In this document: positions 1 through 64,000 of the stretch, piece by piece
Layout of the letters: every line of letters starts with the position of its first letter
How positions within the stretch are numbered: the stretch's first letter is position 1
From: an uncultured Prevotellaceae bacterium
GTDB lineage: Bacteria; Bacteroidota; Bacteroidia; Bacteroidales; Bacteroidaceae
Length of the DNA stretch: 64,000 bases
Direction: 5' to 3'
Assembly: GCA_900319225.1 (NCBI GenBank)
Contig: ONNV01000013.1
Coordinates: forward strand, 53,249-117,248
The notes under the pieces: model-generated
The model's database searches: none
Told to the model about the DNA's origin: nothing
The model's input: only the letters and a program-made list of their open reading frames with translations
Made by a program: the position numbers and the translations under genes

Positions 1-39
1 AGCAACTGGAAGTAACCCTGATATCACATACTGTTAAAT

Positions 40-79
40 GAGAATCCCTCGGGCAACCTTTGTTACCCGAGGGATTCTC
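40..79. terminator. Bidirectional stem-loop terminator
   Basis: An 18-bp stem with one G:U pair and a 4-nt loop reads gagaatccctcgggcaac / gttacccgagggattctc. It lies just downstream of the Gly-rich gene on the minus strand. A gene entering from the left edge could share it. Confidence 0.75.
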
Positions 80-106
80 TCCATATAAACTTACCTAATT
101 ACACAT

Positions 107-841
107 TCAGAATCGCATATTCAATGTGGCGCCGAATGATGTGCTGTACTGTGTATCCAACATAACCGTTGGAGCGAATTCAAATTGCAGCATCTTGGCC
201 GCTTTCTTGTATTCAAGTTCCTGGTTATATGTATCACATATGTTGTTCAACGCCTTTACCGCTTTCCTCTTCTTGGCCAATCCTATTCCGTAAATGGTCA
301 GGGACGGTACCACCAGTGCTCCCGATATGATATACAGTTTCCGGGATAGATCAGGATCATCCTCCACCTGGTGTGTGACTGCTATCAAGGTCAGTATCGC
401 TGCTGGAACTCCAAGTATTACACCCAGGCTCTGACGGTTATCACCCTTGATGAATAGTCTGTTAGCGGCTTCATATCTCTCAAACTGGACAGAATCCAGT
501 ATCTGTTTCAAATCATCGTCACGTATGGCGTTATTTGCGCCACGGCCCTCAGTAAATGAAAGGCTGCCGCTGAGTCTTATGAGTGGTGTACTGTCATTTA
601 CGGCAGAGAAACCTCCCCAACCTCCGCCAAACTGGCCCATACCACCTCCACGGCCGCCACCGCCGCCAAACTGGCCACCGCCACCCATGCCGCCCATGCC
701 GCCGCCGCCAAATCCGCCGCCGCCAAATCCGCCACCGCCGCCAAAGCCGCCACCTCCGCCACCACGCTGGGCAAAGGTTACAACAGAGATCATAAGGATG
801 AAAAACAGCGTTACAGCTCTTTTGATAGTGAGATTGGGCAT
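107..841 (-). CDS. Exported glycine-rich protein with two membrane segments, function unknown
   Basis: This 244-residue protein is not a recognised family. Residues 1-25 form a signal peptide ending in TFAQ. Residues 26-75 are almost pure glycine with scattered F, M, Q and R. The second half has two hydrophobic stretches, around residues 140-155 and 170-187; the second is followed by a basic patch (AKKRKAVK). The last residues look like a beta strand ending in MRF, as in many outer-membrane proteins, but this is weak. The Gly tract resembles the one in the gene at 25.7 kb. The gene stands alone between two stem-loops, so it is probably monocistronic. Confidence 0.6.
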   Translation of the reverse strand: MPNLTIKRAVTLFFILMISVVTFAQRGGGGGGFGGGGGFGGGGFGGGGMGGMGGGGQFGGGGGRGGGMGQFGGGWGGFSAVNDSTPLIRLSGSLSFTEGRGANNAIRDDDLKQILDSVQFERYEAANRLFIKGDNRQSLGVILGVPAAILTLIAVTHQVEDDPDLSRKLYIISGALVVPSLTIYGIGLAKKRKAVKALNNICDTYNQELEYKKAAKMLQFEFAPTVMLDTQYSTSFGATLNMRF

Positions 842-882
842 AATTATAGTGAGGTTAGTATTTAATTTTTTCTATTAGACAC

Positions 883-919
883 AAAGAGGCCCGTTTGGTT
901 TAATCAAACGGGCCTCTTT
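883..919. terminator. Stem-loop terminator downstream of GH115
   Basis: A perfect 15-bp inverted repeat (aaagaggcccgtttg / caaacgggcctcttt) with a 7-nt loop lies between the 5' end of the Gly-rich gene and the 3' end of the GH115 gene. A T-run follows on the minus strand, so it most likely ends the GH115 transcript. Confidence 0.8.
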
Positions 920-934
920 ATCGTTCATTTATTT

Positions 935-3490
935 TTATTCACGTACGTAAGGAGATTCGGGCATGAACAGATAGCTCTTAATATAGCCTCCGCAATCCAT
1001 TACCACCTTCTCAAATACGGTACCCGGCTCAATGGGACGGATAGTCAGGGTGTGCTCACCCTTGGCAGCCTTACCCAGCTCTACACGGTCATCCTTTACA
1101 CGTGTGGCAACTGTGGGATAGTATACAGAGTAGATGTTGCGCTGATCCTCGTTAAGGCGCTCGTTGAATACCACCTCAACCTCCTGGCCGCCGTCCAGGC
1201 TGACCATATAACGGTGGCCCTCAAGACGGTAGAATGTCAGTGTTGCGTTAACTGCAATCACAGCCTGCAGGTTCTCTACGTCATCGGTCAGGTTGAACTT
1301 ATAGGTCATGCTGGCGCCGTCAGTAGGCTGGCTGTAAGGCATCAGGGCTACACCTGACAGTGTACGGCCCATATAAGGAATGGTGGTCCACTTGGCCGTA
1401 CCTGCAGTCACCGGAGCCTGTGCATAGAAGTGCTCAGCCTCCATTGCCACAACGCCATCCTTCTGGGTGAATACATATCCGCCCTCCTTGTCACCCTTCT
1501 CAACGCGTGTTACGCGGGGCTGTGTATCGGCACGGAAGTTGTCATTCCATGATGTGTAACCTATGTGCTTCTGGATCATCATACCGTTCCACTTGCCACC
1601 GGCCATCTCCTTATTGTAATATGCGCACAGCTCGGCATCACGCTTAAAGTCACGCTCGCAACGCTCTGCCCAGTAGTTTGCGGCAGGATCATTGTTACGT
1701 GCCAGCTTCTGGTTCATGGCCTGGCTGTAGTACATGTCATATACGTTACCCATAGCCTGTACGGGGAACAGGATTATCTGCTGATATGCGTCACGGTACT
1801 CGGGTTTGAGTCTCAAATACTGACGCAAAGCCTCAGCCTCCAGGCGTACATAATCGTCACAAACCTGCTCAAACTCACCGGTCTCAAGTGTGTAGTACTG
1901 GCGGGCGTCAAGCATCTCGGCGCTGATACGGCCGTTGTACTTGCAGCAAAGGTTCAGAATGCGGGCAGCCTCCTGGGCCTCCTCCTCACCGAAGAACTCC
2001 TTGCAGAACTCATATGTATGGTCCAGCAGATTGTCTACAGTGAATGATGTGGGGTTCCATGCCATATCCAGGAACAGGGTGATAGGATACTCCATAGGCT
2101 TAAGGTCACCTACGTTGAGAACCCAGATCTTGTCAACTCCGTAATCATAGGTAAGCTGCATCTGCTCCCACAAGTGCTGTATCGGAGTGATATTGAGCCA
2201 CTTTGAGTTACGCGGAGCACCGACATAGTCTACGTGGTAGTACATACCCCAACCGCCTTTGCGCTTACGCTCCTGCTCATTGGGCAGACGGCGTATGTCA
2301 CCCCAGTTGTCATCGGACAGCAGGATGATCACGTCATCAGGCACGCGCAGGCCCTTATTATAATAGGTCTGAACCTCCTTGTAGAGAGCCCATACTTGCG
2401 GACGCTGCTCGGCAGGCTTGCCGGTTACCTCCTTTATTATCTGGCGCTGGTCGGCAAACAGGCCCTCCAGCATCTTCATGTTATCCTCATCGCTGCCACG
2501 CAGCTCGGCATCACCGTCACCGCGCATACCGATGGTAATCAAATCCTCGGTATCCTTGGCACGCTCCACGCCCTCGCGGAAGAAACGCTGCAGCTCCTGC
2601 TTATTGGTGGTATAGTCCCACTGACCGCCGTAAGCCCTGGGGTTACGTGCCCATTCCTGGTGGTTACGGGCCATAGGCTCATGATGGCTGGTTCCCATGA
2701 TGATACCCATCTCATTTGCAGTCTTTGAGTTCTCGGGATCATCGGCATAGAATGCCCAACCCCACATTGCAGGCCACATAAAGTTGGCACGGAGCCTGAG
2801 CAACAGCTCAAAGCAGCATGCATAGAACTCATGACCGCCACGCTGTGTACCGAATGTGTTCCTTACCCATGTAGTAAGACAGGGATCCTCATCGTTCAGG
2901 AAAATGCCGCGGTATGTAACTGCGGGCTCGCCGGCAGTGTATGTACCCTTGGCCAGTGATACGTTATCCTTATGCTCAACCGGAACGTCAGCCCAGTAAT
3001 ACCAGGGTGATACGCCAATCTGCTCAGAGAGCTCATAGATACCGTAAATGGCACCACGCATATCGCTACCAGCAATTACCAGAGCCTCATCGATACCCTT
3101 TATAGGATTCTCAACGACAGTCATGATATACTTCTCACGCTTGCCCTGCAGATCCTTCTTGTTTATCTTCTTTGACTTGATAACCTGACTGATGAACTTG
3201 CTGTCAATCGTACCCACAATCACGGGCTTGCCGCTAATGCCGGCTGCATCATAAATCACCTGAGCCTCCTGCCCTGCTACGGCCTTGAAATCCTTCTGCA
3301 GAGCCTTAAGAGCAATCTGAACGCCGCTCTTATCGGCCTCATCGGCCAGGATCTGTACCGGCTTGCCGTTCTCAATCAGGGTAAACCTGTCTGCGGATAA
3401 TTCACTGAATGAAATACCCTTGTTATCGGCCGCCTGGACCGATGCACACGTAAGCGCTAAAACACTTAGGATTCGTAATAATCTTCTCAT
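935..3490 (-). CDS. Secreted GH115 xylan alpha-1,2-glucuronidase
   Basis: This 851-residue protein matches the GH115 family in length and content. The family removes (4-O-methyl)glucuronic acid from xylan side chains. Residues 1-20 are a signal peptide ending in VQA, so it acts in the periplasm or at the cell surface. An N-terminal alpha/beta domain leads into the conserved stretch IYELSEQIGVSPWYYWADVP near residues 150-168. The central TIM-barrel region contains RGDGDAE and LLSDDNWG, and the C-terminal third is a beta-rich accessory domain. A near-consensus -7 box (TAACTTCG) lies about 30 nt upstream. The gene is single, with no SusC/SusD pair beside it. Two GH3 enzymes 8 kb away could complete xylan side-chain removal; that link is inferred. 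Confidence 0.9.
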   Translation of the reverse strand: MRRLLRILSVLALTCASVQAADNKGISFSELSADRFTLIENGKPVQILADEADKSGVQIALKALQKDFKAVAGQEAQVIYDAAGISGKPVIVGTIDSKFISQVIKSKKINKKDLQGKREKYIMTVVENPIKGIDEALVIAGSDMRGAIYGIYELSEQIGVSPWYYWADVPVEHKDNVSLAKGTYTAGEPAVTYRGIFLNDEDPCLTTWVRNTFGTQRGGHEFYACCFELLLRLRANFMWPAMWGWAFYADDPENSKTANEMGIIMGTSHHEPMARNHQEWARNPRAYGGQWDYTTNKQELQRFFREGVERAKDTEDLITIGMRGDGDAELRGSDEDNMKMLEGLFADQRQIIKEVTGKPAEQRPQVWALYKEVQTYYNKGLRVPDDVIILLSDDNWGDIRRLPNEQERKRKGGWGMYYHVDYVGAPRNSKWLNITPIQHLWEQMQLTYDYGVDKIWVLNVGDLKPMEYPITLFLDMAWNPTSFTVDNLLDHTYEFCKEFFGEEEAQEAARILNLCCKYNGRISAEMLDARQYYTLETGEFEQVCDDYVRLEAEALRQYLRLKPEYRDAYQQIILFPVQAMGNVYDMYYSQAMNQKLARNNDPAANYWAERCERDFKRDAELCAYYNKEMAGGKWNGMMIQKHIGYTSWNDNFRADTQPRVTRVEKGDKEGGYVFTQKDGVVAMEAEHFYAQAPVTAGTAKWTTIPYMGRTLSGVALMPYSQPTDGASMTYKFNLTDDVENLQAVIAVNATLTFYRLEGHRYMVSLDGGQEVEVVFNERLNEDQRNIYSVYYPTVATRVKDDRVELGKAAKGEHTLTIRPIEPGTVFEKVVMDCGGYIKSYLFMPESPYVRE

Positions 3491-3583
3491 ACTATATTTG
3501 GTTGGTTTTTGTTTTTTGCGAAGTTAGGTATTATACAGCGACTTTCCAAATAAAAAACCCGGTATTACCCCTCCAAAAGCGGC

Positions 3584-4366
3584 CTACGGCCGGCCCTCCC
3601 ACGCCGATGGCGCGGGCCCCTTGAATATGCGTATTTCAAACTGTCCGCAGACTGCAAGTTGGTCGGATTTTATTGCTAATGCACCCAGGATTTCCGATGT
3701 GTTTTGGATGCGGTTTATGACGGGTTGGAGGTCGTTGACAGTTTGGATGCGGTTGGCAAAGGCGGTGGCGTAGCTGTCGGCCAGGAGGACATCACGGCAC
3801 ACTATCATCATGGCATCGGCACGGCCCATGCTCAGTGAGGGGCCTACGGTTCCGCTTGATGTGCATATTCCGCACGGGAATGCGGCTGCGGGGATGTGCA
3901 AACCTACTTTCTCGGACAGCGGTGACTGTCCGGCAAAGACGCTGATATCCATATCAGAGTTTGCATCGGCGTAGATGTCTCCTCCGTTTTCAACTATTAC
4001 CTCTTTAACGTTGAATTTGCCCTTTATGAAATCGGCCACACGCAAGGCAACGGCACCGGCCACGGCACTCATGGGGCCTATTCCGGTCTTGTGGCTTACA
4101 CGAGACATGTCCTTAAGTATGGTCGGAGCCTCAAGGCCTGCATCATAAGGTACAAGAGCGGCCTTATAACCGGGGTCCATGAGCAGATAGGCATCCATTG
4201 TGCGGCGCAGGTCTACCAGCATGGCGTAAGTATCGGCCTCCATAGAAGCATGATAGGAGCCGTTGTCGACTCCTATCCATAAATCTGATTCCAGGAACTT
4301 TACGCAGAACCAGTGTCTCTCATCACCTGAGAAACGGCTGCGGTAACTGCGTTCCTTGTATTCCAT
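3584..4366 (-). CDS. UPF0280 (ApbE-like) protein of the homocysteine operon
   Basis: The 260-residue protein matches UPF0280/COG2122, a family with an ApbE-like fold. Recognisable blocks are GPMSAVAGAVA near residues 97-107, ENGGDIYAD near 126-134, CGICTSSGTVGPS near 164-176 and GRADAM near 181. It has no signal peptide. It is the last gene of a tight three-gene operon, 3 nt after the NIL/ferredoxin gene. In Methanosarcina acetivorans a COG2122 protein (MA1715) is genetically needed together with DUF39 and NIL-ferredoxin proteins for making homocysteine from aspartate semialdehyde and sulfide. The same trio here points to the same pathway. Its exact chemical step is unknown. Confidence 0.85.
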   Translation of the reverse strand: MEYKERSYRSRFSGDERHWFCVKFLESDLWIGVDNGSYHASMEADTYAMLVDLRRTMDAYLLMDPGYKAALVPYDAGLEAPTILKDMSRVSHKTGIGPMSAVAGAVALRVADFIKGKFNVKEVIVENGGDIYADANSDMDISVFAGQSPLSEKVGLHIPAAAFPCGICTSSGTVGPSLSMGRADAMMIVCRDVLLADSYATAFANRIQTVNDLQPVINRIQNTSEILGALAIKSDQLAVCGQFEIRIFKGPAPSAWEGRP

Positions 4367-4369
4367 AAC

Positions 4370-4780
4370 TTAATCGGCAAACTCTATGTGGAAGAGTTTG
4401 AGCGGACAAGCCGTGATGCAGAGCTTGCAGACCACGCATTTATCAGGCTGGAAACGCAGTTTCCAATCAGGAGCACATATGGAGAGTGCCCCAGACGGAC
4501 AAGCCGATGTGCATGCACCGCAACTTACACACTTGGAGTCATCATAACTGATCTTCTTCTCCAGCGGGCTTACGTTTACGCCGCTCTGCTGCATGAAATC
4601 AATAGCCTGACGTATATGCTCTGAGTCAGAATCCAGCTCCAGCACAAGCTTTCCGCTGCGGCCGCCGTCAATATCGGCCTTGATGATGCTGACCATGATG
4701 TCAAACTTCTTGATCAGTTCATAGATGAGCGGGCGGCTGGCCTCGCCATCGGGGAAAGATATAACTACTTTCTTTGTCAT
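4370..4780 (-). CDS. NIL-domain ferredoxin, two [4Fe-4S] clusters
   Basis: Residues 1-75 are a NIL domain (an ACT-like fold often seen beside methionine transporters). The C-terminal half is a bacterial-type double-cluster ferredoxin. The two cluster motifs are C84-x2-C87-x2-C90-x3-C94-P and C115-x2-C118-x2-C121-x3-C125-P. Length (136 aa) is normal for the family. It lies between the DUF39 and UPF0280 genes, 11 nt after one and 3 nt before the other. In methanogens the paired NIL-ferredoxin is thought to deliver electrons for reducing the DUF39 persulfide/disulfide during homocysteine synthesis; the same role is inferred here. Confidence 0.92.
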   Translation of the reverse strand: MTKKVVISFPDGEASRPLIYELIKKFDIMVSIIKADIDGGRSGKLVLELDSDSEHIRQAIDFMQQSGVNVSPLEKKISYDDSKCVSCGACTSACPSGALSICAPDWKLRFQPDKCVVCKLCITACPLKLFHIEFAD

Positions 4781-4791
4781 AATCAGCTCAT

Positions 4792-5937
4792 TTACAAGTT
4801 CAAATCCTTAAGACCCTGGAGAGATGTTCCTGTCGGCATGGGACGTACCGGGGCAGTCAGCTCAAACTGGCCCTTCTCTATCCATTCCTTAAGTATGGCG
4901 GCAATCTTGCGTGCCTTGTAGAGGCTTGACAGAGGTGCGGTGTGGATCTTCTTGCCCATGAACTCTATCTCACCGGAGCGCAGCTGCTCATAGTTTACCT
5001 TACCTATCAGGTCACCCTTGCAGCCGTAATCCTCAATAAAGGTGTCGATCTGGCTGTTACGGATACTAACGCGGTGAGCCAGGTCCTCATCCAGCAGCGG
5101 GATGGGCACACCCACACCAACGTACATCGTAACACCGTACTTCTCAAAATAAGCGCCGCGCAGGAACTCACTTGACATCTCACGCATCTCACCCATCAGG
5201 GCCAGAGTACGTGCATTGCCCATGGGTACACCATACTCGTTAAGAGGCTTTGAGCAGTTGAACTGAGTGCCGTTCCATACAACGTAACCCTGCGTTCCGC
5301 ACAGGAATATGCGGGTTCCCAGGCCGATGGTACGGCATTCGGGATCGTTCAGAAGCGGTGAAAGTTCACCGGCCGAACTGTAGGACGCATTTTTCATGCG
5401 GGGCAGCAGCGTGCCCATGTATGTATATAAGGTGCGGTCTGTTGAGTTCACAGCCACATTGTAGTTCTGATATGCGTTACGCGGATTCATCAGGATGGCC
5501 TCATTGATGGTCTTAAGGCTGATTGTGGTCTTTATGTGCTTGCGCGGGTAGCAATCGGTACCCTTACCCCAAGCCTCAAGAGTCAGCTCCTTACCGTCAA
5601 TAAGCTCCTGGATAATGTGAGCGCCGCCGTATGTGGGATTCTGCGGATTGCAGTCAGTTGCACCCACAAATGTATCCACAGCTGCCAGGCCGCCGCTTAC
5701 CGGCACACCGTTAATCTCAATCCTCTCCATGCGGATAGGCGGATTGGCGTGACCGAAGTTCAGGAACGCACCGCTTGAGCACATGGCGCCGAACGTAGCG
5801 GTAGTTACCACATCAACCTTGTCAAGAATCTCCTTGGGTGACATTGTGCGGGCCATCTCCGACACCTCCTCGGCTGTCAGGACCACCGCCTTACCCTTGC
5901 GGATCTTCTCATTGATCTCCTCGTATGATTTAGTCAT
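4792..5937 (-). CDS. DUF39 homocysteine biosynthesis protein (aspartate semialdehyde sulfurtransferase type)
   Basis: The 381-residue protein is a DUF39/COG1900 member with no C-terminal CBS domains. Two cysteines expected for the sulfur-transfer chemistry are present: C53 in GAMCSSGA and C129 in GTDCYP. The family converts L-aspartate semialdehyde plus sulfide to homocysteine through an enzyme persulfide, bypassing O-acylhomoserine. It is first in the operon with the NIL-ferredoxin and UPF0280 genes. A TATCTTTG box lies about 24 nt upstream. Cytoplasmic. The whole known gene set is contiguous here, which makes the assignment strong. Whether it is the organism's only homocysteine route cannot be seen from this window. 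Confidence 0.92.
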   Translation of the reverse strand: MTKSYEEINEKIRKGKAVVLTAEEVSEMARTMSPKEILDKVDVVTTATFGAMCSSGAFLNFGHANPPIRMERIEINGVPVSGGLAAVDTFVGATDCNPQNPTYGGAHIIQELIDGKELTLEAWGKGTDCYPRKHIKTTISLKTINEAILMNPRNAYQNYNVAVNSTDRTLYTYMGTLLPRMKNASYSSAGELSPLLNDPECRTIGLGTRIFLCGTQGYVVWNGTQFNCSKPLNEYGVPMGNARTLALMGEMREMSSEFLRGAYFEKYGVTMYVGVGVPIPLLDEDLAHRVSIRNSQIDTFIEDYGCKGDLIGKVNYEQLRSGEIEFMGKKIHTAPLSSLYKARKIAAILKEWIEKGQFELTAPVRPMPTGTSLQGLKDLNL

Positions 5938-5960
5938 CTCTGAGTTTTTTTAATTGCTCG

Positions 5961-5968
5961 CAAAGATA
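5961..5968 (-). promoter_or_regulatory. -7 box for the homocysteine operon
   Basis: On the minus strand this reads TATCTTTG, matching the Bacteroidota TAnnTTTG consensus. It lies 23 nt before the DUF39 start. No SAM or cobalamin riboswitch-like structure fits in the short leader. Confidence 0.6.
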
Positions 5969-6076
5969 ATAAAAGCACGCAATAGGGATAGTCCCCTTTG
6001 TCTGCTTTTTCGCCACAAATCGGACTCTATTAGCCACAATTATATATTATATAGTTCTATTAGTATCTATATGCAG

Positions 6077-6084
6077 TAAATTTG
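6077..6084 (+). promoter_or_regulatory. -7 box for the acyltransferase-ligase operon
   Basis: TAAATTTG matches TAnnTTTG. It overlaps the TTG at 6082, which therefore cannot be the translation start. This supports the ATG at 6109 with a leader of about 20 nt. Confidence 0.6.
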
Positions 6085-6108
6085 CACGCAAATTTTAAGC
6101 GAGCAAAT

Positions 6109-6660
6109 ATGTGGCGAAAAATCTGCGGATGGATACTGAAAGTCTGGGGATGGGAGACAAGCCCGTTCCTTCCACCTGAACCCAAGTGCATACTCCTGGG
6201 CGTGCCCCACACATCGATGCTGGATTTTGTAGTGGCCTACCTGTTCTACATCTCAATTGGAGGCAAGACATTCTGCATGGTCAAGAGCAGCCTGTTCTTC
6301 CCTCCCCTGGGTTGGATTCTGAGAGCCATCGGAGGCATACCCGTGGACCGCAAACATCCCAGCTCCGTGGTACGTTCAGTGCTCAAGGAGATGGAAAAGA
6401 CCGACCTGATGCACCTGGCCATTGCCCCTGAGGGCACCCGCAAACCCATAGCCCGTTGGAAAACCGGCTATCATTTCATTGCCAAGGCCGCTAATATCCC
6501 CGTTTATCTGTGCTACTTTGACTGGGGAACCAAGAAAGTGGCCGTAGACCGTAAAGTTGAACTTACTGATGATGCAAACGCCGATACCCGCCGCATCCAG
6601 GAGATATATGAGAGCATGAACCTGAAGGGACGTCATCCTGAGAAATACATAACCAAATAA
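6109..6660 (+). CDS. 1-acylglycerol-3-phosphate acyltransferase-like protein (PlsC family)
   Basis: The 183-residue product (from the ATG at 6109) has the PlsC signature: HTSMLD (H34-x4-D39) near the N-terminus and APEGTR about 75 residues later. These enzymes transfer acyl chains to lysophosphatidate or related lipids at the inner membrane. A hydrophobic stretch around residues 40-65 fits membrane association. The short length and the IPVDRKHPSS block resemble the small PlsC-like proteins of Bacteroidota rather than canonical PlsC. The next gene, an acyl-CoA/ACP ligase, starts directly after its stop, so the pair is co-translated. The exact acceptor is unknown. Confidence 0.85.
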   Translation: MWRKICGWILKVWGWETSPFLPPEPKCILLGVPHTSMLDFVVAYLFYISIGGKTFCMVKSSLFFPPLGWILRAIGGIPVDRKHPSSVVRSVLKEMEKTDLMHLAIAPEGTRKPIARWKTGYHFIAKAANIPVYLCYFDWGTKKVAVDRKVELTDDANADTRRIQEIYESMNLKGRHPEKYITK

Positions 6661-8292
6661 ATGAGACACAGATTCACAACACTTGCCGATCTGCTTGATT
6701 ATACCACAACCGTAAACCGCAACCGCCTTGCATCGGACTTTGTGGACGGAGGTTGCAGTTACACATTCGGACAGTTCAAGGACAAGGCCGATGAGTTATC
6801 GGGCGTACTTGGTACATTCGGACTCAATCCCGCCGATAAGGTTGCCATCCTGTCCGAGAACATGCCCAACTGGGCCATAGCATTCTTCAGCATAACCGCT
6901 CACGGACGCATTGCAGTGCCCATGCTTCCTGACCTTTCGCCCAATGAAGTTGAGAATATCTTCACTCACTCCGAGTCAAAGGCCATATTCGTAAGCCGCA
7001 AGCAACTGCCCAAAATCAGCCGGGAGTCATACGACCGCTTGAATCTGATAATTGACATAAGCACTTTTGAACTCATAAAAGCCCTGGATGAAAGCTATAC
7101 CTGCGACGGACGCAGCAAAGTGCCCGATGCCACCGATATAGCCGCCATCATATACACATCGGGCACCACCGGCAACGCCAAAGGCGTGATGCTGAGCCAC
7201 CGCAACTTCTGCCACAACGTGCTTGAGGCGTGGTACGCGCACAAGGTCTATCGCCGCAAGGACGTGTTCCTGTCCATCCTGCCGCTGGCCCATACGTACG
7301 AGATGAGCATCGGCATGCTCTATCCGCTCTCCACCGGCTGCCCCGTATATTACATCCAGAAGCCTCCCACACCCACAATACTGAGTCAGGCGCTTCTCAA
7401 AATACGCCCCACCACGATATTATCGGTCCCCCTCATCATTGAGAAGGTAATCCGCGGCAAGATATTCCCTACCATAAACGGCAGCAAGTACCTGCGCTAC
7501 ATGAAGAAACATTTCCCGCGCATACTCTACTTCCTGGTAGGCAAGAAGGTAAAGCAGCAGTTCGGCGGCAGAGTACGTTTCTTTGGCGTAGGCGGCTCCA
7601 AGCTTGACCCTGAGGTTGAGCAGTTCCTCCGTAACATAAAGTTCCCCTACGCTATAGGTTACGGCCTTACTGAGACAGCCCCGCTCATATGTGACGCAGG
7701 CCCCAAGCGCACCCATCTGGGCAGCACCGGCACCTCATCGCGTGAGGTAAAGGTGCGTCTGGCCGATGTCAACCCTGAGACCGGTCAGGGAGAGCTGCAG
7801 GTAAAGGGCCCCAACGTAATGCTGGGTTACTATAAGGATTACGCCCGCACCAAGTCAGTCTTTACCGATGACGGCTGGATGCGCACCGGCGATATAGCCA
7901 GCATGGACAAGAAAGGCCGATACTACATACACGGCCGCTCCGGAAGCGTGATCATAGGTGCATCGGGCGAGAACATCTACCCCGAGGAGATTGAGAGCGT
8001 AATCAACAACATAACTGATGTAAACGAGTCACTGGTTATAAGCCGCTCAGGCCAGCTGGTAGCGCTGGTTCAGTTTAATGAAGGCGCTGTTGACTGGAAT
8101 CTGGAGGGCCAGGAGAAATTCCTTGAAAACATAGAGAAACGTAAGAAAGAGATAATGGAGTTTGTCAATTCCAAGGTGAGCCATTTCCTCAAGATCAAGG
8201 ATGTGGAGGTCATGAAAGAGCCTTTCAGCAAGACCGCCACACATAAGATTCGCCGTTTCCTCTATCAGGACAAGAAAACAGATAAAATGTGA
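6661..8292 (+). CDS. Long-chain acyl-CoA synthetase / AMP-dependent ligase
   Basis: The 543-residue enzyme is an ANL-superfamily ligase that activates fatty acids through an acyl-AMP. The P-loop-like motif YTSGTTGNAKG begins at about residue 165. GYGLTETAP lies near residue 337 and the hinge/adenylation block TGDIASMDKKGRYYIHGR near 412-430. It starts directly at the stop of the acyltransferase gene (TAA then ATG). Together they could activate and esterify fatty acids. The last codons (DKM, stop) and the TGA itself lie inside a family B palindrome, which also looks like the terminator. Confidence 0.92.
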   Translation: MRHRFTTLADLLDYTTTVNRNRLASDFVDGGCSYTFGQFKDKADELSGVLGTFGLNPADKVAILSENMPNWAIAFFSITAHGRIAVPMLPDLSPNEVENIFTHSESKAIFVSRKQLPKISRESYDRLNLIIDISTFELIKALDESYTCDGRSKVPDATDIAAIIYTSGTTGNAKGVMLSHRNFCHNVLEAWYAHKVYRRKDVFLSILPLAHTYEMSIGMLYPLSTGCPVYYIQKPPTPTILSQALLKIRPTTILSVPLIIEKVIRGKIFPTINGSKYLRYMKKHFPRILYFLVGKKVKQQFGGRVRFFGVGGSKLDPEVEQFLRNIKFPYAIGYGLTETAPLICDAGPKRTHLGSTGTSSREVKVRLADVNPETGQGELQVKGPNVMLGYYKDYARTKSVFTDDGWMRTGDIASMDKKGRYYIHGRSGSVIIGASGENIYPEEIESVINNITDVNESLVISRSGQLVALVQFNEGAVDWNLEGQEKFLENIEKRKKEIMEFVNSKVSHFLKIKDVEVMKEPFSKTATHKIRRFLYQDKKTDKM

Positions 8293-8322
8293 AAAAGGGG
8301 ACAGTCCCCTTTTCCACATTTT
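8287..8322. repeat. Palindromic repeat family B, copy 1 (stop codon plus terminator)
   Basis: The core is the self-complementary gtgaaaaaggggacagtc / gactgtccccttttccac. The 5' edge AAAATGTGA holds the last Met codon and stop of the acyl-CoA ligase. The 3' arm is T-rich, so it should act as a rho-independent terminator. Confidence 0.85.
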
Positions 8323-8341
8323 CAAAGAAAATGAAAATAAA

Positions 8342-8821
8342 ATGAGTATGCGTAAGATTATCAATCCCTGGATAGGAACAGAAGGTTACAACTGCTTTGT
8401 CTGCTGCCCCACCAACCCCATCGGTCTACACCTGGAGTTCTGGGAGGATGGTGATTACATTGTTACCAAGTTCAAGCCTACACATGATTATGAGAGCTGG
8501 CAGAACACCCTGCACGGTGGAATCCAGGCCCTGCTTATAGATGAGACCGCAGGTTGGGTGGTTTGCCGCAAGCTTCAGACCAACGGTGTCACATCCAAGA
8601 TGGATATGCAGTATCTCAAACCCGTGAGCACCCTTCTTAATGAAATCACAGTACGCGCCAAGATCAGCAAGATGATGCGCAACGTTGCGTTCATTGAGGC
8701 GGAGCTGCTGGATGAGGATGGTACGGTGCTTACACGCGCTGACCTTGTGTATTTCTGCACTCCTAAATTCAAGCTGGACGAGAATAAATTCCATACCTGT
8801 AAGGTTGAGGGAGAGGAATAA
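8342..8821 (+). CDS. PaaI-type hotdog thioesterase
   Basis: The 159-residue protein has the single-hotdog fold of PaaI-like acyl-CoA thioesterases. The diagnostic helix is HGGIQALLIDETAGW at about residues 59-73. The N-terminal segment with NCFVCCPTNP is typical of the 4HBT proteins that carry a short Cys-rich lead. It hydrolyses an acyl-CoA or acyl-ACP thioester; the substrate is unknown. It lies 50 nt after the acyl-CoA ligase, but a family B palindrome between them may separate the transcripts. An ATG 6 nt downstream (8348) is an alternative start. Confidence 0.88.
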   Translation: MSMRKIINPWIGTEGYNCFVCCPTNPIGLHLEFWEDGDYIVTKFKPTHDYESWQNTLHGGIQALLIDETAGWVVCRKLQTNGVTSKMDMQYLKPVSTLLNEITVRAKISKMMRNVAFIEAELLDEDGTVLTRADLVYFCTPKFKLDENKFHTCKVEGEE

Positions 8822-9064
8822 TACGGCGGGTTGCTCGCACCTTCGGTGCTCGGTTATTTTTGACTTTTATGGCCCTCTGGGCCTAAAAAGTCGTTAGCTG
8901 GAAACCTATCTGCGTATTAGGTACACGACATTTTTTTAGTTTGGGGCGGCGACGCCCCAAACCCGTTTCATTCCACTACGTTCCATTCCACTCTGCCGGC
9001 CTTCCAGGCCGGGTAAAACTAAGACCTCGGATGCCTTAGTTTTACTATACTGCAACTGGAAACC
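8822..9064. other. Intergenic run of five successive hairpins
   Basis: No gene is seen. Five inverted repeats follow one another: gcacc/ggtgc near 8838; gacttttatggccc/gggcctaaaaagtc at about 8860-8891; tttggggcg/cgccccaaa near 8939; ccggcctt/aggccgg near 8998; and gtaaaactaag/cttagttttac at about 9013-9045. Related words (agctggaaacc and aactggaaacc) flank the last four. It lies between convergent genes, so it may be a compound terminator or a repeat element. Confidence 0.6.
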
Positions 9065-9808
9065 TTAGCTGTTTTTCCATTCGAATCTGACTCGTGCTAA
9101 TTCCCTCCCATCTTCTACCGCTATTACACTGTGAAGGGAGGTATCCCCATCCATCTGGGTGCGGACCAGAATCTTTTCACCAAACAGGCCTTCTTTCTTG
9201 AAATTGATATCCAGGCGGGCGGGTTCGTGACCCATGCGGTACTCAGGGACAAGGCTCTCGCTTGCCCAGAGTGAGTAGATAGCGTTGTTTACGTGGTCAT
9301 TACGGTCTATATCGTCATAACGTACCAGGAAACGCTCGGTGTAGTCCTCACGCTCCACCTCAGGGAGCTTGCGGAATCGGTTATCGGCAATGACCTTCTC
9401 ACGGACCGGCTCATACTCGGGCAGATGACGGCGTACCGGAACCGGACGGCGTGACGCAAAGTCAATTATGATCCACTGGCTGCAGGCACGTATGATACGC
9501 TCCCCGCTGGCACTCCACACCTCGAATTCACGCTCGGTATAGAGAGGCAGCTCATCGCTGGGCCAGCTTACCACCGTAATCTCCTCCTGCAGATGCGGCA
9601 TACGGTCTATCTCCACGTTCATGGCAATCAGCACCCAGGCCTTGCCAACGGTACGCAGGTAGTCATACCCTATCCCGATGCTGTTGGCGCTGTCATCGGC
9701 TATATCCTGGAACATATTGAGCAGAGTGAGCAGACGCAGAGTGTCCTTGCGGTCGCACTCAAAACTCTTGATAGTATATTTGTGTGTCAGTTTTTCAACC
9801 TTAACCAT
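9065..9808 (-). CDS. Acyl-ACP thioesterase (FatA/FatB-like)
   Basis: The 247-residue protein is a double-hotdog acyl-ACP thioesterase of the bacterial type (Pfam Acyl-ACP_TE). It releases fatty acids from acyl carrier protein in the cytoplasm. The first hotdog covers roughly residues 1-130, with the helix around LLNMFQDIADDSANSIG. The second covers 150-247, with NDHVNNAIYSLWASES near residues 172-187. That segment contains the expected N and H of the active site. It is transcribed divergently from the methyltransferase gene; both have TAnnTTCG-like -7 boxes in the 77-nt gap. Confidence 0.92.
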   Translation of the reverse strand: MVKVEKLTHKYTIKSFECDRKDTLRLLTLLNMFQDIADDSANSIGIGYDYLRTVGKAWVLIAMNVEIDRMPHLQEEITVVSWPSDELPLYTEREFEVWSASGERIIRACSQWIIIDFASRRPVPVRRHLPEYEPVREKVIADNRFRKLPEVEREDYTERFLVRYDDIDRNDHVNNAIYSLWASESLVPEYRMGHEPARLDINFKKEGLFGEKILVRTQMDGDTSLHSVIAVEDGRELARVRFEWKNS

Positions 9809-9885
9809 AGAACTACTTGATTTGTTGCCGCGAAATTAATAAAAAATACTACCTTCGCAAACTGTCAAACCAAGCATAAAACAAG

Positions 9886-10665
9886 ATGCAGACCAGACAT
9901 CGGGACCACAAACAGTATTTTGACGAGCTTGCCGTTACAAGCCAGAAATATTTCCTGCCGTATATTGAGCGTTTCTTTAAGATTGACAGCCAGTTACGAA
10001 TCATAGAGATAGGCTGCGGCGAGGGCGGAAACCTGCTCCCGTTTGCCCGTATGGGATGTGACGTGACCGGCGTGGATATAGCTGAGGGTAAGATCAAGTC
10101 TGCCATCACCTATTTTGAGCAGGAGGGCTCACAGGCCCGTTTCATTGCGTCCGATGTATTCAAACTCAAGGAGTTGGAGCACCAGTTTGACCTTATCATA
10201 TGCCATGACGTGATAGAGCATATCACTGACAAGAAGGGATTCATTTCCAAATGCCAGATGCTGCTCAAGCCCCAAGGCCTTATGTTCATGTCATTCCCCG
10301 CATGGCAGATGCCGTTCGGCGGTCACCAGCAGATATGCCAGAGCAAGCTGCTGTCACACCTGCCATGGTTCCACCTGCTGCCCAGATTCATGTACAAGGG
10401 ACTGCTCAAGCTGTTCCATGAGCGTGAATCGGCCATAAATGAGCTGCTTGACATAAAACAGTGCAAATGTCCCATAGAGAGGTTTGAGAGAGTAATCAAG
10501 GATAGCCCGTTCCAGAAACTGGACCGCATGTTCTGGTTCATCAACCCCCATTATGAGACCAAGTTCCACCTTAAACCACGCAGACTGTGGCGCTGGGTAG
10601 GAGTGATTCCATGGGTAAGGAATTTCTTTACCACATCCAGTTTCTACATGCTCAAGCTTAAATAA
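9886..10665 (+). CDS. Class I SAM-dependent methyltransferase
   Basis: The 259-residue protein has the Rossmann methyltransferase motifs: EIGCGEGGNLLPFARMG (motif I, SAM binding) near residues 38-54, the acidic DVTGVDIAEG (motif II), and DLIICHDVIEHI near 104-115. It belongs to the Methyltransf_11/23 group. The C-terminal 90 residues carry a WFLNPHYETKF-like block and basic, aromatic segments, suggesting a lipid- or glycan-linked substrate. This is inference. It is a single gene, convergent with the exported protein at 10671 and only 5 nt from it. Confidence 0.85.
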   Translation: MQTRHRDHKQYFDELAVTSQKYFLPYIERFFKIDSQLRIIEIGCGEGGNLLPFARMGCDVTGVDIAEGKIKSAITYFEQEGSQARFIASDVFKLKELEHQFDLIICHDVIEHITDKKGFISKCQMLLKPQGLMFMSFPAWQMPFGGHQQICQSKLLSHLPWFHLLPRFMYKGLLKLFHERESAINELLDIKQCKCPIERFERVIKDSPFQKLDRMFWFINPHYETKFHLKPRRLWRWVGVIPWVRNFFTTSSFYMLKLK

Positions 10666-10670
10666 CTGAG

Positions 10671-11423
10671 TCAGTTACCGGTATGCTCCAGGCTGTTGCA
10701 GTGTGAGCAGCCCGGCATATAAAACACCCATCCGTCAGAGCAAAGCATCACAAAACGGTCGTGACTGCGGTCATAACTCAGCCTTACGGGCTGCTGCTCC
10801 AGCATGTACGTCTCGCCGCCCTGAGTGTAAGTAAGGCTGCGCTCGCTCCAAATCTTTCCTGTGGCCGATGTAAATACCGCCGGCATACCGTCAGGGTATG
10901 TTCCCGCAATACAGAAGCTGTTGTCCGATGCGCTTATGGAGCAGAACAGCGTCTCCTGATAATATGAGTAGTAGGTGCCATTAAAATCCAGCGTAGTGAA
11001 CGTGTCAAAATCAACGGTGCTCATTATCACCCCGCCCCTGGTAAGGATCAGGGTATTGTTTAAAGTGGATGCGATACCTACCACACGGTCATGACCGCCC
11101 GATATACGGCTGCGGCAGAGACGGCGGCTGCGTCCACCCCGCTCCACACTCATCACCGTGCCGTCAGCACTTACGGCAAGCACACGGTCATCACGCACGT
11201 CAATCCCGGCAATGTCAATCTTGAGCCTTACGCTGTCAAGCGCATTGCCGCCGGCATCACTCCACGTAATCATACCGTCAGCACGGGCTGTAACCATACC
11301 GCCCGTGAACGGCTTTGAATCAATATCCGCGTTACGGGCAAAAGAACCCGAGGCCACTGCCAGCAACAGCACAAGTGTTACGGGCAGCAGCCTCAGGTTT
11401 AAATTATGCCTGTAAGGGAGCAT
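10671..11423 (-). CDS. Exported repeat protein, likely beta-propeller, in the GH3 operon
   Basis: I do not recognise the family. The 250-residue protein has a signal peptide (residues 1-29, ending SGSFA) and then strand-rich repeats. Phrases such as DGMITWSDAGG, DDRVLAVSADGTVMS and NTLILTRGGVIMS recur at about 40-residue spacing, which looks like a propeller. One CSHC pair lies near the C-terminus. Its start codon overlaps the stop of the upstream 1265-residue GH3 by one base (TAATG), so it is translationally coupled to that enzyme. Confidence 0.6.
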   Translation of the reverse strand: MLPYRHNLNLRLLPVTLVLLLAVASGSFARNADIDSKPFTGGMVTARADGMITWSDAGGNALDSVRLKIDIAGIDVRDDRVLAVSADGTVMSVERGGRSRRLCRSRISGGHDRVVGIASTLNNTLILTRGGVIMSTVDFDTFTTLDFNGTYYSYYQETLFCSISASDNSFCIAGTYPDGMPAVFTSATGKIWSERSLTYTQGGETYMLEQQPVRLSYDRSHDRFVMLCSDGWVFYMPGCSHCNSLEHTGN

Positions 11424-14400
11424 TATCTGTTCTTTATCCTGAACCAGTCAAACCATGCCTTGAGTGGTGCAGTCTGCTGCGGTGCAGCTGCGGGGGCTGC
11501 ACCACCCGGACGCATACCCATACGCATGTTCTGCACGCCGTTGCATGCCATCACGCCGGCCTTGATATCCTTAAGCATCACCTCAGCCTGACCGGCCATG
11601 ATCCAGTTCTTGCCGTTTACTGAGTAGAATGCGGTATATGTGCTGCCGTCTTTCTCAAGTTTCAGGTAAACCGTGTTATCCTTGATGCCGGTCTCAGCCA
11701 GGTTCACGCTCAGAGTGCTCTTGGATGCACCGTTCTCCTCAACATAAAGTTGCAGGCTTCCGGCTGCGGGAGCTGCACCCTGCTGCTGTCCGCGACGCAT
11801 TGCGGCACCGGTATAAACGAACTTTACAAAATGTGAGTCATCCTGATAAGCCACCAGACCTGCGTTCTGTGCACCTGCAGGCAGCGCGCTGGTCTGCAGT
11901 TTGGTATCAATGGTCCAGTCGCTGTTGGCACTCTGCAGCACCAGGTTGGCACCGTTATCCGAGGCTGCTGTTATGTCACCTGCAGCGGCGGTAATCTCCA
12001 GACGTCCGTCGGCTACCAGCAGGTTGTCATCATTCTGGCGAACCACATCCCACTGGTGTCCCAGGCTGTTGCTCTTGAACTCATCGGCCACACCCTTGAT
12101 GCCAAAGTTCACATAGTAGCTGTCAGCATCACCGGTTACGGGCTCGATTACCTTTACTATTGCGGTTCCGGGAACGGTTGGAGCCTGCTCTACGGCAATC
12201 TTAAGCTGTCCTGAACGGGCTGTAGCGGTTACTTTTGATGACATCTTACCCAGAACGCTGTACTGCTTGCGTCCTGACTTGAGCAGGGACTTGCCGGCGT
12301 TCTTGAGTGATGAGAGTGACAGGTCTGCATTCACCTTGACTGAGTATGTGTCACTTACGGTCCTGCCGTTGTATGTAACGCTTACGGTAACGGTTGCAAT
12401 GCCGGCACCTACGGCGGTCAGCAAACCATTGGCATCGACAGTGGCAACGGTCTCATTGCTGCTTGCGTACTTTATGGTAGCCTTGTCAAGACTCAGGAAT
12501 GAGTCATCGGTAAGTGCTGCGGTTGTCTGGAATTGGGCTGTCTGTCCAATCTCAAGTACTGACACACGGCAGTCCGATACCACGGTCTTGAGCTGCGGAG
12601 TGAACTTACCGTTCATCTGTGCGCTAACAGTTCCGCGTATATCCTTTGATGAAGAGCCTATCTCAAACACGTACTTGCCTGAGTCATAGGTGATACGCTC
12701 ACTCTCCATATCCCAGAACCAGAGGTCGGCGCAATCAATGTCAATATCCACACGGCGTGTCTGTCCGCGCGGTATGGTAACACGCTTGAATCCCTTAAGA
12801 CGCTTGATAGGACGTTCCAATGATGCAGGGCTGTCCGGTGTGGTAACATAAATCTGCACCACCTCATCACCGTCATAATCACCTGTATTCTTTACGTTTA
12901 CGCTTACGGTGATCCTGTCATCGGGAGTGATTGAACTCTTGCTTATGCTAAAGTCAGAGTACTCAAACGTGGTGTAGCTCAGACCGTAACCGAACTCATA
13001 TGAAACCGGCTTGGTAAAGTACCAGAGCGTACGTCCGGGCTTGCCGTTTCCTGCACGCAGGGTATAATCGGTGATAGGCGGCAGGTCCTTTACGGACTTG
13101 TACCATGTGGCGTTCAGCTTACCGCCGGGAGTGACGTCACCGAACAGCACCATAGGTATGGCAGCGCCCTGTGCCTGGCCGTTATAACCGGTCCACAGTA
13201 TGCCGGGGATATTCTCCAGGTTCTTGAAATCCTCAACCTCCACGCATCCCAAGGTCTGCATAACTACGATGGTATTCCTGTTCTCAGCGGCCACAGCCTG
13301 TATCAGCTTCACCTGGTTACCCGGCAGGTTCAGGGTAAGACGGTCAGCCTCCTCAGTTGCGGTATTCTCATCGGTACCCACAAATACGATTGCCACATCA
13401 CTCTTGCGGGCAGCACTCAGCACATCCTCAGGAATCTCATCATCCTCAGGTGCCTTATAAACCAGATAGAGTGTCTGCGGGCCGTTGTAACCCAGTTTGT
13501 TCACCTTAGCCTCCATGGGGGTGCTTGCGCCGTATACGCCGCCTACACGCTTACCCGATGCACGTGTAGCCTCAATGGTGCTTATAAGGTTACCCTCGGG
13601 TGAACCCACATGCACCTCAATGATACCACCCTCGGTAGGAATGTTTGCGCCGATGGTTATTTTCTCAACATCAATCAGGTCAACATTCTCATATGCGGTC
13701 CATGAGCCGTCATCGATTGAACGGACCTGCTCCTCGGTACCCATACCAGAACCCACGGTAATGCCATCCGATGATGAGCTGTACTGTGTGGCGTCATGAC
13801 GGCTCTTGCTGCCGTCGGGTTTCTCCAGCTCAAACCATGCCACATAAAGCAGGTTACTCTTGCTCTTGGTACTTCCGCCCGATGCAAGTGTCACCTCCAC
13901 ATCCAGGCCCTTGTCTGCAATGTACTTGCTGATACCAGCATATGGGCTTGTACGGCTTGACTGCTCAGGACGGCCAGAGTACGGTCCCAGCTCCACGCGG
14001 TCAGCCTGCGGGCCTATCAGCGCGATGCTCCTGATGCCGTCAAGACTGATAGGCAGAGCCTTGCTCTCTGTGCCGCTCACCACCTCATTCTTGAGCAGTA
14101 CCGGAGTATGTGTAGCCACCTCCAGGGCAATTGCCTGGCTACGCTCCGAGTTCACGGTGCTGGCCGGATAATTGGCATACGGCACCTTCATGAGCGGATC
14201 GAACTCACCGGTACGCATACGTATGATGAACATGTTCACCAGCGCACGGTCCATATCGGCCTCGGTGATAAGACCCTTCTCAAGTGCGCTCAGGGCGTAA
14301 CGCTGGTATACACTGCCGCAGTCAGAGTCCACACCGGCCCTAAGACCTGCGGCAGTAGCCTCCTCGGCAGTCTCCACATAGTAATGTCCGGTATAGATAT

Positions 14401-15220
14401 CCTCAATGGCTGCGCAGTCACCGGTCACATAACCCTTCATGCCGTAGGTGCGGCGTGCTATGGTATCCAGATACAATGCGCTGGCCGATGTAGGCACATG
14501 GTTTACCGCATTGTATGATGACATGATAGACGGCAGGTCATCCTTCTCAATCAGCTCCTTGTAGGGATAGAGATAGAACTCACGCATGTCACGGCTGTCC
14601 ATATTGGAACTGCCCACATGACGGTCAAACTCACTGTTATTGGCAAAATAGTGCTTGGCGCAGGGCACGGCCTTGATGTAATTGGGGTCACTGCCCATAA
14701 AACCGCGCACGAATCCGCTGCTCATTGCGGCAGCCAGGAACGGGTCCTCACCGTAGCTCTCACCCGTACGTCCCCAACGCGGGTCACGTATAGGCTCCAC
14801 TACCGGACTCCAGAAAGTAAGGCCTTTGGTTCCAGTCTGGAATATGGCGCGGGCCTCATCGGCTATGACCGATGCCTCCAACGCCATGAGTTCCGGTTCC
14901 CAGCTGGAACCAAGGGCCACACTACCCGGGAATGATGTCGGTCCCTGCAAGCCTGCCTGTGCATTGGCACCTGACAGGACTCCGTGCAGAGCCTCACTCC
15001 ATACATTATACTGCTTAATGCCCAGACGCGGCACAGCAGCCATATTATTACCCAAAAGGGCCTGTTTCTCCTCAAGAGTAAGACGTGACACAAGGTCAAC
15101 GGCACGCTCCTGGAACGTATAGTTGGTGTTCTTGTATACGGGAACACTCTCCTGTGCGGCAACCGGGCTCAAAATACCCAGCACGGCCGCAACGGTAAAC
15201 AATCTGATTGACTTTCTCAT
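11423..15220 (-). CDS. Secreted multidomain GH3 beta-xylosidase/beta-glucosidase with Big2 and concanavalin-like C-terminus
   Basis: The 1265-residue enzyme has a signal peptide (1-22) and a GH3 catalytic barrel (about 35-330). KH at 189-190 and the nucleophile D268 in YVTGDCAAIED are present; the GDC form is closer to GH3 xylosidases/arabinosidases than the usual SDW. The GH3 C-terminal domain is interrupted by a CBM6-like beta domain (about 480-560). A fibronectin-III-like domain (about 770-860) follows, then a Big2-like domain (about 880-980) and a laminin/concanavalin-like domain (about 1060-1255). It is much longer than the usual 750-900 residues. It begins an operon with the exported protein downstream. 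The substrate is inferred to be plant xylan oligosaccharides. Confidence 0.9.
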   Translation of the reverse strand: MRKSIRLFTVAAVLGILSPVAAQESVPVYKNTNYTFQERAVDLVSRLTLEEKQALLGNNMAAVPRLGIKQYNVWSEALHGVLSGANAQAGLQGPTSFPGSVALGSSWEPELMALEASVIADEARAIFQTGTKGLTFWSPVVEPIRDPRWGRTGESYGEDPFLAAAMSSGFVRGFMGSDPNYIKAVPCAKHYFANNSEFDRHVGSSNMDSRDMREFYLYPYKELIEKDDLPSIMSSYNAVNHVPTSASALYLDTIARRTYGMKGYVTGDCAAIEDIYTGHYYVETAEEATAAGLRAGVDSDCGSVYQRYALSALEKGLITEADMDRALVNMFIIRMRTGEFDPLMKVPYANYPASTVNSERSQAIALEVATHTPVLLKNEVVSGTESKALPISLDGIRSIALIGPQADRVELGPYSGRPEQSSRTSPYAGISKYIADKGLDVEVTLASGGSTKSKSNLLYVAWFELEKPDGSKSRHDATQYSSSSDGITVGSGMGTEEQVRSIDDGSWTAYENVDLIDVEKITIGANIPTEGGIIEVHVGSPEGNLISTIEATRASGKRVGGVYGASTPMEAKVNKLGYNGPQTLYLVYKAPEDDEIPEDVLSAARKSDVAIVFVGTDENTATEEADRLTLNLPGNQVKLIQAVAAENRNTIVVMQTLGCVEVEDFKNLENIPGILWTGYNGQAQGAAIPMVLFGDVTPGGKLNATWYKSVKDLPPITDYTLRAGNGKPGRTLWYFTKPVSYEFGYGLSYTTFEYSDFSISKSSITPDDRITVSVNVKNTGDYDGDEVVQIYVTTPDSPASLERPIKRLKGFKRVTIPRGQTRRVDIDIDCADLWFWDMESERITYDSGKYVFEIGSSSKDIRGTVSAQMNGKFTPQLKTVVSDCRVSVLEIGQTAQFQTTAALTDDSFLSLDKATIKYASSNETVATVDANGLLTAVGAGIATVTVSVTYNGRTVSDTYSVKVNADLSLSSLKNAGKSLLKSGRKQYSVLGKMSSKVTATARSGQLKIAVEQAPTVPGTAIVKVIEPVTGDADSYYVNFGIKGVADEFKSNSLGHQWDVVRQNDDNLLVADGRLEITAAAGDITAASDNGANLVLQSANSDWTIDTKLQTSALPAGAQNAGLVAYQDDSHFVKFVYTGAAMRRGQQQGAAPAAGSLQLYVEENGASKSTLSVNLAETGIKDNTVYLKLEKDGSTYTAFYSVNGKNWIMAGQAEVMLKDIKAGVMACNGVQNMRMGMRPGGAAPAAAPQQTAPLKAWFDWFRIKNR

Positions 15221-15261
15221 ATTAGGTTAGTTAGAATTATTCCTTAATTGAAAGGTGCTGC

Positions 15262-17577
15262 TCACTTAACTGAGCAGGCCACCTTTGCAACTACGTTACC
15301 GGCATCATGGGCCAGCAGCAACTCAATGTTACCCGGCTCCAGAACCCAGTCATGCTTATCCTCATCCCAGTACTTGAGTGACTCTACAGGGATATCCAGA
15401 GTAACTATGATAGACTCACCTGCATTCACCTTGTTCTTCTTGAATGCCTTGAGCTCCTTGTAAGGCCACTCAACCTTTGAGTCAACCCTGTGAACATAGA
15501 GCTGCGGTACATCCAGCTGATCATACTTACCGGTGTTCTTGGCTACAAATGAAACCGTTATCACATCACCGTCCTTGTAGTCGGACTGGTTTACGGCATA
15601 ACCTGAATACTCAATCTCAGAGTATCCCAGACCGTAACCGAACGGATACATCACAGGCTTGTTCTTGGTGTCGAACCAGCGGTAACCAACCAGCATATCC
15701 TCGCTGTAGAGAGCTGTGCCACGACCGGTTGCGCTCTTGAGCATCTCCTCGGCCTTGTCATCCTTCTGTACCAGTGATACGAATACATCCTGGTTTACGG
15801 GAGCATCGGTCTGCGGGAAACTGCCTGTAGCATATGCGGGGCTGTCCTCAAGCTTGATGGGATATGAGAACGGCAGACGGCCGTTAGGTGCAATCTTACC
15901 CAGCAGGATATCGGCCAGGGCATTACCGCCCTCAGTACCGTTGAACCATGACTGAACTATTGCGGGGCAGCAAGCCTGTACGCGGTTCAGGTCAACCGGA
16001 GCACCGGCCACTGCAATGAATACCACGTTGGGATTTACCTTGGCCACAGCCTCCAGCACATCCTCCTGGTTGTAAGGCAGGTCCATGCTGCGGCGGTCAC
16101 TGCCCTCGGTCTCCCACTGACGGTTGTCACCACCTATAAAGAGAACCAGGTCAGCACCCTTGGCAGCATTTACAGCCTCATCCTGCAGCTTCTTGGCAGT
16201 ATCCTCAGGCTTGGGAGCGTTTGCGGCAGCACCACGACGCTGACCGAATCCGCCGAATCCGCCAAAACCGCCGAATCCGCCACGTGCCTGCTGTGAAGTA
16301 TAGCCCTGCGCATACACGATCTTGGCATCAGTGCCGATGCGTCCGCGCAGACCGGCCAGCGGAGTGATCTCATAGAGAGCCTTTACGCCGGCACCTACAC
16401 CGCCGTTGGCCATAGTCTTATCGGCATTGTCACCTATTACGGCAATTGTCTTCACCTTCTTGAGGTCAATAGGCAGCAGACCGTTCTCATTCTTGAGCAG
16501 AACGATTGAGTTTGTGGCCACCTCATATGATATGCGTGCCTGCTCGGGCTTGCCGGTAACCTCCTTGTTTGCTTTATCGGCAGGAACGGGCTCAACCACC
16601 AGACGTACACGCAGGATCTCACGTACACGCTCGTCAATCACCTTCTCGGATACTATACCGGCCTTGACCGAATCCAGCAGAGCCTGACCCATGTAATCCT
16701 GGCTGGGCATCTCCACGTTCAGGCCTGCGGTAACTGAACCAACGGTGCTGTGAGTGCCGCCCCAGTCAGATATCACCATACCCTTAAAGCCCCAGTCCTT
16801 ACGCAGGATCTGGCCCAACAGCAGCGGGTTCTCGGCGCACCAGGTACCGTTTATCTTGTTGTAGGCTGCCATCACGCCGAATGCGTTACCCTCAACTACA
16901 GTTGCCTCAAACGGCGGCAGGTAGATCTCACGCATGGCACGCGGGCTTACGATCACGTTCACGCTGCCGCGGTTGGTCTCCTGGTTGTTAAGTGCAAAAT
17001 GCTTTACGCAAACTGCCACACCGTTATCCTGAACACCCTTGGTGTACTGGACCGATATCTTGGAACTGAGCAGCGGGTCCTCACTCAGATACTCGTATGT
17101 ACGGCCGCCGGTAGGAATACGCTGTATGTTGATGGCAGGTCCAAGTATCATGTCCTTACCGCGCAGACGAGCCTCGCGGGCCATACCCATACCGTAGATA
17201 TATGCCATCTCCTCACTCCAGGTAGCTGCCAGGGCAGATCCTGTGGGGAAGAATGTGGCTGAGTCCGTGGTCCAGTGCAGCGGGTTCCATGACAGCGGCT
17301 CCATCTCCTCACGGATTCCGAACGGGCCGTCGGCATAGTTCATCTCGGCAATACCCTGGCTGGGAACGCCCTCGGATGTGAAATAGTGCTTGCCGTGAAG
17401 CATGGCAATCTTCTCCTCAAGGCTCATCTTGCCGATAATGGCACTGATCTGCTTCTCATTCTGCATGAGAGGATCATCATAACTCTTTACGTCGCGCGAC
17501 AATGTTGCATCACCTTTGCATCCGCAAATCAAAACTCCCGCACCCATCAATGCGGTCAATAACAATTTTCTGTTCAT
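15262..17577 (-). CDS. GH3 beta-glucosidase, probable lipoprotein
   Basis: From the ATG at 17577 the enzyme is 771 residues. The N-terminus (MNRKLLLTALMGAGVLICGC) ends in a plausible lipobox, so it is probably membrane-anchored. Numbering from the longer frame beginning at 17601, the GH3 barrel carries KH at 200-201 and the nucleophile D279 in GMVISDWGG. The (alpha/beta)6 domain has a short Gly/Phe-rich insert (GGFGGFGGFGGFG), echoing the Gly-rich proteins elsewhere in the window. The C-terminus is the usual Fn3-like domain. It lies 41 nt upstream of the larger GH3 on the same strand. The classical SDW motif suggests beta-glucosidase activity. Confidence 0.92.
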   Translation of the reverse strand: MNRKLLLTALMGAGVLICGCKGDATLSRDVKSYDDPLMQNEKQISAIIGKMSLEEKIAMLHGKHYFTSEGVPSQGIAEMNYADGPFGIREEMEPLSWNPLHWTTDSATFFPTGSALAATWSEEMAYIYGMGMAREARLRGKDMILGPAINIQRIPTGGRTYEYLSEDPLLSSKISVQYTKGVQDNGVAVCVKHFALNNQETNRGSVNVIVSPRAMREIYLPPFEATVVEGNAFGVMAAYNKINGTWCAENPLLLGQILRKDWGFKGMVISDWGGTHSTVGSVTAGLNVEMPSQDYMGQALLDSVKAGIVSEKVIDERVREILRVRLVVEPVPADKANKEVTGKPEQARISYEVATNSIVLLKNENGLLPIDLKKVKTIAVIGDNADKTMANGGVGAGVKALYEITPLAGLRGRIGTDAKIVYAQGYTSQQARGGFGGFGGFGGFGQRRGAAANAPKPEDTAKKLQDEAVNAAKGADLVLFIGGDNRQWETEGSDRRSMDLPYNQEDVLEAVAKVNPNVVFIAVAGAPVDLNRVQACCPAIVQSWFNGTEGGNALADILLGKIAPNGRLPFSYPIKLEDSPAYATGSFPQTDAPVNQDVFVSLVQKDDKAEEMLKSATGRGTALYSEDMLVGYRWFDTKNKPVMYPFGYGLGYSEIEYSGYAVNQSDYKDGDVITVSFVAKNTGKYDQLDVPQLYVHRVDSKVEWPYKELKAFKKNKVNAGESIIVTLDIPVESLKYWDEDKHDWVLEPGNIELLLAHDAGNVVAKVACSVK

Positions 17578-17619
17578 ATAATGTAAGTTAGTAATTCTCA
17601 ATTCTCAATTCTCAATTTT

Positions 17620-18879
17620 TCAGTATCCCGTGTCTCTGCTCCACTCCGTCTCACGGTAAGCGTCATTAAGCCCCAAAGCCCCGAACTTATCCAACGGTAT
17701 GAATACGCTCATTCCGCAATATTCCTTAAGTTCACGCCTCTTGGAACTGGTGTACGGGAATATCTGCGGAGTATGGTTCTTATACATGACACACTCATCC
17801 AGCTGCAGCCTGAACTCACTCAGGTACTCCGTACCCAGTTTATCCACAAAATCCTCCAGGTCATAGAACAGATGGTTCCCGAACCAGTCATAACTCTGTA
17901 TGGCGTTCACAATAGAATCATTCATTTGACCTATCGAGTCATTATCGGCCACAATCTTTCTGAAACAACGGGCCAGGCTGTCCAGTCCGCTGGTCCTTAC
18001 CAGAGATATGCCTGCCATAGGTTCATAGTAGTCCATACTGTAGTACTTGTAGTATGACTCACACACCTTTACCAGGTTCTTGTTGATAAGGTCACGCGTC
18101 AGGCTGAAATAAGGGAATCCGTCACCCCATATCTCTATGCCCGATGATATGATGTAGTCCGTCTTGTTACGTAACGCATACAACACCTCCACATTTGCCA
18201 TATAGCAGGCGTCAAACGCAATGAAATCAAACTCGTGGTCATGCAGTGCGCCGGCCAGGTCGTCTATCTCCATCCAGGTGTCATTGGCCACACCACCCTG
18301 CCAGGTCCTGTCTACCAGAATTGCCTTGGTGCCACCCTCAAAGTCAAATTCCAGACGGTGAGGCTCATCATCGTCTCCGCCTCCCCGTTTGGGAGCTTTC
18401 CATCCCAGGTCAGTATTCTTGAGCTGAGACTGCGGAATCCAACCCGTACCGTGTGACCACAGCACCAGTCCGTATGAATCACATGGGTACTGCTGCTTCA
18501 CTTCATCTATGACAAGACGGAGTACATCAGGATCGGCACTGTTCATCTCATTATAGATCTTGAGGGTATCCAACCCCGGATCACGGCTGGTACGTCCTCT
18601 CCTTACCCTTAACAGGCATGGTTTGAGTCCGGCCTTGTCAACATAGACCAGCAGAGCGGCGTTATCCATACCGGAACCAAGGGAGTTCTGCATCCACTCA
18701 ATGTTCTTGTTTGCAAAACTGTAACTTGAGAAAGCCTCGGATGCCATATAGACCAGGACGACCTTACGTACGCTCTCATCGGCCATCTCCTCCATAATGC
18801 ATGAAGACGGCAGAATAAGGCCCGACAGAATGACTGCCAGGCTATATAAGATCCTCTTGTATCGGCCTACACTGAACAT
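17620..18879 (-). CDS. Clostripain-family (C11) cysteine peptidase, lipoprotein
   Basis: The 419-residue protein matches peptidase family C11. The catalytic pair is H143 in LWSHGTGW and C225 in FIAFDACYMANVE. Residues 1-27 form a lipoprotein signal ending in LPSSC. C11 enzymes usually cut after Arg or Lys and are self-activated. Nothing indicates the substrate here. It overlaps no neighbour but lies 4 nt after the PepSY-like gene and about 40 nt before the GH3 gene, all on one strand. This suggests one transcript of exported proteins from 20594 down to about 15260. Confidence 0.9.
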   Translation of the reverse strand: MFSVGRYKRILYSLAVILSGLILPSSCIMEEMADESVRKVVLVYMASEAFSSYSFANKNIEWMQNSLGSGMDNAALLVYVDKAGLKPCLLRVRRGRTSRDPGLDTLKIYNEMNSADPDVLRLVIDEVKQQYPCDSYGLVLWSHGTGWIPQSQLKNTDLGWKAPKRGGGDDDEPHRLEFDFEGGTKAILVDRTWQGGVANDTWMEIDDLAGALHDHEFDFIAFDACYMANVEVLYALRNKTDYIISSGIEIWGDGFPYFSLTRDLINKNLVKVCESYYKYYSMDYYEPMAGISLVRTSGLDSLARCFRKIVADNDSIGQMNDSIVNAIQSYDWFGNHLFYDLEDFVDKLGTEYLSEFRLQLDECVMYKNHTPQIFPYTSSKRRELKEYCGMSVFIPLDKFGALGLNDAYRETEWSRDTGY

Positions 18880-18883
18880 CCTC

Positions 18884-19327
18884 CTACTCCTCCTCCGGTA
18901 CGTCTATGTCTATGAGCCTGTATGAGCTGTTGAATGTCAGTTCATAACCGTTGTCAAGCAATATGTCAAACAACTTGCCGTCATGCTCTATACGCATCAC
19001 CTTACGGCCCGGGAACTCGCTGCCCACGTAAGCGCGTATCTTTTCAGGCACCAGCATATCAGGGACTGCACTCTTGGTGCACTCACACTCAGTAAACTTG
19101 CCGTCCTTATTGAACTGCAACTTAATTCCGCCGGCCAGCTTTACCTCATACTGGATAAGGCTGGCACGGCGTTCCATCTCCACCTTCTTGATACGGGTGT
19201 CAGGGAAAGCTTTCTGCACAACCTTCTGAGCCTTCTCGGGGAGTTGGTCAAACTGGATCTCAACATCCTCGGCGGCTACCGGAACAGCCAGCATCAGAGC
19301 CAGCAGCGTATACAGAATCTTTCTCAT
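18884..19327 (-). CDS. PepSY-like (DUF2874) periplasmic protein
   Basis: The 147-residue protein has a signal peptide (1-19) and two PepSY-like repeats (about 22-80 and 90-145), each with the pattern of a helix (QLPEKAQKVVQKAFP) followed by strands. This is the common Bacteroidota PepSY-like/DUF2874 layout, related in fold to BLIP. These proteins are thought to inhibit peptidases or bind envelope proteins. Its place directly upstream of the C11 peptidase makes a pro-inhibitor or modulator role plausible, though unproven. Confidence 0.85.
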   Translation of the reverse strand: MRKILYTLLALMLAVPVAAEDVEIQFDQLPEKAQKVVQKAFPDTRIKKVEMERRASLIQYEVKLAGGIKLQFNKDGKFTECECTKSAVPDMLVPEKIRAYVGSEFPGRKVMRIEHDGKLFDILLDNGYELTFNSSYRLIDIDVPEEE

Positions 19328-19334
19328 ATGGATT

Positions 19335-20594
19335 TTATTTTAACGGACGCAGCACACCGCCTCCGGTCTTATACTCCTTTCCCTCAAGGGCCTTGTTGTC
19401 AGGATCAGCAGGGTCATAATAGATCACGTGCTTACCCTTAAGCTGCTTGAGACCCTTCTGGAGGGGCTGCTCAAACTTGATTGACGTAATATAGTTGTCA
19501 CCCTTGGCGGTCCATTTTGAACCGGCACCGATCACAACCTTAACCTTTGCGCAACGGTTCTCGGCATCATTGATATGACCTGTCAGCTTGGCACCCTTGT
19601 TGAGGTTAAGCTGCAGCGAGCTGATGCTGTCAACCTTGATATTGCCCTTAAGAGCCTGCTTGCCAACGGTAAGTACTGCATCACCGCCGTTCTTGCCCTT
19701 AACGCCCCAGTCATCACTGCATACAATCATAAGGTCCTTACTTCCGTAAGTGATCTTATTGCCTTCCATACTGATGGCGGCGCTTGTATTGGTAACCAGG
19801 AACAGGGGGCCGTCACCTACAGTGAGTGTGTTTTTGTTAAGGTTAAGCTCACCGTTCTCACTGCGGTCCTTGGGGCCATAAAGCAGGAATCCGCTCACTC
19901 CGCCAGACTTGAGGGTGTTATTGGTGAGAGTCATTTTACCGCCATCCACACTACCCATTGACCATTTTGAAGATGACATTCTGCAGTTCTGTGCAGTGAT
20001 ATCACCCTGTGAAAAGAACATGGGCGATGCCTGACCTGAGTTCTGGCCCGATATCTGATTAACCTCAATCACACCGCCGGGACCTGCAAGGAATGACGGA
20101 TTCTGTGATGAGTATGTATTTACCACTGTCTTCTCAAACTTAGCTTTACCGCCGCCCACAGCATTTACGGCAGCAGATTCAGAGCGTGAGCAGGTTACAT
20201 TACCCTCAACCACATCCAGTTCTGTACCGTTACCCACCACTGTAATGCCATCGGCATGTAACACATGTGAGTTCACGTCACTGTACTCAAGGGTTACTTT
20301 ACTGCCACCGTCAACAAGGAATGCCGCATTATGACCGGTCTTACGGTAATCATCATCGGTAGATGCACCTGCGGTCTTGTTCATACGCATTCTGGTAAGG
20401 ATCAGATTGACACCGTTTGTCGCGTATACAACACTTGAATTCATCTCTACATTCTCAAGTGAAACATTGGAACGATTCTCTTCACTGATAACCGCACCGT
20501 CCACCTTATATGTGGCACGGTATCCGGTCTCCTGTCCGATAACAGCCATTGGAAAACTGATCAGACCAATCAAAGCAAGGACTTTATTACACAT
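19335..20594 (-). CDS. Exported beta-helix-like repeat protein, function unknown
   Basis: The 419-residue protein has a signal peptide (1-20, ending IG-QET) and then short repeated strands rich in N, G, S and V. Examples are NVSLENVEMNSSVVYATNG and GKMTLTNNTLKSGG. That pattern fits a right-handed parallel beta-helix, as in pectate-lyase-like or adhesin folds. No catalytic motif is evident. It is the first gene of the run with the PepSY-like and C11 genes (7 nt and 4 nt spacing). A surface or matrix role is inferred. Confidence 0.65.
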   Translation of the reverse strand: MCNKVLALIGLISFPMAVIGQETGYRATYKVDGAVISEENRSNVSLENVEMNSSVVYATNGVNLILTRMRMNKTAGASTDDDYRKTGHNAAFLVDGGSKVTLEYSDVNSHVLHADGITVVGNGTELDVVEGNVTCSRSESAAVNAVGGGKAKFEKTVVNTYSSQNPSFLAGPGGVIEVNQISGQNSGQASPMFFSQGDITAQNCRMSSSKWSMGSVDGGKMTLTNNTLKSGGVSGFLLYGPKDRSENGELNLNKNTLTVGDGPLFLVTNTSAAISMEGNKITYGSKDLMIVCSDDWGVKGKNGGDAVLTVGKQALKGNIKVDSISSLQLNLNKGAKLTGHINDAENRCAKVKVVIGAGSKWTAKGDNYITSIKFEQPLQKGLKQLKGKHVIYYDPADPDNKALEGKEYKTGGGVLRPLK

Positions 20595-20662
20595 AGTAGT
20601 TCAATTATTTCTGTAAAGGTAAGATATTAATTTGTAAATTCGCGCCACAAAAGGACCAAAAT

Positions 20663-22750
20663 ATGACCAGGAAATTAATCACAGGTGTAATTAGCGTTAC
20701 ACTCTTAACAGCTTGCACTATGCACAACAACCCATTACTCACGGAGTCACCGTTACCGTACGGTGCGCCACAGTTTGACAAAATAGAGAACCGCCACTAC
20801 CTGCCCGCATTTGAGCAGGCATTCAGCGAGGGCAAGAAGGAGATTGACGCCATTGTCAACAACCCCGATGCCCCCACGTTCAGCAACACCATCGAGGCGC
20901 TTGAGTACGCCGGCGGAGCCGTAAACAAGGTTGAGAACATATTCTACAACCTCCTTGAGGCCGATGCCACCGATGAGCTGCAGGACATAGCTGAGAAAGT
21001 GTCACCCATGGAGACCGAATTCTCCATGTACGTAACCCTGAATGACAAGCTCTTTGAGCGTATCAAGGCCGTTTACAGCCAGCGTGACACCCTGAACCTG
21101 GCACCGGACCAGGCCAAGCTGCTGGAGAACACCTACAAGATGTTTGAGCGCCGCGGAGCCAACCTGAGCCCCGATGACAAGAAACTCTACAGCGAGTATG
21201 AGGAGAAACTCTCACTACTCACCCTCCAGTTCCAGAAAAACCAGCTGGCATCAACCAATAACTTCCAGATGCTACTCACCACAGAGCAGGAACTGGCCGG
21301 TCTGCCCGGATACGTACGTGACATGGCCGCACAGGCAGCCGCCGACAAAGGCCAGGAGGGCTGGCTGTTCAACCTGTCCGCCCCCAGCTACAGCGGATTC
21401 ATGAAATTCAGTGACCGCCGTGACCTGCGTGAGAAGCTCTACCGCGCCTACAACCGCCGTGCGTTCGGTGACGAGTGGGACAACACAGAGGTTATACGCC
21501 AGATCGTTGACCTGCGCTACAAGGAGGCCGCCCTGCTGGGTTACAAGGACTACGCAGACTACAAGACAGAACTGCGTATGATAAAGAACGGTGATGCCGT
21601 ATGGAAATTCATAGAGGAGCTCCGTGCCCCCGCCATGCCCAAGGCTAAGGAGGAGGTCGCTCAGCTCAACCGCTACGCAAAGAGCATCGGTTTTGAAGGT
21701 GACCGTATCCAGCCCTGGGATTTCAGCTATTACGCCGAGAAGCAGCGTATGGCCAAGTATGACATGAGCGATGAGGAGCTCAAGCCCTATTTCCGCCTTG
21801 AGGACTGCATAGACGCCATATTCAGCCTGGCTCACACCCTGTACGGAATCAGCTTCAAGCCCGCCAACCTGCCCGTCTACCACCCCGACGTAAAGGTCTA
21901 TGAGGTGACTGATACTGACGGCACGTTCCTGGCCCTCTTCTACGCCGATTTCTTTCCGCGTGACACCAAACGCAGCGGAGCCTGGATGACAGAGTTCCGT
22001 GGCGCCAAGATAGAGAACGGCGTTGAGCAGCGTCCGTTCATAAGCCTGGTGACCAACTTCACCAAACCCACCCCTGACACCCCGTCACTCATAACACATG
22101 ATGAGTTCACCACCATGCTGCATGAGTTCGGACACTCCCTGCACGGAATCCTGGGTAAGGGCCGATACCCATCCATGACCGGCACCAACGTAGACCATGA
22201 CTTTGTGGAGCTGCCCTCACAGATAATGGAGAACTGGGCATATGAGAAAGAGTACCTGAGCACATTCGCCCGTCACTACCAAACCGGAGATCCCCTGCCC
22301 GACTCACTCATTACCAAGATCAAGGCCTCCAAGAACTACCTGAGCGCCTATTATCACATGCGCCAGCTGCAGTTCGGGATCCTTGACATGAGCTACCATA
22401 CCCGCACCGCCCCCATTGAGGGAGAGGTCATAAAGTTTGAGAAAGAGGCCCTAAAGTCAACCGATGTGATGCCCTCCGTACCCGAGTGCATGATATCTAC
22501 CTCATTCAGCCACATATTCAGCGGCGGTTATGCAGCCGGCTATTACTCATACAAGTGGTCCGAGGTCCTTGCCGCCGACGGATTCAGCCTCTTTGAGGAG
22601 AAGGGCATATTTGACCGTGAGACAGCCGCTAAGTTCCGCCACCTGCTGGAACAGGGAGGAAGCGTTGACCCTGCCGTACTGTACCGTGATTTCCGCGGCC
22701 ATGACCCCGAGCCTGCCGCACTGCTCAAGCAACTTGAGATAATTGATTGA
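20663..22750 (+). CDS. dcp: M3 family peptidyl-dipeptidase (Dcp-like), lipoprotein
   Basis: The 695-residue protein is a zinc metallopeptidase of family M3. The HEFGH zinc motif is at residues 487-491, and the third ligand region ELPSQIMENW follows at about 514-523. A lipoprotein signal ends in LLTAC at residue 18. Length fits dipeptidyl carboxypeptidases, which remove C-terminal dipeptides from oligopeptides. A near-consensus box (TAAATTCG) lies about 22 nt upstream of the start. The stop overlaps the start of the TonB receptor gene (TGATG), so the two are coupled. Confidence 0.93.
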   Translation: MTRKLITGVISVTLLTACTMHNNPLLTESPLPYGAPQFDKIENRHYLPAFEQAFSEGKKEIDAIVNNPDAPTFSNTIEALEYAGGAVNKVENIFYNLLEADATDELQDIAEKVSPMETEFSMYVTLNDKLFERIKAVYSQRDTLNLAPDQAKLLENTYKMFERRGANLSPDDKKLYSEYEEKLSLLTLQFQKNQLASTNNFQMLLTTEQELAGLPGYVRDMAAQAAADKGQEGWLFNLSAPSYSGFMKFSDRRDLREKLYRAYNRRAFGDEWDNTEVIRQIVDLRYKEAALLGYKDYADYKTELRMIKNGDAVWKFIEELRAPAMPKAKEEVAQLNRYAKSIGFEGDRIQPWDFSYYAEKQRMAKYDMSDEELKPYFRLEDCIDAIFSLAHTLYGISFKPANLPVYHPDVKVYEVTDTDGTFLALFYADFFPRDTKRSGAWMTEFRGAKIENGVEQRPFISLVTNFTKPTPDTPSLITHDEFTTMLHEFGHSLHGILGKGRYPSMTGTNVDHDFVELPSQIMENWAYEKEYLSTFARHYQTGDPLPDSLITKIKASKNYLSAYYHMRQLQFGILDMSYHTRTAPIEGEVIKFEKEALKSTDVMPSVPECMISTSFSHIFSGGYAAGYYSYKWSEVLAADGFSLFEEKGIFDRETAAKFRHLLEQGGSVDPAVLYRDFRGHDPEPAALLKQLEIID

Positions 22751-24765
22751 TGACACACAAACCGCTCTTTACACTCTTTCTTACCACCCTCCTGGCAGGT
22801 ACCGCCTACTCACAGACCCAGGAGAAGGACACACTTTTCTACTGGCTCGATGAGATAACGCTCACAGAGCACCGTAACATATCGGCCATATCGGGCACCA
22901 TGGCCCGTGGCATAGCCATAGATACCAAGGTGATGGAGAGTTACCCCAAGATCCTGGGTTATATGGACCCCATGCGCTATATCCAGTCGCTGCCCGGCGT
23001 AAGTACCAACGCTGCAGCCGAGGGCGGTATGCATGTACAGGGCGGTGAGCACTCACATAACCTGATAGCCATGTGCGGCGCACCCATATACAACTCGTCA
23101 CATGTAGCCGGAATCTTTTCCATAATCAACCAGGACCACCTGCCCAAGGTGAATTTCAGCACATCCACCACAGCCACTTATCTGGGAGCCGAGCTGTCGC
23201 TTGACCATCCCGATACCATCCCTGACCACATAAGCGGAACGGCAACGGTGGGTCTGATATCGGCCCAGGGTACGCTGTCGGCCCCGCTCTCCAGGCGCAC
23301 GGCGCTGACCGTATCGGCCCGCAGGTCATTCATAAACCTGCTTTACGGAAACATGTTCCAGTTTGACGGTAATCCGCTCCATTTTGGGTTTACTGATGCC
23401 AACCTGACGCTCATGCACAGGATTGACAGCAACAATGAGCTGGACCTTAACCTGTTCTGCAACCTGGATAAAGGAAAATGCTCCATGGAGGGCTATGATG
23501 TGGGGATACACGGCAACTGGCAGAATGCTATAGGTACCATGCGCTGGCGCCATAAGGGTCACATCCCGTTAACCACAACGGCTTTTGTATCACACACATC
23601 CATGGAGGGACACCTTAGACAGGAGGAGAACAATGGTCATATTACCAATCATATCACCCATTACAACATAAGGACTCAGGCCAGCCTGCCCAGACGTATC
23701 CGCCTGGATGCCGATGCCTCATACTATGATATCCTGCCCCAGGCAATAGACGTATCCCGTAACAAACCTGAATCAGCCGTACGCGAGGAGCAGGATGTGC
23801 TGCAGCTCAATGCCAGCGTAAGCCGCGCATTCAGCATAGGCAACTCCTTGACACTGACACCCCACCTGCTGGCTACCGGTTACAATGAGTCCGGTCACTA
23901 CAGCACATTCAACGTAAACCCCTCACTGATAGCCGAGTATGAGGGCTATCATTTGGGCACGCTCACCTTTGAAACCGGTTACAAACACCAGTATCTGGCA
24001 CAGACCGGAATGACCAGCACCGGACTCCCCATTGAGTTCTGGGTGGCATCGGGCCACTATTTCAAGCCGCAGGAGGCGCTGTTTGCCACACTCACATATG
24101 ACAAGCAGTTCATGAGCGGCAAATACGCCCTCACGCTCCAGGTTTACGGCAAGCGTCTGGAAAATCAGATAGAGTACACCGGTTATGTGTATGACCTGCT
24201 CTTACGCCCATACAAGCTTGAGAACAACCTGATAATCTGCTCCGGTTACAACTACGGAGCCAACGTCATGCTTACCAAGCAGGCCGGCAGATTCACCGGC
24301 TGGATAAGCTACTCGTTCGGGCAGTCCATACGTGAGGGTGACGGCATCAAACTGCCCACCCTGTTCCACTCCATGCATGAGCGCAAGCATGAGTTCAATG
24401 CCGTGCTGTCATATAAGACCGGACCTTATGAGTTTGGCGGCACGCTTGTGTACTCATCGGGCAAGCCCTATACGCCGGCCAAGAACCTCTACCTGATATC
24501 CAACTCGATCGTAATCTATTATGATAAGTACAACTCGGCCACGCTGCCCCCGTACATGCGTCTGGACCTGTCGGCCACATACAATCTCAAGAGCCACGGC
24601 CGGTACCGTCACTCCGTAAACCTGTCAGTCTGCAATGCCACCGCCTATAAAGGCTACACCATGGGTTACCTCAAGGCCGATAAGGAGGAAAAGACCGTCA
24701 AGTACAAGCTGGCCAGCTTCATAATTCCCGTAATGCCGTCATTAAGTTATACCTGCCGATTCTGA
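22750..24765 (+). CDS. TonB-dependent receptor (plug plus barrel), partner of DUF4249
   Basis: The 671-residue protein has a signal peptide (about 1-22), a plug domain (about 35-160, with the block LPGVSTNAAAEGGMHVQGGE) and a beta-barrel ending in SYTCRF, an outer-membrane insertion signature. It lacks the N-terminal carboxypeptidase-D-like domain common in SusC proteins, so it is not a SusC. Its start overlaps the M3 peptidase stop. The DUF4249 lipoprotein gene follows 2 nt after its stop. TonB receptor plus DUF4249 is a recurring Bacteroidota pair; the ligand is unknown. With the peptidase in the same operon, peptide uptake is one guess. Confidence 0.88.
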   Translation: MTHKPLFTLFLTTLLAGTAYSQTQEKDTLFYWLDEITLTEHRNISAISGTMARGIAIDTKVMESYPKILGYMDPMRYIQSLPGVSTNAAAEGGMHVQGGEHSHNLIAMCGAPIYNSSHVAGIFSIINQDHLPKVNFSTSTTATYLGAELSLDHPDTIPDHISGTATVGLISAQGTLSAPLSRRTALTVSARRSFINLLYGNMFQFDGNPLHFGFTDANLTLMHRIDSNNELDLNLFCNLDKGKCSMEGYDVGIHGNWQNAIGTMRWRHKGHIPLTTTAFVSHTSMEGHLRQEENNGHITNHITHYNIRTQASLPRRIRLDADASYYDILPQAIDVSRNKPESAVREEQDVLQLNASVSRAFSIGNSLTLTPHLLATGYNESGHYSTFNVNPSLIAEYEGYHLGTLTFETGYKHQYLAQTGMTSTGLPIEFWVASGHYFKPQEALFATLTYDKQFMSGKYALTLQVYGKRLENQIEYTGYVYDLLLRPYKLENNLIICSGYNYGANVMLTKQAGRFTGWISYSFGQSIREGDGIKLPTLFHSMHERKHEFNAVLSYKTGPYEFGGTLVYSSGKPYTPAKNLYLISNSIVIYYDKYNSATLPPYMRLDLSATYNLKSHGRYRHSVNLSVCNATAYKGYTMGYLKADKEEKTVKYKLASFIIPVMPSLSYTCRF

Positions 24766-24767
24766 GT

Positions 24768-25604
24768 ATGAAAAGATATGCATATATATTATCCCTGTTG
24801 ATGTTCATGCTTTCATGCGTCCCCGACCCCAAACCAAGCCGTGACATGCTTGTAGTTGAGGGCTGGATAGAGGATAATGACTATCCCATTGTATTTGTCA
24901 CATCATCCATAACCTCCACCTTCCGGGAGCAGGGGCTTACTGACATCATGGACCATCTGGCACTAGATGCAGAGGTAAAGATCACATACGCAGGCAAGAG
25001 CTACCAGCTCTTTCCCAAGCTGGATCCCAACTACCTCATGACCATTTACTACACCACCAAGAATCTCAAGGGCAAGGTTGGCGGCACATACAGGCTTGAT
25101 GTCAACTGGCGCGGCCTGCACGCATCGGGCACCACCACCATACCTGAGCATGGCAGCATAGACTCGATTGCAGTAGAACGCAACAAATCCATCGATACCC
25201 TGTATGTAGTCAAGGCACATATAGTACCCACTCCCAGTGAACACAGGTACTACCGTTTCTTTACTCAGGTGATAGATCAGGACAAGGCCTACACGGCATC
25301 TGTAAACGGCCTTTATGACAGTGAACTGGTACGTGAGGAGGATATGATATTTGCCAACCGCGGTTACAGCAATCCGCTTGACTCAGTGCAGGCATACTAC
25401 CAGCTGGGTGACAGCGTGCATGTCAAGCTAGCATCCATGGACAGTGATTCTTACAGGTTCTGGAGCAAGTACAATGAGAACATAGTGTTCGGATCACTGG
25501 CTGTCATGCCCTACTCTACCAATCTGGAAGGCAATCTGGATGGGGCCCTTGGTTACTTTGCGGGCTACGCCACTGACGTCTATAAGATTAGAGTAAGAGA
25601 ATAA
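24768..25604 (+). CDS. DUF4249 surface lipoprotein
   Basis: The 278-residue protein has a lipoprotein signal (MKRYAYILSLLMFMLSC) and the DUF4249 core: LVVEGWIEDNDYPIVFVTSS near residues 26-45, then a beta-sandwich with GGTYRLDV near 104-111. It lies 2 nt after the TonB receptor and should be co-translated with it. DUF4249 proteins are thought to sit on the outer membrane with a cognate TonB receptor. A terminator follows at 25628. Confidence 0.9.
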   Translation: MKRYAYILSLLMFMLSCVPDPKPSRDMLVVEGWIEDNDYPIVFVTSSITSTFREQGLTDIMDHLALDAEVKITYAGKSYQLFPKLDPNYLMTIYYTTKNLKGKVGGTYRLDVNWRGLHASGTTTIPEHGSIDSIAVERNKSIDTLYVVKAHIVPTPSEHRYYRFFTQVIDQDKAYTASVNGLYDSELVREEDMIFANRGYSNPLDSVQAYYQLGDSVHVKLASMDSDSYRFWSKYNENIVFGSLAVMPYSTNLEGNLDGALGYFAGYATDVYKIRVRE

Positions 25605-25627
25605 GGATCCTTGACAAGGTTATAAAG

Positions 25628-25661
25628 AAAGGTCCGGAACTGATTGAGTCCCGGACCTTTT
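25628..25661. terminator. Stem-loop terminator of the peptidase-receptor operon
   Basis: The inverted repeat aaaggtccgg / ccggacctttt flanks a 14-nt loop and ends in a T-run on the plus strand. It separates the operon from the convergent Gly-rich gene. Confidence 0.85.
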
Positions 25662-25700
25662 CTATTGTGAATCTTATTTGAAACTTTTGCTTAAAACTTC

Positions 25701-26675
25701 TTAGAAGCCGCCTCCGAAGCCGCCCATGCCGCCACCGAAGCCGCCGCCTCCCATGCCGCCGCCAAAGCCGCCGCCACCGAAGTCACCGCCGCCCATGCCG
25801 CCGCCGAAGCCGCCCATGCCAGCACCACCGCCAAAGTTACCCATCTGCATCTCCTCTACCTTATAGTCAGCAGGGAGCTCAAAGAGTGACTGGTCTACAT
25901 CGGTCTCCTCAAGTTTCTCAACGGTCTGGCCCATGGTGCCGTAGTCTGTAACAGACTCGCTCTTCATAGTCAGGTTCTTGTAAATCCAAACGGTTGTCTG
26001 GGTTGAGTAGCCCTGATTGCTCTGGGTAATTGAGTACATCTTGCAAGTTACGCCTGCAACTTCCTCCTCACCCAGCTCCTTGATCTTATTCTTCTTGATG
26101 GTCTTGGCATCCAGGTTCTCCCAGTCAAACATAGGAGTGGTCTGGGCACCCATGCCCATTCCCATACCCATCATACCCATGCCACGGCCGCCACCGCCGC
26201 CCTGGCCTCCACGACGACCGCCGAATGACGGCATCTTGGTTGCAGTCTTCTCTGCGTCGTTGATGGTGTAGTTATCCTCACCAATCATGAGTGAACGGGT
26301 TGTACCGGCCTCACCACGAGTGGTAACGGTAACGGTTTTCTTGCCGTAATCATCAAAGTATATCTTGGTAACAATCTGGCTGGGGTCAAAATTCATCTGA
26401 CGCTGGCCGCCCTGGCCGCCCTGTCCCTGAGGACGCTGCCCCATCTGACCGCCACCAAAGCCACCCATACCGGCTCCGCCGCCAAAACCTGCGCCACCGC
26501 CGAATCCGCCGGCACCGCCGCCAAACTGACCCATGTTATTGGCCATGGTGATAACACCTGACTTGATACCCAGAACGGGATCCTGGGCCTCTTTCTTATC
26601 CTTCTTAGCCGCATTGACTGAAAGGCTCACTGCCGCAAGCATCATAGCGGCAACCATGAATTTTCTCATTTGCAT
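25701..26675 (-). CDS. Exported protein with Gly/Met/Phe-rich tracts, LolA/DUF4412-like core
   Basis: The 324-residue protein has a signal peptide (about 1-23) and two low-complexity tracts of GGFGGG and GGMGG type, at about 52-90 and 278-324. A middle Gly/Met tract lies near 155-175. The structured part (about 93-275) contains YTINDAEKTATKM, VAGVTCKMYSI and LFELPADYKV. These phrases are typical of DUF4412 / outer-membrane lipoprotein carrier-like domains, but I am only moderately sure. A second in-frame ATG lies 6 nt downstream of the first. It follows the DUF3108 gene on the same strand. Confidence 0.65.
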   Translation of the reverse strand: MQMRKFMVAAMMLAAVSLSVNAAKKDKKEAQDPVLGIKSGVITMANNMGQFGGGAGGFGGGAGFGGGAGMGGFGGGQMGQRPQGQGGQGGQRQMNFDPSQIVTKIYFDDYGKKTVTVTTRGEAGTTRSLMIGEDNYTINDAEKTATKMPSFGGRRGGQGGGGGRGMGMMGMGMGMGAQTTPMFDWENLDAKTIKKNKIKELGEEEVAGVTCKMYSITQSNQGYSTQTTVWIYKNLTMKSESVTDYGTMGQTVEKLEETDVDQSLFELPADYKVEEMQMGNFGGGAGMGGFGGGMGGGDFGGGGFGGGMGGGGFGGGMGGFGGGF

Positions 26676-26717
26676 TTATTGTTTAAGGTTTATAATTTGA
26701 TTCTTTCTACTACTATA

Positions 26718-26738
26718 AGGTTTAACCCTAAAGGTTAA
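26718..26738 (-). terminator. Short hairpin between DUF3108 and Gly-rich genes
   Basis: The repeat gtttaacc / ggttaaa with a 5-nt loop lies just after the DUF3108 stop. It is weak and could be an attenuator rather than a full terminator. Confidence 0.35.
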
Positions 26739-26743
26739 ATCCG

Positions 26744-27502
26744 TTATTTAATGATCTTGACCTTGGCCGTGCCCACCTTGAACTTGATATCCATCTGCAC
26801 GATTGTACGGGCTGCGTCATCGCAAACGTATATGTTCAGTATCTCGCGGTCCTTTTTCTTACCCTTCTCCACGTAAGGCTCCACCAGCTTGAACACCATG
26901 CACTTGTACTTGCGGCCCGATATCTTGAGCACCTCAAGGCCCTGGTAGATGAGTGACTCATCCAGGATCTCGGCTGCATCGGCCAGCTTAAAATTCAGGC
27001 GCTGTCCCTTCTTGAGCGATCCGGCATCGATGGTACGGGCAAATCCAACCACGCTTATCATATCGTATACAAGCGTGTTAGATGTTTCTGTCACCTCCTT
27101 TACGCGGCCGTTCTTGTAGTCCTTACGCATCTGGGCCACGCACTTGCCGTCATCGGTCTTGCTGAAATTCACCTTCTCACGTACTATGTCATCACCCTCA
27201 AAGCAGTGCTTCTGGAAAAATATGGGTGATGAATCCTCGGGCCTTACGATTGTGGTGAGCGTGTCATTCAGGCTGAACAGCTTATCGGCCGTGCTGGTGG
27301 TTCGGGCTATCAGACGCATACGGACCGCTTTCTGGCCGTTGTAAGTGATGTTCTCTGTTACCAGCTGCGCGTCACCGGCCTTGATAGGTCCCAGATACAT
27401 TCCGTATTTAAGGTTCTCATTCTTCCATGCCTGCTCAGCCATTGCTGCCGCAGTTATCATCAGGGCACATATAATTGTAAGAACTCGTTTCATAGTTGTC
27501 AT
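26744..27502 (-). CDS. DUF3108 domain periplasmic protein
   Basis: The 252-residue protein (249 if the ATG at 27493 is used) has a signal peptide ending in AMA and a DUF3108 core. Typical phrases are LKYGMYLGPIKAGDAQL near residues 30-46, VYDMISVVGFAR near 148-159 and LNIYVCDDAARTIV near 225-238. The family is widespread in Bacteroidota and Proteobacteria and has no settled function. It is divergent from the Xaa-Pro aminopeptidase, with face-to-face promoters. Confidence 0.85.
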   Translation of the reverse strand: MTTMKRVLTIICALMITAAAMAEQAWKNENLKYGMYLGPIKAGDAQLVTENITYNGQKAVRMRLIARTTSTADKLFSLNDTLTTIVRPEDSSPIFFQKHCFEGDDIVREKVNFSKTDDGKCVAQMRKDYKNGRVKEVTETSNTLVYDMISVVGFARTIDAGSLKKGQRLNFKLADAAEILDESLIYQGLEVLKISGRKYKCMVFKLVEPYVEKGKKKDREILNIYVCDDAARTIVQMDIKFKVGTAKVKIIK

Positions 27503-27542
27503 GTTTTAGTTGGTTTCTGTATTTAAGATTCCAATTTATCCC

Positions 27543-27550
27543 CAAAGTTA
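27543..27550 (-). promoter_or_regulatory. -7 box for the DUF3108 gene
   Basis: The minus strand reads TAACTTTG, a match to TAnnTTTG. It lies 2 bp from the opposing -7 box of the aminopeptidase gene. Confidence 0.55.
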
Positions 27551-27552
27551 AA

Positions 27553-27560
27553 TATCTTTG
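27553..27560 (+). promoter_or_regulatory. -7 box for the aminopeptidase P gene
   Basis: TATCTTTG matches TAnnTTTG, 22 nt before the ATG at 27583. Confidence 0.6.
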
Positions 27561-27582
27561 CTTTAAATAAAACCCCACAGCT

Positions 27583-28986
27583 ATGCTTTTTGATAAGGAG
27601 ACATACGTTCAGAGACGCGCCACGCTAAGGGAAAAGGTTGGCAGCGGACTCATCATACTGCTTGGTAACAACAACGCGCCGTGCAACTATCCGGCCAACG
27701 CATATACGTTCCGTCAGGACAGCTCGTTCCTCTATTTCACCGGTCAGGACCGCGAATCACTTGCTTTTGTTCTGGACTGTGACAGTGGCCGCGAGTGGCT
27801 TTTGGGTGACGACATCGATATAGAAGACATCATCTGGACCGGATTCGTGCCCTCCGTTGCGGACCTTGCAGCTGATTGCGGAATATCCGGCAGCGCCCCC
27901 TACGGAAAATTGAAGGAATTAGTGGCCGATGCCCGCAAACAGGGCCGTCAGGTTCATTTCCTGCCGCCCTACCGCCATGACCATATGATCCTTCTGGCCG
28001 ATATGCTGGGAATCCATCCTTTGTCTACCCGCGATGCTGCATCCCTACCGCTCATCAAGGCCGTTGTGGATATGCGCTCCGTCAAGTCTGATGCCGAGAT
28101 TGCAGAGATTGAGCGAGCCATGACCATCGGCTATCAGATGCACACCGCTGCAATGAAGGCGTGTCGACCCGATGTAACTGAGAAGTCCATCGAGGGCATC
28201 ATGGAAGGCATCGCCATGGGTCAGGGCGCCAAGGTATCATTCAGCAGCATAGTATCCATGCACGGTGAGATATTCCACGGCAACCCGTCATTGACTCCCC
28301 TTGAGCCCGGCCGCCTGCTGCTGGTAGATGCCGGTGCAGAGACCGTGAACAACTACTGCAGCGACAACACCCGCACCATGCCCGTAAGCGGACGGTTCAC
28401 CACCATGCAGCGTGACATCTACTCAATCGTTGAGGCCTGCCATGACCTTGTAATAGAAAAGGCCCGCCCCGGCATGAAATGGCTGGATATGCACCTGGAT
28501 GTCTGTCGCCTAATGACTTCAAAGCTCATAGATCTGGGCCTTATGAAAGGCAATGTTGAAGACGCCGTCCAGGCCGGAGCCCATGCCATGTTCCTCCAGC
28601 ACGGCCTTGGCCACATGATGGGAATGGACGTCCACGACATGGAAGGCCTGGGCCAGATCTACGTAGGCTTTGATGATGAAGTAAGTCCCTCAACTCAGTT
28701 TGGAACCAACTGTCTAAGATGCGGCCGCCGCCTCCAGCCCGGTTTCGTCCTAACCGACGAGCCCGGAATCTACTTCATCCCCGCCCTAATCGACAAATGG
28801 AAATCCGAGAAAATGCATATGGATTTCCTGAACTACGAAACAATAGAAAAATACCGCGACTTTGGAGGAATCCGAATAGAAGACGACATCCTAATCACCC
28901 CCACCGGCTGCAGAGTCCTGGGTGCCGACATCATACCCTACCACCCATCAGATTTAGAGGATTACATGTCCAATACCAGCCATTAA
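27583..28986 (+). CDS. Xaa-Pro aminopeptidase (M24B)
   Basis: The 467-residue protein has the aminopeptidase P N-terminal domain (about 1-160) and the pita-bread M24 domain. Metal-binding regions are in order: LLLVDAGAE and CSDNTRTMP near 246-268, HGLGHMMGMDVHD near 342-354, DEPGIYF and RIEDDILIT near the C-terminus. It removes N-terminal residues preceding proline and is cytoplasmic (no signal peptide). The stop codon lies inside a family C hairpin that may terminate the transcript. Confidence 0.93.
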   Translation: MLFDKETYVQRRATLREKVGSGLIILLGNNNAPCNYPANAYTFRQDSSFLYFTGQDRESLAFVLDCDSGREWLLGDDIDIEDIIWTGFVPSVADLAADCGISGSAPYGKLKELVADARKQGRQVHFLPPYRHDHMILLADMLGIHPLSTRDAASLPLIKAVVDMRSVKSDAEIAEIERAMTIGYQMHTAAMKACRPDVTEKSIEGIMEGIAMGQGAKVSFSSIVSMHGEIFHGNPSLTPLEPGRLLLVDAGAETVNNYCSDNTRTMPVSGRFTTMQRDIYSIVEACHDLVIEKARPGMKWLDMHLDVCRLMTSKLIDLGLMKGNVEDAVQAGAHAMFLQHGLGHMMGMDVHDMEGLGQIYVGFDDEVSPSTQFGTNCLRCGRRLQPGFVLTDEPGIYFIPALIDKWKSEKMHMDFLNYETIEKYRDFGGIRIEDDILITPTGCRVLGADIIPYHPSDLEDYMSNTSH

Positions 28987-29001
28987 AATGGCTGGCTACC
29001 C
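28970..29001 (-). repeat. Hairpin repeat family C, copy 1
   Basis: The stem ccagccatt / aatggctgg (28976-28995), followed by ctaccc and preceded by ccaata, is the reverse complement of copies 2 and 3 beyond feoAB. It contains the aminopeptidase stop codon. Confidence 0.7.
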
Positions 29002-29080
29002 ATAACATGTGCCTTTAGGTACATGATAAGGGTATTACCTTTACTTATTAATAGGTATTGATTGGTTGGGGAGTTAGCTG

Positions 29081-29088
29081 TAATTTTG
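29081..29088 (+). promoter_or_regulatory. -7 box for feoAB
   Basis: TAATTTTG matches TAnnTTTG. TTGG words lie about 17-19 bp upstream. The start codon is 19 nt downstream. A direct Fur box is not obvious. Confidence 0.55.
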
Positions 29089-29107
29089 CAAGCAAAATTA
29101 GCCAGCT

Positions 29108-31501
29108 ATGACATTACGTGAACTAAAGATAGGTGAAAGTGCGGTTGTTACCGCAGTTGGTGGCCAGGGTGCCCTGCGCCAGCATTTCCTGGACATGGGA
29201 CTGCTGCCCGGCGTTGAGGTGAAGTTGCTCAAGTTTGCCCCGATGGGCGATCCCATGGAGCTTCTGGTTCGCGGATATACCTTGTCTTTGCGTCTTGAAG
29301 AAGCCGCACTGATTGAGGTGAAAAAGGAGCCAAAGGGGACGGTTCTTTTTGGCCCCATTTCAGAAAAGGAGCCAAACGGAACCGTCCCCTTTGGCCCCTC
29401 CGATGATTTTGGCTATAATCTTTCGCTACACGAGCATAACTCGCATCCGGGTTTGGGTGAAGCTGGCAAGTATCATGACGCTACGCACGAATCACCCCTC
29501 CCCAAGGGTTCTGTGCTGCGATTCGCACTTGCGGGCCAGCAAAACTGCGGCAAGACAACGCTGTTCAACCAGCTTACAGGCTCAAATCAGCATGTAGGTA
29601 ATTTCCCGGGCGTGACAGTGGACCGCAAAGACGGCCAGATAAAGGGACATCCCGATACTCTGGTTACTGACCTGCCGGGCATCTACTCACTCTCCCCTTA
29701 TACTCAGGAGGAGACTGTGTCACGTCAGTTTATCATTGAGCAGAAACCCAACTGCATCATCAATATAGTTGATGCTACAAACATCGAGCGTAACCTCTAC
29801 CTGACTGTCCAGCTGATGGAGCTGGGCGTGCCGATGGTTCTGGCCCTGAATATGATGGATGAGCTGACGGGTAACGGAGGCTCGGTCCGCGTCAATGAGA
29901 TGGAGCGCATCCTGGGCATCCCTGTGGTTCCCATATCGGCCGCAAAGGGTGAGGGTATCAAGGAACTGGTGGAGCATGCCATACACGTGGCTGAGTATCA
30001 GGAGGTTCCTGCCCGTACCGATTTCTGTACCAAGGATGATCACGGCGGCGCTGTTCACCGCTGCCTGCACAGCATAATGCATCTGGTTGAGGACCATACC
30101 GAGCGTGCGGGCATTCCGGGCCGATTCGCAGCCGGCAAGCTGGCCGAGGGCGATACTCAGGTGCTTGAGGCTCTTCAGCTCACCCAGAATGAGAAAGAGA
30201 CCATGGAACATATAATCCTGCAGATGGAGGATGAGCGTGGCATGGACCGCGCGGCCGCCATTGCCGATATGCGGTTCTCATTCATTGAACGTCTCTGCAA
30301 CCAGACTGTCATAAAGCCTCAGAAAAGCCGTGAGTATATCCGCAGCCGCCGTATTGACCGCGTTCTTACGGGCCGCTGGACTGCAATCCCGATATTCCTG
30401 ATTGTGATGTGCCTTGTAATATGGCTATCAATCGATGTGCTGGGCGCACCCTTGCAGGACTGGCTTGACCAGCTGATTCAGGGCCTGGCAGGCATCTGCG
30501 TAGCCGGTATGGAGAAGGCCGATATTTCACCGGCAATCATATCGCTTGTGGAGGATGGCATTTTTGGCGGCGTGGGTAGCGTGCTGAGCTTTGTGCCTAT
30601 CATCATAATCCTGTTCTTCTTCCTTAGTCTGATTGAGGACAGCGGTTATATGGCTCGTATCGCTTTTGTGACCGATAAGCTATTGCGTAAGCTGGGTCTT
30701 TCGGGACGTTCTATCGTGCCTTTGCTCATCGGCTTTGGATGTTCTGTTCCGGCTGTGATGGCTACCAGGACGTTGCCATCGGCCCGTGACCGTAAGCTGA
30801 CGATACTGCTTACGCCGTTCATGAGCTGCAGCGCCAAGATTCCTATTTACGGATTCTTTACCAATGCTTTCTTCCCTGGTAAGGGCGGTCTGATTCTGGC
30901 TGGTCTGTACCTGCTCTCTATTCTGGTGGGTATTATTGTGGCTCTGGTTACTAAGCTGTTCCGCAAGAACTACGTGGCTGCGCCGTTTGTGATGGAGCTG
31001 CCTAATTACCGCATGCCGGGACTTAAGAACGTGAGCCATCTGCTTTGGGACAAGACCAAGGACTTCTGCCAGCGTGCTTTCACTGTGATTTTTGTGGCTA
31101 CGATCGTGATCTGGCTGTTGCAGACGTTTGATTTCAGGTTCAACATGGTGGAGAACGGCGAGGGCTCGATGATGGCTTGGGTGGCTGGCGTTTTGGAGCC
31201 TCTGTTCCGTCCTCTGGGCCTGGGTGACTGGCGGATCGTAACGTCGTTTGTTAGCGGATTCCTGGCTAAGGAGAGCGTGGTGGCTACGATGGAGGTTCTG
31301 GGCGTGACAGAGTCTCTGACCGTAATCACCGCCGTTCCGATGCTTATTTTCAGCCTGCTTTATACTCCTTGCGTGGCTGCTATCAGTAGCGTGCGCCGGG
31401 AGCTTGGTGACAAGTGGGCAATCTATGTCGTTGTATTCCAGTGCGTGATTGCATGGGTGGTAGCTTGGTTTGGTTATCTCATTGCTCAGGCTGTATTATG
31501 A
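29108..31501 (+). CDS. feoB: FeoA-FeoB fusion, ferrous iron transporter with in-frame repeat insertion
   Basis: The 797-residue protein imports Fe2+ across the inner membrane. Residues 1-72 are a FeoA/SH3-like domain (GQGALRQHFLDMGLLPG). The FeoB G domain starts near 138, with GQQNCGKT at 143-150, then DLPGIYSLSP and NMMD. The C-terminal half has the two Gate motifs and about 8-10 membrane segments (PLLIGFGCSVPAVMATRTL). FeoA-FeoB fusions are usual in Bacteroidales. Odd: residues 73-96 (EPKGTVLFGPIS, then x, then KEPN, then x, then TVPFGP) are a translated family A palindrome in the linker. The stop overlaps the next start (ATGA). Confidence 0.95.
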   Translation: MTLRELKIGESAVVTAVGGQGALRQHFLDMGLLPGVEVKLLKFAPMGDPMELLVRGYTLSLRLEEAALIEVKKEPKGTVLFGPISEKEPNGTVPFGPSDDFGYNLSLHEHNSHPGLGEAGKYHDATHESPLPKGSVLRFALAGQQNCGKTTLFNQLTGSNQHVGNFPGVTVDRKDGQIKGHPDTLVTDLPGIYSLSPYTQEETVSRQFIIEQKPNCIINIVDATNIERNLYLTVQLMELGVPMVLALNMMDELTGNGGSVRVNEMERILGIPVVPISAAKGEGIKELVEHAIHVAEYQEVPARTDFCTKDDHGGAVHRCLHSIMHLVEDHTERAGIPGRFAAGKLAEGDTQVLEALQLTQNEKETMEHIILQMEDERGMDRAAAIADMRFSFIERLCNQTVIKPQKSREYIRSRRIDRVLTGRWTAIPIFLIVMCLVIWLSIDVLGAPLQDWLDQLIQGLAGICVAGMEKADISPAIISLVEDGIFGGVGSVLSFVPIIIILFFFLSLIEDSGYMARIAFVTDKLLRKLGLSGRSIVPLLIGFGCSVPAVMATRTLPSARDRKLTILLTPFMSCSAKIPIYGFFTNAFFPGKGGLILAGLYLLSILVGIIVALVTKLFRKNYVAAPFVMELPNYRMPGLKNVSHLLWDKTKDFCQRAFTVIFVATIVIWLLQTFDFRFNMVENGEGSMMAWVAGVLEPLFRPLGLGDWRIVTSFVSGFLAKESVVATMEVLGVTESLTVITAVPMLIFSLLYTPCVAAISSVRRELGDKWAIYVVVFQCVIAWVVAWFGYLIAQAVL
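29326..29398. repeat. Palindromic repeat family A inside feoAB, in frame
   Basis: A 73-bp unit: arm ggagccaaaggggacggttc...ggcccc, short spacer, arm ggagcc...gaaccgtcccctttggcccc. It is open in the feoAB frame and encodes 24 residues. The same unit, in the same orientation and frame, interrupts manC. Confidence 0.92.
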
Positions 31502-31641
31502 ACGCTGCAACAATCATATCAATCATCGCTATAGCAGCACTTGTCACGCTTGCTGTTATTTCATCTATCCGCAAAAGAAAGAGCCGATCATCCTGTTGCG
31601 GCTGCTCCATGCGGGACTGCTGCAATAAGGAGAAGTGTTGA
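31498..31641 (+). CDS. FeoB-associated Cys-rich membrane peptide
   Basis: The 47-residue peptide starts at the ATG overlapping the feoAB stop (ATGA). One membrane segment (about residues 4-23) is followed by a basic stretch (RKRKSR) and a Cys-rich tail with CCGC and CC. This is the layout of the FeoB-associated Cys-rich membrane proteins, which are thought to help FeoB oligomerise or handle iron, a role similar to FeoC. Confidence 0.85.
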   Translation: MNAATIISIIAIAALVTLAVISSIRKRKSRSSCCGCSMRDCCNKEKC

Positions 31642-31647
31642 TTTTAA

Positions 31648-31696
31648 CCAATGCCGTAGGTATTGGATTGGGGTAGCCAGCTATTTAAATGGCTGG
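31648..31696 (+). repeat. Hairpin repeat family C, copy 2
   Basis: The leader ccaatgccgtaggtattgga is followed by ggggtagccagc and the stem ccagctattt / aaatggctgg. It lies 6 nt after the Cys-rich peptide gene and may terminate the feo operon. Confidence 0.75.
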
Positions 31697-31727
31697 ATTT
31701 TTACGTTTTAACTATTAAAAAATTTTT

Positions 31728-31776
31728 CCAATGCCGTAGGTATTGGATAAGGGTAGCCAGCCGTTTCAACGGCTGG
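31728..31776 (+). repeat. Hairpin repeat family C, copy 3
   Basis: The same leader (ccaatgccgtaggtattgga) and gggtagccagc are followed by the stem ccagccgtt / aacggctgg. The stem differs from copy 2 at paired positions. Confidence 0.75.
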
Positions 31777-31812
31777 TGGGCGGGAGCAAAGAATTGTAAA
31801 TTTTAGCAGTAC

Positions 31813-32187
31813 CTATTCAATACCTTTCTGCCTGATGCGGTATCGGTTAATACGTGTACCCGCTTCGATGCGCAGGAATGAGAATCGCATTGTATCAGCC
31901 GGATTGGCCTTGGCATAGACCCTGATGGTATCGCCCAGAACACCACGCTGCCTGGAAATTGAGCACCAATCCTGGCCCGATTCCAGACTGGCCCTCCACT
32001 CATCGGCATAAACAAGTCTGTCAACTACCATCGATACGGTATCGGCCGCACTGCTCATTACCCTGAGTCTTGTAGAATCTGTTACTATTGTCAGCCCCTC
32101 TTCTATCAGCACTTCACTCTTGTTACAGCTCAATGCAGCACCCAGCATGATAAATATTGCCAACACGGCGAACAAACCTTTTCTCAT
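31813..32187 (-). CDS. Small BACON-like domain lipoprotein
   Basis: The 124-residue protein has a lipoprotein signal (residues 1-21, ending GAALSC). A single all-beta domain follows, with the pattern DEWRASLESGQDWCSI near 66-81 and ending in YRIRQKG. The W-x-x-I/L and final I-x-Q-x-G phrases resemble BACON (Bacteroidota carbohydrate-binding-like) domains, but it carries only one. Function unknown; surface-exposed lipoprotein is likely. It is convergent with the feo operon. Confidence 0.65.
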   Translation of the reverse strand: MRKGLFAVLAIFIMLGAALSCNKSEVLIEEGLTIVTDSTRLRVMSSAADTVSMVVDRLVYADEWRASLESGQDWCSISRQRGVLGDTIRVYAKANPADTMRFSFLRIEAGTRINRYRIRQKGIE

Positions 32188-32475
32188 AACAGCATTAATT
32201 AGTTAACGCAAACTTAGTAAACAAAATTGACTGTTTTAGCAGTTTTATGTAGAATTTTCAAAGTCCTCTTTTTAAACCGCCCTTATCTTTGCCACATCTA
32301 GATCTATTTCGATATCTAGGATTCCGGTAGGTATCGGATCAGCATCTATCCATAAGTCTCCCTGTCTGCGAAGATAGGGTTTCTTGTTTTCTATGTGAAT
32401 TAGTGTGAAAAGATGTGCTTCTTATCAATTCTTGTATATCTTTGCCCAGGTTTTTGAGAAACATAACACTTTAAT
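32188..32475. other. Upstream region of adk
   Basis: No gene is seen in these 288 bp. A segment near 32317-32342 (attccggtaggtatcggatc) resembles the leader of the family C repeats and could be a fourth, degenerate copy. A consensus -7 box for adk lies at 32437. Confidence 0.4.
32437..32444 (+). promoter_or_regulatory. -7 box for the adk-cupin gene
   Basis: TATCTTTG matches TAnnTTTG, 31 nt before the start codon. Confidence 0.6.
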
Positions 32476-33459
32476 ATGAAATACTATATCTTATTTGGCC
32501 CTCCCGGGGCAGGAAAAGGCACACAGGCTGGTGCCATATCACAGAAGTATAACCTTAAGCACATAAGCACCGGTGAGCTGCTGCGTGCCGAGATTGCCGC
32601 CGGCACAGAGCTTGGCAAGCAGGCCAAGGACCTTATCGATGCCGGTAACCTTGTCCCCGACAGCGTAGTTGAGGGCATGATTGAGAGCACATTCAACAAC
32701 AACAAGGACGTAGCCGGATTCCTCCTGGACGGATTCCCCCGCACACTTGGTCAGGCTGCCGACCTTGATGAGATGCTCGCCCGCCGCGGTGAGAAGGTGA
32801 ACGCCGTAATCTCAATCATGATCAAGGATGAGACCATCAAGCAGCGCATCCAGCACCGCGCCGAGATTGAGGGCCGTGCCGATGACGCCAATGAGGAGAC
32901 CATCAATAACCGCATCAAAACCTACCACAAGCAGACTGAGCCCCTTATCACCTACTACAAGAACGCCGGCAAGTACCACGAGGTAGACGGCGAGTGCGGT
33001 GATATAGAGGCCGTACGTAAGGAGATGTTCCGCGTGTTCAAGGGCATCGACCATAAGTTCCTGGAGCGTCAGGTTGTACTTGATGATTCACTTCTGGATA
33101 AGGTACAGATGCTGGCCCAGGAGTCACCACGTCTGCGCATGAACTATGACCTGCGCAACAGTGAGGACGACCAGTCACAGCGTATGCTCAACGTAATGCT
33201 CCCCGGCACCAAGACGGCCATCCACAAGCACAACCTCTCTAGCGAGACAGTCATGCTTATGCGTGGTAAGATGGATACCGTATTCTACAATGACAAAGGC
33301 GTTGAGATGCAGCGCATCCATATGGGCGGTGACACCGGCGTGTTCGGCGTTAACATCCCCAAAGGCCAGTGGCACACATTTGAGGTAGCTGAGCTCTCAA
33401 TCATCTTCATGGCTCAGGATGGACCCTGGAGCCCACTGGCAAAAGAGAACATGCTCTAA
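32476..33459 (+). CDS. adk: Adenylate kinase fused to a C-terminal WbuC-type cupin
   Basis: Residues 1-190 are a complete short-lid adenylate kinase (AMP + ATP to 2 ADP). The P-loop GPPGAGKGT is at 8-16, and DGFPRT near 85-90 holds the lid/AMP contact Arg. Residues 195-327 are a second domain matching the WbuC cupin family: SPRLRMNYDLRNSEDD near 216-231, AIHKH near 249-253 and the second cupin box with WHTFEV near 300-305. The same SPRLRMNY signature occurs in the free-standing cupin at 60.3 kb. Bacterial Adk is normally 185-220 residues, so a 327-residue fusion is unusual. No frameshift or internal stop is seen at the junction. The gene stops 4 nt before a family A palindrome. Confidence 0.93.
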   Translation: MKYYILFGPPGAGKGTQAGAISQKYNLKHISTGELLRAEIAAGTELGKQAKDLIDAGNLVPDSVVEGMIESTFNNNKDVAGFLLDGFPRTLGQAADLDEMLARRGEKVNAVISIMIKDETIKQRIQHRAEIEGRADDANEETINNRIKTYHKQTEPLITYYKNAGKYHEVDGECGDIEAVRKEMFRVFKGIDHKFLERQVVLDDSLLDKVQMLAQESPRLRMNYDLRNSEDDQSQRMLNVMLPGTKTAIHKHNLSSETVMLMRGKMDTVFYNDKGVEMQRIHMGGDTGVFGVNIPKGQWHTFEVAELSIIFMAQDGPWSPLAKENML

Positions 33460-33463
33460 GCAA

Positions 33464-33590
33464 GGAGCCAAAGGGGACGGTTCTATTTGGCCCCCTTTTA
33501 TATAAGTCAAAAAAAGAACAGCGGCGTAAAAATGCGTCGCTGTTTCTATTTAACAAAAGGGGGCCAAATAGAACCGTCCCTTTTGGCTCC
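33464..33590. repeat. Palindromic repeat family A between convergent adk and wzz, with nested hairpin
   Basis: The arms ggagccaaaggggacggttc... and ...gaaccgtcccttttggctcc are 58 bp apart. A second hairpin (agcggcg / cgtcgct) lies inside, extended by aaagaaca / tgtttct. It begins 4 nt after the adk stop and ends 5 nt before the wzz stop, so it probably terminates both transcripts. Confidence 0.9.
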
Positions 33591-33595
33591 TTTTT

Positions 33596-34717
33596 TTATT
33601 CATTGCTTGCAAACATTTCTTTGACCTTAGGCCAGTAGTTCCGTCCCAGAACAATTCCGCAGCCTAGAACGCCCCCAAAGAACGTCCAAACGATCAGAGT
33701 CTTGGCGCGGCTGTTAGCAGCCTGAATAGGAACAGTCACAGGCTGAACAACGGTAAACACCGGAGTATCCTTCTTAACCTGCATCTTAGCCTGCTCCAGC
33801 TGCTTGGAAAGCTCGCTGTAGATAGAGTTAGAGATATTGTACTTATTCTGGATACGCACACGCTCCATATCGTCATGCGTGGTAGCCATATTCTGTGCGC
33901 GGTCATTGGCCCTTGCCAACTGATCCTGATAAGACTCAGTCTCCCTCTTGATCTCATTATATCGGGCCTGGATATACTCTAGCTCGCTCTGAGACTTCTC
34001 AATACGGAATCGGGTAATCTCCTCCTGCAGCAGCTGCTGAGCCTTCATAGCCAGCTCCGCCGTCTGTATCGGCTCAGAACCCTTCACGTTAAGGGTAATG
34101 TAACCCTCCTTCTTGTCAACGGCCAGAGATACGCTCTCACCTATCGCCTTAAGGATCTTCTCCTCCTTCTTGGTAACCACAAGCGGCTTGGGAGTGTTAT
34201 CGGCACTACCGCCACCGGGCAGGACAACATCGGGTTTCTCCTTACGCAGGGCACCCAGAATTACGCCCGGCAGACCAATCGTATACTTCTTGATGGTGCC
34301 GAATACCGTAGGCTTAAGAATCTCAGTGTAATAGGTATACATGCAAACCGCGGTATCCACATCCTGATAATGCACCGGAGTATACATAAGCTCCTTGCGG
34401 AAAGGCACGCTGCTTACAATCTGCGGGTAAATAAGCGGTGACAGATCAGTAGCATTGCTCGCTGTACCCAGGTCAAAACCGGCAAGAGATGCCAGGCTGC
34501 TCAGTGATGAGTTTGACTTGGAGTTTATCTGAGGCACCATAACGGTACTTACAGCGTATGAACGCTTCATTGTGAGCGCAGCAATCAGACCCAGCACAAT
34601 GAATGAGCATGTCCATATGATGATGGTCTTGCGGCCATCCCACAGCTGTTTTACCAGCGCCATTATATCTATGCCCTCCTCTTCGTCAAAGGGCATGTTG
34701 TTCATATTCTCCTGCAT
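33596..34717 (-). CDS. Wzz/GumC-type polysaccharide co-polymerase
   Basis: The 373-residue protein has the Wzz layout. A first membrane segment lies at about 34-53 (IIIWTCSFIVLGLIAALTM), then a periplasmic region with a long coiled coil (about 215-300). A second membrane segment near 340-358 is preceded by a Pro-rich stretch (VVQPVTVPIQAANSRAK). It sets chain length of exported polysaccharide with the outer-membrane Wza-type protein, whose gene is directly upstream (1-nt gap). No tyrosine-kinase domain is attached. It is the last gene of the capsule operon. Confidence 0.9.
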   Translation of the reverse strand: MQENMNNMPFDEEEGIDIMALVKQLWDGRKTIIIWTCSFIVLGLIAALTMKRSYAVSTVMVPQINSKSNSSLSSLASLAGFDLGTASNATDLSPLIYPQIVSSVPFRKELMYTPVHYQDVDTAVCMYTYYTEILKPTVFGTIKKYTIGLPGVILGALRKEKPDVVLPGGGSADNTPKPLVVTKKEEKILKAIGESVSLAVDKKEGYITLNVKGSEPIQTAELAMKAQQLLQEEITRFRIEKSQSELEYIQARYNEIKRETESYQDQLARANDRAQNMATTHDDMERVRIQNKYNISNSIYSELSKQLEQAKMQVKKDTPVFTVVQPVTVPIQAANSRAKTLIVWTFFGGVLGCGIVLGRNYWPKVKEMFASNE

Positions 34718-34718
34718 A

Positions 34719-37715
34719 TTACTTAAGTCTGTCTATCAGAATGATGAGAGAAATAACCGATGTAAGTGTTGACAGTGATGACCTCAACTCATTACCCCAG
34801 TCAATCTTCTCCTTGGGCTTCTCAATCCTCTCACGCTTATCCTCATCAAATCGCATTGTGATCACACCACCCGGCTCAACCGTCGGATAATTGCGAATTC
34901 CAAAGAATCCGCGCTTTACAGACTCAGTCTGGTTGTTGGGGAATGTAACGGTCACGCTGTTCTTATCAACAGTCTTCTGAAAACCACCTGCATAGTGGCG
35001 TACATACCATTTTGCGCTGTGCTTACCCTGATAAATAAGAGTCTTCTGTGTCGATGAGTACTCCTCAGGAACATACTGTGCCATACGGGTACCGGTCTCA
35101 CGGATTGAAACTGTATTCTCCAGACGAACAATGTTGATCACATCACCGTCCATCAGGATAGGATCATCCTTAAGGCTGCCCTTGTTTTTCTTAACCTTAC
35201 GCAAATCAAGGCCGATGTTACCGCGGTTGTTGTAGGTACGGAACAGGCGTGCGTAGGGATCTGCATCATCAAGCAAGCCACCGGCCATCTTGATGATCTC
35301 CCACAGCTGTGTACGGTTATCCTCCAGGACATATGTACCGGGATACTTTACACGACCGTTCACCTCAACCGTACGGCCCTTGGTGAAGTTAGGAGTCATA
35401 CGAACAACGATATGGTCAAACGGCTGCAGCTGGAAATCACTGCCAACCACATTGTAATCCTCATCAACGGTAAGTGTTATCTGATCCAGCTTAACCTCAT
35501 CCTTCTGTGAAATGTTCAGACGGAACACCTCAACGCGGTCATAAGCGGCACCAACCTCAAATCCGCCGGCCATAACCAACGCGTCATGAACGGTAAGTGA
35601 ACCGTCAAACTCCGTATTTACAGGGTTCTTGACGGCGCCGCTCACGCGAACCTCACCAACATTGGTGTAAGTGGTATTGTCATAGATGTTCAGACGGTCA
35701 CCGGGCTGCAGCTGGATATCACCATCGGTATCAAGTGATACGGGTATGTACTCCATCTTGACAGGGTTGGTAATGTCGCGGCGGAAAATGTATGCGACCG
35801 GATATACACTGGGCTTAAGGCCGTTGGCCAGCTCAATGGCCTGACTTACGGTCATGCGGTCGTTAAGGCCGAATGTACGTGTAAACGGAGCGCGAACCTG
35901 ACCATTCACAGATATCTCATCAACATCGCGGAAAGATGTCAGGCTGAGCACGCGGATCACATCCTTAGCCTGCAGCTGGAACTCTTCAGTGCCCTCCTCG
36001 GGGAACGGAACGGTCATTATCTCAACCGTCTGGTCAGGACGAGTACGCTCAACATATACAAAGTCTGTCCTTGCAGAGTACTTGGGACCGCCTGCATACT
36101 CGATGGCCTGACGCAGTGTCATCTGGTCATTCAGGCCGAATGTGCGGCTGAACGGGTTGCGAACCTCACCCTGAACGGAAATCTGCCATTTCTCAAGGTA
36201 GCTGTCAAGAGCAAGCACCGTTACAACGTCCCTCTCCTGAAGCTTGAAATCGGGGTTGCCGTTCTCTCCGGGGAACGGAACGGTCAGTATCTCTACAGTC
36301 TCATCGGGACTGGTACGCTCAACAAAGACATAATCCTTACGGGCTGTATACTTGGGCTGGGCAGCCTCAAGCAGACCAATCAGACTGCTGTTCTTCTCAA
36401 AGTCATAATTGCCGCCGTAGTAGACATCACCGTTTATGGCAACATAATTCTCCATCGGACGGTTTGAAGTCTTGATCCTTACAACATCACCTCCAAATAT
36501 CTGGACGGTGTTCTTGCCGCTCATTATCTTATCCAGATTGTACTCCAGATACTTGAGCTCACCGTTCTCACGGCGCTCAATCTGAACGAACTCAGGATAT
36601 GCATCGTATGTAAGGCCTCCGGCATACTCAATCAGTTCCTTCAGACCCTCACCCTCAATCATCTCATAGCGCATCGGACGGCGTACGGCACCCTCAATGC
36701 GAACAATGTTGTTGGCCACCGGAACAAACAGCACATCGTTGTTCTGCAGGTCAAACATCACGTTCTTGGTGTTGCCAATCATGTACTGATACAGGTCCAG
36801 ACGGTCGGTCTTGCCTGCACGTGAACGCTGAATGTTACGGATAGAACCTATCGATGTGGGACCGCCTGCAGCAGCCAGAGCATTGAATGCGGTGTTCAGG
36901 GCACTCATCGTGAAACCGCCCTGCACGCCAACCTCACCGTAGATGCTTACGCTCAGTGTACGGGCGGTGGTGATTGTGACTGCAATCTGGTCCTGACGGA
37001 ATGAGTAGTGTGTTGACAGTTTTGATATGATTGCCTGCCTGCCCTGTGCCAGAGTCATACCCTTAAGGAATATCTTGGTAGAGCTTGCCGGCTGGATTGA
37101 ACCATCGGGAGCAATGCGCTGATGGATCTCAGTCTGTGATGAACCGAAAATGGAGATATGAATCTCATCACCCTCACCCAGCACGTATGAATCAGGAGCC
37201 TGAGCGCCATCGGTAGTACGGAACACATCCATTGATGTGCCGGTAAAGAGGGCGTGGCCGTAGATGTCGTCGCCGGCCGTTGTTGATACGTTATTCTCTT
37301 CAAGGGCAGTCTCCAGCGCTGCTTCGGCAGCAGCCTCACCTGTTGTGGTCTGAGGAGTGTCCTCGGCTGTATCAACCACACTCGCACCGCCCGTGGCTGC
37401 AACTGCGGGAGCAACGTCTGCAACGCTCTCTACAGACTCTGACGATGCAGCAGCCTGACTGGCCGATGCGTTCTTGGCAGCCTTTTCAGCCTGCATCTTG
37501 TTCAGGATGCTCATCACCCTATCCTGGTAGTTTGCGTACTCAGTAGGCGGAATGTTATCCACATCGATACCGTTCTCAAGCAGACGTGCGCGGACCTCAG
37601 TCTCATTAAGGCCACGTTTCTGCAACTCAGCCTGGGCCATTGCCATCATTGATGCAGACTGACCGTATGCCAGCAGCGGCATCATCAGCGCAAGACAAGC
37701 CAGAATTTTCTTCAT
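34719..37715 (-). CDS. Wza-like polysaccharide export protein with multiple SLBB domains
   Basis: The 998-residue protein has a signal peptide (1-18). A helical Ala/Glu-rich region (about 20-150) follows, then a Poly_export domain (about 175-260, SYVLGEGDEIHISIFG) and at least six SLBB-type domains to about residue 860. Repeated phrases such as TRTFGLNDQMT, and repeats with DFVYVERTRPDQTVEI, show recent internal duplication. A C-terminal membrane segment ends the protein. It should form the outer-membrane/periplasmic export channel. It lies downstream of manC and just upstream of the wzz gene. Confidence 0.9.
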   Translation of the reverse strand: MKKILACLALMMPLLAYGQSASMMAMAQAELQKRGLNETEVRARLLENGIDVDNIPPTEYANYQDRVMSILNKMQAEKAAKNASASQAAASSESVESVADVAPAVAATGGASVVDTAEDTPQTTTGEAAAEAALETALEENNVSTTAGDDIYGHALFTGTSMDVFRTTDGAQAPDSYVLGEGDEIHISIFGSSQTEIHQRIAPDGSIQPASSTKIFLKGMTLAQGRQAIISKLSTHYSFRQDQIAVTITTARTLSVSIYGEVGVQGGFTMSALNTAFNALAAAGGPTSIGSIRNIQRSRAGKTDRLDLYQYMIGNTKNVMFDLQNNDVLFVPVANNIVRIEGAVRRPMRYEMIEGEGLKELIEYAGGLTYDAYPEFVQIERRENGELKYLEYNLDKIMSGKNTVQIFGGDVVRIKTSNRPMENYVAINGDVYYGGNYDFEKNSSLIGLLEAAQPKYTARKDYVFVERTSPDETVEILTVPFPGENGNPDFKLQERDVVTVLALDSYLEKWQISVQGEVRNPFSRTFGLNDQMTLRQAIEYAGGPKYSARTDFVYVERTRPDQTVEIMTVPFPEEGTEEFQLQAKDVIRVLSLTSFRDVDEISVNGQVRAPFTRTFGLNDRMTVSQAIELANGLKPSVYPVAYIFRRDITNPVKMEYIPVSLDTDGDIQLQPGDRLNIYDNTTYTNVGEVRVSGAVKNPVNTEFDGSLTVHDALVMAGGFEVGAAYDRVEVFRLNISQKDEVKLDQITLTVDEDYNVVGSDFQLQPFDHIVVRMTPNFTKGRTVEVNGRVKYPGTYVLEDNRTQLWEIIKMAGGLLDDADPYARLFRTYNNRGNIGLDLRKVKKNKGSLKDDPILMDGDVINIVRLENTVSIRETGTRMAQYVPEEYSSTQKTLIYQGKHSAKWYVRHYAGGFQKTVDKNSVTVTFPNNQTESVKRGFFGIRNYPTVEPGGVITMRFDEDKRERIEKPKEKIDWGNELRSSLSTLTSVISLIILIDRLK

Positions 37716-37769
37716 ATCTTATTTTTAAATTATGTTTCGGACTGCAAAAATACTAATAAATATTAAAAA

Positions 37770-37886
37770 GGGGCCATTGGGGACGGTTCTATTTGGCTCC
37801 GTTTTCAGATTTGGGGCCATTGGGGACGGTTCTATTTGGCTCCGTTTTCAGTTTTGGGGCCAAAGAGAACCGTCCCCTTTGGCTCC
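37770..37886. repeat. Palindromic repeat family A, triple array at the manC 3' end
   Basis: Two direct copies of ggggccattggggacggttc...ggctcc are followed by one inverted copy (ggggccaaagagaaccgtcc...ggctcc). The manC stop codon (37832-37834) lies inside the array. It separates manC from the Wza gene and could attenuate the operon. Confidence 0.9.
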
Positions 37887-38962
37887 TTTTCAGCCGAGAA
37901 GTCCTTTATCCGCTGCTCTTCGCTGCGCTTACAGATGAGGATTTGCCCGTTCTTTTCCGATACAATATAACCGTCCAATCCCTGAACAACCACCTTACGC
38001 GCGTTCTCAGCATGAACCACGCAATTGGTGCTGTCATAGAAATAAACGTTTCCTACCGCAGCGTTATTGTCCTGATCCTTAGAGAGTTTCTCATGCAGAG
38101 ACTGCCAGTTGCCCAGGTCACTCCATCCAAAATCCGCCGGACAGGTATACACCTTGCCATCGGCCGCAGCCGGCTCCATCACCGCATAGTCAATAGAAAT
38201 CTTCTCACACTGCGGGAATATCTCATCTATTGCCGCAGTCGCAACCATCTTTTCAATTTCCGATGCCAGCTGAGGCTTGTATTTGCTCAACGAATCCGTG
38301 ATTGTCTGCACATTCCAGACAAAAATACCCGCATTCCACAGGTAATTACCGTCTTCAAGATACTGCTGAGCAACCTCTCTGCTAGGTTTTTCTTTGAAAG
38401 CCTCGACGCGGAAGGGGCCAAAGGGGACGGTTCTGTTTGGCTCCTTTTTTGAAATGGGGCCAAACAGAACCGTCCCCTTTGGCTCCATCTTCACATACCC
38501 ATACCCGGTTTCCGGACGGTTGGGTTTGATTCCGATAGTCACGATGTTGTTGTGTCCGGCAGTAAACTCAAGAGCGCCCTTGATCACACGCTGAAACTCC
38601 GGTGTATTCATTACAACCGCATCGGCCGGCGTTACAACAACGTTTGCATCGGGATCCTCCTGACGGATGCTCCAGCACGCCCACGCAATGCAAGGCGCGG
38701 TGTTACGGGCTGCGGGCTCGGCCAGGATATGCTCAGAAGGGATACCAGGAATCTGCTCCCTTACGATGCTCACGTAACTGCGGTTAGTCACTACCCAGAA
38801 ATTCTCCGGAGGGCAAATGCCGCTGAACCTGTCAACGGTAAGCTGGATCAGCGTCCTGCCGCATCCCAGAATGTCAATAAACTGCTTGGGGAACTGGGGC
38901 GTGCTCAGGGGCCAGAATCGGCTGCCTACTCCACCCGCCATTATCACAACATGATTTGCCAT
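37832..38962 (-). CDS. manC: Mannose-1-phosphate guanylyltransferase with repeat-encoded insert and tail
   Basis: The 376-residue enzyme makes GDP-mannose. The N-terminal nucleotide-binding signature is AGGVGSRFWPLS (9-20), and FRVEAFKEKP (184-193) is the usual FVEKP region. Two segments are foreign. Residues 160-183 are the 24-residue translated family A element, between GYGYVKM and FRVEAF. The last 17-18 residues (EPKGTVLFGPKTENGAK) are read from the triple array and stop at its TAG. The ManC core is otherwise complete and in frame, so it is probably functional. The insertion lies in a surface loop before the catalytic lysine region; effect unknown. It is 3 nt downstream of the mannose-6-phosphate isomerase. 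Confidence 0.92.
   Translation of the reverse strand: MANHVVIMAGGVGSRFWPLSTPQFPKQFIDILGCGRTLIQLTVDRFSGICPPENFWVVTNRSYVSIVREQIPGIPSEHILAEPAARNTAPCIAWACWSIRQEDPDANVVVTPADAVVMNTPEFQRVIKGALEFTAGHNNIVTIGIKPNRPETGYGYVKMEPKGTVLFGPISKKEPNRTVPFGPFRVEAFKEKPSREVAQQYLEDGNYLWNAGIFVWNVQTITDSLSKYKPQLASEIEKMVATAAIDEIFPQCEKISIDYAVMEPAAADGKVYTCPADFGWSDLGNWQSLHEKLSKDQDNNAAVGNVYFYDSTNCVVHAENARKVVVQGLDGYIVSEKNGQILICKRSEEQRIKDFSAEKEPKGTVLFGPKTENGAK
38414..38486. repeat. Palindromic repeat family A inside manC, in frame
   Basis: Read on the coding strand it is the same 73-bp unit as in feoAB, with the same spacer type (atttcaaaaaa), orientation and frame. Confidence 0.92.
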
Positions 38963-38965
38963 ATA

Positions 38966-40012
38966 TCAATGCTTAGTTTTTCTGAACAATTGCCACATCC
39001 AGCGGCGTAAAAGTCCACGCTTCTGATTATCTATAAACGCGTCCAGGACCTTTGTAGTGCCGCTTATAGGCTCGATATCATAATCCGCGATAGCCGCCGG
39101 AATCAGGCAGCTGCAACCCTCCTTGAGCACGATTCCGCTACCCGTCTCGCGAATCCGGATCCTGCAATCGCCCTTAAGGCACATGGTTATGATGAAACTG
39201 TCATATTTCTTAAGGTCCCTATGGAACCTCTGCCCGATTTCCGTAACGCGGGCGCTGAAATAAGCCGTCTCCACTACCCTGTTGGCGCGGTTTGACTTTA
39301 CGCTGTATGCAGTCCGATACCTGCTCTCAACCTTGTAGTTGAGTGCACGGGCCGCCAGCTCCGTATGCAGTTCACGCGGCTTTCCGTCCAGTCCCGGACG
39401 GTTGTAATCAAAGATTCGGTATGTCACGTCACTTGACTGCTGAACTTCGGCCAGCATTATGCCTCCGCAGATAGCATGCACACGACCTGCCGGGATATAG
39501 AACACATCGCCAGCATGCGCCTCGTGCTTAGCCAAAGCATCGGTGATGGTACCATCGGCCACCATCCGCTTGTATTCATCGGGAGTAAGTGATTTCCGGA
39601 AGCCGGAGTAGATTGAGGCGCCCGGCTCAGCATCCAGGATATACCACATCTCGGTCTTGCCCATCTTGCCGTGCTCGCGCTGCGCCATCTCGTCATCGGG
39701 ATGCACCTGGATCGACAGATCATTGCGGGCGTCGATGAACTTGACCAGCAACGGCATTTTCTTGCCATAGTGACGTGCCACTGATCGGCCCAGAATACCC
39801 TCCGGATCGGCTGCGACCACATCGGGCAAGGACAAACCTTTATACCCGCCGTTAGCCACCACGCTGGGCGAACTCTCCACGGCGCTCACCTCCCAGCTCT
39901 CGCCAATATGCTCCTGATCCGGAAGCCCTTTCCACCGCACAAGCCTGCTGCCGCCCCAGACAATCTGGTGCAGGTTAGGCTCAAACAACATCGGATATAA
40001 CTGAATCTTCAT
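38966..40012 (-). CDS. manA: Class I mannose-6-phosphate isomerase
   Basis: From the ATG at 40012 the enzyme is 348 residues and interconverts fructose-6-P and mannose-6-P. The N-terminus MKIQLYPMLFEPNLHQIVWGG is typical. The zinc-site phrases QVHPDDEMA, KTEMWYIL and YIPAGRVHAICGG follow in the right order. A longer reading to 40060 would overlap the neighbouring membrane protein gene and adds nothing conserved. It feeds ManC, 3 nt downstream, so the operon goes from Fru-6-P to GDP-mannose to export. Confidence 0.93.
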   Translation of the reverse strand: MKIQLYPMLFEPNLHQIVWGGSRLVRWKGLPDQEHIGESWEVSAVESSPSVVANGGYKGLSLPDVVAADPEGILGRSVARHYGKKMPLLVKFIDARNDLSIQVHPDDEMAQREHGKMGKTEMWYILDAEPGASIYSGFRKSLTPDEYKRMVADGTITDALAKHEAHAGDVFYIPAGRVHAICGGIMLAEVQQSSDVTYRIFDYNRPGLDGKPRELHTELAARALNYKVESRYRTAYSVKSNRANRVVETAYFSARVTEIGQRFHRDLKKYDSFIITMCLKGDCRIRIRETGSGIVLKEGCSCLIPAAIADYDIEPISGTTKVLDAFIDNQKRGLLRRWMWQLFRKTKH

Positions 40013-40029
40013 TCTAAGCCCAAAGTTAG

Positions 40030-40626
40030 TCATTCTAATCTGACTTTTGGCAATTCCCAATGGTATTTAGTAGCCAGAAAACGTATAATCATCACGCCTG
40101 CGATACATCCGCCATGATAAACCGCCGGCCCCGCGCCCAGATACTCCAGCAGAAAATACATGATTCCGCCCGCCACGCACGCCAGAGCGTATATCTCCTT
40201 GCGGAAAATGAGCGGCTCCTCATTGATGCAGATATCCCTTATCACGCCGCCTCCGGCACCCGTAAGCGCGCCGATGATGATTGCAATTATGAAAGAGCAC
40301 CCCAAATCCAACGCCTTGGTCAGTCCCAGAAGCGTGAAAATAGCAAGTCCGATGGTATCGAACAGGAACATCGTGCCCGCAATCTTATTGATCAGCTTTG
40401 AGAAAAAGTAGTAAAGCACCAGCGAAATAGCCACAATCAGCAGCGGCACCAGATCATCAAACCAGAATGGCCTTACTCCCAGCAGTATGTCGCGGATAGT
40501 TCCGCCCCCCACCGCCGTAGCCAGGCCCACAATGTAGAGCCCGAACAAGTCAAACCGCTTGATCGCCGCCATCCGTATCCCGCTGATGGCAAATGCAAAA
40601 GTCCCAATTATCTCAATCCAGTACAT
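40030..40626 (-). CDS. TRIC-type / YicG-like membrane channel (UPF0126)
   Basis: The 198-residue protein has about seven membrane segments in two UPF0126 repeats. Each repeat carries the glycine-rich signature: VGGGTIRDILLG near residues 39-50 and GAGGGVIRDICINE near 122-135. Bacterial members include TRIC-like cation channels and the E. coli glycine transporter YicG; which applies here is not clear. Its -7 box is only 4 nt upstream of the ATG. It is the first gene of the run towards manA. Confidence 0.88.
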   Translation of the reverse strand: MYWIEIIGTFAFAISGIRMAAIKRFDLFGLYIVGLATAVGGGTIRDILLGVRPFWFDDLVPLLIVAISLVLYYFFSKLINKIAGTMFLFDTIGLAIFTLLGLTKALDLGCSFIIAIIIGALTGAGGGVIRDICINEEPLIFRKEIYALACVAGGIMYFLLEYLGAGPAVYHGGCIAGVMIIRFLATKYHWELPKVRLE

Positions 40627-40630
40627 GCTG

Positions 40631-40638
40631 CAAAGATA
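40631..40638 (-). promoter_or_regulatory. -7 box abutting the start codon of the TRIC gene
   Basis: The minus strand reads TATCTTTG, then CAGC, then the ATG. The expected start site would fall on or next to the start codon, implying a leaderless or nearly leaderless mRNA. Confidence 0.5.
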
Positions 40639-40654
40639 GCAATTTGAGCAAAAA

Positions 40655-40729
40655 GGGAGCCAAAGGGGACGGTTCTATTTGGCCCCATTTTTCAATTTGG
40701 GGCCAAATAGAACCGTCCCCTTTGGCTCC
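40655..40729. repeat. Palindromic repeat family A, 3' flank of the RAYT
   Basis: Perfect 32-bp arms (ggagccaaaggggacggttc...) enclose a spacer of about 11 nt (tttttcaattt type). The RAYT frame reads into it and ends at the TAG in the far arm. Confidence 0.93.
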
Positions 40730-41532
40730 TTTGGCTCCCTCGCTTTCTCCACCAGCTTCCGGCTCACTCCGGTCATCCTGGAAAGCTGCCTTATACTTGC
40801 TCCAAACTCAAGTATCTTTTGCAGCATATCATTTCTGCGATTCTTTTCAATATGCTGGATATCAGTAATATGCATATCAAATTCACTCCTCACAAACTCC
40901 CGGACGATATCGTCAGTTACCCTCACGCAAGTGTCATTATCAAAATCCAGGATACGCTGTGCCTTGGGCATCGGCTCATAAACATAACTCGCCAGTTCCT
41001 TGTAAGGAATCCTCTGCAGGACCGATGACACCGCACATACGTGTACATCCGCCTTAGGCAGATTGGTATTAAACTCCGCCCAACTGCTCCATCGGTAATC
41101 ATCCACGCTTTCTGAAATCTTTGCCGCCACAGGATTCTGGTGGATGTATCGGAAAAGAGTAATGAAATACGCAATATCATTGACCACCTCACTACGGAAC
41201 CGGTCTTGAAACAGATGCCCTATATGCTCGTATTTCTGATTAAAATAGTACGCATAAGCAACTGAAATACTTTTAATTGCGTCCGATATCCCAAGCGCCG
41301 GCGTCTCCCTGACCAGAAGATGCACATGGTTGGGCATAAGGCAATAACAGAAAATTACGATGTTAGGCGGAAGCGCATGATTTTGCTCGTCGCGCGGAAA
41401 CGCAGCCCGATGCAGAAGATCCAGAAACTTAAGGTAATCCTTGTCACACTCAAAAATATCCTGACGATTCACCCCACGCATCATAACATGGTAAATGCCG
41501 GATTCACTAGTCAATCTTGCTTTTCTACTCAT
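40675..41532 (-). CDS. REP-associated tyrosine transposase (RAYT), Y1/HUH type
   Basis: From the ATG at 41532 the protein is 285 residues. It is a Y1_Tnp domain protein: the HUH pair H69-V-H71 lies in CLMPNHVHLL, and the likely catalytic Tyr is Y129 in FRYIHQNPVAA. A C-terminal helix-turn-helix (about 235-265, ILEFGASIRQLSRMTGVSRKLVEKA) could read DNA. The last 17 residues are encoded by the flanking palindrome. RAYTs nick and move REP palindromes rather than their own gene. Near-identical family A palindromes flank this gene on both sides, the expected REPtron layout. A TATATTTG box lies 33 nt upstream. Confidence 0.95.
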   Translation of the reverse strand: MSRKARLTSESGIYHVMMRGVNRQDIFECDKDYLKFLDLLHRAAFPRDEQNHALPPNIVIFCYCLMPNHVHLLVRETPALGISDAIKSISVAYAYYFNQKYEHIGHLFQDRFRSEVVNDIAYFITLFRYIHQNPVAAKISESVDDYRWSSWAEFNTNLPKADVHVCAVSSVLQRIPYKELASYVYEPMPKAQRILDFDNDTCVRVTDDIVREFVRSEFDMHITDIQHIEKNRRNDMLQKILEFGASIRQLSRMTGVSRKLVEKAREPKEPKGTVLFGPKLKNGAK

Positions 41533-41564
41533 GGTAACTTGCAAACAATTAATTTCAACTCCAG

Positions 41565-41572
41565 CAAATATA
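41565..41572 (-). promoter_or_regulatory. -7 box for the RAYT gene
   Basis: The minus strand reads TATATTTG, 33 nt upstream of the RAYT ATG and between it and the upstream palindrome. Confidence 0.55.
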
Positions 41573-41587
41573 GCAATTTTTCGGAAA

Positions 41588-41670
41588 GGAGCCAAAGGAG
41601 CCAAAGGGGACGGTTCTGTTTGGCCCCATTTTTCAATTTGGGGCCAAACAGAACCGTCCCCTTTGGCTCC
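41588..41670. repeat. Palindromic repeat family A, 5' flank of the RAYT
   Basis: Perfect arms, with a duplicated ggagccaaa at the left tip. The spacer equals that of the 3' flank. One stem position differs from the 3' flank on both arms (A:T there, G:C here), preserving pairing. Confidence 0.93.
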
Positions 41671-41681
41671 CTCACATTTTG

Positions 41682-41689
41682 TATCTTTG
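41682..41689 (+). promoter_or_regulatory. -7 box abutting the start codon of the DNA glycosylase gene
   Basis: TATCTTTG is followed by CGGG and the ATG at 41694, the same geometry as in the TRIC gene. Confidence 0.5.
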
Positions 41690-41693
41690 CGGG

Positions 41694-42257
41694 ATGATGA
41701 TAGAGACACACCCGTTTGAGCCCTTCCTACCGGAGAACGCAAATATCCTGTTCCTGGGCAGTTTCCCGCCGCAGCCTCACCGCTGGAGCATGCCGTTTTA
41801 TTACCCCAACTGGATCAACGACTTCTGGCGCATCATGGGCCTGATACACTTCAACGATAAGGACCGGTTCTGCATCATCAAAGAAAAACGCTTCAACGAG
41901 GCCGATATACGCGACTTCTGCGCCCAAAATGGTCTGGCATTTTATGACACCGCAACTCAAATCCGACGCCTAAAAGACAACGCCTCCGATGCCTTCCTGG
42001 AGGTAAAAACTCCGACCGATATCCCCGCACTACTACAGCAAATTCCCCTCTGCAACACGATTGTCGCCACCGGCCAGAAGGCCACAGAGGTAATCGCCAG
42101 TACCTTCAACTGCCCCATTCCGCCCATCGGAAGCCACATAGAAATAAAAATAGGCAATCGCCTCATCAACTTCTGGCGAATGCCTTCAACCTCCCGGGCC
42201 TACCCGCTCCCACTAAACAAAAAAGCCGACGTCTACCGCCAGCTCTTCAAAATGTGA
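41694..42257 (+). CDS. Uracil-DNA glycosylase family protein (Mug/TDG-like)
   Basis: The 187-residue protein belongs to the uracil-DNA glycosylase superfamily. Residues NILFLGSFPP (about 15-24) form the first active-site loop, and STSRAYPL near 170-177 the minor-groove loop. It should remove uracil or mismatched bases from DNA; the exact class is uncertain. It starts at the ATG following a -7 box, and a second ATG directly follows. Its last two codons and stop (AAA ATG TGA) belong to a family B palindrome shared with the convergent MGMT gene. Confidence 0.82.
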   Translation: MMIETHPFEPFLPENANILFLGSFPPQPHRWSMPFYYPNWINDFWRIMGLIHFNDKDRFCIIKEKRFNEADIRDFCAQNGLAFYDTATQIRRLKDNASDAFLEVKTPTDIPALLQQIPLCNTIVATGQKATEVIASTFNCPIPPIGSHIEIKIGNRLINFWRMPSTSRAYPLPLNKKADVYRQLFKM

Positions 42258-42290
42258 AATTGGGGACTGTCCCCTTTTCCACATTTTCAC
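42251..42290. repeat. Palindromic repeat family B, copy 2, shared by two convergent genes
   Basis: aaaatgtgaaattggggact / ccccttttccacattttcac. It supplies the TGA of the glycosylase gene on the plus strand and the TGA of the MGMT gene on the minus strand. It should terminate both. Confidence 0.9.
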
Positions 42291-42625
42291 ATAATCTCAG
42301 GATGCCAAAGATGCCGCTGCATATCCACGTGCCCGTTGCTCTTGAACGTAACGCCCTCGGCCTCCAATAACGGCCGATGCTCACTCCACCCCGGAGCCGT
42401 GCGCCCCTCCTTATTCACGACCCGATGACAGGGAAGCAACTCCGCACCAGGCGTATACCTAAGTGTCCTACCCACCATCCGGGAATGACTAGGCCACCCC
42501 GCCAAGGCCGCGACATTACCGTACGTAGTTACCTTCCCGCGGGGAATCTGGCTAACAATGTTCAGCACCTCAGTCTGAAATACCTTAGCCTCCTCCACCG
42601 TCATTCTATCCAGATAATCTTTCAT
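42287..42625 (-). CDS. MGMT-family O6-alkylguanine DNA alkyltransferase (C-terminal domain only)
   Basis: From the ATG at 42625 the protein is 112 residues. It is the DNA-binding/active-site domain of the Ada/Ogt family. The acceptor Cys is C66 in LPCHRVV, and VTTYGNVAALAG (about 32-43) is the helix-turn-helix. The reactive Cys is present, so it is not an alkyltransferase-like (ATL) protein with Trp there. The short length without the N-terminal Ogt domain is common in Bacteroidota. A longer frame to 42667 begins with MWKRGQSPF, which is translated family B repeat and unlikely to be native. Confidence 0.9.
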   Translation of the reverse strand: MKDYLDRMTVEEAKVFQTEVLNIVSQIPRGKVTTYGNVAALAGWPSHSRMVGRTLRYTPGAELLPCHRVVNKEGRTAPGWSEHRPLLEAEGVTFKSNGHVDMQRHLWHPEIM

Positions 42626-42634
42626 CTCTCCAAG

Positions 42635-42669
42635 ATGTGAAAAAGGGGACTGTCCCCTTTTCCACATTT
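42635..42669. repeat. Palindromic repeat family B, copy 3
   Basis: Lies between the MGMT start and the peroxiredoxin stop; AAAATGTGG begins directly after the peroxiredoxin TGA (minus strand). Confidence 0.88.
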
Positions 42670-42670
42670 T

Positions 42671-43123
42671 TCAGTCCAGGATTTGCTGGGCAGCGTTTTT
42701 GGTGTCCACTTTTTCGATGATGCGCTCCAGGATGCCGTCCTCGGAGAATATGAACGTGCGGCGCAGAGTACCCAAAATAGTCTTGCCGTACATCTTCTTC
42801 TCGCCCCACGCGCCAAAAGCCTGCAGCATCTCTAAAGAAGTATCGGCCAACAACCTAAAAGGCAGTTCGTACTTGGCCCTGAAGCCCGTGTGTGACTTGG
42901 CGCTGTCCTTGCTCACGCCCACCACGTTGTACCCCGCAGCCGTCAGCGCAGCGTAATTATCGCGGAACGAGCACGCTTCGGCCGTGCAGCCCGACGTGTT
43001 GTCCTTGGGGTAAAAATACACAATAGTCTTGCGGCCATTCCCTATAAAGTCCGATGACCGAACCACCTGCCCATCCTGATCCACCACCTCAAACAGTGGC
43101 ATCTTATCTCCAACTTTCAACAT
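42671..43123 (-). CDS. bcp: Thioredoxin-dependent peroxiredoxin (BCP type)
   Basis: The 150-residue protein is a BCP/PrxQ peroxiredoxin that reduces hydroperoxides using thioredoxin. The peroxidatic Cys is C46 in NTSGCTAEAC and the resolving Cys C51, five residues later, as in atypical 2-Cys PrxQ. FYPKDNTSGC is the family signature. It is cytoplasmic and clusters with superoxide dismutase upstream, each ending at a family B palindrome. Confidence 0.93.
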   Translation of the reverse strand: MLKVGDKMPLFEVVDQDGQVVRSSDFIGNGRKTIVYFYPKDNTSGCTAEACSFRDNYAALTAAGYNVVGVSKDSAKSHTGFRAKYELPFRLLADTSLEMLQAFGAWGEKKMYGKTILGTLRRTFIFSEDGILERIIEKVDTKNAAQQILD

Positions 43124-43144
43124 AACTGCAAAATTTCAGAAAGA

Positions 43145-43180
43145 AATGTGGAAAAGGGGACAGTCCCCTTTTCCACATTT
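43145..43180. repeat. Palindromic repeat family B, copy 4
   Basis: Follows the sod stop on the minus strand (ATG TAA then AATGTGG). The palindrome is aaatgtggaaaaggggacag / ctgtccccttttccacattt. Confidence 0.88.
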
Positions 43181-43755
43181 TACATTCGTTTTTCAATAAC
43201 ACTCCAGTCCACAATTTGCCACAGGGCCTCCAGATGGGCGGCACGACGGTTCTGATAATCAAGGTAGTATGCATGCTCCCAGACATCGAACGTAAGCAAC
43301 GGCTTGAGACCGCGCACAACAGGATTAGAAGCGCCAGGCTCCTGCGTAATCACGAGTGATCCATCGGCGTCACGAGACAGCCAAACCCATCCGCTGCCAA
43401 ACAAGCCAACGCCCTTGGCCACGAACTCAGCCTGGAATGCCTCCACGCTGCCCCACTGCTTGATGATCTGAGCCTTCAAACGACCACCATCGGCCAAAGC
43501 CACACCACCCTTACAGAACTGAGTAAAGTAAAGATTATGATTCAGAATCTGCCCGGCATTATTAAAAATACCGCCACTAGACTTGCACACAATCTCCTCC
43601 AGTGTCAAGCCCTCAAGCCCGCTTCCAGGCAGCAGCTTATTAAGATTATCCACATACCCCTGCAGATGCTTACCATGATGAAAACCAATAGTCCTCTCAC
43701 TAATCACGGGCTCCAGATCCTTGGCCCCGTACGGCAATGTAATAAGTTCAAACAT
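43180..43755 (-). CDS. sodB: Fe-type superoxide dismutase
   Basis: The 191-residue enzyme dismutates superoxide. Metal ligands expected from the family are H26 (FHHGKH), H73 (ILNHNLYF), and the D and H of LLTFDVWEHAYYLDYQNRR near the C-terminus. FHHGKHLQGYV and GIFNNAGQ are the classical Fe/Mn-SOD signatures. The protein has no signal peptide. A TATATTTG box lies about 30 nt upstream. Metal preference (Fe or cambialistic) cannot be settled from sequence alone; Fe is usual in the group. Confidence 0.95.
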   Translation of the reverse strand: MFELITLPYGAKDLEPVISERTIGFHHGKHLQGYVDNLNKLLPGSGLEGLTLEEIVCKSSGGIFNNAGQILNHNLYFTQFCKGGVALADGGRLKAQIIKQWGSVEAFQAEFVAKGVGLFGSGWVWLSRDADGSLVITQEPGASNPVVRGLKPLLTFDVWEHAYYLDYQNRRAAHLEALWQIVDWSVIEKRM

Positions 43756-43784
43756 AGCTCATAAGTTTTAATAGTCCATTTCCG

Positions 43785-43792
43785 CAAATATA
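43785..43792 (-). promoter_or_regulatory. -7 box for sod
   Basis: The minus strand reads TATATTTG, 30 nt before the start codon. Confidence 0.55.
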
Positions 43793-43872
43793 CATTACCT
43801 TTGTCAAAGAAGCAAGAATCTCATTTCTCCAACGCCCATATTAGTTGTAGTTTATTACCTCCAGTCATCTAC

Positions 43873-45192
43873 TTACATATCCTCCATACACAAGCCTTCA
43901 ACCCCCACCTCATATTTTCCATACACGCCGGTTGACTCCATAAAACGCTGGACCTTGTCTTTCAGCAACTTCATATCCAACTCATCGCGTTGACGCTTCA
44001 CTTCATAAAAAGTAACCTTCTTCGCTAAATCGTCTGCCGCTATAATGTCAATCTCATTTTCGCCCTTGCGGTCCCACCAGCTGTCGATGTGAGTATATTG
44101 CTCGCTCTCCTTCATCACCTCCTTGAAATACCGCTCCAGCACCTTGCCGCTGTATGTCTCATAGTCACGTTCCACAATCTCAGCCAATTTCTTATAAGCA
44201 TTCGCCTCTATGAAATAGGTGTACTTGTAGATAAAACGGAACCAGAACTGCAAGAACAAATCGTTCACCGCATATACAATATTCTTGTTGGCTGACTTCT
44301 GGAACATAGGCTTATTTTTAGCAATCAGTCCATAGTCGTTCTCCAACCGGGTCATATAGCCGCCCACTTCCGCATGCAGAATACCCTCTATGTCACCTCG
44401 GGTATTATGCCCGGTAGCTATCAGTTTCAAGATATCGAAGTAGCGGCCGTAGTCGCGCCCAAACTCCTCTATCAGCATGTTCTTCCCCTCATAGATGAAA
44501 TACGAGTTCTTGGCCACGATACGTTCCAGCATCTTCGCTGCCGTAGTAGCTCCCGCATCAATCAACAACTCCACATACTTGGCCACGCCGCCAGTATAAG
44601 TGTATAAAGCCAGAAGATCCTCTTTACTATATTCGGGATAATAGTACGCCAGAATCTCTTTAACCACTGAGGGTGCAAAAGGCTCTATCTTCATAAACTC
44701 CGTCTGCCTTCCATACAAAGGCTCCTTCTTGTCGCGAAACAGTTTGGTCATCATCGAATACACCGAGCCGCACACAATCAGGTTAATCTTCGCATCTCCC
44801 TTCTTTTTGTCCCATATCTTCTGTATCTGAGAGAATATGGCACTGTTTACCCTGTTAAAGTCCTGGAATTCGTCAATCATCAGCGTCAGAGGTCTGGTCT
44901 TAGCCATCTCCATCACATAGTCAAAGATGTCTGCGAAACGCTCCACCTTTCCCAAGATGGGAATCTGCAACTTAGATGTCAATTCCTCCACAAATTCCTC
45001 GCAGAGCACACTTTCTGTACTCCTGGTCACGAAGAAATAAAGAATTGTTTCGTTCTCATACGCCTTCATCACCAGCGAAGTCTTACCTATACGCCTACGA
45101 CCCGTCAGCACTGTAAACTGAGCAGCCTGTTGCGAGATTTCCTTTATTTCCCGCAACTTATTAATCTCATTTTCTCTATCGAAGAACTTCAT
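43873..45192 (-). CDS. Archaeal-type ATPase with DUF234 nuclease-like C-terminus
   Basis: The 439-residue protein has an AAA domain with Walker A GRRRIGKTS (31-39) and Walker B LMIDEFQDF near 129-137. A winged-helix follows, then a C-terminal DUF234-like domain with the PD-(D/E)XK-like pattern ENEIDIIAADD...YEVK near 378-400. These MNG-type ATPases are abundant in gut Bacteroidota and archaea. Their function is unclear, though mobile-element or toxin-like roles have been suggested. It has its own -7 box 53 nt upstream and marks the left edge of the variable island. Confidence 0.88.
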   Translation of the reverse strand: MKFFDRENEINKLREIKEISQQAAQFTVLTGRRRIGKTSLVMKAYENETILYFFVTRSTESVLCEEFVEELTSKLQIPILGKVERFADIFDYVMEMAKTRPLTLMIDEFQDFNRVNSAIFSQIQKIWDKKKGDAKINLIVCGSVYSMMTKLFRDKKEPLYGRQTEFMKIEPFAPSVVKEILAYYYPEYSKEDLLALYTYTGGVAKYVELLIDAGATTAAKMLERIVAKNSYFIYEGKNMLIEEFGRDYGRYFDILKLIATGHNTRGDIEGILHAEVGGYMTRLENDYGLIAKNKPMFQKSANKNIVYAVNDLFLQFWFRFIYKYTYFIEANAYKKLAEIVERDYETYSGKVLERYFKEVMKESEQYTHIDSWWDRKGENEIDIIAADDLAKKVTFYEVKRQRDELDMKLLKDKVQRFMESTGVYGKYEVGVEGLCMEDM

Positions 45193-45244
45193 ATTCTTTT
45201 ATTTATGACCGAACTCCGCAGTTCCGAACTACACATTTCGGTTG

Positions 45245-45252
45245 CAAAAATA
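45245..45252 (-). promoter_or_regulatory. -7 box for the DUF234 ATPase
   Basis: The minus strand reads TATTTTTG, matching TAnnTTTG. Confidence 0.5.
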
Positions 45253-45488
45253 CATTTATATTTTGATTTGGAAGAATTAATTCCCGTATTTTATACATTT
45301 TCTCAGATATTTCCTCATTTAATCCCTCTCGTGTGACAGGGGACACCTCATCCATAACCTTTGTATTTGTAGTGATTTACAAAGTTATGGATGCCTTTGT
45401 TTTATCTAGATATGGTGTCGATTTTACTTTGCCAAAATCTGTCGATTTACCTTTGCTAAAAAAAGTCGATTCAAAGTTACTCGTTACA

Positions 45489-45540
45489 GCCTTAGCCAGA
45501 GCACTCCGAATCTCCTCCAGCCGCAAACAATTCTCTTCTT
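45489..45540 (-). repeat. 52-bp duplicated coding fragment, copy A
   Basis: Nearly identical to 48503-48554 (one mismatch seen). Both encode EENCLRLEEIR-S/T-ALAKA on the minus strand. Confidence 0.8.
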
Positions 45541-45574
45541 GTGGAATTGGGGACAGTCCCCTTTTCCACATTTC
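45540..45574. repeat. Palindromic repeat family B, copy 5
   Basis: gtggaattggggacagtccc / cttttccacattt. This is the one copy not placed at the end of a recognisable intact gene; it lies inside the composite frame. Confidence 0.8.
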
Positions 45575-45694
45575 CACATAAAATCGCCCCTCAAGTATGC
45601 TGTCATGAAAGACGCGCCTGAGGAAAGTATCCTCAAACATCGCTATAAAACGTGATTCCACCTGGCTACGTAATGTAGGTATAGATTTCATGTG

Positions 45695-45835
45695 TACTGC
45701 CATTTTCCCATCCCTATTTAATATTTTTGCAATGTTTGCAAAAAAACTAATTAGACGGAAAGAGCCCGGCACAATACCGAGCTCTCCAAATATCAAATCA
45801 TTAATTAATCCTTCCAACTTCTGGGGTTCACTTCA
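45695..45835 (-). repeat. IS3-like end repeat, copy 1
   Basis: On the minus strand this 141-bp segment starts tgaagtgaaccccagaagtt and ends at ATGGCAGTA. It recurs at 56766-56906 with few differences. The CCCC-x-AAAGTTGGA-type end resembles the terminal repeats of IS3-family elements; this is inference from memory of those ends. Confidence 0.6.
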
Positions 45836-45919
45836 CCTTGGATTCTATCCTACCAGCACTGCCTTCAAAATTCCCAAGATTTTCAATCCAAAATTCCCAA
45901 TATTTTCAATATCAGCTTG

Positions 45920-46044
45920 ATTTTTTCAAAAATCGCAGGATAACGAAAGACTCATCCTTGGTTGGGTGCCGATGGATGGATACCACCGTCCCTAGCTCCA
46001 CGGCATTGAGCATCCCATGGCACTTATCCTCCAGCGACTGATAA
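45920..46044 (-). pseudogene. WbuC cupin fragment
   Basis: The minus strand encodes YQSLEDKCHGMLNAVELGTV followed by VSIHRHPTKDESFVILRF. It matches residues about 28-70 of the intact cupin at 60308, then runs out. Both ends are lost, so this is a remnant. Confidence 0.8.
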
Positions 46045-46093
46045 CAAGGCCGATAACCGATACTATCAAAATCCACCCATCTTATCCGAGTTC

Positions 46094-46295
46094 CTATGCT
46101 CTATCAATGTTTGATAATCCACGCCTAACTCCTTGCCAACTCCTTGCCAACTCCTTGCCGTCCAGATTGGATTCGTCTACCTTTTCCGTAGTCTTTTCCG
46201 TAGTCACCGCCTCCCCATGCTGCCTGATCGTGGCATACACCATAAACTCATTCTGCCGATACTCCGGTGCAGGCAATCCTGCCTCCGCCATCTCA
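46094..46295 (-). pseudogene. 3' fragment of a RecG-like/AlbA_2-type ATP-binding regulator
   Basis: The fragment EMAEAGLPAPEYRQNEFMVY, then ATIRQHGEAVTTEKTTEKVD, resembles the C-terminal winged-helix part of the large ATP-binding AlbA_2/Schlafen-like proteins common in Bacteroidota. The 5' part is missing and is replaced by a family B palindrome. That palindrome gives it an artificial start (MWKRGQSPFP). Not likely functional. Confidence 0.6.
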
Positions 46296-46330
46296 GGTGG
46301 AAAAGGGGACTGTCCCCTTTTCCACATTTT
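46296..46330. repeat. Palindromic repeat family B, copy 6
   Basis: Begins directly at the rloB-like stop on the minus strand (AAG ATG TAA then AAATGTGG). Palindrome ggtggaaaaggggactgtcc / ggactgtccccttttccaca. Confidence 0.88.
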
Positions 46331-47019
46331 TACATCTTATTCCGCAACTTATCCAGCTCCGCCTTAACAAACCCCAATATTTCACGCCCTGGTTTACTCA
46401 TTTCAGTAGAATAAAGACTCAGCCTACCGTCCTTTTCCATCCCAAAGTTTGCCTCAGCATTAGATATCGCATCCTCTAACCGCGCCGGATCCTTCTCAAA
46501 ATTAAACCCTCCGGAAATCTCCAGATGAACAAATTCCTTAAAGGAGGCACAATCCCCGACCTTCTCTTGAGACGGCTTCTTATCATAGAAATGATAGTAC
46601 AACCAAATCTCAAAACAAGGGTTGCTTTGAGCCACATTCCATACCGGATATGGTTTCATCTCATCCCGCTGACCCTTAATGGCAGAATTCTGTAAACAAC
46701 AAAACTCCCTCAAAGGCTTAATCTTCCCCTCTTTCTCCCAAGTATCAGTGTCGATAATAAACCATACGGTATCACCATGTTCGCACTCAACAGTATACTT
46801 GCGGTCAGGACCTATCAATTCCTTTTTAGCAAGTTCCATAAGTTTAATAGGATCACTACCATCCGCAGGCGGAATAGTAATAACCTGTAAGTTCGATGAC
46901 AAACCTTCAAAGAACTTGAAATAAGCAGGCTCAGTGCCTTTCCCTTCGCAAACAAGGTAAATCTTATGAGCATCTCTTGACGGCTCATGTTTGCAGTAAT
47001 CTCTTCGTCGTGGAATCAT
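46330..47019 (-). CDS. RloB-like protein, partner of the RloA-like ATPase
   Basis: The 229-residue protein matches the RloB family. It begins with RRRDYCKHEPSRDAHKIYLV and CEGKGTEPAYFKFF (about residues 14-38), the Toprim-like glutamate signature. WFIIDTDTWEK (about 91-101) is the acidic DxD block, and SNPCFEIWLYYHF (about 131-143) is the family hallmark. Residues 163-185 (VHLEISGGFNFEKDPARLEDA) complete the domain. It follows the RloA-like ATPase gene by 1 nt. RloA/RloB pairs are related to AbiL-type abortive-infection systems and are thought to act as ATPase plus OLD/Toprim-like nuclease. Anti-phage role inferred. Confidence 0.9.
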   Translation of the reverse strand: MIPRRRDYCKHEPSRDAHKIYLVCEGKGTEPAYFKFFEGLSSNLQVITIPPADGSDPIKLMELAKKELIGPDRKYTVECEHGDTVWFIIDTDTWEKEGKIKPLREFCCLQNSAIKGQRDEMKPYPVWNVAQSNPCFEIWLYYHFYDKKPSQEKVGDCASFKEFVHLEISGGFNFEKDPARLEDAISNAEANFGMEKDGRLSLYSTEMSKPGREILGFVKAELDKLRNKM

Positions 47020-47020
47020 G

Positions 47021-48352
47021 TTACCAGTGTAAATCTTTCAGGTTAGATAGGAACGGAATACCACCATATCGGCCGTTCAAATAACCGTTCTCAATATTGG
47101 CGGTATGATGAATATTAAAGTCGCTTAGCGGGTATAATTGCGTAGCCTGCTCGGAATCCTTCTGGGCAAACCAAATCTCATCCGGGCGGAAAATATTCTG
47201 ATCCAGGAGCCCGGACTCATGCGTGGTAAAAATCAGTTGACCTGTTGCTTTAGTGCTCTCAGATATCTTACTGATGATACTCTTAATCAGTATCGGATGT
47301 ATGCTACGCTCAATCTCATCAACCACATATACTCCCCCGTTTTGTATTACCGAATAAAACAACGGCATATACTCAATAAGGCGGCGAGTACCATCCGACT
47401 CTGAAAGCATTGACATCTCAACCTCACTATTATCCAAACGCTTATGAATGGGCACAATCTTCTTAGAATATACGACATCCTGTTGACTGTCGTATACTAT
47501 GTTGTAGCTAATGGGATTAAATGGCTCAGAATACGCTTGAGGCTCACCAGGATGATCCTTAGCCTGTTTTACAACACTCTGTAATGTCGGATTACTATTA
47601 ATAACATTATCTGTCAGCACATCCTTCTTAACAACCAGCTTATCAATACCAGTCTTAAGTTCTGGGATTGTGGTATTAACCAAATCTGAGAATTGTTTGT
47701 CCGTATCCAGAAGATGTGGAACAAAGCCTGAAACATATCCCGGTTTGACTATACGTAGTTTACTAACAAACCATCTATATGCCTCAGTGATATATGACGA
47801 CTCATTTGGATAATAATAACCCATGAAAGACAGCATCAGCATATCTGGTCTTACCATCCTCTTAATAGTATCCAGATAAAGAGAATTAGTTCTCTGTGTA
47901 AAGAACTTCCCTTTCACCGTGATATCATCACCCTCCCTTTTAAAGATTGTGATATCCTTGTTCTTATTACACAATAGCAATTCCTCCAAATGTATCACAT
48001 TCTCTGAGAACTCCACATGATAATAAAACACGTTATCATTGTAATTGAACTCAATTGCTAAGCCCGATATATCCGATGCAACATTATTGTTGAATTTGAA
48101 AGGAACATCCGCCAAACTTAATCCCAGGATAGAACCGTTTCTAACCATAGTATTGAGCAATAGCAATGTATCAATCAAATTACTTTTTCCCGCCCCATTT
48201 GCGCCATATATGGCAGCCATACGTAAAGCCGTAGCATGACCACATGACACTTTATGATTGTCATGGTTATGACTCTTGCTTGACGGAAAAGTATTAAACT
48301 CCACCGCGTCCTTAAATGAGGTGATATTTTCAACAATAAAGCGCAAAATCAT
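47021..48352 (-). CDS. RloA-like AAA ATPase (ABC/SMC-like)
   Basis: The 443-residue protein is an AAA_15/AAA_21 ATPase. Walker A is GANGAGKS (50-57), the ABC-like signature region is SMLSESDGTRRLIEYMPLFY near 317-336, and Walker B plus H-loop are VYVVDEIERSIHP and FTTHESGLLD. It begins at the membrane-free MILRFIVENITSFKD, the normal start of this family. A TATATTTG box lies about 25 nt upstream. It forms an operon with the rloB-like gene and is expected to sense a phage event and license the Toprim partner. Confidence 0.9.
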   Translation of the reverse strand: MILRFIVENITSFKDAVEFNTFPSSKSHNHDNHKVSCGHATALRMAAIYGANGAGKSNLIDTLLLLNTMVRNGSILGLSLADVPFKFNNNVASDISGLAIEFNYNDNVFYYHVEFSENVIHLEELLLCNKNKDITIFKREGDDITVKGKFFTQRTNSLYLDTIKRMVRPDMLMLSFMGYYYPNESSYITEAYRWFVSKLRIVKPGYVSGFVPHLLDTDKQFSDLVNTTIPELKTGIDKLVVKKDVLTDNVINSNPTLQSVVKQAKDHPGEPQAYSEPFNPISYNIVYDSQQDVVYSKKIVPIHKRLDNSEVEMSMLSESDGTRRLIEYMPLFYSVIQNGGVYVVDEIERSIHPILIKSIISKISESTKATGQLIFTTHESGLLDQNIFRPDEIWFAQKDSEQATQLYPLSDFNIHHTANIENGYLNGRYGGIPFLSNLKDLHW

Positions 48353-48376
48353 AGCGATTCCGTTAAAAGTTCACGA

Positions 48377-48384
48377 CAAATATA
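48377..48384 (-). promoter_or_regulatory. -7 box for the rloAB-like operon
   Basis: The minus strand reads TATATTTG, 25 nt before the ATPase start. Confidence 0.55.
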
Positions 48385-48444
48385 TGGTTTTCTATGCGTT
48401 TTACAAAATTTACAAGCAATAATAACATAAACGCTACGCATACC

Positions 48445-48561
48445 CTACTCCATCAACTCTCTCTCCTGGGCCGATACGCCCGCACTCAACCTCTCGGCAT
48501 CCGCCTTAGCCAGAGCAGTCCGAATCTCCTCCAGCCGCAAACAATTCTCTTCTTTCTTCAT
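48445..48561 (-). CDS. Small ORF, 38 residues, helical and charged (possibly a gene remnant)
   Basis: Starting at ATG 48561 the product reads MKKEENCLRLEEIRTALAKA followed by DAERLSAGVSAQERELME. It is strongly helical and has no homologue I recognise. Its middle is duplicated in the composite frame at 45.5 kb, so the sequence has been copied within the island. It may be the tail of a lost gene or a real micro-protein. The rest of the 390-bp gap around it holds two gggccgatAtgccc-like words and nothing else recognisable. Confidence 0.35.
   Translation of the reverse strand: MKKEENCLRLEEIRTALAKADAERLSAGVSAQERELME
48503..48554 (-). repeat. 52-bp duplicated coding fragment, copy B
   Basis: Partner of 45489-45540. 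Confidence 0.8.
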
Positions 48562-48741
48562 ATTCGCAAACAATTGAATTATTGGTTTCACAAACTTACT
48601 CTTTTGGGCCGATATGCCCAAACTATTTCGTTGGGCCGATGATTAATATAAAGTCCATCATGCAAATAGTCTTACATAAAAAATGACGATTAAATTAAAA
48701 CAAAAAATACGTCTTATATCAATGACATCTTTATCAGACAA

Positions 48742-51700
48742 CTAACCCTCTTCTTCTGAATCGTTATTGTTGTCCTTTTCGTTTTTCTTTTCCAATACTT
48801 GTTCCATATTAATTAGTTCTATAACTTCTCTACTAGTCAACCCTTCCTCTTCTTTTTTCTTCCTCAACGCTAATATCTTTTCCAGCGATGCCTTTACCGG
48901 TTTGGGGGATTCTCTCTCTATGACCCTCATAGCCTGCAATTCGGAGACAGTACCATCAAGATTATATTTATATGCCGCAGATAAATCTTTCATGACAGAA
49001 TGAAATTCCTCGATGTAGAGTAACTTCTCGCCCAATACATAATAGAAAAGTATATAGTCATTCTTACGAAGATATTCGTCCAAAATATCTTTGCGAATAA
49101 ATAAACCTGTCATACCTTCCTCTACAGAAGGATTAATAGCTGCAATGGAATTATCGCTGTCAGCTTTTACTATACCACGGACTTCTGAACAATACAAACC
49201 TGCTTTTTCCATCAAATCAGAACATGGCATATACACTGTAGTCAAATACTCATCTTCGTTAGCAATCCCCTCCCAGTGCTCTTGTAGTTGCGCCTCATAA
49301 GCAAGCATCACATCGCATGGACAACCATTAGAAGGACGTTCCCACGATTTTACTTCCAATGCGTTTTTATATGCATCCGCCCAGGGGTAATCATTCCATA
49401 GGAATTCATACATGCCGTTTCGTTCTGGCATCCATCTTCCATAGAAATTCTTAGTCTTACACCATTTTTCGAATCCTTCAGCATCGGCTCGCTTAATAAA
49501 GACAGCATTAGTAATAACTACGGTTTCTTTATCATCTTGTTGCGCTTTGTCAAATCCTCGAAGCATCACATATGGTGTACCATCCTCCAAGGCTGCCTTA
49601 AATCTGAATACGGGTACGTAATCGTTCTTTTGTACCCATTCAATATCCTCTGCACCAATTATATCCGATGCCTCAAGACCTTTAAGTAAATGTGCCGTCT
49701 TTTTATAGCCCTCAACATCCAATGTTGGATCAAAATATGACACTTCTGAAGAATTCCAAGGATACGGATGTGGCGTAATATCCTCCTTTTTTGCTTCTTG
49801 TGAGAAATAAAAGGGGCTTTTTGTCACCTTATAGCTATCCATCAATCTGGCATTTAGCCTATACCACGCTAACCACTGAAATTTCTTTCCAATTCGTTCT
49901 TCATCATTATGTGACCGATTAACCGAATATTTTCCATTATCCAAGAATCCCAGTTTGTCATTCCATCCAAAAACATTCTTAATGTAATAAGCTAACTCTG
50001 CTTCTTCTCTATCCAAATCATCACCTTCATACTTATCAGATATCAAGTTGTACTTGAAATAATCACTACTCCTAAGTCTGTTATTATTACCTATGATATA
50101 ACGGTTGAAGTCTTCAAATCCAAAAATAGAGTTATACATTAGTTGAGAGCCGTGCTGCATACCAAAGTAGCCTCTATCAATATCCCGTTTCAAGGGTATT
50201 TCTGCTTCATCAAACGGTAAGGCCTCAAATGGTGTCTCTATCTGAGCCCACCACTTATTGTTTTCATTATCCAAATAATATGCTCGTTCAACTATCTTCA
50301 GAGACCATTGTCGCACTATCAAGTCCTGCGGCACGGTTTCTCGATGTTGATAATACGTCTTATAAACGTACTCTGCCACGGAACCTGCCAATTCCTTATT
50401 TCTAGAAGGCAACACCACACCTGCTATTGCACAGAATAGGCCTTGTAATACATATGGGTCATTGACGTTAGCAAACAATTCAAGCAACCATGTAATAGCT
50501 GCTTTGCATGAATTCAATTCCTTTCTCAAGCATCTGATAATTAACGCTCTGTACTTTGGGTGGGAAGTTGTTAGTAACCATCCTAATCTAATAAGGAAAG
50601 CTTTAATTTCATCATTTAATTCATGGGGGCTATTATCTGTATGTAGTGGAGATTGAATAATACTAGAACCATATCCCTCAAACATTCCGTTCACAAAATT
50701 CGTCCATAGCAAATCACGCTTTGCGATGGTTTCATATGACAATAAATTTTTGTGTATTGTAAGAGTTTTTGTTAATGACAATTCTTGCGGCGCACGTAGT
50801 AGCTTCAGATCCTGTTTTATACTAGGATCTAGTTCTGTCAATAAGTTTAGAACAGCATTATAGTCCAAATCAGAATTCAACAGGTAAGAAATGTACAATT
50901 CACGAAGAAATGTATTCTTTTGTAACTTTACGTTTCTTTGAACATTTGCACCCTGTTCATTCCAACAATCATACAGTGCAATAATCGCATTTTCAAATTT
51001 GTGTGAAGACACTATTGGGTTTCTTTCATAATACTTTTTCTCGCCAATCAGCCATTCTAACACATTATCTACATCTTTCTTTGGTGATAACAGTTGCTCA
51101 GCTTTATAGTAATCTCCAAGGTTCTCATATTCAAACATTACAGCTGCATCATCCTTAGTCGAACGATCCTCTAATAATAGATTTGAGGTTAGCATTGCAT
51201 TCAGCAGGTCATTACTCCATAATCTGTAAGGACATATTCTACGTGCATATTCTCGAGCTTTCTTTCGTGTGACAACATTGAAATGATTATTATTCACTGA
51301 ATAGTTTGCCAATTTCATTAGATATTTATCGGCTACATTCAATTCAAGATCTTCGTCCACCAGATGAGAAACTATTACATTTTTTTTCTCTACATATTTC
51401 TTGTAGATAATTCTTTTAGAGAACCTTGTTCGTTCTGAGTAAGACATAGAATAAAAGGTCTCACAAAAGATTTTTAAAAATAGAGGATTGCGGAAAGCCT
51501 CTATTTTTCTATTCTTGTATTCCTTCGGTATTCCATATTCCTCAAAGAACTTATTAATAGCAGTATCAACATCCTCGAAGCCCTCAACTTCGACTATTTT
51601 CCATCCGGATTTTCTTGAAGTCAGATCACTTAACTCCTGATTAAAAGGACTTCTGACGGAGACAACTAATTTGATATGATCATATTTGGATAGTTCCTTA

Positions 51701-53022
51701 CGCAATGCTCCAAGTTGATTGTTCCAATATGTACAACCCAAGCCTTCATTAAGGGCGTCTATTATGATTACAGCATAACGTCCATTTTTTTGCATCTGAA
51801 TATTTAGGTCATTAAAACTATCCTTTTCACATATAACAGTTCTAATATGTTCCGTCACAGATTCATGAGGTCTAAACTCTGTTCCAAAAAACAGATATAT
51901 ATTTGCAAGTTCTTGGTTCTTAGTCGCAAAATCACACAAGTTATGTGTCTTCCCTGACCCCGCTTTCCCTATTAGACATAAATTCTTTGTCAGGCCACCA
52001 TTGATATAGTCAAAAGCGTATCCATCACGTAAAATATTAACGTATCTGTCAAACTGTATCTCTTCGTTCCAAGAGAGGATGTTTTTAAAACGATCTTTAA
52101 ATGCATATTGGCAGAAAAGTTCCAGATATTCAATACCCTTTTTCGTTGTCAAATCAAACTTCCAACTTCCAGGCTGGTTGAATATCTTCATAATTATACT
52201 TAGTTTCTTCTTTCCTATACCATCTATAAAATCAACCAGAGTATTTGCATCTCTTGTGCTCTCGTCTATAGTTTTTTTATCAGACATTGATTTGAGACTT
52301 AATACCAGTTGATTATTATTTTGGTGTAGTCCTGGCATATAGCGGTCATGAATTGATGCCACTGCCTTTTCACACAAATCTGCGCTTCGGCCCTGACCAA
52401 AAGTTGTATTGTCTTCTTTCTGCCAGTCTTCTGCGTAGCTCACGCCCTTTGTAGATAGTAATGAAGATATCTTTGCTATTGATAGGTATCCCAATGTTTC
52501 ATTAACTTGCAGTGTCAGAATGCCAATCACACGTCCTTCAACATTGACCACCGGTGAACCAGAAAGTCCATCATAATTAAATAGTTTTAAATTATCTAAT
52601 CGTACTAATGTCCTATCATTCCAATTGCTTACCTCCAACCGATTTATAACCGACAGCGACACTAAATTGACTCCCATAGCTACTTCCTGCGGGTAACCAT
52701 ATACTGTCAGCTCCAACTTGGGCACAAAATGATCTTTTAGCAAAATAAGCCACTCTGAAACTTCAAATGATTCGTCATCAAGGATGGTTAGAATTGCCAC
52801 ATCAGCAGAGCCTCCAAGTTCCTCTGCCTTACATGTCAAAGTTTTTCCTTCTACAATGACAAAAATAGGTTCAGGAGCACTAGGATTATTAAAATGTTCC
52901 CTTACAACGTGTCTTGCTGTAACTAGTTGATTGCGCCCTATAAAGAATGCCGTTCCTTGTTCAGTGCAACATTTTACAGGAACAATCAAATTCTCTGTCA
53001 CTTTACCATTCAAATAGCTCAT
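48742..53022 (-). CDS. Trypsin-like protease fused to a STAND/NACHT-type NTPase (Avs-like)
   Basis: The 1426-residue protein opens with a serine protease domain (1-180): H38 in VTARHVV, D74 in GGSADVAIL and S154 in DGLSGSPVV form a full trypsin triad. There is no signal peptide, so it acts inside the cell. A P-loop NTPase follows: Walker A GKAGSGKT (352-359), Walker B VIIIDALNEG (418-427), sensor VVSVRSPF (453-460) and a winged-helix region near 600-650 (EYENLGDYYKAEQLL). The remaining 750 residues are an unrecognised helical sensor-like region with a charged tail. This is the domain order of anti-phage STAND proteins: effector, NTPase, sensor. Its start overlaps the MBL gene by 20 nt. Low-GC codon use contrasts with the core genes, suggesting transfer. 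Confidence 0.88.
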   Translation of the reverse strand: MSYLNGKVTENLIVPVKCCTEQGTAFFIGRNQLVTARHVVREHFNNPSAPEPIFVIVEGKTLTCKAEELGGSADVAILTILDDESFEVSEWLILLKDHFVPKLELTVYGYPQEVAMGVNLVSLSVINRLEVSNWNDRTLVRLDNLKLFNYDGLSGSPVVNVEGRVIGILTLQVNETLGYLSIAKISSLLSTKGVSYAEDWQKEDNTTFGQGRSADLCEKAVASIHDRYMPGLHQNNNQLVLSLKSMSDKKTIDESTRDANTLVDFIDGIGKKKLSIIMKIFNQPGSWKFDLTTKKGIEYLELFCQYAFKDRFKNILSWNEEIQFDRYVNILRDGYAFDYINGGLTKNLCLIGKAGSGKTHNLCDFATKNQELANIYLFFGTEFRPHESVTEHIRTVICEKDSFNDLNIQMQKNGRYAVIIIDALNEGLGCTYWNNQLGALRKELSKYDHIKLVVSVRSPFNQELSDLTSRKSGWKIVEVEGFEDVDTAINKFFEEYGIPKEYKNRKIEAFRNPLFLKIFCETFYSMSYSERTRFSKRIIYKKYVEKKNVIVSHLVDEDLELNVADKYLMKLANYSVNNNHFNVVTRKKAREYARRICPYRLWSNDLLNAMLTSNLLLEDRSTKDDAAVMFEYENLGDYYKAEQLLSPKKDVDNVLEWLIGEKKYYERNPIVSSHKFENAIIALYDCWNEQGANVQRNVKLQKNTFLRELYISYLLNSDLDYNAVLNLLTELDPSIKQDLKLLRAPQELSLTKTLTIHKNLLSYETIAKRDLLWTNFVNGMFEGYGSSIIQSPLHTDNSPHELNDEIKAFLIRLGWLLTTSHPKYRALIIRCLRKELNSCKAAITWLLELFANVNDPYVLQGLFCAIAGVVLPSRNKELAGSVAEYVYKTYYQHRETVPQDLIVRQWSLKIVERAYYLDNENNKWWAQIETPFEALPFDEAEIPLKRDIDRGYFGMQHGSQLMYNSIFGFEDFNRYIIGNNNRLRSSDYFKYNLISDKYEGDDLDREEAELAYYIKNVFGWNDKLGFLDNGKYSVNRSHNDEERIGKKFQWLAWYRLNARLMDSYKVTKSPFYFSQEAKKEDITPHPYPWNSSEVSYFDPTLDVEGYKKTAHLLKGLEASDIIGAEDIEWVQKNDYVPVFRFKAALEDGTPYVMLRGFDKAQQDDKETVVITNAVFIKRADAEGFEKWCKTKNFYGRWMPERNGMYEFLWNDYPWADAYKNALEVKSWERPSNGCPCDVMLAYEAQLQEHWEGIANEDEYLTTVYMPCSDLMEKAGLYCSEVRGIVKADSDNSIAAINPSVEEGMTGLFIRKDILDEYLRKNDYILFYYVLGEKLLYIEEFHSVMKDLSAAYKYNLDGTVSELQAMRVIERESPKPVKASLEKILALRKKKEEEGLTSREVIELINMEQVLEKKNEKDNNNDSEEEG

Positions 53023-54202
53023 ATTCTTGATCGGTGATAATGGTTTCTATCTTCAATTCTTCCTTTGTTTTCCCATCAAGATTATCCATCTTTTCGCTCA
53101 TATCCCCTTTGTGACTAAAAACAATGAGCTTTTTATCATTATCTTGTTGGCTTAATGCAATTCGCCCTAGTGTTCCCCATGTAGGGTACTCATCCTTCCT
53201 ACCACCTGGTATATAATATTTGTGTGATGTAATCAAATCCAGTAATACCTTACTATTATTTCCGTTACTACCATGATGAGAAACTTTGATAGCATCACAC
53301 ACTATTGGTTTCTCGACGTTTTTGTATTTATTACCGATGGCTTTTTCAATGGTTACTGCATAAGCATCTCCAAGCATAGCAACCCTGTGACCACCGCTTT
53401 CAAGCATAAAAGCAATTGAAGAATAATTAGTATCTGATGCATCAGTTCCTTCATCTTCTGCGGCTATTTTCACAAAAGCTGCATCAGGCTTACCAGATAT
53501 AGTAGCTGATACTTGTTTCGCTTCAAATTTCCCTTTGTATGCGTCAATCAGTCTGATTAGAAGTTCCGATATACTCTCTGAATCCTTTAAGCTATCATTC
53601 CATACTTGCATGAAATAACCATTAAACGCATCTTTGAAACGTTTCTCTATATTATCAAGAGCATCTTTAGTAGGACCAAGTAGAACTATCTTACCAAAAT
53701 CGTCTGGTAAAACAACATCTTGCAACTCGTTAGTAATATAATCCGAATTCCATGCTTTTCTCCATGCATCATTTTTAAGTATTTCACTTGCCAATGACTT
53801 ACCTTGTTCTGCACTTATTTCCTTCTTATAGTTAATCGAATCAAACTCTACTGGTAGTGCATTTTTCACCCATCTCAACACTTCACGCTGTTCTTCTGTT
53901 AATTCGACTTTTCCTACATCTTGTATACTACGGCCATAACAGTTATACCAAATTTTGTCTATCTGAAGATTGGGACAATTTTTCATCATCGATGATAAAC
54001 CATTAATATGGTCGCCATCAATATGGGTCGCCACAAGTAAATTGATATGGTTTTGCAATATATCCTCCACGTACGATTTGACAGTCGTGGTAAATTTGCC
54101 ACAGTCCACCATTATGACATATTGGTTACCATCATCCTTAACCAATCGAAGAACGTTACAATCACCTATGCCTACATCAAATGAACGAAAAAAACATTTC
54201 AT
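53003..54202 (-). CDS. Metallo-beta-lactamase-fold hydrolase of the Avs-like operon
   Basis: The 399-residue protein has the MBL metal motif H60-x-D62-x-D64-H65 (ATHIDGDHINGL), preceded by VDCG (32-35). A later AMLGDA and the ComEC-like SHHGSNGN supply further ligands. It has no signal peptide. It follows the PD-(D/E)XK-like gene by 42 nt and overlaps the protease-NTPase gene by 20 nt. AVAST type I systems pair an MBL hydrolase (Avs1a) with a trypsin-like protease and a STAND NTPase; the same three activities are adjacent here. Its own substrate is unknown. Confidence 0.9.
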   Translation of the reverse strand: MKCFFRSFDVGIGDCNVLRLVKDDGNQYVIMVDCGKFTTTVKSYVEDILQNHINLLVATHIDGDHINGLSSMMKNCPNLQIDKIWYNCYGRSIQDVGKVELTEEQREVLRWVKNALPVEFDSINYKKEISAEQGKSLASEILKNDAWRKAWNSDYITNELQDVVLPDDFGKIVLLGPTKDALDNIEKRFKDAFNGYFMQVWNDSLKDSESISELLIRLIDAYKGKFEAKQVSATISGKPDAAFVKIAAEDEGTDASDTNYSSIAFMLESGGHRVAMLGDAYAVTIEKAIGNKYKNVEKPIVCDAIKVSHHGSNGNNSKVLLDLITSHKYYIPGGRKDEYPTWGTLGRIALSQQDNDKKLIVFSHKGDMSEKMDNLDGKTKEELKIETIITDQEYELFEW

Positions 54203-54244
54203 TATTTATCTCAAAAAAAATAGCAAAACCTATATCTATCACAT

Positions 54245-55669
54245 TCACCTACCAAACACCTCTCCAAGGAAATCCACATCAGCCCTTGCTTCTGCAATAA
54301 TTTCAAAATCTGCTCTAACTATGCATGGGAATCCCATTTCTTCTCGTTGAATATTGGCATTTGTTACCAATACTCCGTATTTTCCATCCATCATTTCCGC
54401 CATCTTTCGTATAGTTCGTGGTTGCGGGTGCTTTCCTTTTGTATTACGTAAATGATAACAATAAAAAGTACGCAATTCTCCATTAATTGTTACCCTTAAT
54501 CCTCCATCATCAATCACGTCTACTCCACCATATCTTTTTTCTAAGAGATACTTTATATAGCGTTTAAAGCTACTATCCCGAATTGAATCTATATCTTTCA
54601 GAACTATGTTATCATAACCAATGCCAACACTATCAATCTGGTGCTCCGATAGAAAGCTATCAGGGTCTATCACTTTAACAACAATAATACCATCACTCTG
54701 AATAAGGTATTGGTTACCTCCTTTTTCAATCAAACATTCTTCATCAGCATCCCGGAAGGACGTAAAACCTCTGTACGACAAAAGATCTTTATTAACTCCG
54801 AGAAATAAGAACAAATTGTCTGTCGGACCATAAAGATGACCAGCATATGCTTTATTATTAAGTACTATGCTTGGAGATTGATATTGCAGTTCTTCAAACA
54901 TCAATTCCTTATCTGCCATTTCTTCATTCCCTATCTCGCCAGATAGCCTTTTTGCCATTTTTTCAAAATATAGACTCAGTATATCCTCGCCAAGGAAAGA
55001 AAAAACAGATGCATAGTGTATAGCCCTAAAAATATGTTTCTTCATATTATTAGGAAGTTCATCATTAAAGATCGGCGGATCAACAATCTTCATCTCACTG
55101 CTATGTGTTTCATTCAGCAATGAGGCCGTTGCCACCTTAAGATCACCCTGCATCGCATTCTTTTGTTCCACAGCTTCATTCAGTTGGAGTTTAGATTTGG
55201 TCTTATAGATACTTCCCTTAGCCTCCACTAGTAATGTCCTGTTGTCTCTCAACAAGCATCTCCAATCAGGCCGTCGTTTAGGTACATTTATTATCTTGCC
55301 TATAGTGGATGGTTGTACGTCAAACAATTCAGTTATTACCGCTACTGACAAACCTATTCCCATGAGTTCTGATACTTCTGTCAGCATTTCACTACCAAAC
55401 TGGTTACGGGTTTCTGTTATTTTCAGCTTTAAATCCGGTGTATCAGATAACCGTTCAAGTAGATAGCCATAATCCATCAGCGATGCCATCCAGGAAGAAT
55501 TAATCCTTTTTGGTTGCACGCTGCCCAAGCATTTAAGCAAGTCAAATAATCTAATGCTTATTCGAGCATGGTTTTGTCCTCTATAACATGGCTTTACGTT
55601 TTGCCTTACGACATTATCCCATGTTATATTAATAGTTGGCTTATCAAACAGTTTTAAAGGACTAATCAT
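54245..55669 (-). CDS. PD-(D/E)XK-like protein, first gene of the Avs-like operon
   Basis: From the ATG at 55669 the protein is 474 residues. I do not recognise the family. In the longer reading (from 55690) residues 141-160 show P-D-W, then 13 residues, then E156-A-K158 (LLVEAKGS), a PD-(D/E)XK nuclease-like core. An upstream helix with E105 (EMLTEVSELMG) fits the fold. The C-terminal half (about 290-470) is strand-rich and unassigned. A consensus -7 box lies 8 nt upstream of the ATG and overlaps the longer start, which rules that start out. The next two genes follow at 42 nt and by overlap, so it probably belongs to the same defence unit. Confidence 0.7.
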   Translation of the reverse strand: MISPLKLFDKPTINITWDNVVRQNVKPCYRGQNHARISIRLFDLLKCLGSVQPKRINSSWMASLMDYGYLLERLSDTPDLKLKITETRNQFGSEMLTEVSELMGIGLSVAVITELFDVQPSTIGKIINVPKRRPDWRCLLRDNRTLLVEAKGSIYKTKSKLQLNEAVEQKNAMQGDLKVATASLLNETHSSEMKIVDPPIFNDELPNNMKKHIFRAIHYASVFSFLGEDILSLYFEKMAKRLSGEIGNEEMADKELMFEELQYQSPSIVLNNKAYAGHLYGPTDNLFLFLGVNKDLLSYRGFTSFRDADEECLIEKGGNQYLIQSDGIIVVKVIDPDSFLSEHQIDSVGIGYDNIVLKDIDSIRDSSFKRYIKYLLEKRYGGVDVIDDGGLRVTINGELRTFYCYHLRNTKGKHPQPRTIRKMAEMMDGKYGVLVTNANIQREEMGFPCIVRADFEIIAEARADVDFLGEVFGR

Positions 55670-55676
55670 AACTTCA

Positions 55677-55684
55677 CAAAAATA
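55677..55684 (-). promoter_or_regulatory. -7 box abutting the start of the Avs-like operon
   Basis: The minus strand reads TATTTTTG, 7 nt before the ATG at 55669. The predicted transcript would be leaderless or nearly so. Confidence 0.5.
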
Positions 55685-55690
55685 TAACAA

Positions 55691-56178
55691 TTCCGCACCA
55701 CCACCTTGTAATATGAAGAATTTCTATTATTCATCTCAATTAATCCCCCACCTCCCCATATTGCTTCAGACAGCTTATCTTTTGGAGCATTTTATCTCAA
55801 GTCTACTAATCAAGTCCACCAATCCAATTCTCCCAATAACCAAAAACTAAAAGGTACCCAAAGAACTCCCCCCTTTGGCGTCCCCAAAACCGATCCCTAA
55901 CTAGCCAGCAAAATCTCCCTAACTAGCCAGCAAAAAAACAGCACCGAATCCCCCACAAGATCCGATGCAAAAAAAAGGTGCCAAACTGAACCGTCCCTAA
56001 TGTCCCCAAAACAAACTGTAGCGCCGTAGCAACTGTAGCAAACGCTACACTGCTACAGTGCTACAGTTAAAAAAACCATAAAACAAAAAAGGGAATAACC
56101 CTAACCGAGTTACCCCTTATAAAACGCTGTCAACCAAATCAGGAAATAAGGTGCCAAAAAGAACCGTCCCCGATGGCA
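55691..56178. other. Gene-free stretch with repeats and degenerate family A halves
   Basis: No gene is seen. It holds two direct copies of ccctaactagccagcaaaa (about 55906-55935). Three degenerate half-copies of family A lie near 55852, 55979 and 56150 (ggtgccaaaaagaaccgtcc in the last). There is also a nested inverted repeat at 56014 and a weak stem-loop near 56089-56122. Confidence 0.5.
56014..56068. repeat. Nested inverted repeat of aactgtagc / gctacagtt
   Basis: The word aactgtagc occurs twice on the left. Gctacagt and gctacagtt occur on the right around a small aaac loop, so two alternative stems can form. A T-poor flank makes a simple terminator less likely. Confidence 0.65.
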
Positions 56179-56582
56179 CTACCTAGGAGCATACCCCCCA
56201 TCCTTAGCCTCCAAAATAGTACTACGCTCCAAAACCAACACCGAATGCCAAGCCCCCAAAGGAACCTGAATTCCGAACTGCCCCTCGCGTGGACAAACTC
56301 TAAACCTAGCCACCTCAGCAAAGCAACTCTCGTCCGCCGCAACCTTGCCGTCGTGAACCGGCCCGCCCGCATCCATATTAGGCAGCTCCTCATAGAACAC
56401 CCAGTCCAGGCACCCCTCCAGGCAAACCACCGTCTCGCTGGTCTTGAGGTGCCGATGAATAGGCACACGCGTCCCCACCTCCAGAGCGTTCAGCATCCGC
56501 TGGATGGTATCAGCCGGCGTAGTCCGCAGATTAAGTGCCGATGCTCGATACCACCAATATAATCCGATGAATCATTAGCCAT
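56179..56582 (-). pseudogene. WbuC cupin, frameshifted copy
   Basis: A strong ribosome site (aaaggaga) precedes ATG 56582 (MANDSSDYIGG). That frame soon fails, and the cupin continues in another frame as ALNLRTTPADTIQRMLNALE and then VGTRVPIHRHLKTSETVVCL. The C-terminal cupin box (GAWHSVLVLE) is intact. Compared with the intact cupin at 60308, residues before SPRLRMNY are replaced. One frameshift near 56530-56575 explains the data. A degenerate family A half-copy abuts its stop. Confidence 0.75.
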
Positions 56583-56646
56583 AATAGTGTCTCCTTTTAC
56601 AAAGACAATATTATGAAGATTATTATGGCAAAACCGCTAGTCTAAG

Positions 56647-56739
56647 CCGGTATCATATTGAGCGCTACAGGTGGTACCGTTTTGAGCGCTACGGCCGGTA
56701 TCCTATTGAACGCTAGGAGCGGTATCCTTTGAACGCTAT
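56647..56739. repeat. Four tandem imperfect copies of a 23-bp unit
   Basis: Units such as ccggtatcctattgaacgct repeat four times at 23-24 bp spacing. A single further copy lies near 63129 (gtggtatcctttatgcgcta), beside the IS21 fragment. Multiple short end repeats are typical transposase-binding arrays of IS21-like elements, so this is probably an element end; the element itself is gone. Confidence 0.7.
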
Positions 56740-56765
56740 TATTATAATGGCCGATAAACGAGTCC

Positions 56766-56906
56766 TACTGCCATTTCCCCATCCCTATTTAATATTTTTG
56801 CAATGTTTGCAAAAAACTAATTAGACGAACAAGAGCCCGACACAAGACCGAGCTCACCAAATATCAAATCATTAATTAATCCGTCCAACTTTTGGGGTTC
56901 ACTTCA
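56766..56906 (-). repeat. IS3-like end repeat, copy 2
   Basis: Second copy of the 141-bp segment at 45695. The two diverge immediately outside it. Confidence 0.6.
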
Positions 56907-56942
56907 GCGACGCACTGGTACCAAGCGTATGAAGTGAACCCC
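56894..56942. terminator. Perfect 13-bp inverted repeat after the HEPN-like gene
   Basis: ggggttcacttca / tgaagtgaacccc with a 23-nt loop. It lies 13 nt after the HEPN-like stop and overlaps the end of the IS3-like repeat. It may be an IS end joined head to head or serve as a terminator. Confidence 0.7.
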
Positions 56943-56955
56943 TTTTATACTGTTA

Positions 56956-57753
56956 TCAATATATAGTCTTAATAACTTTACGCACACCTGAAACAAGATC
57001 TTCTAAATCCCCTTTTGTAGGCTCAGGTGTCTTATCATGATCACACTTATTCCGAAGATCTCCTAAAAACTGAATATGGCGCCATTGAGCAACATCTATA
57101 ACATCACTATTCTTTAGAAGATCATTCAAGTCATTTATGGTTGGCGTTTTTTTCGGAATCTTTATGGTATGTGATGCAGCAACCATTTTAAGATGTTTTT
57201 CAAGCACAACGCCACAAATGGCACCTGCACCTCGTAAAAAGCCTTTATTAGCAAGCATCATTGCTTCATCAATTTCCGAATCAAACAAATCCGATTCTAT
57301 CAACTGTTTTATTTCAAATAGAGCAGAATCAAGTCTATCTGATAAAGAACAGACAATCTGATACTGCAAATCTAGTTTGTTCCGGATTAAACCATAATTA
57401 TCTTCTTTTGAATAAGAAACGAGGGTAATGCCAATTATATAGTCCTCAATACAATAATTCGTGAGGTCTTTTTCTTTTTTTACGTTCGCATGATATGCCG
57501 AGACAAAGTCTGTTACTCTATCTGGTAATAACTGTCTTATTGCTGCAAGTGAGGCATTATACCACTTCTGATATTTGTCTTTAAACGAAGCTTCTTTTAT
57601 TTTCTTGACTTTATCCTCCGATATGCCTTCAAGTTCACTATCTGTGTAATGGATATGCATCTCGTTTCTAAGTCCACATTTAAGGAACAATCCATCTTTA
57701 CACAAATCATTTATCTCCTTTCTATACTTTTCTAAATTTGATTCCATACTCAT
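56956..57753 (-). CDS. HEPN-like protein with an R-x4-H motif
   Basis: The 265-residue protein is largely helical and not assigned with certainty. The C-terminal third (about 165-265) resembles HEPN/DUF4145-type domains. It has MLANKGFLRGAGAICGVVLE near 166-185 and R234-N-K-C-D-H239, which fits the R-x4-6-H RNase motif of HEPN toxins. The N-terminal half is charged and unrecognised. No antitoxin-like gene adjoins it directly. It has low GC like the Avs-like operon and stands alone, so a defence or toxin role is an inference. An ATG 6 nt downstream is an alternative start. Confidence 0.65.
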   Translation of the reverse strand: MSMESNLEKYRKEINDLCKDGLFLKCGLRNEMHIHYTDSELEGISEDKVKKIKEASFKDKYQKWYNASLAAIRQLLPDRVTDFVSAYHANVKKEKDLTNYCIEDYIIGITLVSYSKEDNYGLIRNKLDLQYQIVCSLSDRLDSALFEIKQLIESDLFDSEIDEAMMLANKGFLRGAGAICGVVLEKHLKMVAASHTIKIPKKTPTINDLNDLLKNSDVIDVAQWRHIQFLGDLRNKCDHDKTPEPTKGDLEDLVSGVRKVIKTIY

Positions 57754-57878
57754 GTAGTCTATACTATAATAGAAGACTTAAAATCAGTTCAATCAAAAAC
57801 ATTCACTACTTCCGCAAAGTTATCCATATTCTCCACCCCCACAACCCCCTGTTGAAAACTTCTCCCCATAAAACCAAA

Positions 57879-57913
57879 ACACCTCCCCGCATCCCAAAGA
57901 AGCAGAGAGGTGT
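57879..57913. terminator. Stem-loop, capsule-type terminator copy 1
   Basis: acacctc / gaggtgt flanks a 21-nt loop with gcatccc. A related hairpin lies at 63218, so the two regions share ancestry. Confidence 0.65.
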
Positions 57914-57943
57914 CGCCCCGTTTATCTTATCAATTAGTTCTTC

Positions 57944-58063
57944 TCATAACAATAAATCATGCTCTCGAACTTGTTCGCTTACCTTAGCAATATCCATTAG
58001 TATTCCTAAGGCCGTCTCTGCGGCCAAAACATATACGAGCAGAATTGCCAAATAGCCCACCAC
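57944..58063 (-). CDS. Small single-membrane-segment ORF after the sugar-transferase tail
   Basis: A GTG at 58063 opens a 39-residue frame: VVGYLAILLVYVLAAETALG then ILMDIAKVSEQVREHDLLL. It has one clear membrane helix. It overlaps the end region of the sugar-transferase remnant and has no recognised homologue. It could be a shifted fragment of the lost gene. Low confidence. Confidence 0.3.
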   Translation of the reverse strand: MVGYLAILLVYVLAAETALGILMDIAKVSEQVREHDLLL

Positions 58064-58070
58064 ATCTTCA

Positions 58071-58337
58071 TCATATCACTTCCCCAGCATACTTCATCTT
58101 CTTCCCCAGCACCGTACAAAATATCATCTGTATATCCTTAACAAAAGAGTAATGCCGATAATAATAGCAGTTAAGTCTGACCTTATCAGGATAAATAACA
58201 GTATCATTATACTCCACCGCGATCTCCTGCATTCCCCGAGTATCCCCAGCAGCTTGGCGGGCAGCAACGTACTCTGAAATCATCTCATCCTCCAACCGAT
58301 TCTTCAAAGTAGCCGGCCCAGTAACCCCCGGCCGAAA
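58071..58337 (-). pseudogene. C-terminal fragment of a capsule sugar transferase (WcaJ/PglC-like)
   Basis: The open frame from 58337 begins FRPGVTGPATLKNRLEDEMI and ends in NCYYYRHYSFVKDIQMIFCT then VLGKKMKYAGEVI. This is the C-terminal third of a bacterial initiating sugar transferase. The membrane helix and catalytic part are missing, and a stop (TAG) lies directly upstream. A degenerate family A half-copy (58402-58436) lies between this fragment and the lipoprotein gene. Confidence 0.8.
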
Positions 58338-58401
58338 CTAAAATCACAAGTTTCCTATAGTCCGATGCCCGATAACGACCAATGCCCCCAAAGCCAGCAA
58401 A

Positions 58402-58436
58402 ATAGTACCAAACAGAACCGTCCCCAATGGCACCAC
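58402..58436. repeat. Degenerate family A half-palindrome
   Basis: agtaccaaacagaaccgtcc then ccaatggcaccac. It is a single arm, abutting the 3' end of the lipoprotein part of the fusion gene and the break in the sugar transferase. Confidence 0.7.
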
Positions 58437-58438
58437 TT

Positions 58439-59890
58439 TCACCACCTCCTAAACCTCAGCATCACCCGCGAGTTCTCCAACACCATCCGCCCACAATCCG
58501 GATAACTCACCCTAAAAGTAGTAACCAAACTATCCAACCCACAATACCGGAGCCCACCAATCAGCCCGCCATCATCATACATAGAGAAATCAAGCCTAAT
58601 GGAATCGCCCACCTCAGTAGTTACGCCGTGCCGGCTGAAACCGCCAGTCAAATCCTCAATAAGCACAATGTGACGCGCAAATCCAAACATAGTATTGTCC
58701 ACCTCCTCACATGAGCAAGAGTCGCCGCGAAAGTTTACACCATGCTTATAATCAATCCTGTCAAGACGCCAATAATAATCCAGCCTGTCATCCGGGAATG
58801 CACGTTCACATGAGCCGATGCACATAACAAGCGCCACAAGCATTAGGGCCGATAAAAACCAAGCCACCTTTTTCCGCTCCACCTCCTTAAGCGGTGCGCC
58901 ATAGCAACCCCAATGCTGTGTAGTTGTTGCCAACAACCGGTAATCTATGCATTGAGTTATGCCGCCCTCAACGCCCAAATGAAACATCTGCAAGCGGTTG
59001 CTTCTAAAAATATCACCCCCATAATACACAGGCGATATCAGCACCGGGTTGCCGATAGCATAGCCATGATGAGTATACGATTCATATACGCTATGGTTAT
59101 ACATCCCATCGCGTCCATCCACCTCTTCTATCACAGCCATACCCTCTGAATTATGTGCCACACTGTGGCAAATTGAACCGCTCTGTCCACGGGTATTCAT
59201 AAACTCAAACACAACACCACGTACAGCCCTTATATTCTTAGGCGCATTCACCTCAATACCAAACAAGCCATCAAACCAGTTGCGCCTGAATCCATAAAAG
59301 ATAAAATCTTTCTCTCCTGCCGTATTGTTTTTGTACTCTATTCCCAGCATTGATGAGTGGTCCTCATAAAAATGTTCGTAGTAAGCACCAATATGCCAGT
59401 CACTCACTGAATAATCCAGATTCAGATGCCAACTTCCCAGGTTGTCACCATCATCTGTTCCCTGCTGTTCTATGTGATGGAACGGGAACAACGCAGTCCA
59501 ATAGGCGGCCGCATCCGATGGCATTTGCCTTTCATTTTCTCCCCAGTAACGCACACCACCAAACAGATTATTCATCTCCAATCCCAGCGTAACCAGCAAC
59601 GGGAAACGCTCCTCATCGCCAAACCGTACAAATAATGACTTACTATGAAACAGCACCCCTTGGGCATATGTTCCGCCACCATTCTCCCTACGCCAGGAAT
59701 CATCCGTCAAACGCCCATAGCCCAAATGCCCCTTAATAGAAAACCAACTACCCAGAATAGGAATTCTAACATAATCAGGTATTCCAACTCTTAACTCAGG
59801 TATAGGCTTACTGTTACCGGAATAAGTAAGAGCACCAGTACTAAGATAACGGTTCTTGTCACTCCAACGCTCTTTCATGCCGATGGACAT
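58439..59890 (-). CDS. Wzi-like capsule assembly fragment fused to a lipoprotein
   Basis: The 483-codon frame joins two unrelated parts. Residues 1-340 are a Wzi-type outer-membrane capsule assembly protein lacking its N- and C-termini (ELRVGIPDYVRIPILGSWFS; NRLQMFHLGVEGGITQCIDY). After YGAPLKEVERK the frame runs directly into KVAWFLSALMLVALVMCIGS and a C-type lipobox: a small lipoprotein that exists separately at 63564. The lost Wzi C-terminus, starting at the same YGAPLKEV, lies at 60700-60962. The true Wzi start (signal peptide MKKNIVLISVLLVAFLNINA at 60104) is cut off by stops and a frameshift. The lipoprotein half may still be translated from its own GTG near 58867. Confidence 0.75.
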   Translation of the reverse strand: MSIGMKERWSDKNRYLSTGALTYSGNSKPIPELRVGIPDYVRIPILGSWFSIKGHLGYGRLTDDSWRRENGGGTYAQGVLFHSKSLFVRFGDEERFPLLVTLGLEMNNLFGGVRYWGENERQMPSDAAAYWTALFPFHHIEQQGTDDGDNLGSWHLNLDYSVSDWHIGAYYEHFYEDHSSMLGIEYKNNTAGEKDFIFYGFRRNWFDGLFGIEVNAPKNIRAVRGVVFEFMNTRGQSGSICHSVAHNSEGMAVIEEVDGRDGMYNHSVYESYTHHGYAIGNPVLISPVYYGGDIFRSNRLQMFHLGVEGGITQCIDYRLLATTTQHWGCYGAPLKEVERKKVAWFLSALMLVALVMCIGSCERAFPDDRLDYYWRLDRIDYKHGVNFRGDSCSCEEVDNTMFGFARHIVLIEDLTGGFSRHGVTTEVGDSIRLDFSMYDDGGLIGGLRYCGLDSLVTTFRVSYPDCGRMVLENSRVMLRFRRW

Positions 59891-60104
59891 GCCAAGCCAC
59901 TTGTAATCAACATCTGGGCATATCCGTTACTCTTCTCAACCGATGGCAAACCCTGTCTGTTAGATGTATGTCAAAACGGAGCGTGTTGACCACCACCAGT
60001 CATTCACACGGACTCAAGACTGACTATAAACCCATCTGTAGATTGGGCATTGATATTCAAGAACGCAACAAGTAATACCGATATGAGGACTATGTTTTTT
60101 TTCA
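59891..60104 (-). pseudogene. 5' end of the broken wzi gene
   Basis: ATG 60104 gives MKKNIVLISVLLVAFLNINA QSTDG and then meets TGA codons. The expected Wzi phrase QHAPFW-TSNRQGL is recognisable, with TGA at the Trp position. A further frameshift joins DVDYKWLGMSIGMKERW. Several lesions make this a pseudogene rather than a recoded gene. Confidence 0.8.
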
Positions 60105-60108
60105 TTGT

Positions 60109-60261
60109 TTATTTATTTCTCTTTCTTATATCTATTTGCTTCGAAGGATTCCTCTTATTGGTCTCAATTAACTCAACTACTTCCTGGTATTTGTTCTGCC
60201 TCAATTCTTCTTGTGACATAGAGCGCAGTAATCTTTGGACGTCTCTGCGGGACGAAGACAT
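60109..60261 (-). CDS. Small charged ORF directly upstream of broken wzi
   Basis: From ATG 60261 it encodes 50 residues (MSSSRRDVQRLLRSMSQEEL... ending IDIRKRNK). It ends 4 nt before the wzi start and follows the cupin gene. Codon pattern looks coding, but no family is recognised. It may be the tail of a lost protein. Confidence 0.4.
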   Translation of the reverse strand: MSSSRRDVQRLLRSMSQEELRQNKYQEVVELIETNKRNPSKQIDIRKRNK

Positions 60262-60307
60262 ACGAGCTAAAAGCCGCAATACCTCTTTGAGGATTTATTT
60301 CAACTTA

Positions 60308-60703
60308 TCACTTCAAGTACCCCTCAACTTCATTCTCCACAAACGGCCCCTCTTTACATTCAAAGATAACACTCCCCGACTCTAACGACTCCAGCTTATG
60401 CCACACACCCTTATAAATGTCAACATCATAGTTGCCACTCTCTTGACTCAGCACCACATCTTCTATGATAGAGCCATCATCACCGTGAGTAGTCACTCTA
60501 ACCTTGCCTCGCAGGTTAACGAAAGACTCATCCTTTGTTGGGTGCCGATGGATGGGTACCACAGTCCCTGGCTCCACTGCATTCAAGAACCGATGGCACT
60601 TATCATCCAACGACTGATGGAAGTTATAGTTCATGCGCAGACGGGGAGATTCCTTCGCCTGTGTACTAACCTCATTCAGTAGTTTTTTATCTATTTTCTT
60701 CAT
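60308..60703 (-). CDS. WbuC-family cupin, intact copy
   Basis: From the ATG at 60703 the protein is 131 residues (MKKIDKKLLNEVSTQAKESP). The start overlaps the stop of the Wzi C-terminal fragment (ATGA), so the cupin was translationally coupled to wzi. RLRMNYNFHQSLDD and the cupin box IHRHPTKDE-x2-V are the WbuC signature. GVWHKLE is the second box. WbuC-type cupins recur in O-antigen and capsule loci and are predicted metal-binding sugar-modifying enzymes of unknown reaction. It is the only complete stand-alone copy in the window; the other complete one is fused to adenylate kinase. Confidence 0.85.
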   Translation of the reverse strand: MKKIDKKLLNEVSTQAKESPRLRMNYNFHQSLDDKCHRFLNAVEPGTVVPIHRHPTKDESFVNLRGKVRVTTHGDDGSIIEDVVLSQESGNYDVDIYKGVWHKLESLESGSVIFECKEGPFVENEVEGYLK

Positions 60704-60962
60704 AGCATCTTCCAAGTCTTACTGACCGTCAACATAACCCCTTTGTTATTACCAAGTAGCGGAGCTTGCGTTCCAGAATTCATTGCCGAGTCAAAATCCA
60801 TTGCCCCACTCAGAGTAAATCTCCAATCATAAGCCCCACCCTTACTGTAAGAGCACTCCAGCATGACCGATGTAACCCGCTTCACCTCCTTAAGCGGAGC
60901 ACCGTACTGTCTCCAATGTCGGGTACTGGTAGCAAGCGCGAGATACCCATGTTGAACAATAG
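60700..60962 (-). pseudogene. C-terminal fragment of a wzi gene
   Basis: The minus strand encodes PIVQHGYLALATSTRHWRQY then GAPLKEVKRVTSVMLECSYS and ends SKTWKML. It is the barrel end of a Wzi protein, including the shared YGAPLKEV. Sequence upstream of it is unrelated intergenic DNA (gatgcccgataacgaccgat). The partner N-terminal piece is the fusion at 58439. Confidence 0.8.
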
Positions 60963-61044
60963 GTCCGATGCCCGATAACGACCGATACGCCTAACAACAG
61001 TTCAAATCCCGACATCCAGGCCGATAAGCAATCCCCAGATTCAA

Positions 61045-61410
61045 TCACCTCCCGTACGCCCCATCCTTAGCCTCAAAAATAGTAGAAGCCTCATACACCT
61101 CAATTGAGTGCCAAGCTCCCTGAGGCACCTGGATACCAAACACGCCGTTCCTGGGGCAAACCCTAAACCGGGCGGTCTCCACAAACTGAGTCTCGTCCGC
61201 AGCCGTCTCGCCATCATGCACAGGGCCTCCTGTATCCACGTCAGGCATTTCATCATAAAACACCCAGTCCAGACACCCCTCCAAACAAACCACCGTCTCG
61301 CTAGTCTTTAGGTGCAGATGAATAGGCACACGCGTCCCCACCTCCAGAGCGTTCAGCATCCGCTGGCTGGTATCATCCGGCGTAGCCCGCAAATTAAGGA
61401 CCGATGTCCG
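61045..61410 (-). pseudogene. WbuC cupin, start-less copy
   Basis: The frame reads LNLRATPDDTSQRMLNALEV then GTRVPIHLHLKTSETVVCL and ends at GAWHSIEVYEAS. It is nearly the same as the frameshifted copy at 56179. No start codon lies upstream in frame before the DUF2971 gene. ATG 61323 or nearby could give a truncated product, but the first cupin strand would be missing. Confidence 0.7.
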
Positions 61411-61428
61411 ACTACATCCGATATACTA

Positions 61429-62292
61429 TTATTTGAATTTCTCTTCATGCCATTTAAGCCAGTCTGTCGCTAATGAAGAAGTCTTAGCCATATTTTGCAA
61501 TTGCATATGAAGAATGTGAGATGCATCTACTGTCAAATAGCCATTTATAGTCGGGAGCATCTCTGCAAATGAATGCATATTAAAATATCTATAGCTCAAT
61601 GTGCCAGGCGTTATTATCTGTTCAATAATCTGCTTCACTCGCTCCTCATTATTCTTGATTCTTCCACCAAGGATAATGTACTTTATAGCGCCTTTAATAT
61701 TCAAGTATAATTCTGGTGCTTCCACAAAAAAACGGTCTTCACCTTCATAAGACCAATCTGTATGTTTTTTATAGAATAGCTCCCTATAGTTGCTCCTTAC
61801 AAAATCTGTGACATCAGAATATTTCTTTTGCATTATCTTATCATCAGGTGCGCAATGAATATTGTATTTAACAGGTTCAAGTTTATAAAACAGTTTAGAC
61901 AACTTTTTCTTATTCATATCAAGCAAGATATCTTTGTCCAGAACAATGCAAACGCCATTTGAATTCTCCGCATAATGAGCCCATAGTGCAGGATGGTTTG
62001 AACCCTCCTCACAAATTGGCCCTGTCATATAATTCTTAGTAAAACTAATTATAGAGCACTGCTCTTTTACATACTGTTCTGCCTTGATCATCATCATAAA
62101 ATCAGCATTCCAATCAAGGCTATCAAGATTCGCCTCATTTAGATCGTTCATCTTACACAATGCAGATGAACGCAAAGTCATTGTCTCAATGATTTTTAGG
62201 AAACTCTCAAATTTAGTATAATGAAACAATGCGCCATCATTGGGTGACGGAACTTCATAGCTACCATACAAATATAGAGGATTCTCAATCAT
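61429..62292 (-). CDS. DUF2971 protein
   Basis: The 287-residue protein matches DUF2971: LFHYTKFESFLKIIETMTLR near residues 22-41, KMNDLNEANLDS near 46-57, and WAHYAENSNGVCIVLDKDIL near 103-122. The family has no proven function but often occurs in defence islands and near abortive-infection genes. It follows a truncated membrane-protein fragment by 5 nt, which suggests that it was the second gene of a pair cut by the IS21 element. Confidence 0.85.
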   Translation of the reverse strand: MIENPLYLYGSYEVPSPNDGALFHYTKFESFLKIIETMTLRSSALCKMNDLNEANLDSLDWNADFMMMIKAEQYVKEQCSIISFTKNYMTGPICEEGSNHPALWAHYAENSNGVCIVLDKDILLDMNKKKLSKLFYKLEPVKYNIHCAPDDKIMQKKYSDVTDFVRSNYRELFYKKHTDWSYEGEDRFFVEAPELYLNIKGAIKYIILGGRIKNNEERVKQIIEQIITPGTLSYRYFNMHSFAEMLPTINGYLTVDASHILHMQLQNMAKTSSLATDWLKWHEEKFK

Positions 62293-62297
62293 ACAGT

Positions 62298-62483
62298 TTA
62301 TCTTCTTCCGTGCTTCCTAAACGCAACAATAAACTGATAGGTGCCATAGGCCACAATCACCTTTATGACGAAATATAGAATTTGGCCAAACACATTTAGG
62401 TCATATTCTTTAATGGTATCACTGAAAAGTGGAATGCTGAACACATTGATGCTATCCAGCAACACTGTGATAAAGGCTACATA
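62298..62483 (-). pseudogene. C-terminal fragment of a membrane protein, cut by the IS21 end
   Basis: The minus strand encodes VAFITVLLDSINVFSIPLFS then DTIKEYDLNVFGQILYFVIK and ends AFRKHGRR. It has two hydrophobic segments. It ends 5 nt before the DUF2971 start, and its 5' part is replaced by the IS21-type end repeats. Confidence 0.6.
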
Positions 62484-62738
62484 TTCCGGACCATGGTCGG
62501 CCAGTAAATCCAGCCTGAAAAGGCCAAAATGATGCTCGTCCGCCTAAAAAAATAGGTGTAAAATGAGCAAAAATCACTTGAAAACGCCACCAGAGCTCCA
62601 TTTTTCCGGAGCATTGTCGGCCAGTCAGCAAAAAGTATGGCGTCAATCTGCCATCAAGTATCTCTTTCCGGAGCATTGTCGGCCATTGATAGAATATATC
62701 AGGCTGAGAGACAATCCTTTCCGGACCATTGTCGGCCA
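62484..62738. repeat. IS21-type end with four transposase-binding repeats
   Basis: ttccggaGcattgtcggcca, allowing one or two changes, occurs at 62484, 62604, 62666 and 62719. This spacing and the following istA-like gene fit the multiple terminal repeats of IS21-family elements. Confidence 0.85.
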
Positions 62739-62789
62739 CCTGTATGTCGGATCGCCTAACTTTGCCTCAAACAAAACAGGCAAAGTAAT

Positions 62790-63101
62790 ATGGCAGGAAC
62801 AATCATTGACATGAGCAGGATCAAACAACTTCTTCAGCTAAAGAAGGCCGGTGTTTCAAACAGGCAAATTGCCAGGGATCTGAAGATGAGCCGTGACAAG
62901 GCAAACGAGTATGTAAGCCGTGCAGAGAATGACCCTCTGGGCATAGACGGGCTGTTGAAACTTGATGCCCCAGTCCTGGAGAGACGCTTCCATCCGGGTA
63001 ATCCCGCATACTCAGACAATAGGATGGATACCTTCCTCAGACTGCTTCCTGACTTTGTAGAGCAGCTGTCCCACAAGCATGTCACCAGACAGCTTGTATG
63101 A
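62790..63101 (+). pseudogene. istA: IS21-family transposase (IstA) N-terminal fragment
   Basis: The 103-residue fragment begins MAGTIIDMSRIKQLLQLKKA, with the helix-turn-helix VSNRQIARDLKMSRDKANEY typical of IstA. It ends at SHKHVTRQLV, where a frameshift or stop is followed by unrelated DNA. The DDE catalytic domain and the istB gene are missing. The element is inactive. Confidence 0.88.
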
Positions 63102-63217
63102 GAAGGCTACAGATGCCTGTATCCATCATAGAAGTGGTATCCTTTATGCGCTATACACAATGTATCTCAGTTATAGATCTCCCACTATTCATCTACCAGC
63201 AAGTCACCATCAAAACA

Positions 63218-63259
63218 ACAACACCTCCCAGCATCCCCAAAGATGCCGAAAGGTGTTGT
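63218..63259. terminator. Stem-loop, capsule-type terminator copy 2
   Basis: acaacacct / aggtgttgt with an inner gcatc / gatgc pair. Same design as the hairpin at 57879. Confidence 0.65.
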
Positions 63260-63282
63260 GCCCCATATATCATCCAATCTAT

Positions 63283-63491
63283 TCATATCATACCCATTCT
63301 CAACAAATCATCCACCATAGTTCCCTCATCACCCATCATCCATTTGCTCTCATGTACTTCCCCATTGGGGAACAAATAGGTAACAACAGAATTGCCACAC
63401 GTGATGGAAGTAATAGTTCATCCGCAGCCGGCCCGATGCCTTAGCCTCCCGATGACACCTGATTCAACAGAGCCTCATCAATAACTTTCAT
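63283..63491 (-). pseudogene. Mosaic of a WbuC N-terminus and another coding fragment
   Basis: ATG 63491 reads MKVIDEALLNQVSSGG and a stop; a shifted frame nearby reads RLRMNYYFH, the WbuC signature. It then passes into ITSITCGNSVVTYLFPNGEV then HESKWMMGDEGTMVDDLL, an unrecognised coding-like tail. It is a joined remnant. Confidence 0.6.
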
Positions 63492-63534
63492 ATCCGCACC
63501 CCAGCACTCCTCATCTTCCGGGCCGATGAGCAAA

Positions 63535-63560
63535 AAAACGTGCAAAATGGAACCCCAATG
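63535..63560. repeat. Degenerate family A half-palindrome
   Basis: aaaacgtgcaaaatggaacc then ccaatggcat, abutting the stop of the second lipoprotein copy, as at 58402 and 56150. Confidence 0.55.
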
Positions 63561-63563
63561 GCA

Positions 63564-63992
63564 TCACCACTTCCTAAACCGCAGTGACGCTCGGGAGTTC
63601 TCAAGCACCATCCGCTGTCGGTCTGGATAAGATAGCTTAAACGTAGTGACCAAACTATCCAATCCACAATAACGGAGGCCGCCGATCAACCCGTCATCAT
63701 CATACATAGAGTAATCCAAGCTAATAGAATCGCTGAACTCAGTAGTTACGCCGTGTCGGCTAAAGCCGCGGGACAAATCTTCAATAAGCACAATGTGACG
63801 AGCAAATCCAAACATAGTGTTCTCTATGTTTTCTGATGAGCAAGAATCACCGCGAAAGTTCACACCGTCTTTATACTCTATCCTATCAAGTCGCCAGTAG
63901 AAATCCAGCCTGTCATCCGGGAATGCACGTTCACATGAGCCGATGCACATAACAAGCGCCACAAGCATTAGGGCCGATAAAAACCAAGCCAC
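63564..63992 (-). CDS. Small capsule-region lipoprotein, second copy (upstream part runs off the window)
   Basis: The 142-residue protein starts at GTG 63992 and has a lipoprotein signal with lipobox CIGSC (Cys at 20). The rest is a lipocalin-like beta domain (RLDRIEYKDGVNFRGDSCS; VLIEDLSRGFSRHGVTTE). It is a paralogue of the lipoprotein half of the fusion at 58439, roughly 80 percent identical by eye. The first 95 nt of the two copies are identical, up to the window edge. Whether this copy is also fused to a Wzi-like frame cannot be seen. Confidence 0.75.
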   Translation of the reverse strand: MAWFLSALMLVALVMCIGSCERAFPDDRLDFYWRLDRIEYKDGVNFRGDSCSSENIENTMFGFARHIVLIEDLSRGFSRHGVTTEFSDSISLDYSMYDDDGLIGGLRYCGLDSLVTTFKLSYPDRQRMVLENSRASLRFRKW

Positions 63993-64000
63993 CTTTTTCC

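Follow-up and report, generated by a model that had tools for sequence, protein, structure and literature searches.

The window analysed here (64,000 nt of a contig from an uncultured Prevotellaceae bacterium) carries three neighbouring genes on its minus strand (Table 1), and the question arose whether these form one defence operon, to which known system it belongs and how it would act. A preliminary description had read the locus as a three-gene variant of AVAST type I with a single promoter-like site, in which protease and NTPase are fused in one chain and a nuclease-like protein is added. All three open reading frames are present as described there, with ATG 55669 the likelier start of the PD-(D/E)XK-like gene than the TTG.

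Table 1. Genes and protein features of the locus (nucleotide positions refer to the window, residue numbers to the respective protein)
Feature	Position	Strand	Details
PD-(D/E)XK-like gene	54245-55690	minus	481 aa from TTG; 474 aa from ATG 55669
MBL-fold gene	53003-54202	minus	399 aa
MBL-fold protein, candidate pro-nuclease, Avs1a-like	gates I129, V231		probable metal-site residues H60, D62, D64, H65, D279, H309, H310
Overlap of MBL and trypsin-STAND genes	53003-53022	minus	20 nt, from ORF coordinates
Trypsin-STAND fusion gene	48742-53022	minus	1426 aa
Protease part of trypsin-STAND protein	~14-210
NACHT part of trypsin-STAND protein	from ~345		Walker A 352-359; Walker B ~418-426
C-terminal region of trypsin-STAND protein	to ~1360		probable sensor

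The trypsin-STAND protein

The N-terminal part of the fusion protein matched Trypsin_2 (residues 23-168, E 4e-11), with the catalytic triad located in the motifs TARHV (H38), ADVAI (D74) and DGLSGSP (S154). This triad was kept in 11/11 aligned proteins, which comprise the window protein and those of ten loci picked for their protease match, and Walker A (G352-T359) was likewise present in all eleven; Walker B was found in 10/10, a count leaving out L061, whose locus stops at a contig end. The serine protease triad and both Walker motifs thus occur in one chain, as had been proposed. The STAND part matched Avs2 in PADLOC (1.3e-117), with model PDLC02162 covering residues 345-1360 (4e-106), Avs2 in NCBIfam (1e-105, 355 bits, below the equivalog cut-off of 1000) and the Avs2 structure 9o4e in the PDB (E 1e-39). 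The PADLOC match to Avs1b was confined to residues 14-210. Judged from its sequence matches, the STAND core is Avs2-type and not Avs1, and a plain Avs1 assignment of the operon was ruled out by the Avs2 matches of the core in PADLOC and NCBIfam. The C-terminal region, suggested earlier as a phage-protein sensor, is covered by PDLC02162 and probably serves this role.

The MBL protein and its gates

The MBL protein matched Avs1a in NCBIfam (2.4e-57, 194 bits, below the cut-off of 420) and both LmuA (2.3e-55) and Avs1a (6.4e-46) in PADLOC. T59, H60, D62, D64 and H65 were invariant in 30/30 alignment rows, in agreement with the HxDxDH protein of the preliminary description. A gated pro-nuclease with a two-loop arrangement is reported for HamM and Avs1a, with cleavage behind Ile, in PMC12799240. 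The published module has two disordered insertions near the MBL active site with conserved Ile at the gates, and to these gates correspond I129 (gate 1) and V231 (gate 2, Val and not Ile). Ile or Val occupied each gate column in 29 of the 30 rows: at gate 1, Ile was seen in 25 rows, Val in 4 and Ser in 1, and at gate 2, Ile in 24, Val in 5 and Met in 1. I235, which small alignments had indicated as gate 2, was ruled out by the close relatives and the 30-row alignment, leading to V231. In the AlphaFold2 model (pLDDT 80.9) both gates lie in flexible loops, inside the low-confidence stretches 117-129 and 226-236 (pLDDT <50); further short stretches with pLDDT <50 are 92-97 and 211-213. The closest PDB fold was the ComEC MBL domain (9ic4), a partial match (TM 0.42/0.59, rmsd 8.0), and a ComEC nuclease domain also serves as comparator in PMC12799240.

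Conservation of the gene pair

The pair of MBL and trypsin-STAND genes, with the same fusion, was found in five other Bacteroidales loci (L055-L059), and the overlap measures exactly 20 nt in 5/5 close relatives. A trypsin-domain gene lies directly downstream of the MBL gene in 46/80 MBL loci; by the same test 34/80 are without an adjacent trypsin gene (e.g. L060, which is cut), and the MBL family alone is therefore no proof of mechanism. The MBL-fold protein and the trypsin-STAND fusion are a two-gene defence operon, in which a sensor protein with built-in protease probably switches on its partner DNA-cutting enzyme.

The upstream PD-(D/E)XK-like gene

The upstream protein contains the P-D...E-A-K core noted previously (D135...E149-A-K151), with D, E and K kept in 3/3 members of a family alignment that included an ORF of G568, and G152 is also common to this protein and two remote relatives. 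Searches of PADLOC, Pfam, NCBIfam and PHROGs with this protein returned nothing, in the PDB nothing scored better than E 0.1, and its single-sequence structure model reached a pLDDT of 33.8. Single-sequence scans of genome contigs, viral contigs, plasmids and phages yielded nothing useful, and neither did scans with a relative as query. Of 13 other genomes matching at E 0.1, three were inspected: G408 was retained as a relative, whereas the matches in G647 and G765 were put down to chance, that in G765 (6.9e-4) spanning 79 residues that do not include the E-x-K region and belonging to what looks by eye like a secreted protein. The remaining ten (E 0.007 to 0.093) were presumed to be chance matches. 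The profile search for the family also matched G484 (E 0.0015). The unnamed PD-(D/E)XK-like family is a putative new element.

Proposed mechanism and alternatives

Very likely, the locus provides a two-gene abortive defence of AVAST type that proceeds by Avs2-like sensing, protease activation, MBL cleavage at the gates and DNA degradation, with the upstream gene being separate. At rest, the large protein would be a STAND ATPase. Avs2 is activated by the phage terminase large subunit, and by analogy the C-terminal Avs2-like region would bind a conserved phage protein, most likely this same subunit. Binding together with ATP would lead to oligomerization and to active N-terminal trypsin-like proteases, which, as in published relatives, would cleave the MBL protein behind I129, V231 or both, within the two loops covering its active site, and the freed enzyme would degrade cellular and phage DNA. 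As a consequence of this degradation, the infected cell would die or stop before phage release. The trigger is not assured, since both proteins fall below their NCBIfam equivalog cut-offs (Avs1a and Avs2); terminase, portal and Ksap1 are named for Avs1-Avs4 in PMC12931631.

The PD-(D/E)XK-like gene lies on the strand of the MBL gene with a 42-nt gap, its core is kept throughout the small family, and other nuclease genes also occupy the position upstream of the pair, namely a YhcG-type PD-(D/E)XK gene in L061 and a DUF1016_N fragment in L058, all of which would fit a three-component system in which this protein is a second effector or regulator gained in this lineage only. We regard this as unlikely, as the gene was present in 0/80 MBL loci, among them the six nearest relatives and six other loci with <1.5 kb upstream, and, with a threshold of E 0.1, in 0/9 genomes that carry related loci (a set without positive control). 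Upstream of the pair's relatives varied genes were observed instead (IrrE-like with DUF4411; HipA; TetR on the other strand; DUF1016_N; a glycosyltransferase by eye). A sigma-70 scan of 53900-56150 on both strands gave 8 matches vs 7.5 +/- 2.6 in shuffles and hence no promoter support for co-transcription, so that the single promoter-like site suggested for all genes was not confirmed; a Bacteroidetes-type promoter pattern had four matches in the window and 0 within 53900-56150. A fixed trio of genes was rejected, and the added nuclease-like component of the preliminary description is not supported: within these searches the upstream gene never co-occurs with its two neighbours elsewhere, an outcome named there as speaking against the trio, whereas MBL and trypsin-STAND genes do co-occur. 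Because its two remote relatives adjoin CRISPR-Cas and type I-like restriction-modification genes, the upstream gene is probably an independent defence-island gene and not a component of the operon. That it founds an unnamed PD-(D/E)XK-like defence family and in addition cooperates here with the protease-gated Avs2-type system, either adding a second DNase or acting as a brake on it, appears quite improbable; if the second DNase reading were true, one receptor would have two nuclease outputs.

Killing might also result from the protease acting on other cellular or phage proteins, with the MBL protein being a signal hydrolase and not a DNase. MBL folds cover many activities, and the PDB ranks after ComEC were phosphorylcholine esterase (2-4) and sulfatase (5-6), but the top fold is the ComEC MBL domain, the gate residues are conserved, and homologous pairs act by cleavage and DNA degradation according to PMC12799240, which makes this explanation very improbable compared with protease-activated DNA degradation.

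Comparison with known systems

A nuclease-protease mechanism of MBL and trypsin-like proteins has already been published (Tuck et al., 2025, PMC12799240), and the operon is a divergent Avs2-type variant of this defence. As in AVAST type 1 (Avs1a + Avs1b + Avs1c), the MBL gene lies directly upstream of the trypsin-STAND gene, and gate residues and metal motif are found in the MBL protein. The operon differs from this type by its Avs2-type STAND core, by a length of 1426 aa vs ~1,930 aa for Avs1b and by an MBL protein 25-28% identical to four Avs1a. At the Avs1c position (48352-48742, minus strand) there were ORFs of 25-58 codons only, judged by length, the Avs1c proteins of L037-L040 having 82-94 aa. 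The earlier premise that protease and NTPase are separate in AVAST type I was wrong, since Avs1b already carries both, and the protease-STAND fusion itself is therefore not new; the AVAST-related defence operon with such a fusion was borne out. AVAST type 2 (Avs2) shares the STAND core and C-terminal region (residues 345-1360), but the window protein starts with a trypsin-like protease, has a separate MBL gene alongside and scores below the NCBIfam cut-off. Hachiman (HamMAB), Lamassu, DRT and caspase-nuclease (Canu) have a gated MBL pro-nuclease with partner protease as well (PMC12799240), the protease there being attached to another sensor, or a caspase replacing trypsin. A candidate new element is the Bacteroidales clade with the Avs2-type core, which the tree of PMC12799240 may include, and in which the protease-gated nuclease module is combined with a receptor core of Avs2 type.

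A similar N-terminus was found in L047 on an Avs4 core, and the trypsin-bearing Avs2-like proteins are split in the tree and not one group (AU p = 8e-6, for a group picked after viewing the tree, which has long branches). From both observations, the same effector pair is apparently fitted to several phage-protein sensors, which supports receptor and effector as interchangeable and makes these loci a test set for sensor comparison. Among nine Avs2-like comparators, the N-terminus was Mrr-like by eye in seven, different in one and cut in one.

Identity and conservation of the Avs pair

As the preliminary description had proposed, the large protein, a trypsin-STAND fusion, carries a full Ser protease triad and Walker A/B in one chain of 1426 residues. 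By Pfam, residues 23-168 are a Trypsin_2 domain (E 4e-11), and a NACHT-type P-loop begins at about residue 345 (NACHT E 1.5e-4, under the Pfam cut-off). When the protein was aligned with those of 10 loci picked for a matching protease, H38, D74 and S154 were kept in 11/11 sequences and Walker A was seen in 11/11, Walker B in 10/10 with one sequence ending at a contig end. ORF coordinates also confirmed the three minus-strand ORFs and the 20-nt overlap between the genes of the MBL and the large protein. The single promoter-like site ascribed to them was not supported, sigma-70-like sites numbering 8 vs 7.5 expected.

Features of the Avs operon and its surroundings
Feature	Position	Strand	Description
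Large protein	48742-53022	-	ORF, 1426 aa
MBL protein	53003-54202	-	ORF, 399 aa
Upstream gene	54245-55690	-	ORF, 481 aa from TTG; ATG 55669 gives 474 aa
AbiLi/AbiLii-like pair	46330-48352		AAA ATPase + RloB; adjoins Avs operon (PADLOC, Pfam)
DUF6016 gene	56179-56496		beyond upstream gene (Pfam)
HEPN-like gene	56956-57753		beyond upstream gene (under Pfam cut-off)

PADLOC (1.3e-117) and NCBIfam (1e-105; 355 bits, the cut-off being 1000) both assigned the STAND part to Avs2, and PDLC02162 spans residues 345-1360. Searched by sequence, the PDB likewise led to Avs2 (9o4e, E 1e-39, best stretch 343-983). Likeness to Avs1b was limited to the protease part (PADLOC, NCBIfam), and the MBL protein matched NCBIfam Avs1a (2.4e-57, under the model's cut-off) and the PADLOC model LmuA (2.3e-55). 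AVAST type I had been described as using separate protease and STAND proteins, which did not hold: on four named plasmids, type 1 systems combine avs1a and a small avs1c (82-94 codons) with a 5.7-5.8 kb gene, annotated in two cases as avs1b and in the other two as serine protease, so that the protease-STAND fusion is the known arrangement. The window's protein is likewise protease-STAND, but its core is of the Avs2 type, and the avs1c position next to the pair holds no ORF of more than 58 codons.

A contig scan with the MBL alignment confirmed 141/197 stretches, and the best 80 loci were retained. In 30 MBL rows (the window and 29 of these loci, hand-picked for spread), H60, D62, D64 and H65 of the described HxDxDH motif were invariant, as were D279, H309 and H310. 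The columns of the two gates known from the published pro-nuclease were I 25, V 4, S 1 (I129) and I 24, V 5, M 1 (V231). The AlphaFold2 model (pLDDT 80.9, pTM 0.82) places both gates in stretches with pLDDT <50 (117-129 and 226-236), a value also found at 92-97 and 211-213; its top Foldseek match in the PDB was the ComEC MBL domain 9ic4 (E 4.5e-9; TM 0.42 by query, 0.59 by target).

Five of the best 80 loci (L055-L059) hold the same pair of MBL and trypsin-Avs2-type genes, all with the 20-nt overlap; a sixth, L060, breaks off within the MBL gene. In L079, L080, L120 and L121, too, MBL is paired with trypsin on a core of the Avs2 type, L121 being assigned by sequence match alone. A protease-domain gene (phmmer, E 0.01 to the protease domain) lies directly downstream of MBL in 46 of the 80 and is absent there in 34. 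A tree of the NACHT-to-C region was built from 19 rows (10 trypsin rows, nine Avs2-like comparators, Avs1b left out); in it the six trypsin proteins of Bacteroidales group together as a single clade with a long branch. One group of all ten trypsin rows was rejected (AU p = 8e-6), a constraint picked after tree inspection and with a tool warning that long branches meet there. At L047:9100-14968 the gene that follows MBL encodes an Avs4 core (620 bits) behind an N-terminus that fits the same LmuA model as the L079 and L080 protease parts; judged by sequence, this appears to be the nuclease-protease module on yet another Avs core. Across 395 genomes of the phylum, own included, the MBL protein was found in 21 (E 0.001) and the large protein in eight (E 1e-15). 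As 11 MBL neighbourhoods from this search gave no phmmer match to the large protein, nor to the upstream gene, this sample rarely contains close copies of the pair.

According to Tuck et al. (2025; PMC12799240), the MBL protein of Hachiman and Avs1 is a pro-nuclease. Two insertions seem to shield its active site; each carries a conserved isoleucine, and the partner trypsin domain cuts directly behind that residue. For HamM the two cuts were mapped, for Avs1a one cleavage product was observed, and the freed Hachiman enzyme degrades DNA in vitro. By analogy with Avs2, the large protein may sense phage terminase (trigger list for Avs systems: PMC12931631); as in published relatives, it would then oligomerise, its trypsin part would cut the MBL protein, and the freed enzyme would degrade DNA. 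This nuclease-protease mechanism is already published; in a literature search by title, PMC12799240 was the only paper found on the module, and no title matched a trypsin-Avs2 clade of Bacteroidales.

The upstream PD-(D/E)XK-like gene

The upstream gene had no match in PADLOC, Pfam, NCBIfam or PHROGs and nothing better than E 0.1 in the PDB; the structure model of its product reached pLDDT 33.8. At E 0.001 it was confined to its own genome in sets of 393 (order) and 201 (family) genomes, and at E 0.1 to 14/395 genomes of the phylum, own included, of which one relative was retained (genome G408, 2.4e-4), adjoining Cas3, Cas7, Cas6 and TM1802 genes. A two-row profile run on 198 genomes gave four matches and added G568 (8.1e-4) and G484 (0.0015); the G568 protein, a match dependent on the profile alone, is encoded directly after HsdR- and HsdM-like genes. 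D135, E149, K151, G152, D197 and P199 are common to the proteins of the window, G408 and G568, which bears out the conserved D...E-x-K core, and a three-member model matched only its own members among 1507 ORFs of the collected loci. Together these sequences speak for a small family of PD-(D/E)XK-like proteins, putative in fold, that are encoded near defence genes.

The proposal of a nuclease-like gene as an added component was not upheld. The pair of the suggested trio recurs elsewhere, but the upstream gene was in 0/80 best MBL loci (phmmer, E 0.01), in six of which <1.5 kb of sequence precedes the MBL match; 0/9 genomes of related loci had it at E 0.1, a set that holds no known positive and shows little. 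The genes upstream of the pair's relatives differ (IrrE-like + DUF4411, HipA, TetR, a DUF1016_N fragment), and at L061 a YhcG PD-(D/E)XK nuclease stands there. The upstream gene's tie to the Avs pair is proximity, nothing further.

Genomic surroundings

A 142-bp direct repeat (45695-45835 and 56766-56906; 94% identical), which occurs exactly twice in the assembly (2.53 Mb, ~85% complete), flanks 45.8-56.8 kb and encloses the AbiL-like pair, the Avs operon and the upstream gene; the repeats are possibly the borders of an inserted defence segment. The superoxide dismutase gene (43180-43755) was found in 4/10 same-genus genomes, and the 19.9-kb stretches round it lacked the Avs pair and the upstream gene in 4/4; the region therefore varies within the genus. 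Past 43.8 kb, what these four genomes have in common with the window comes down to short stretches plus, in L161, a DUF6016 gene and, in L159, a distantly similar AbiL-like pair (24-27% identity, near the superoxide dismutase gene).

Two duplications were defined by DNA similarity over 300 nt, with the first copy named by Pfam: DUF6016 (second copy 61045-61392; 77%) and a Wzi/lipocalin-like gene (58439-59890 and 63564-63992; 81%). An IS200-like Y1 transposase ORF (40653-41742) is overlapped at both ends, as called, by 77-nt hairpin repeats, presumably a RAYT/REP arrangement. Related GGGGAC/GTCCCC palindromes lie at 42240, 42623, 43134, 45527 and 46283.
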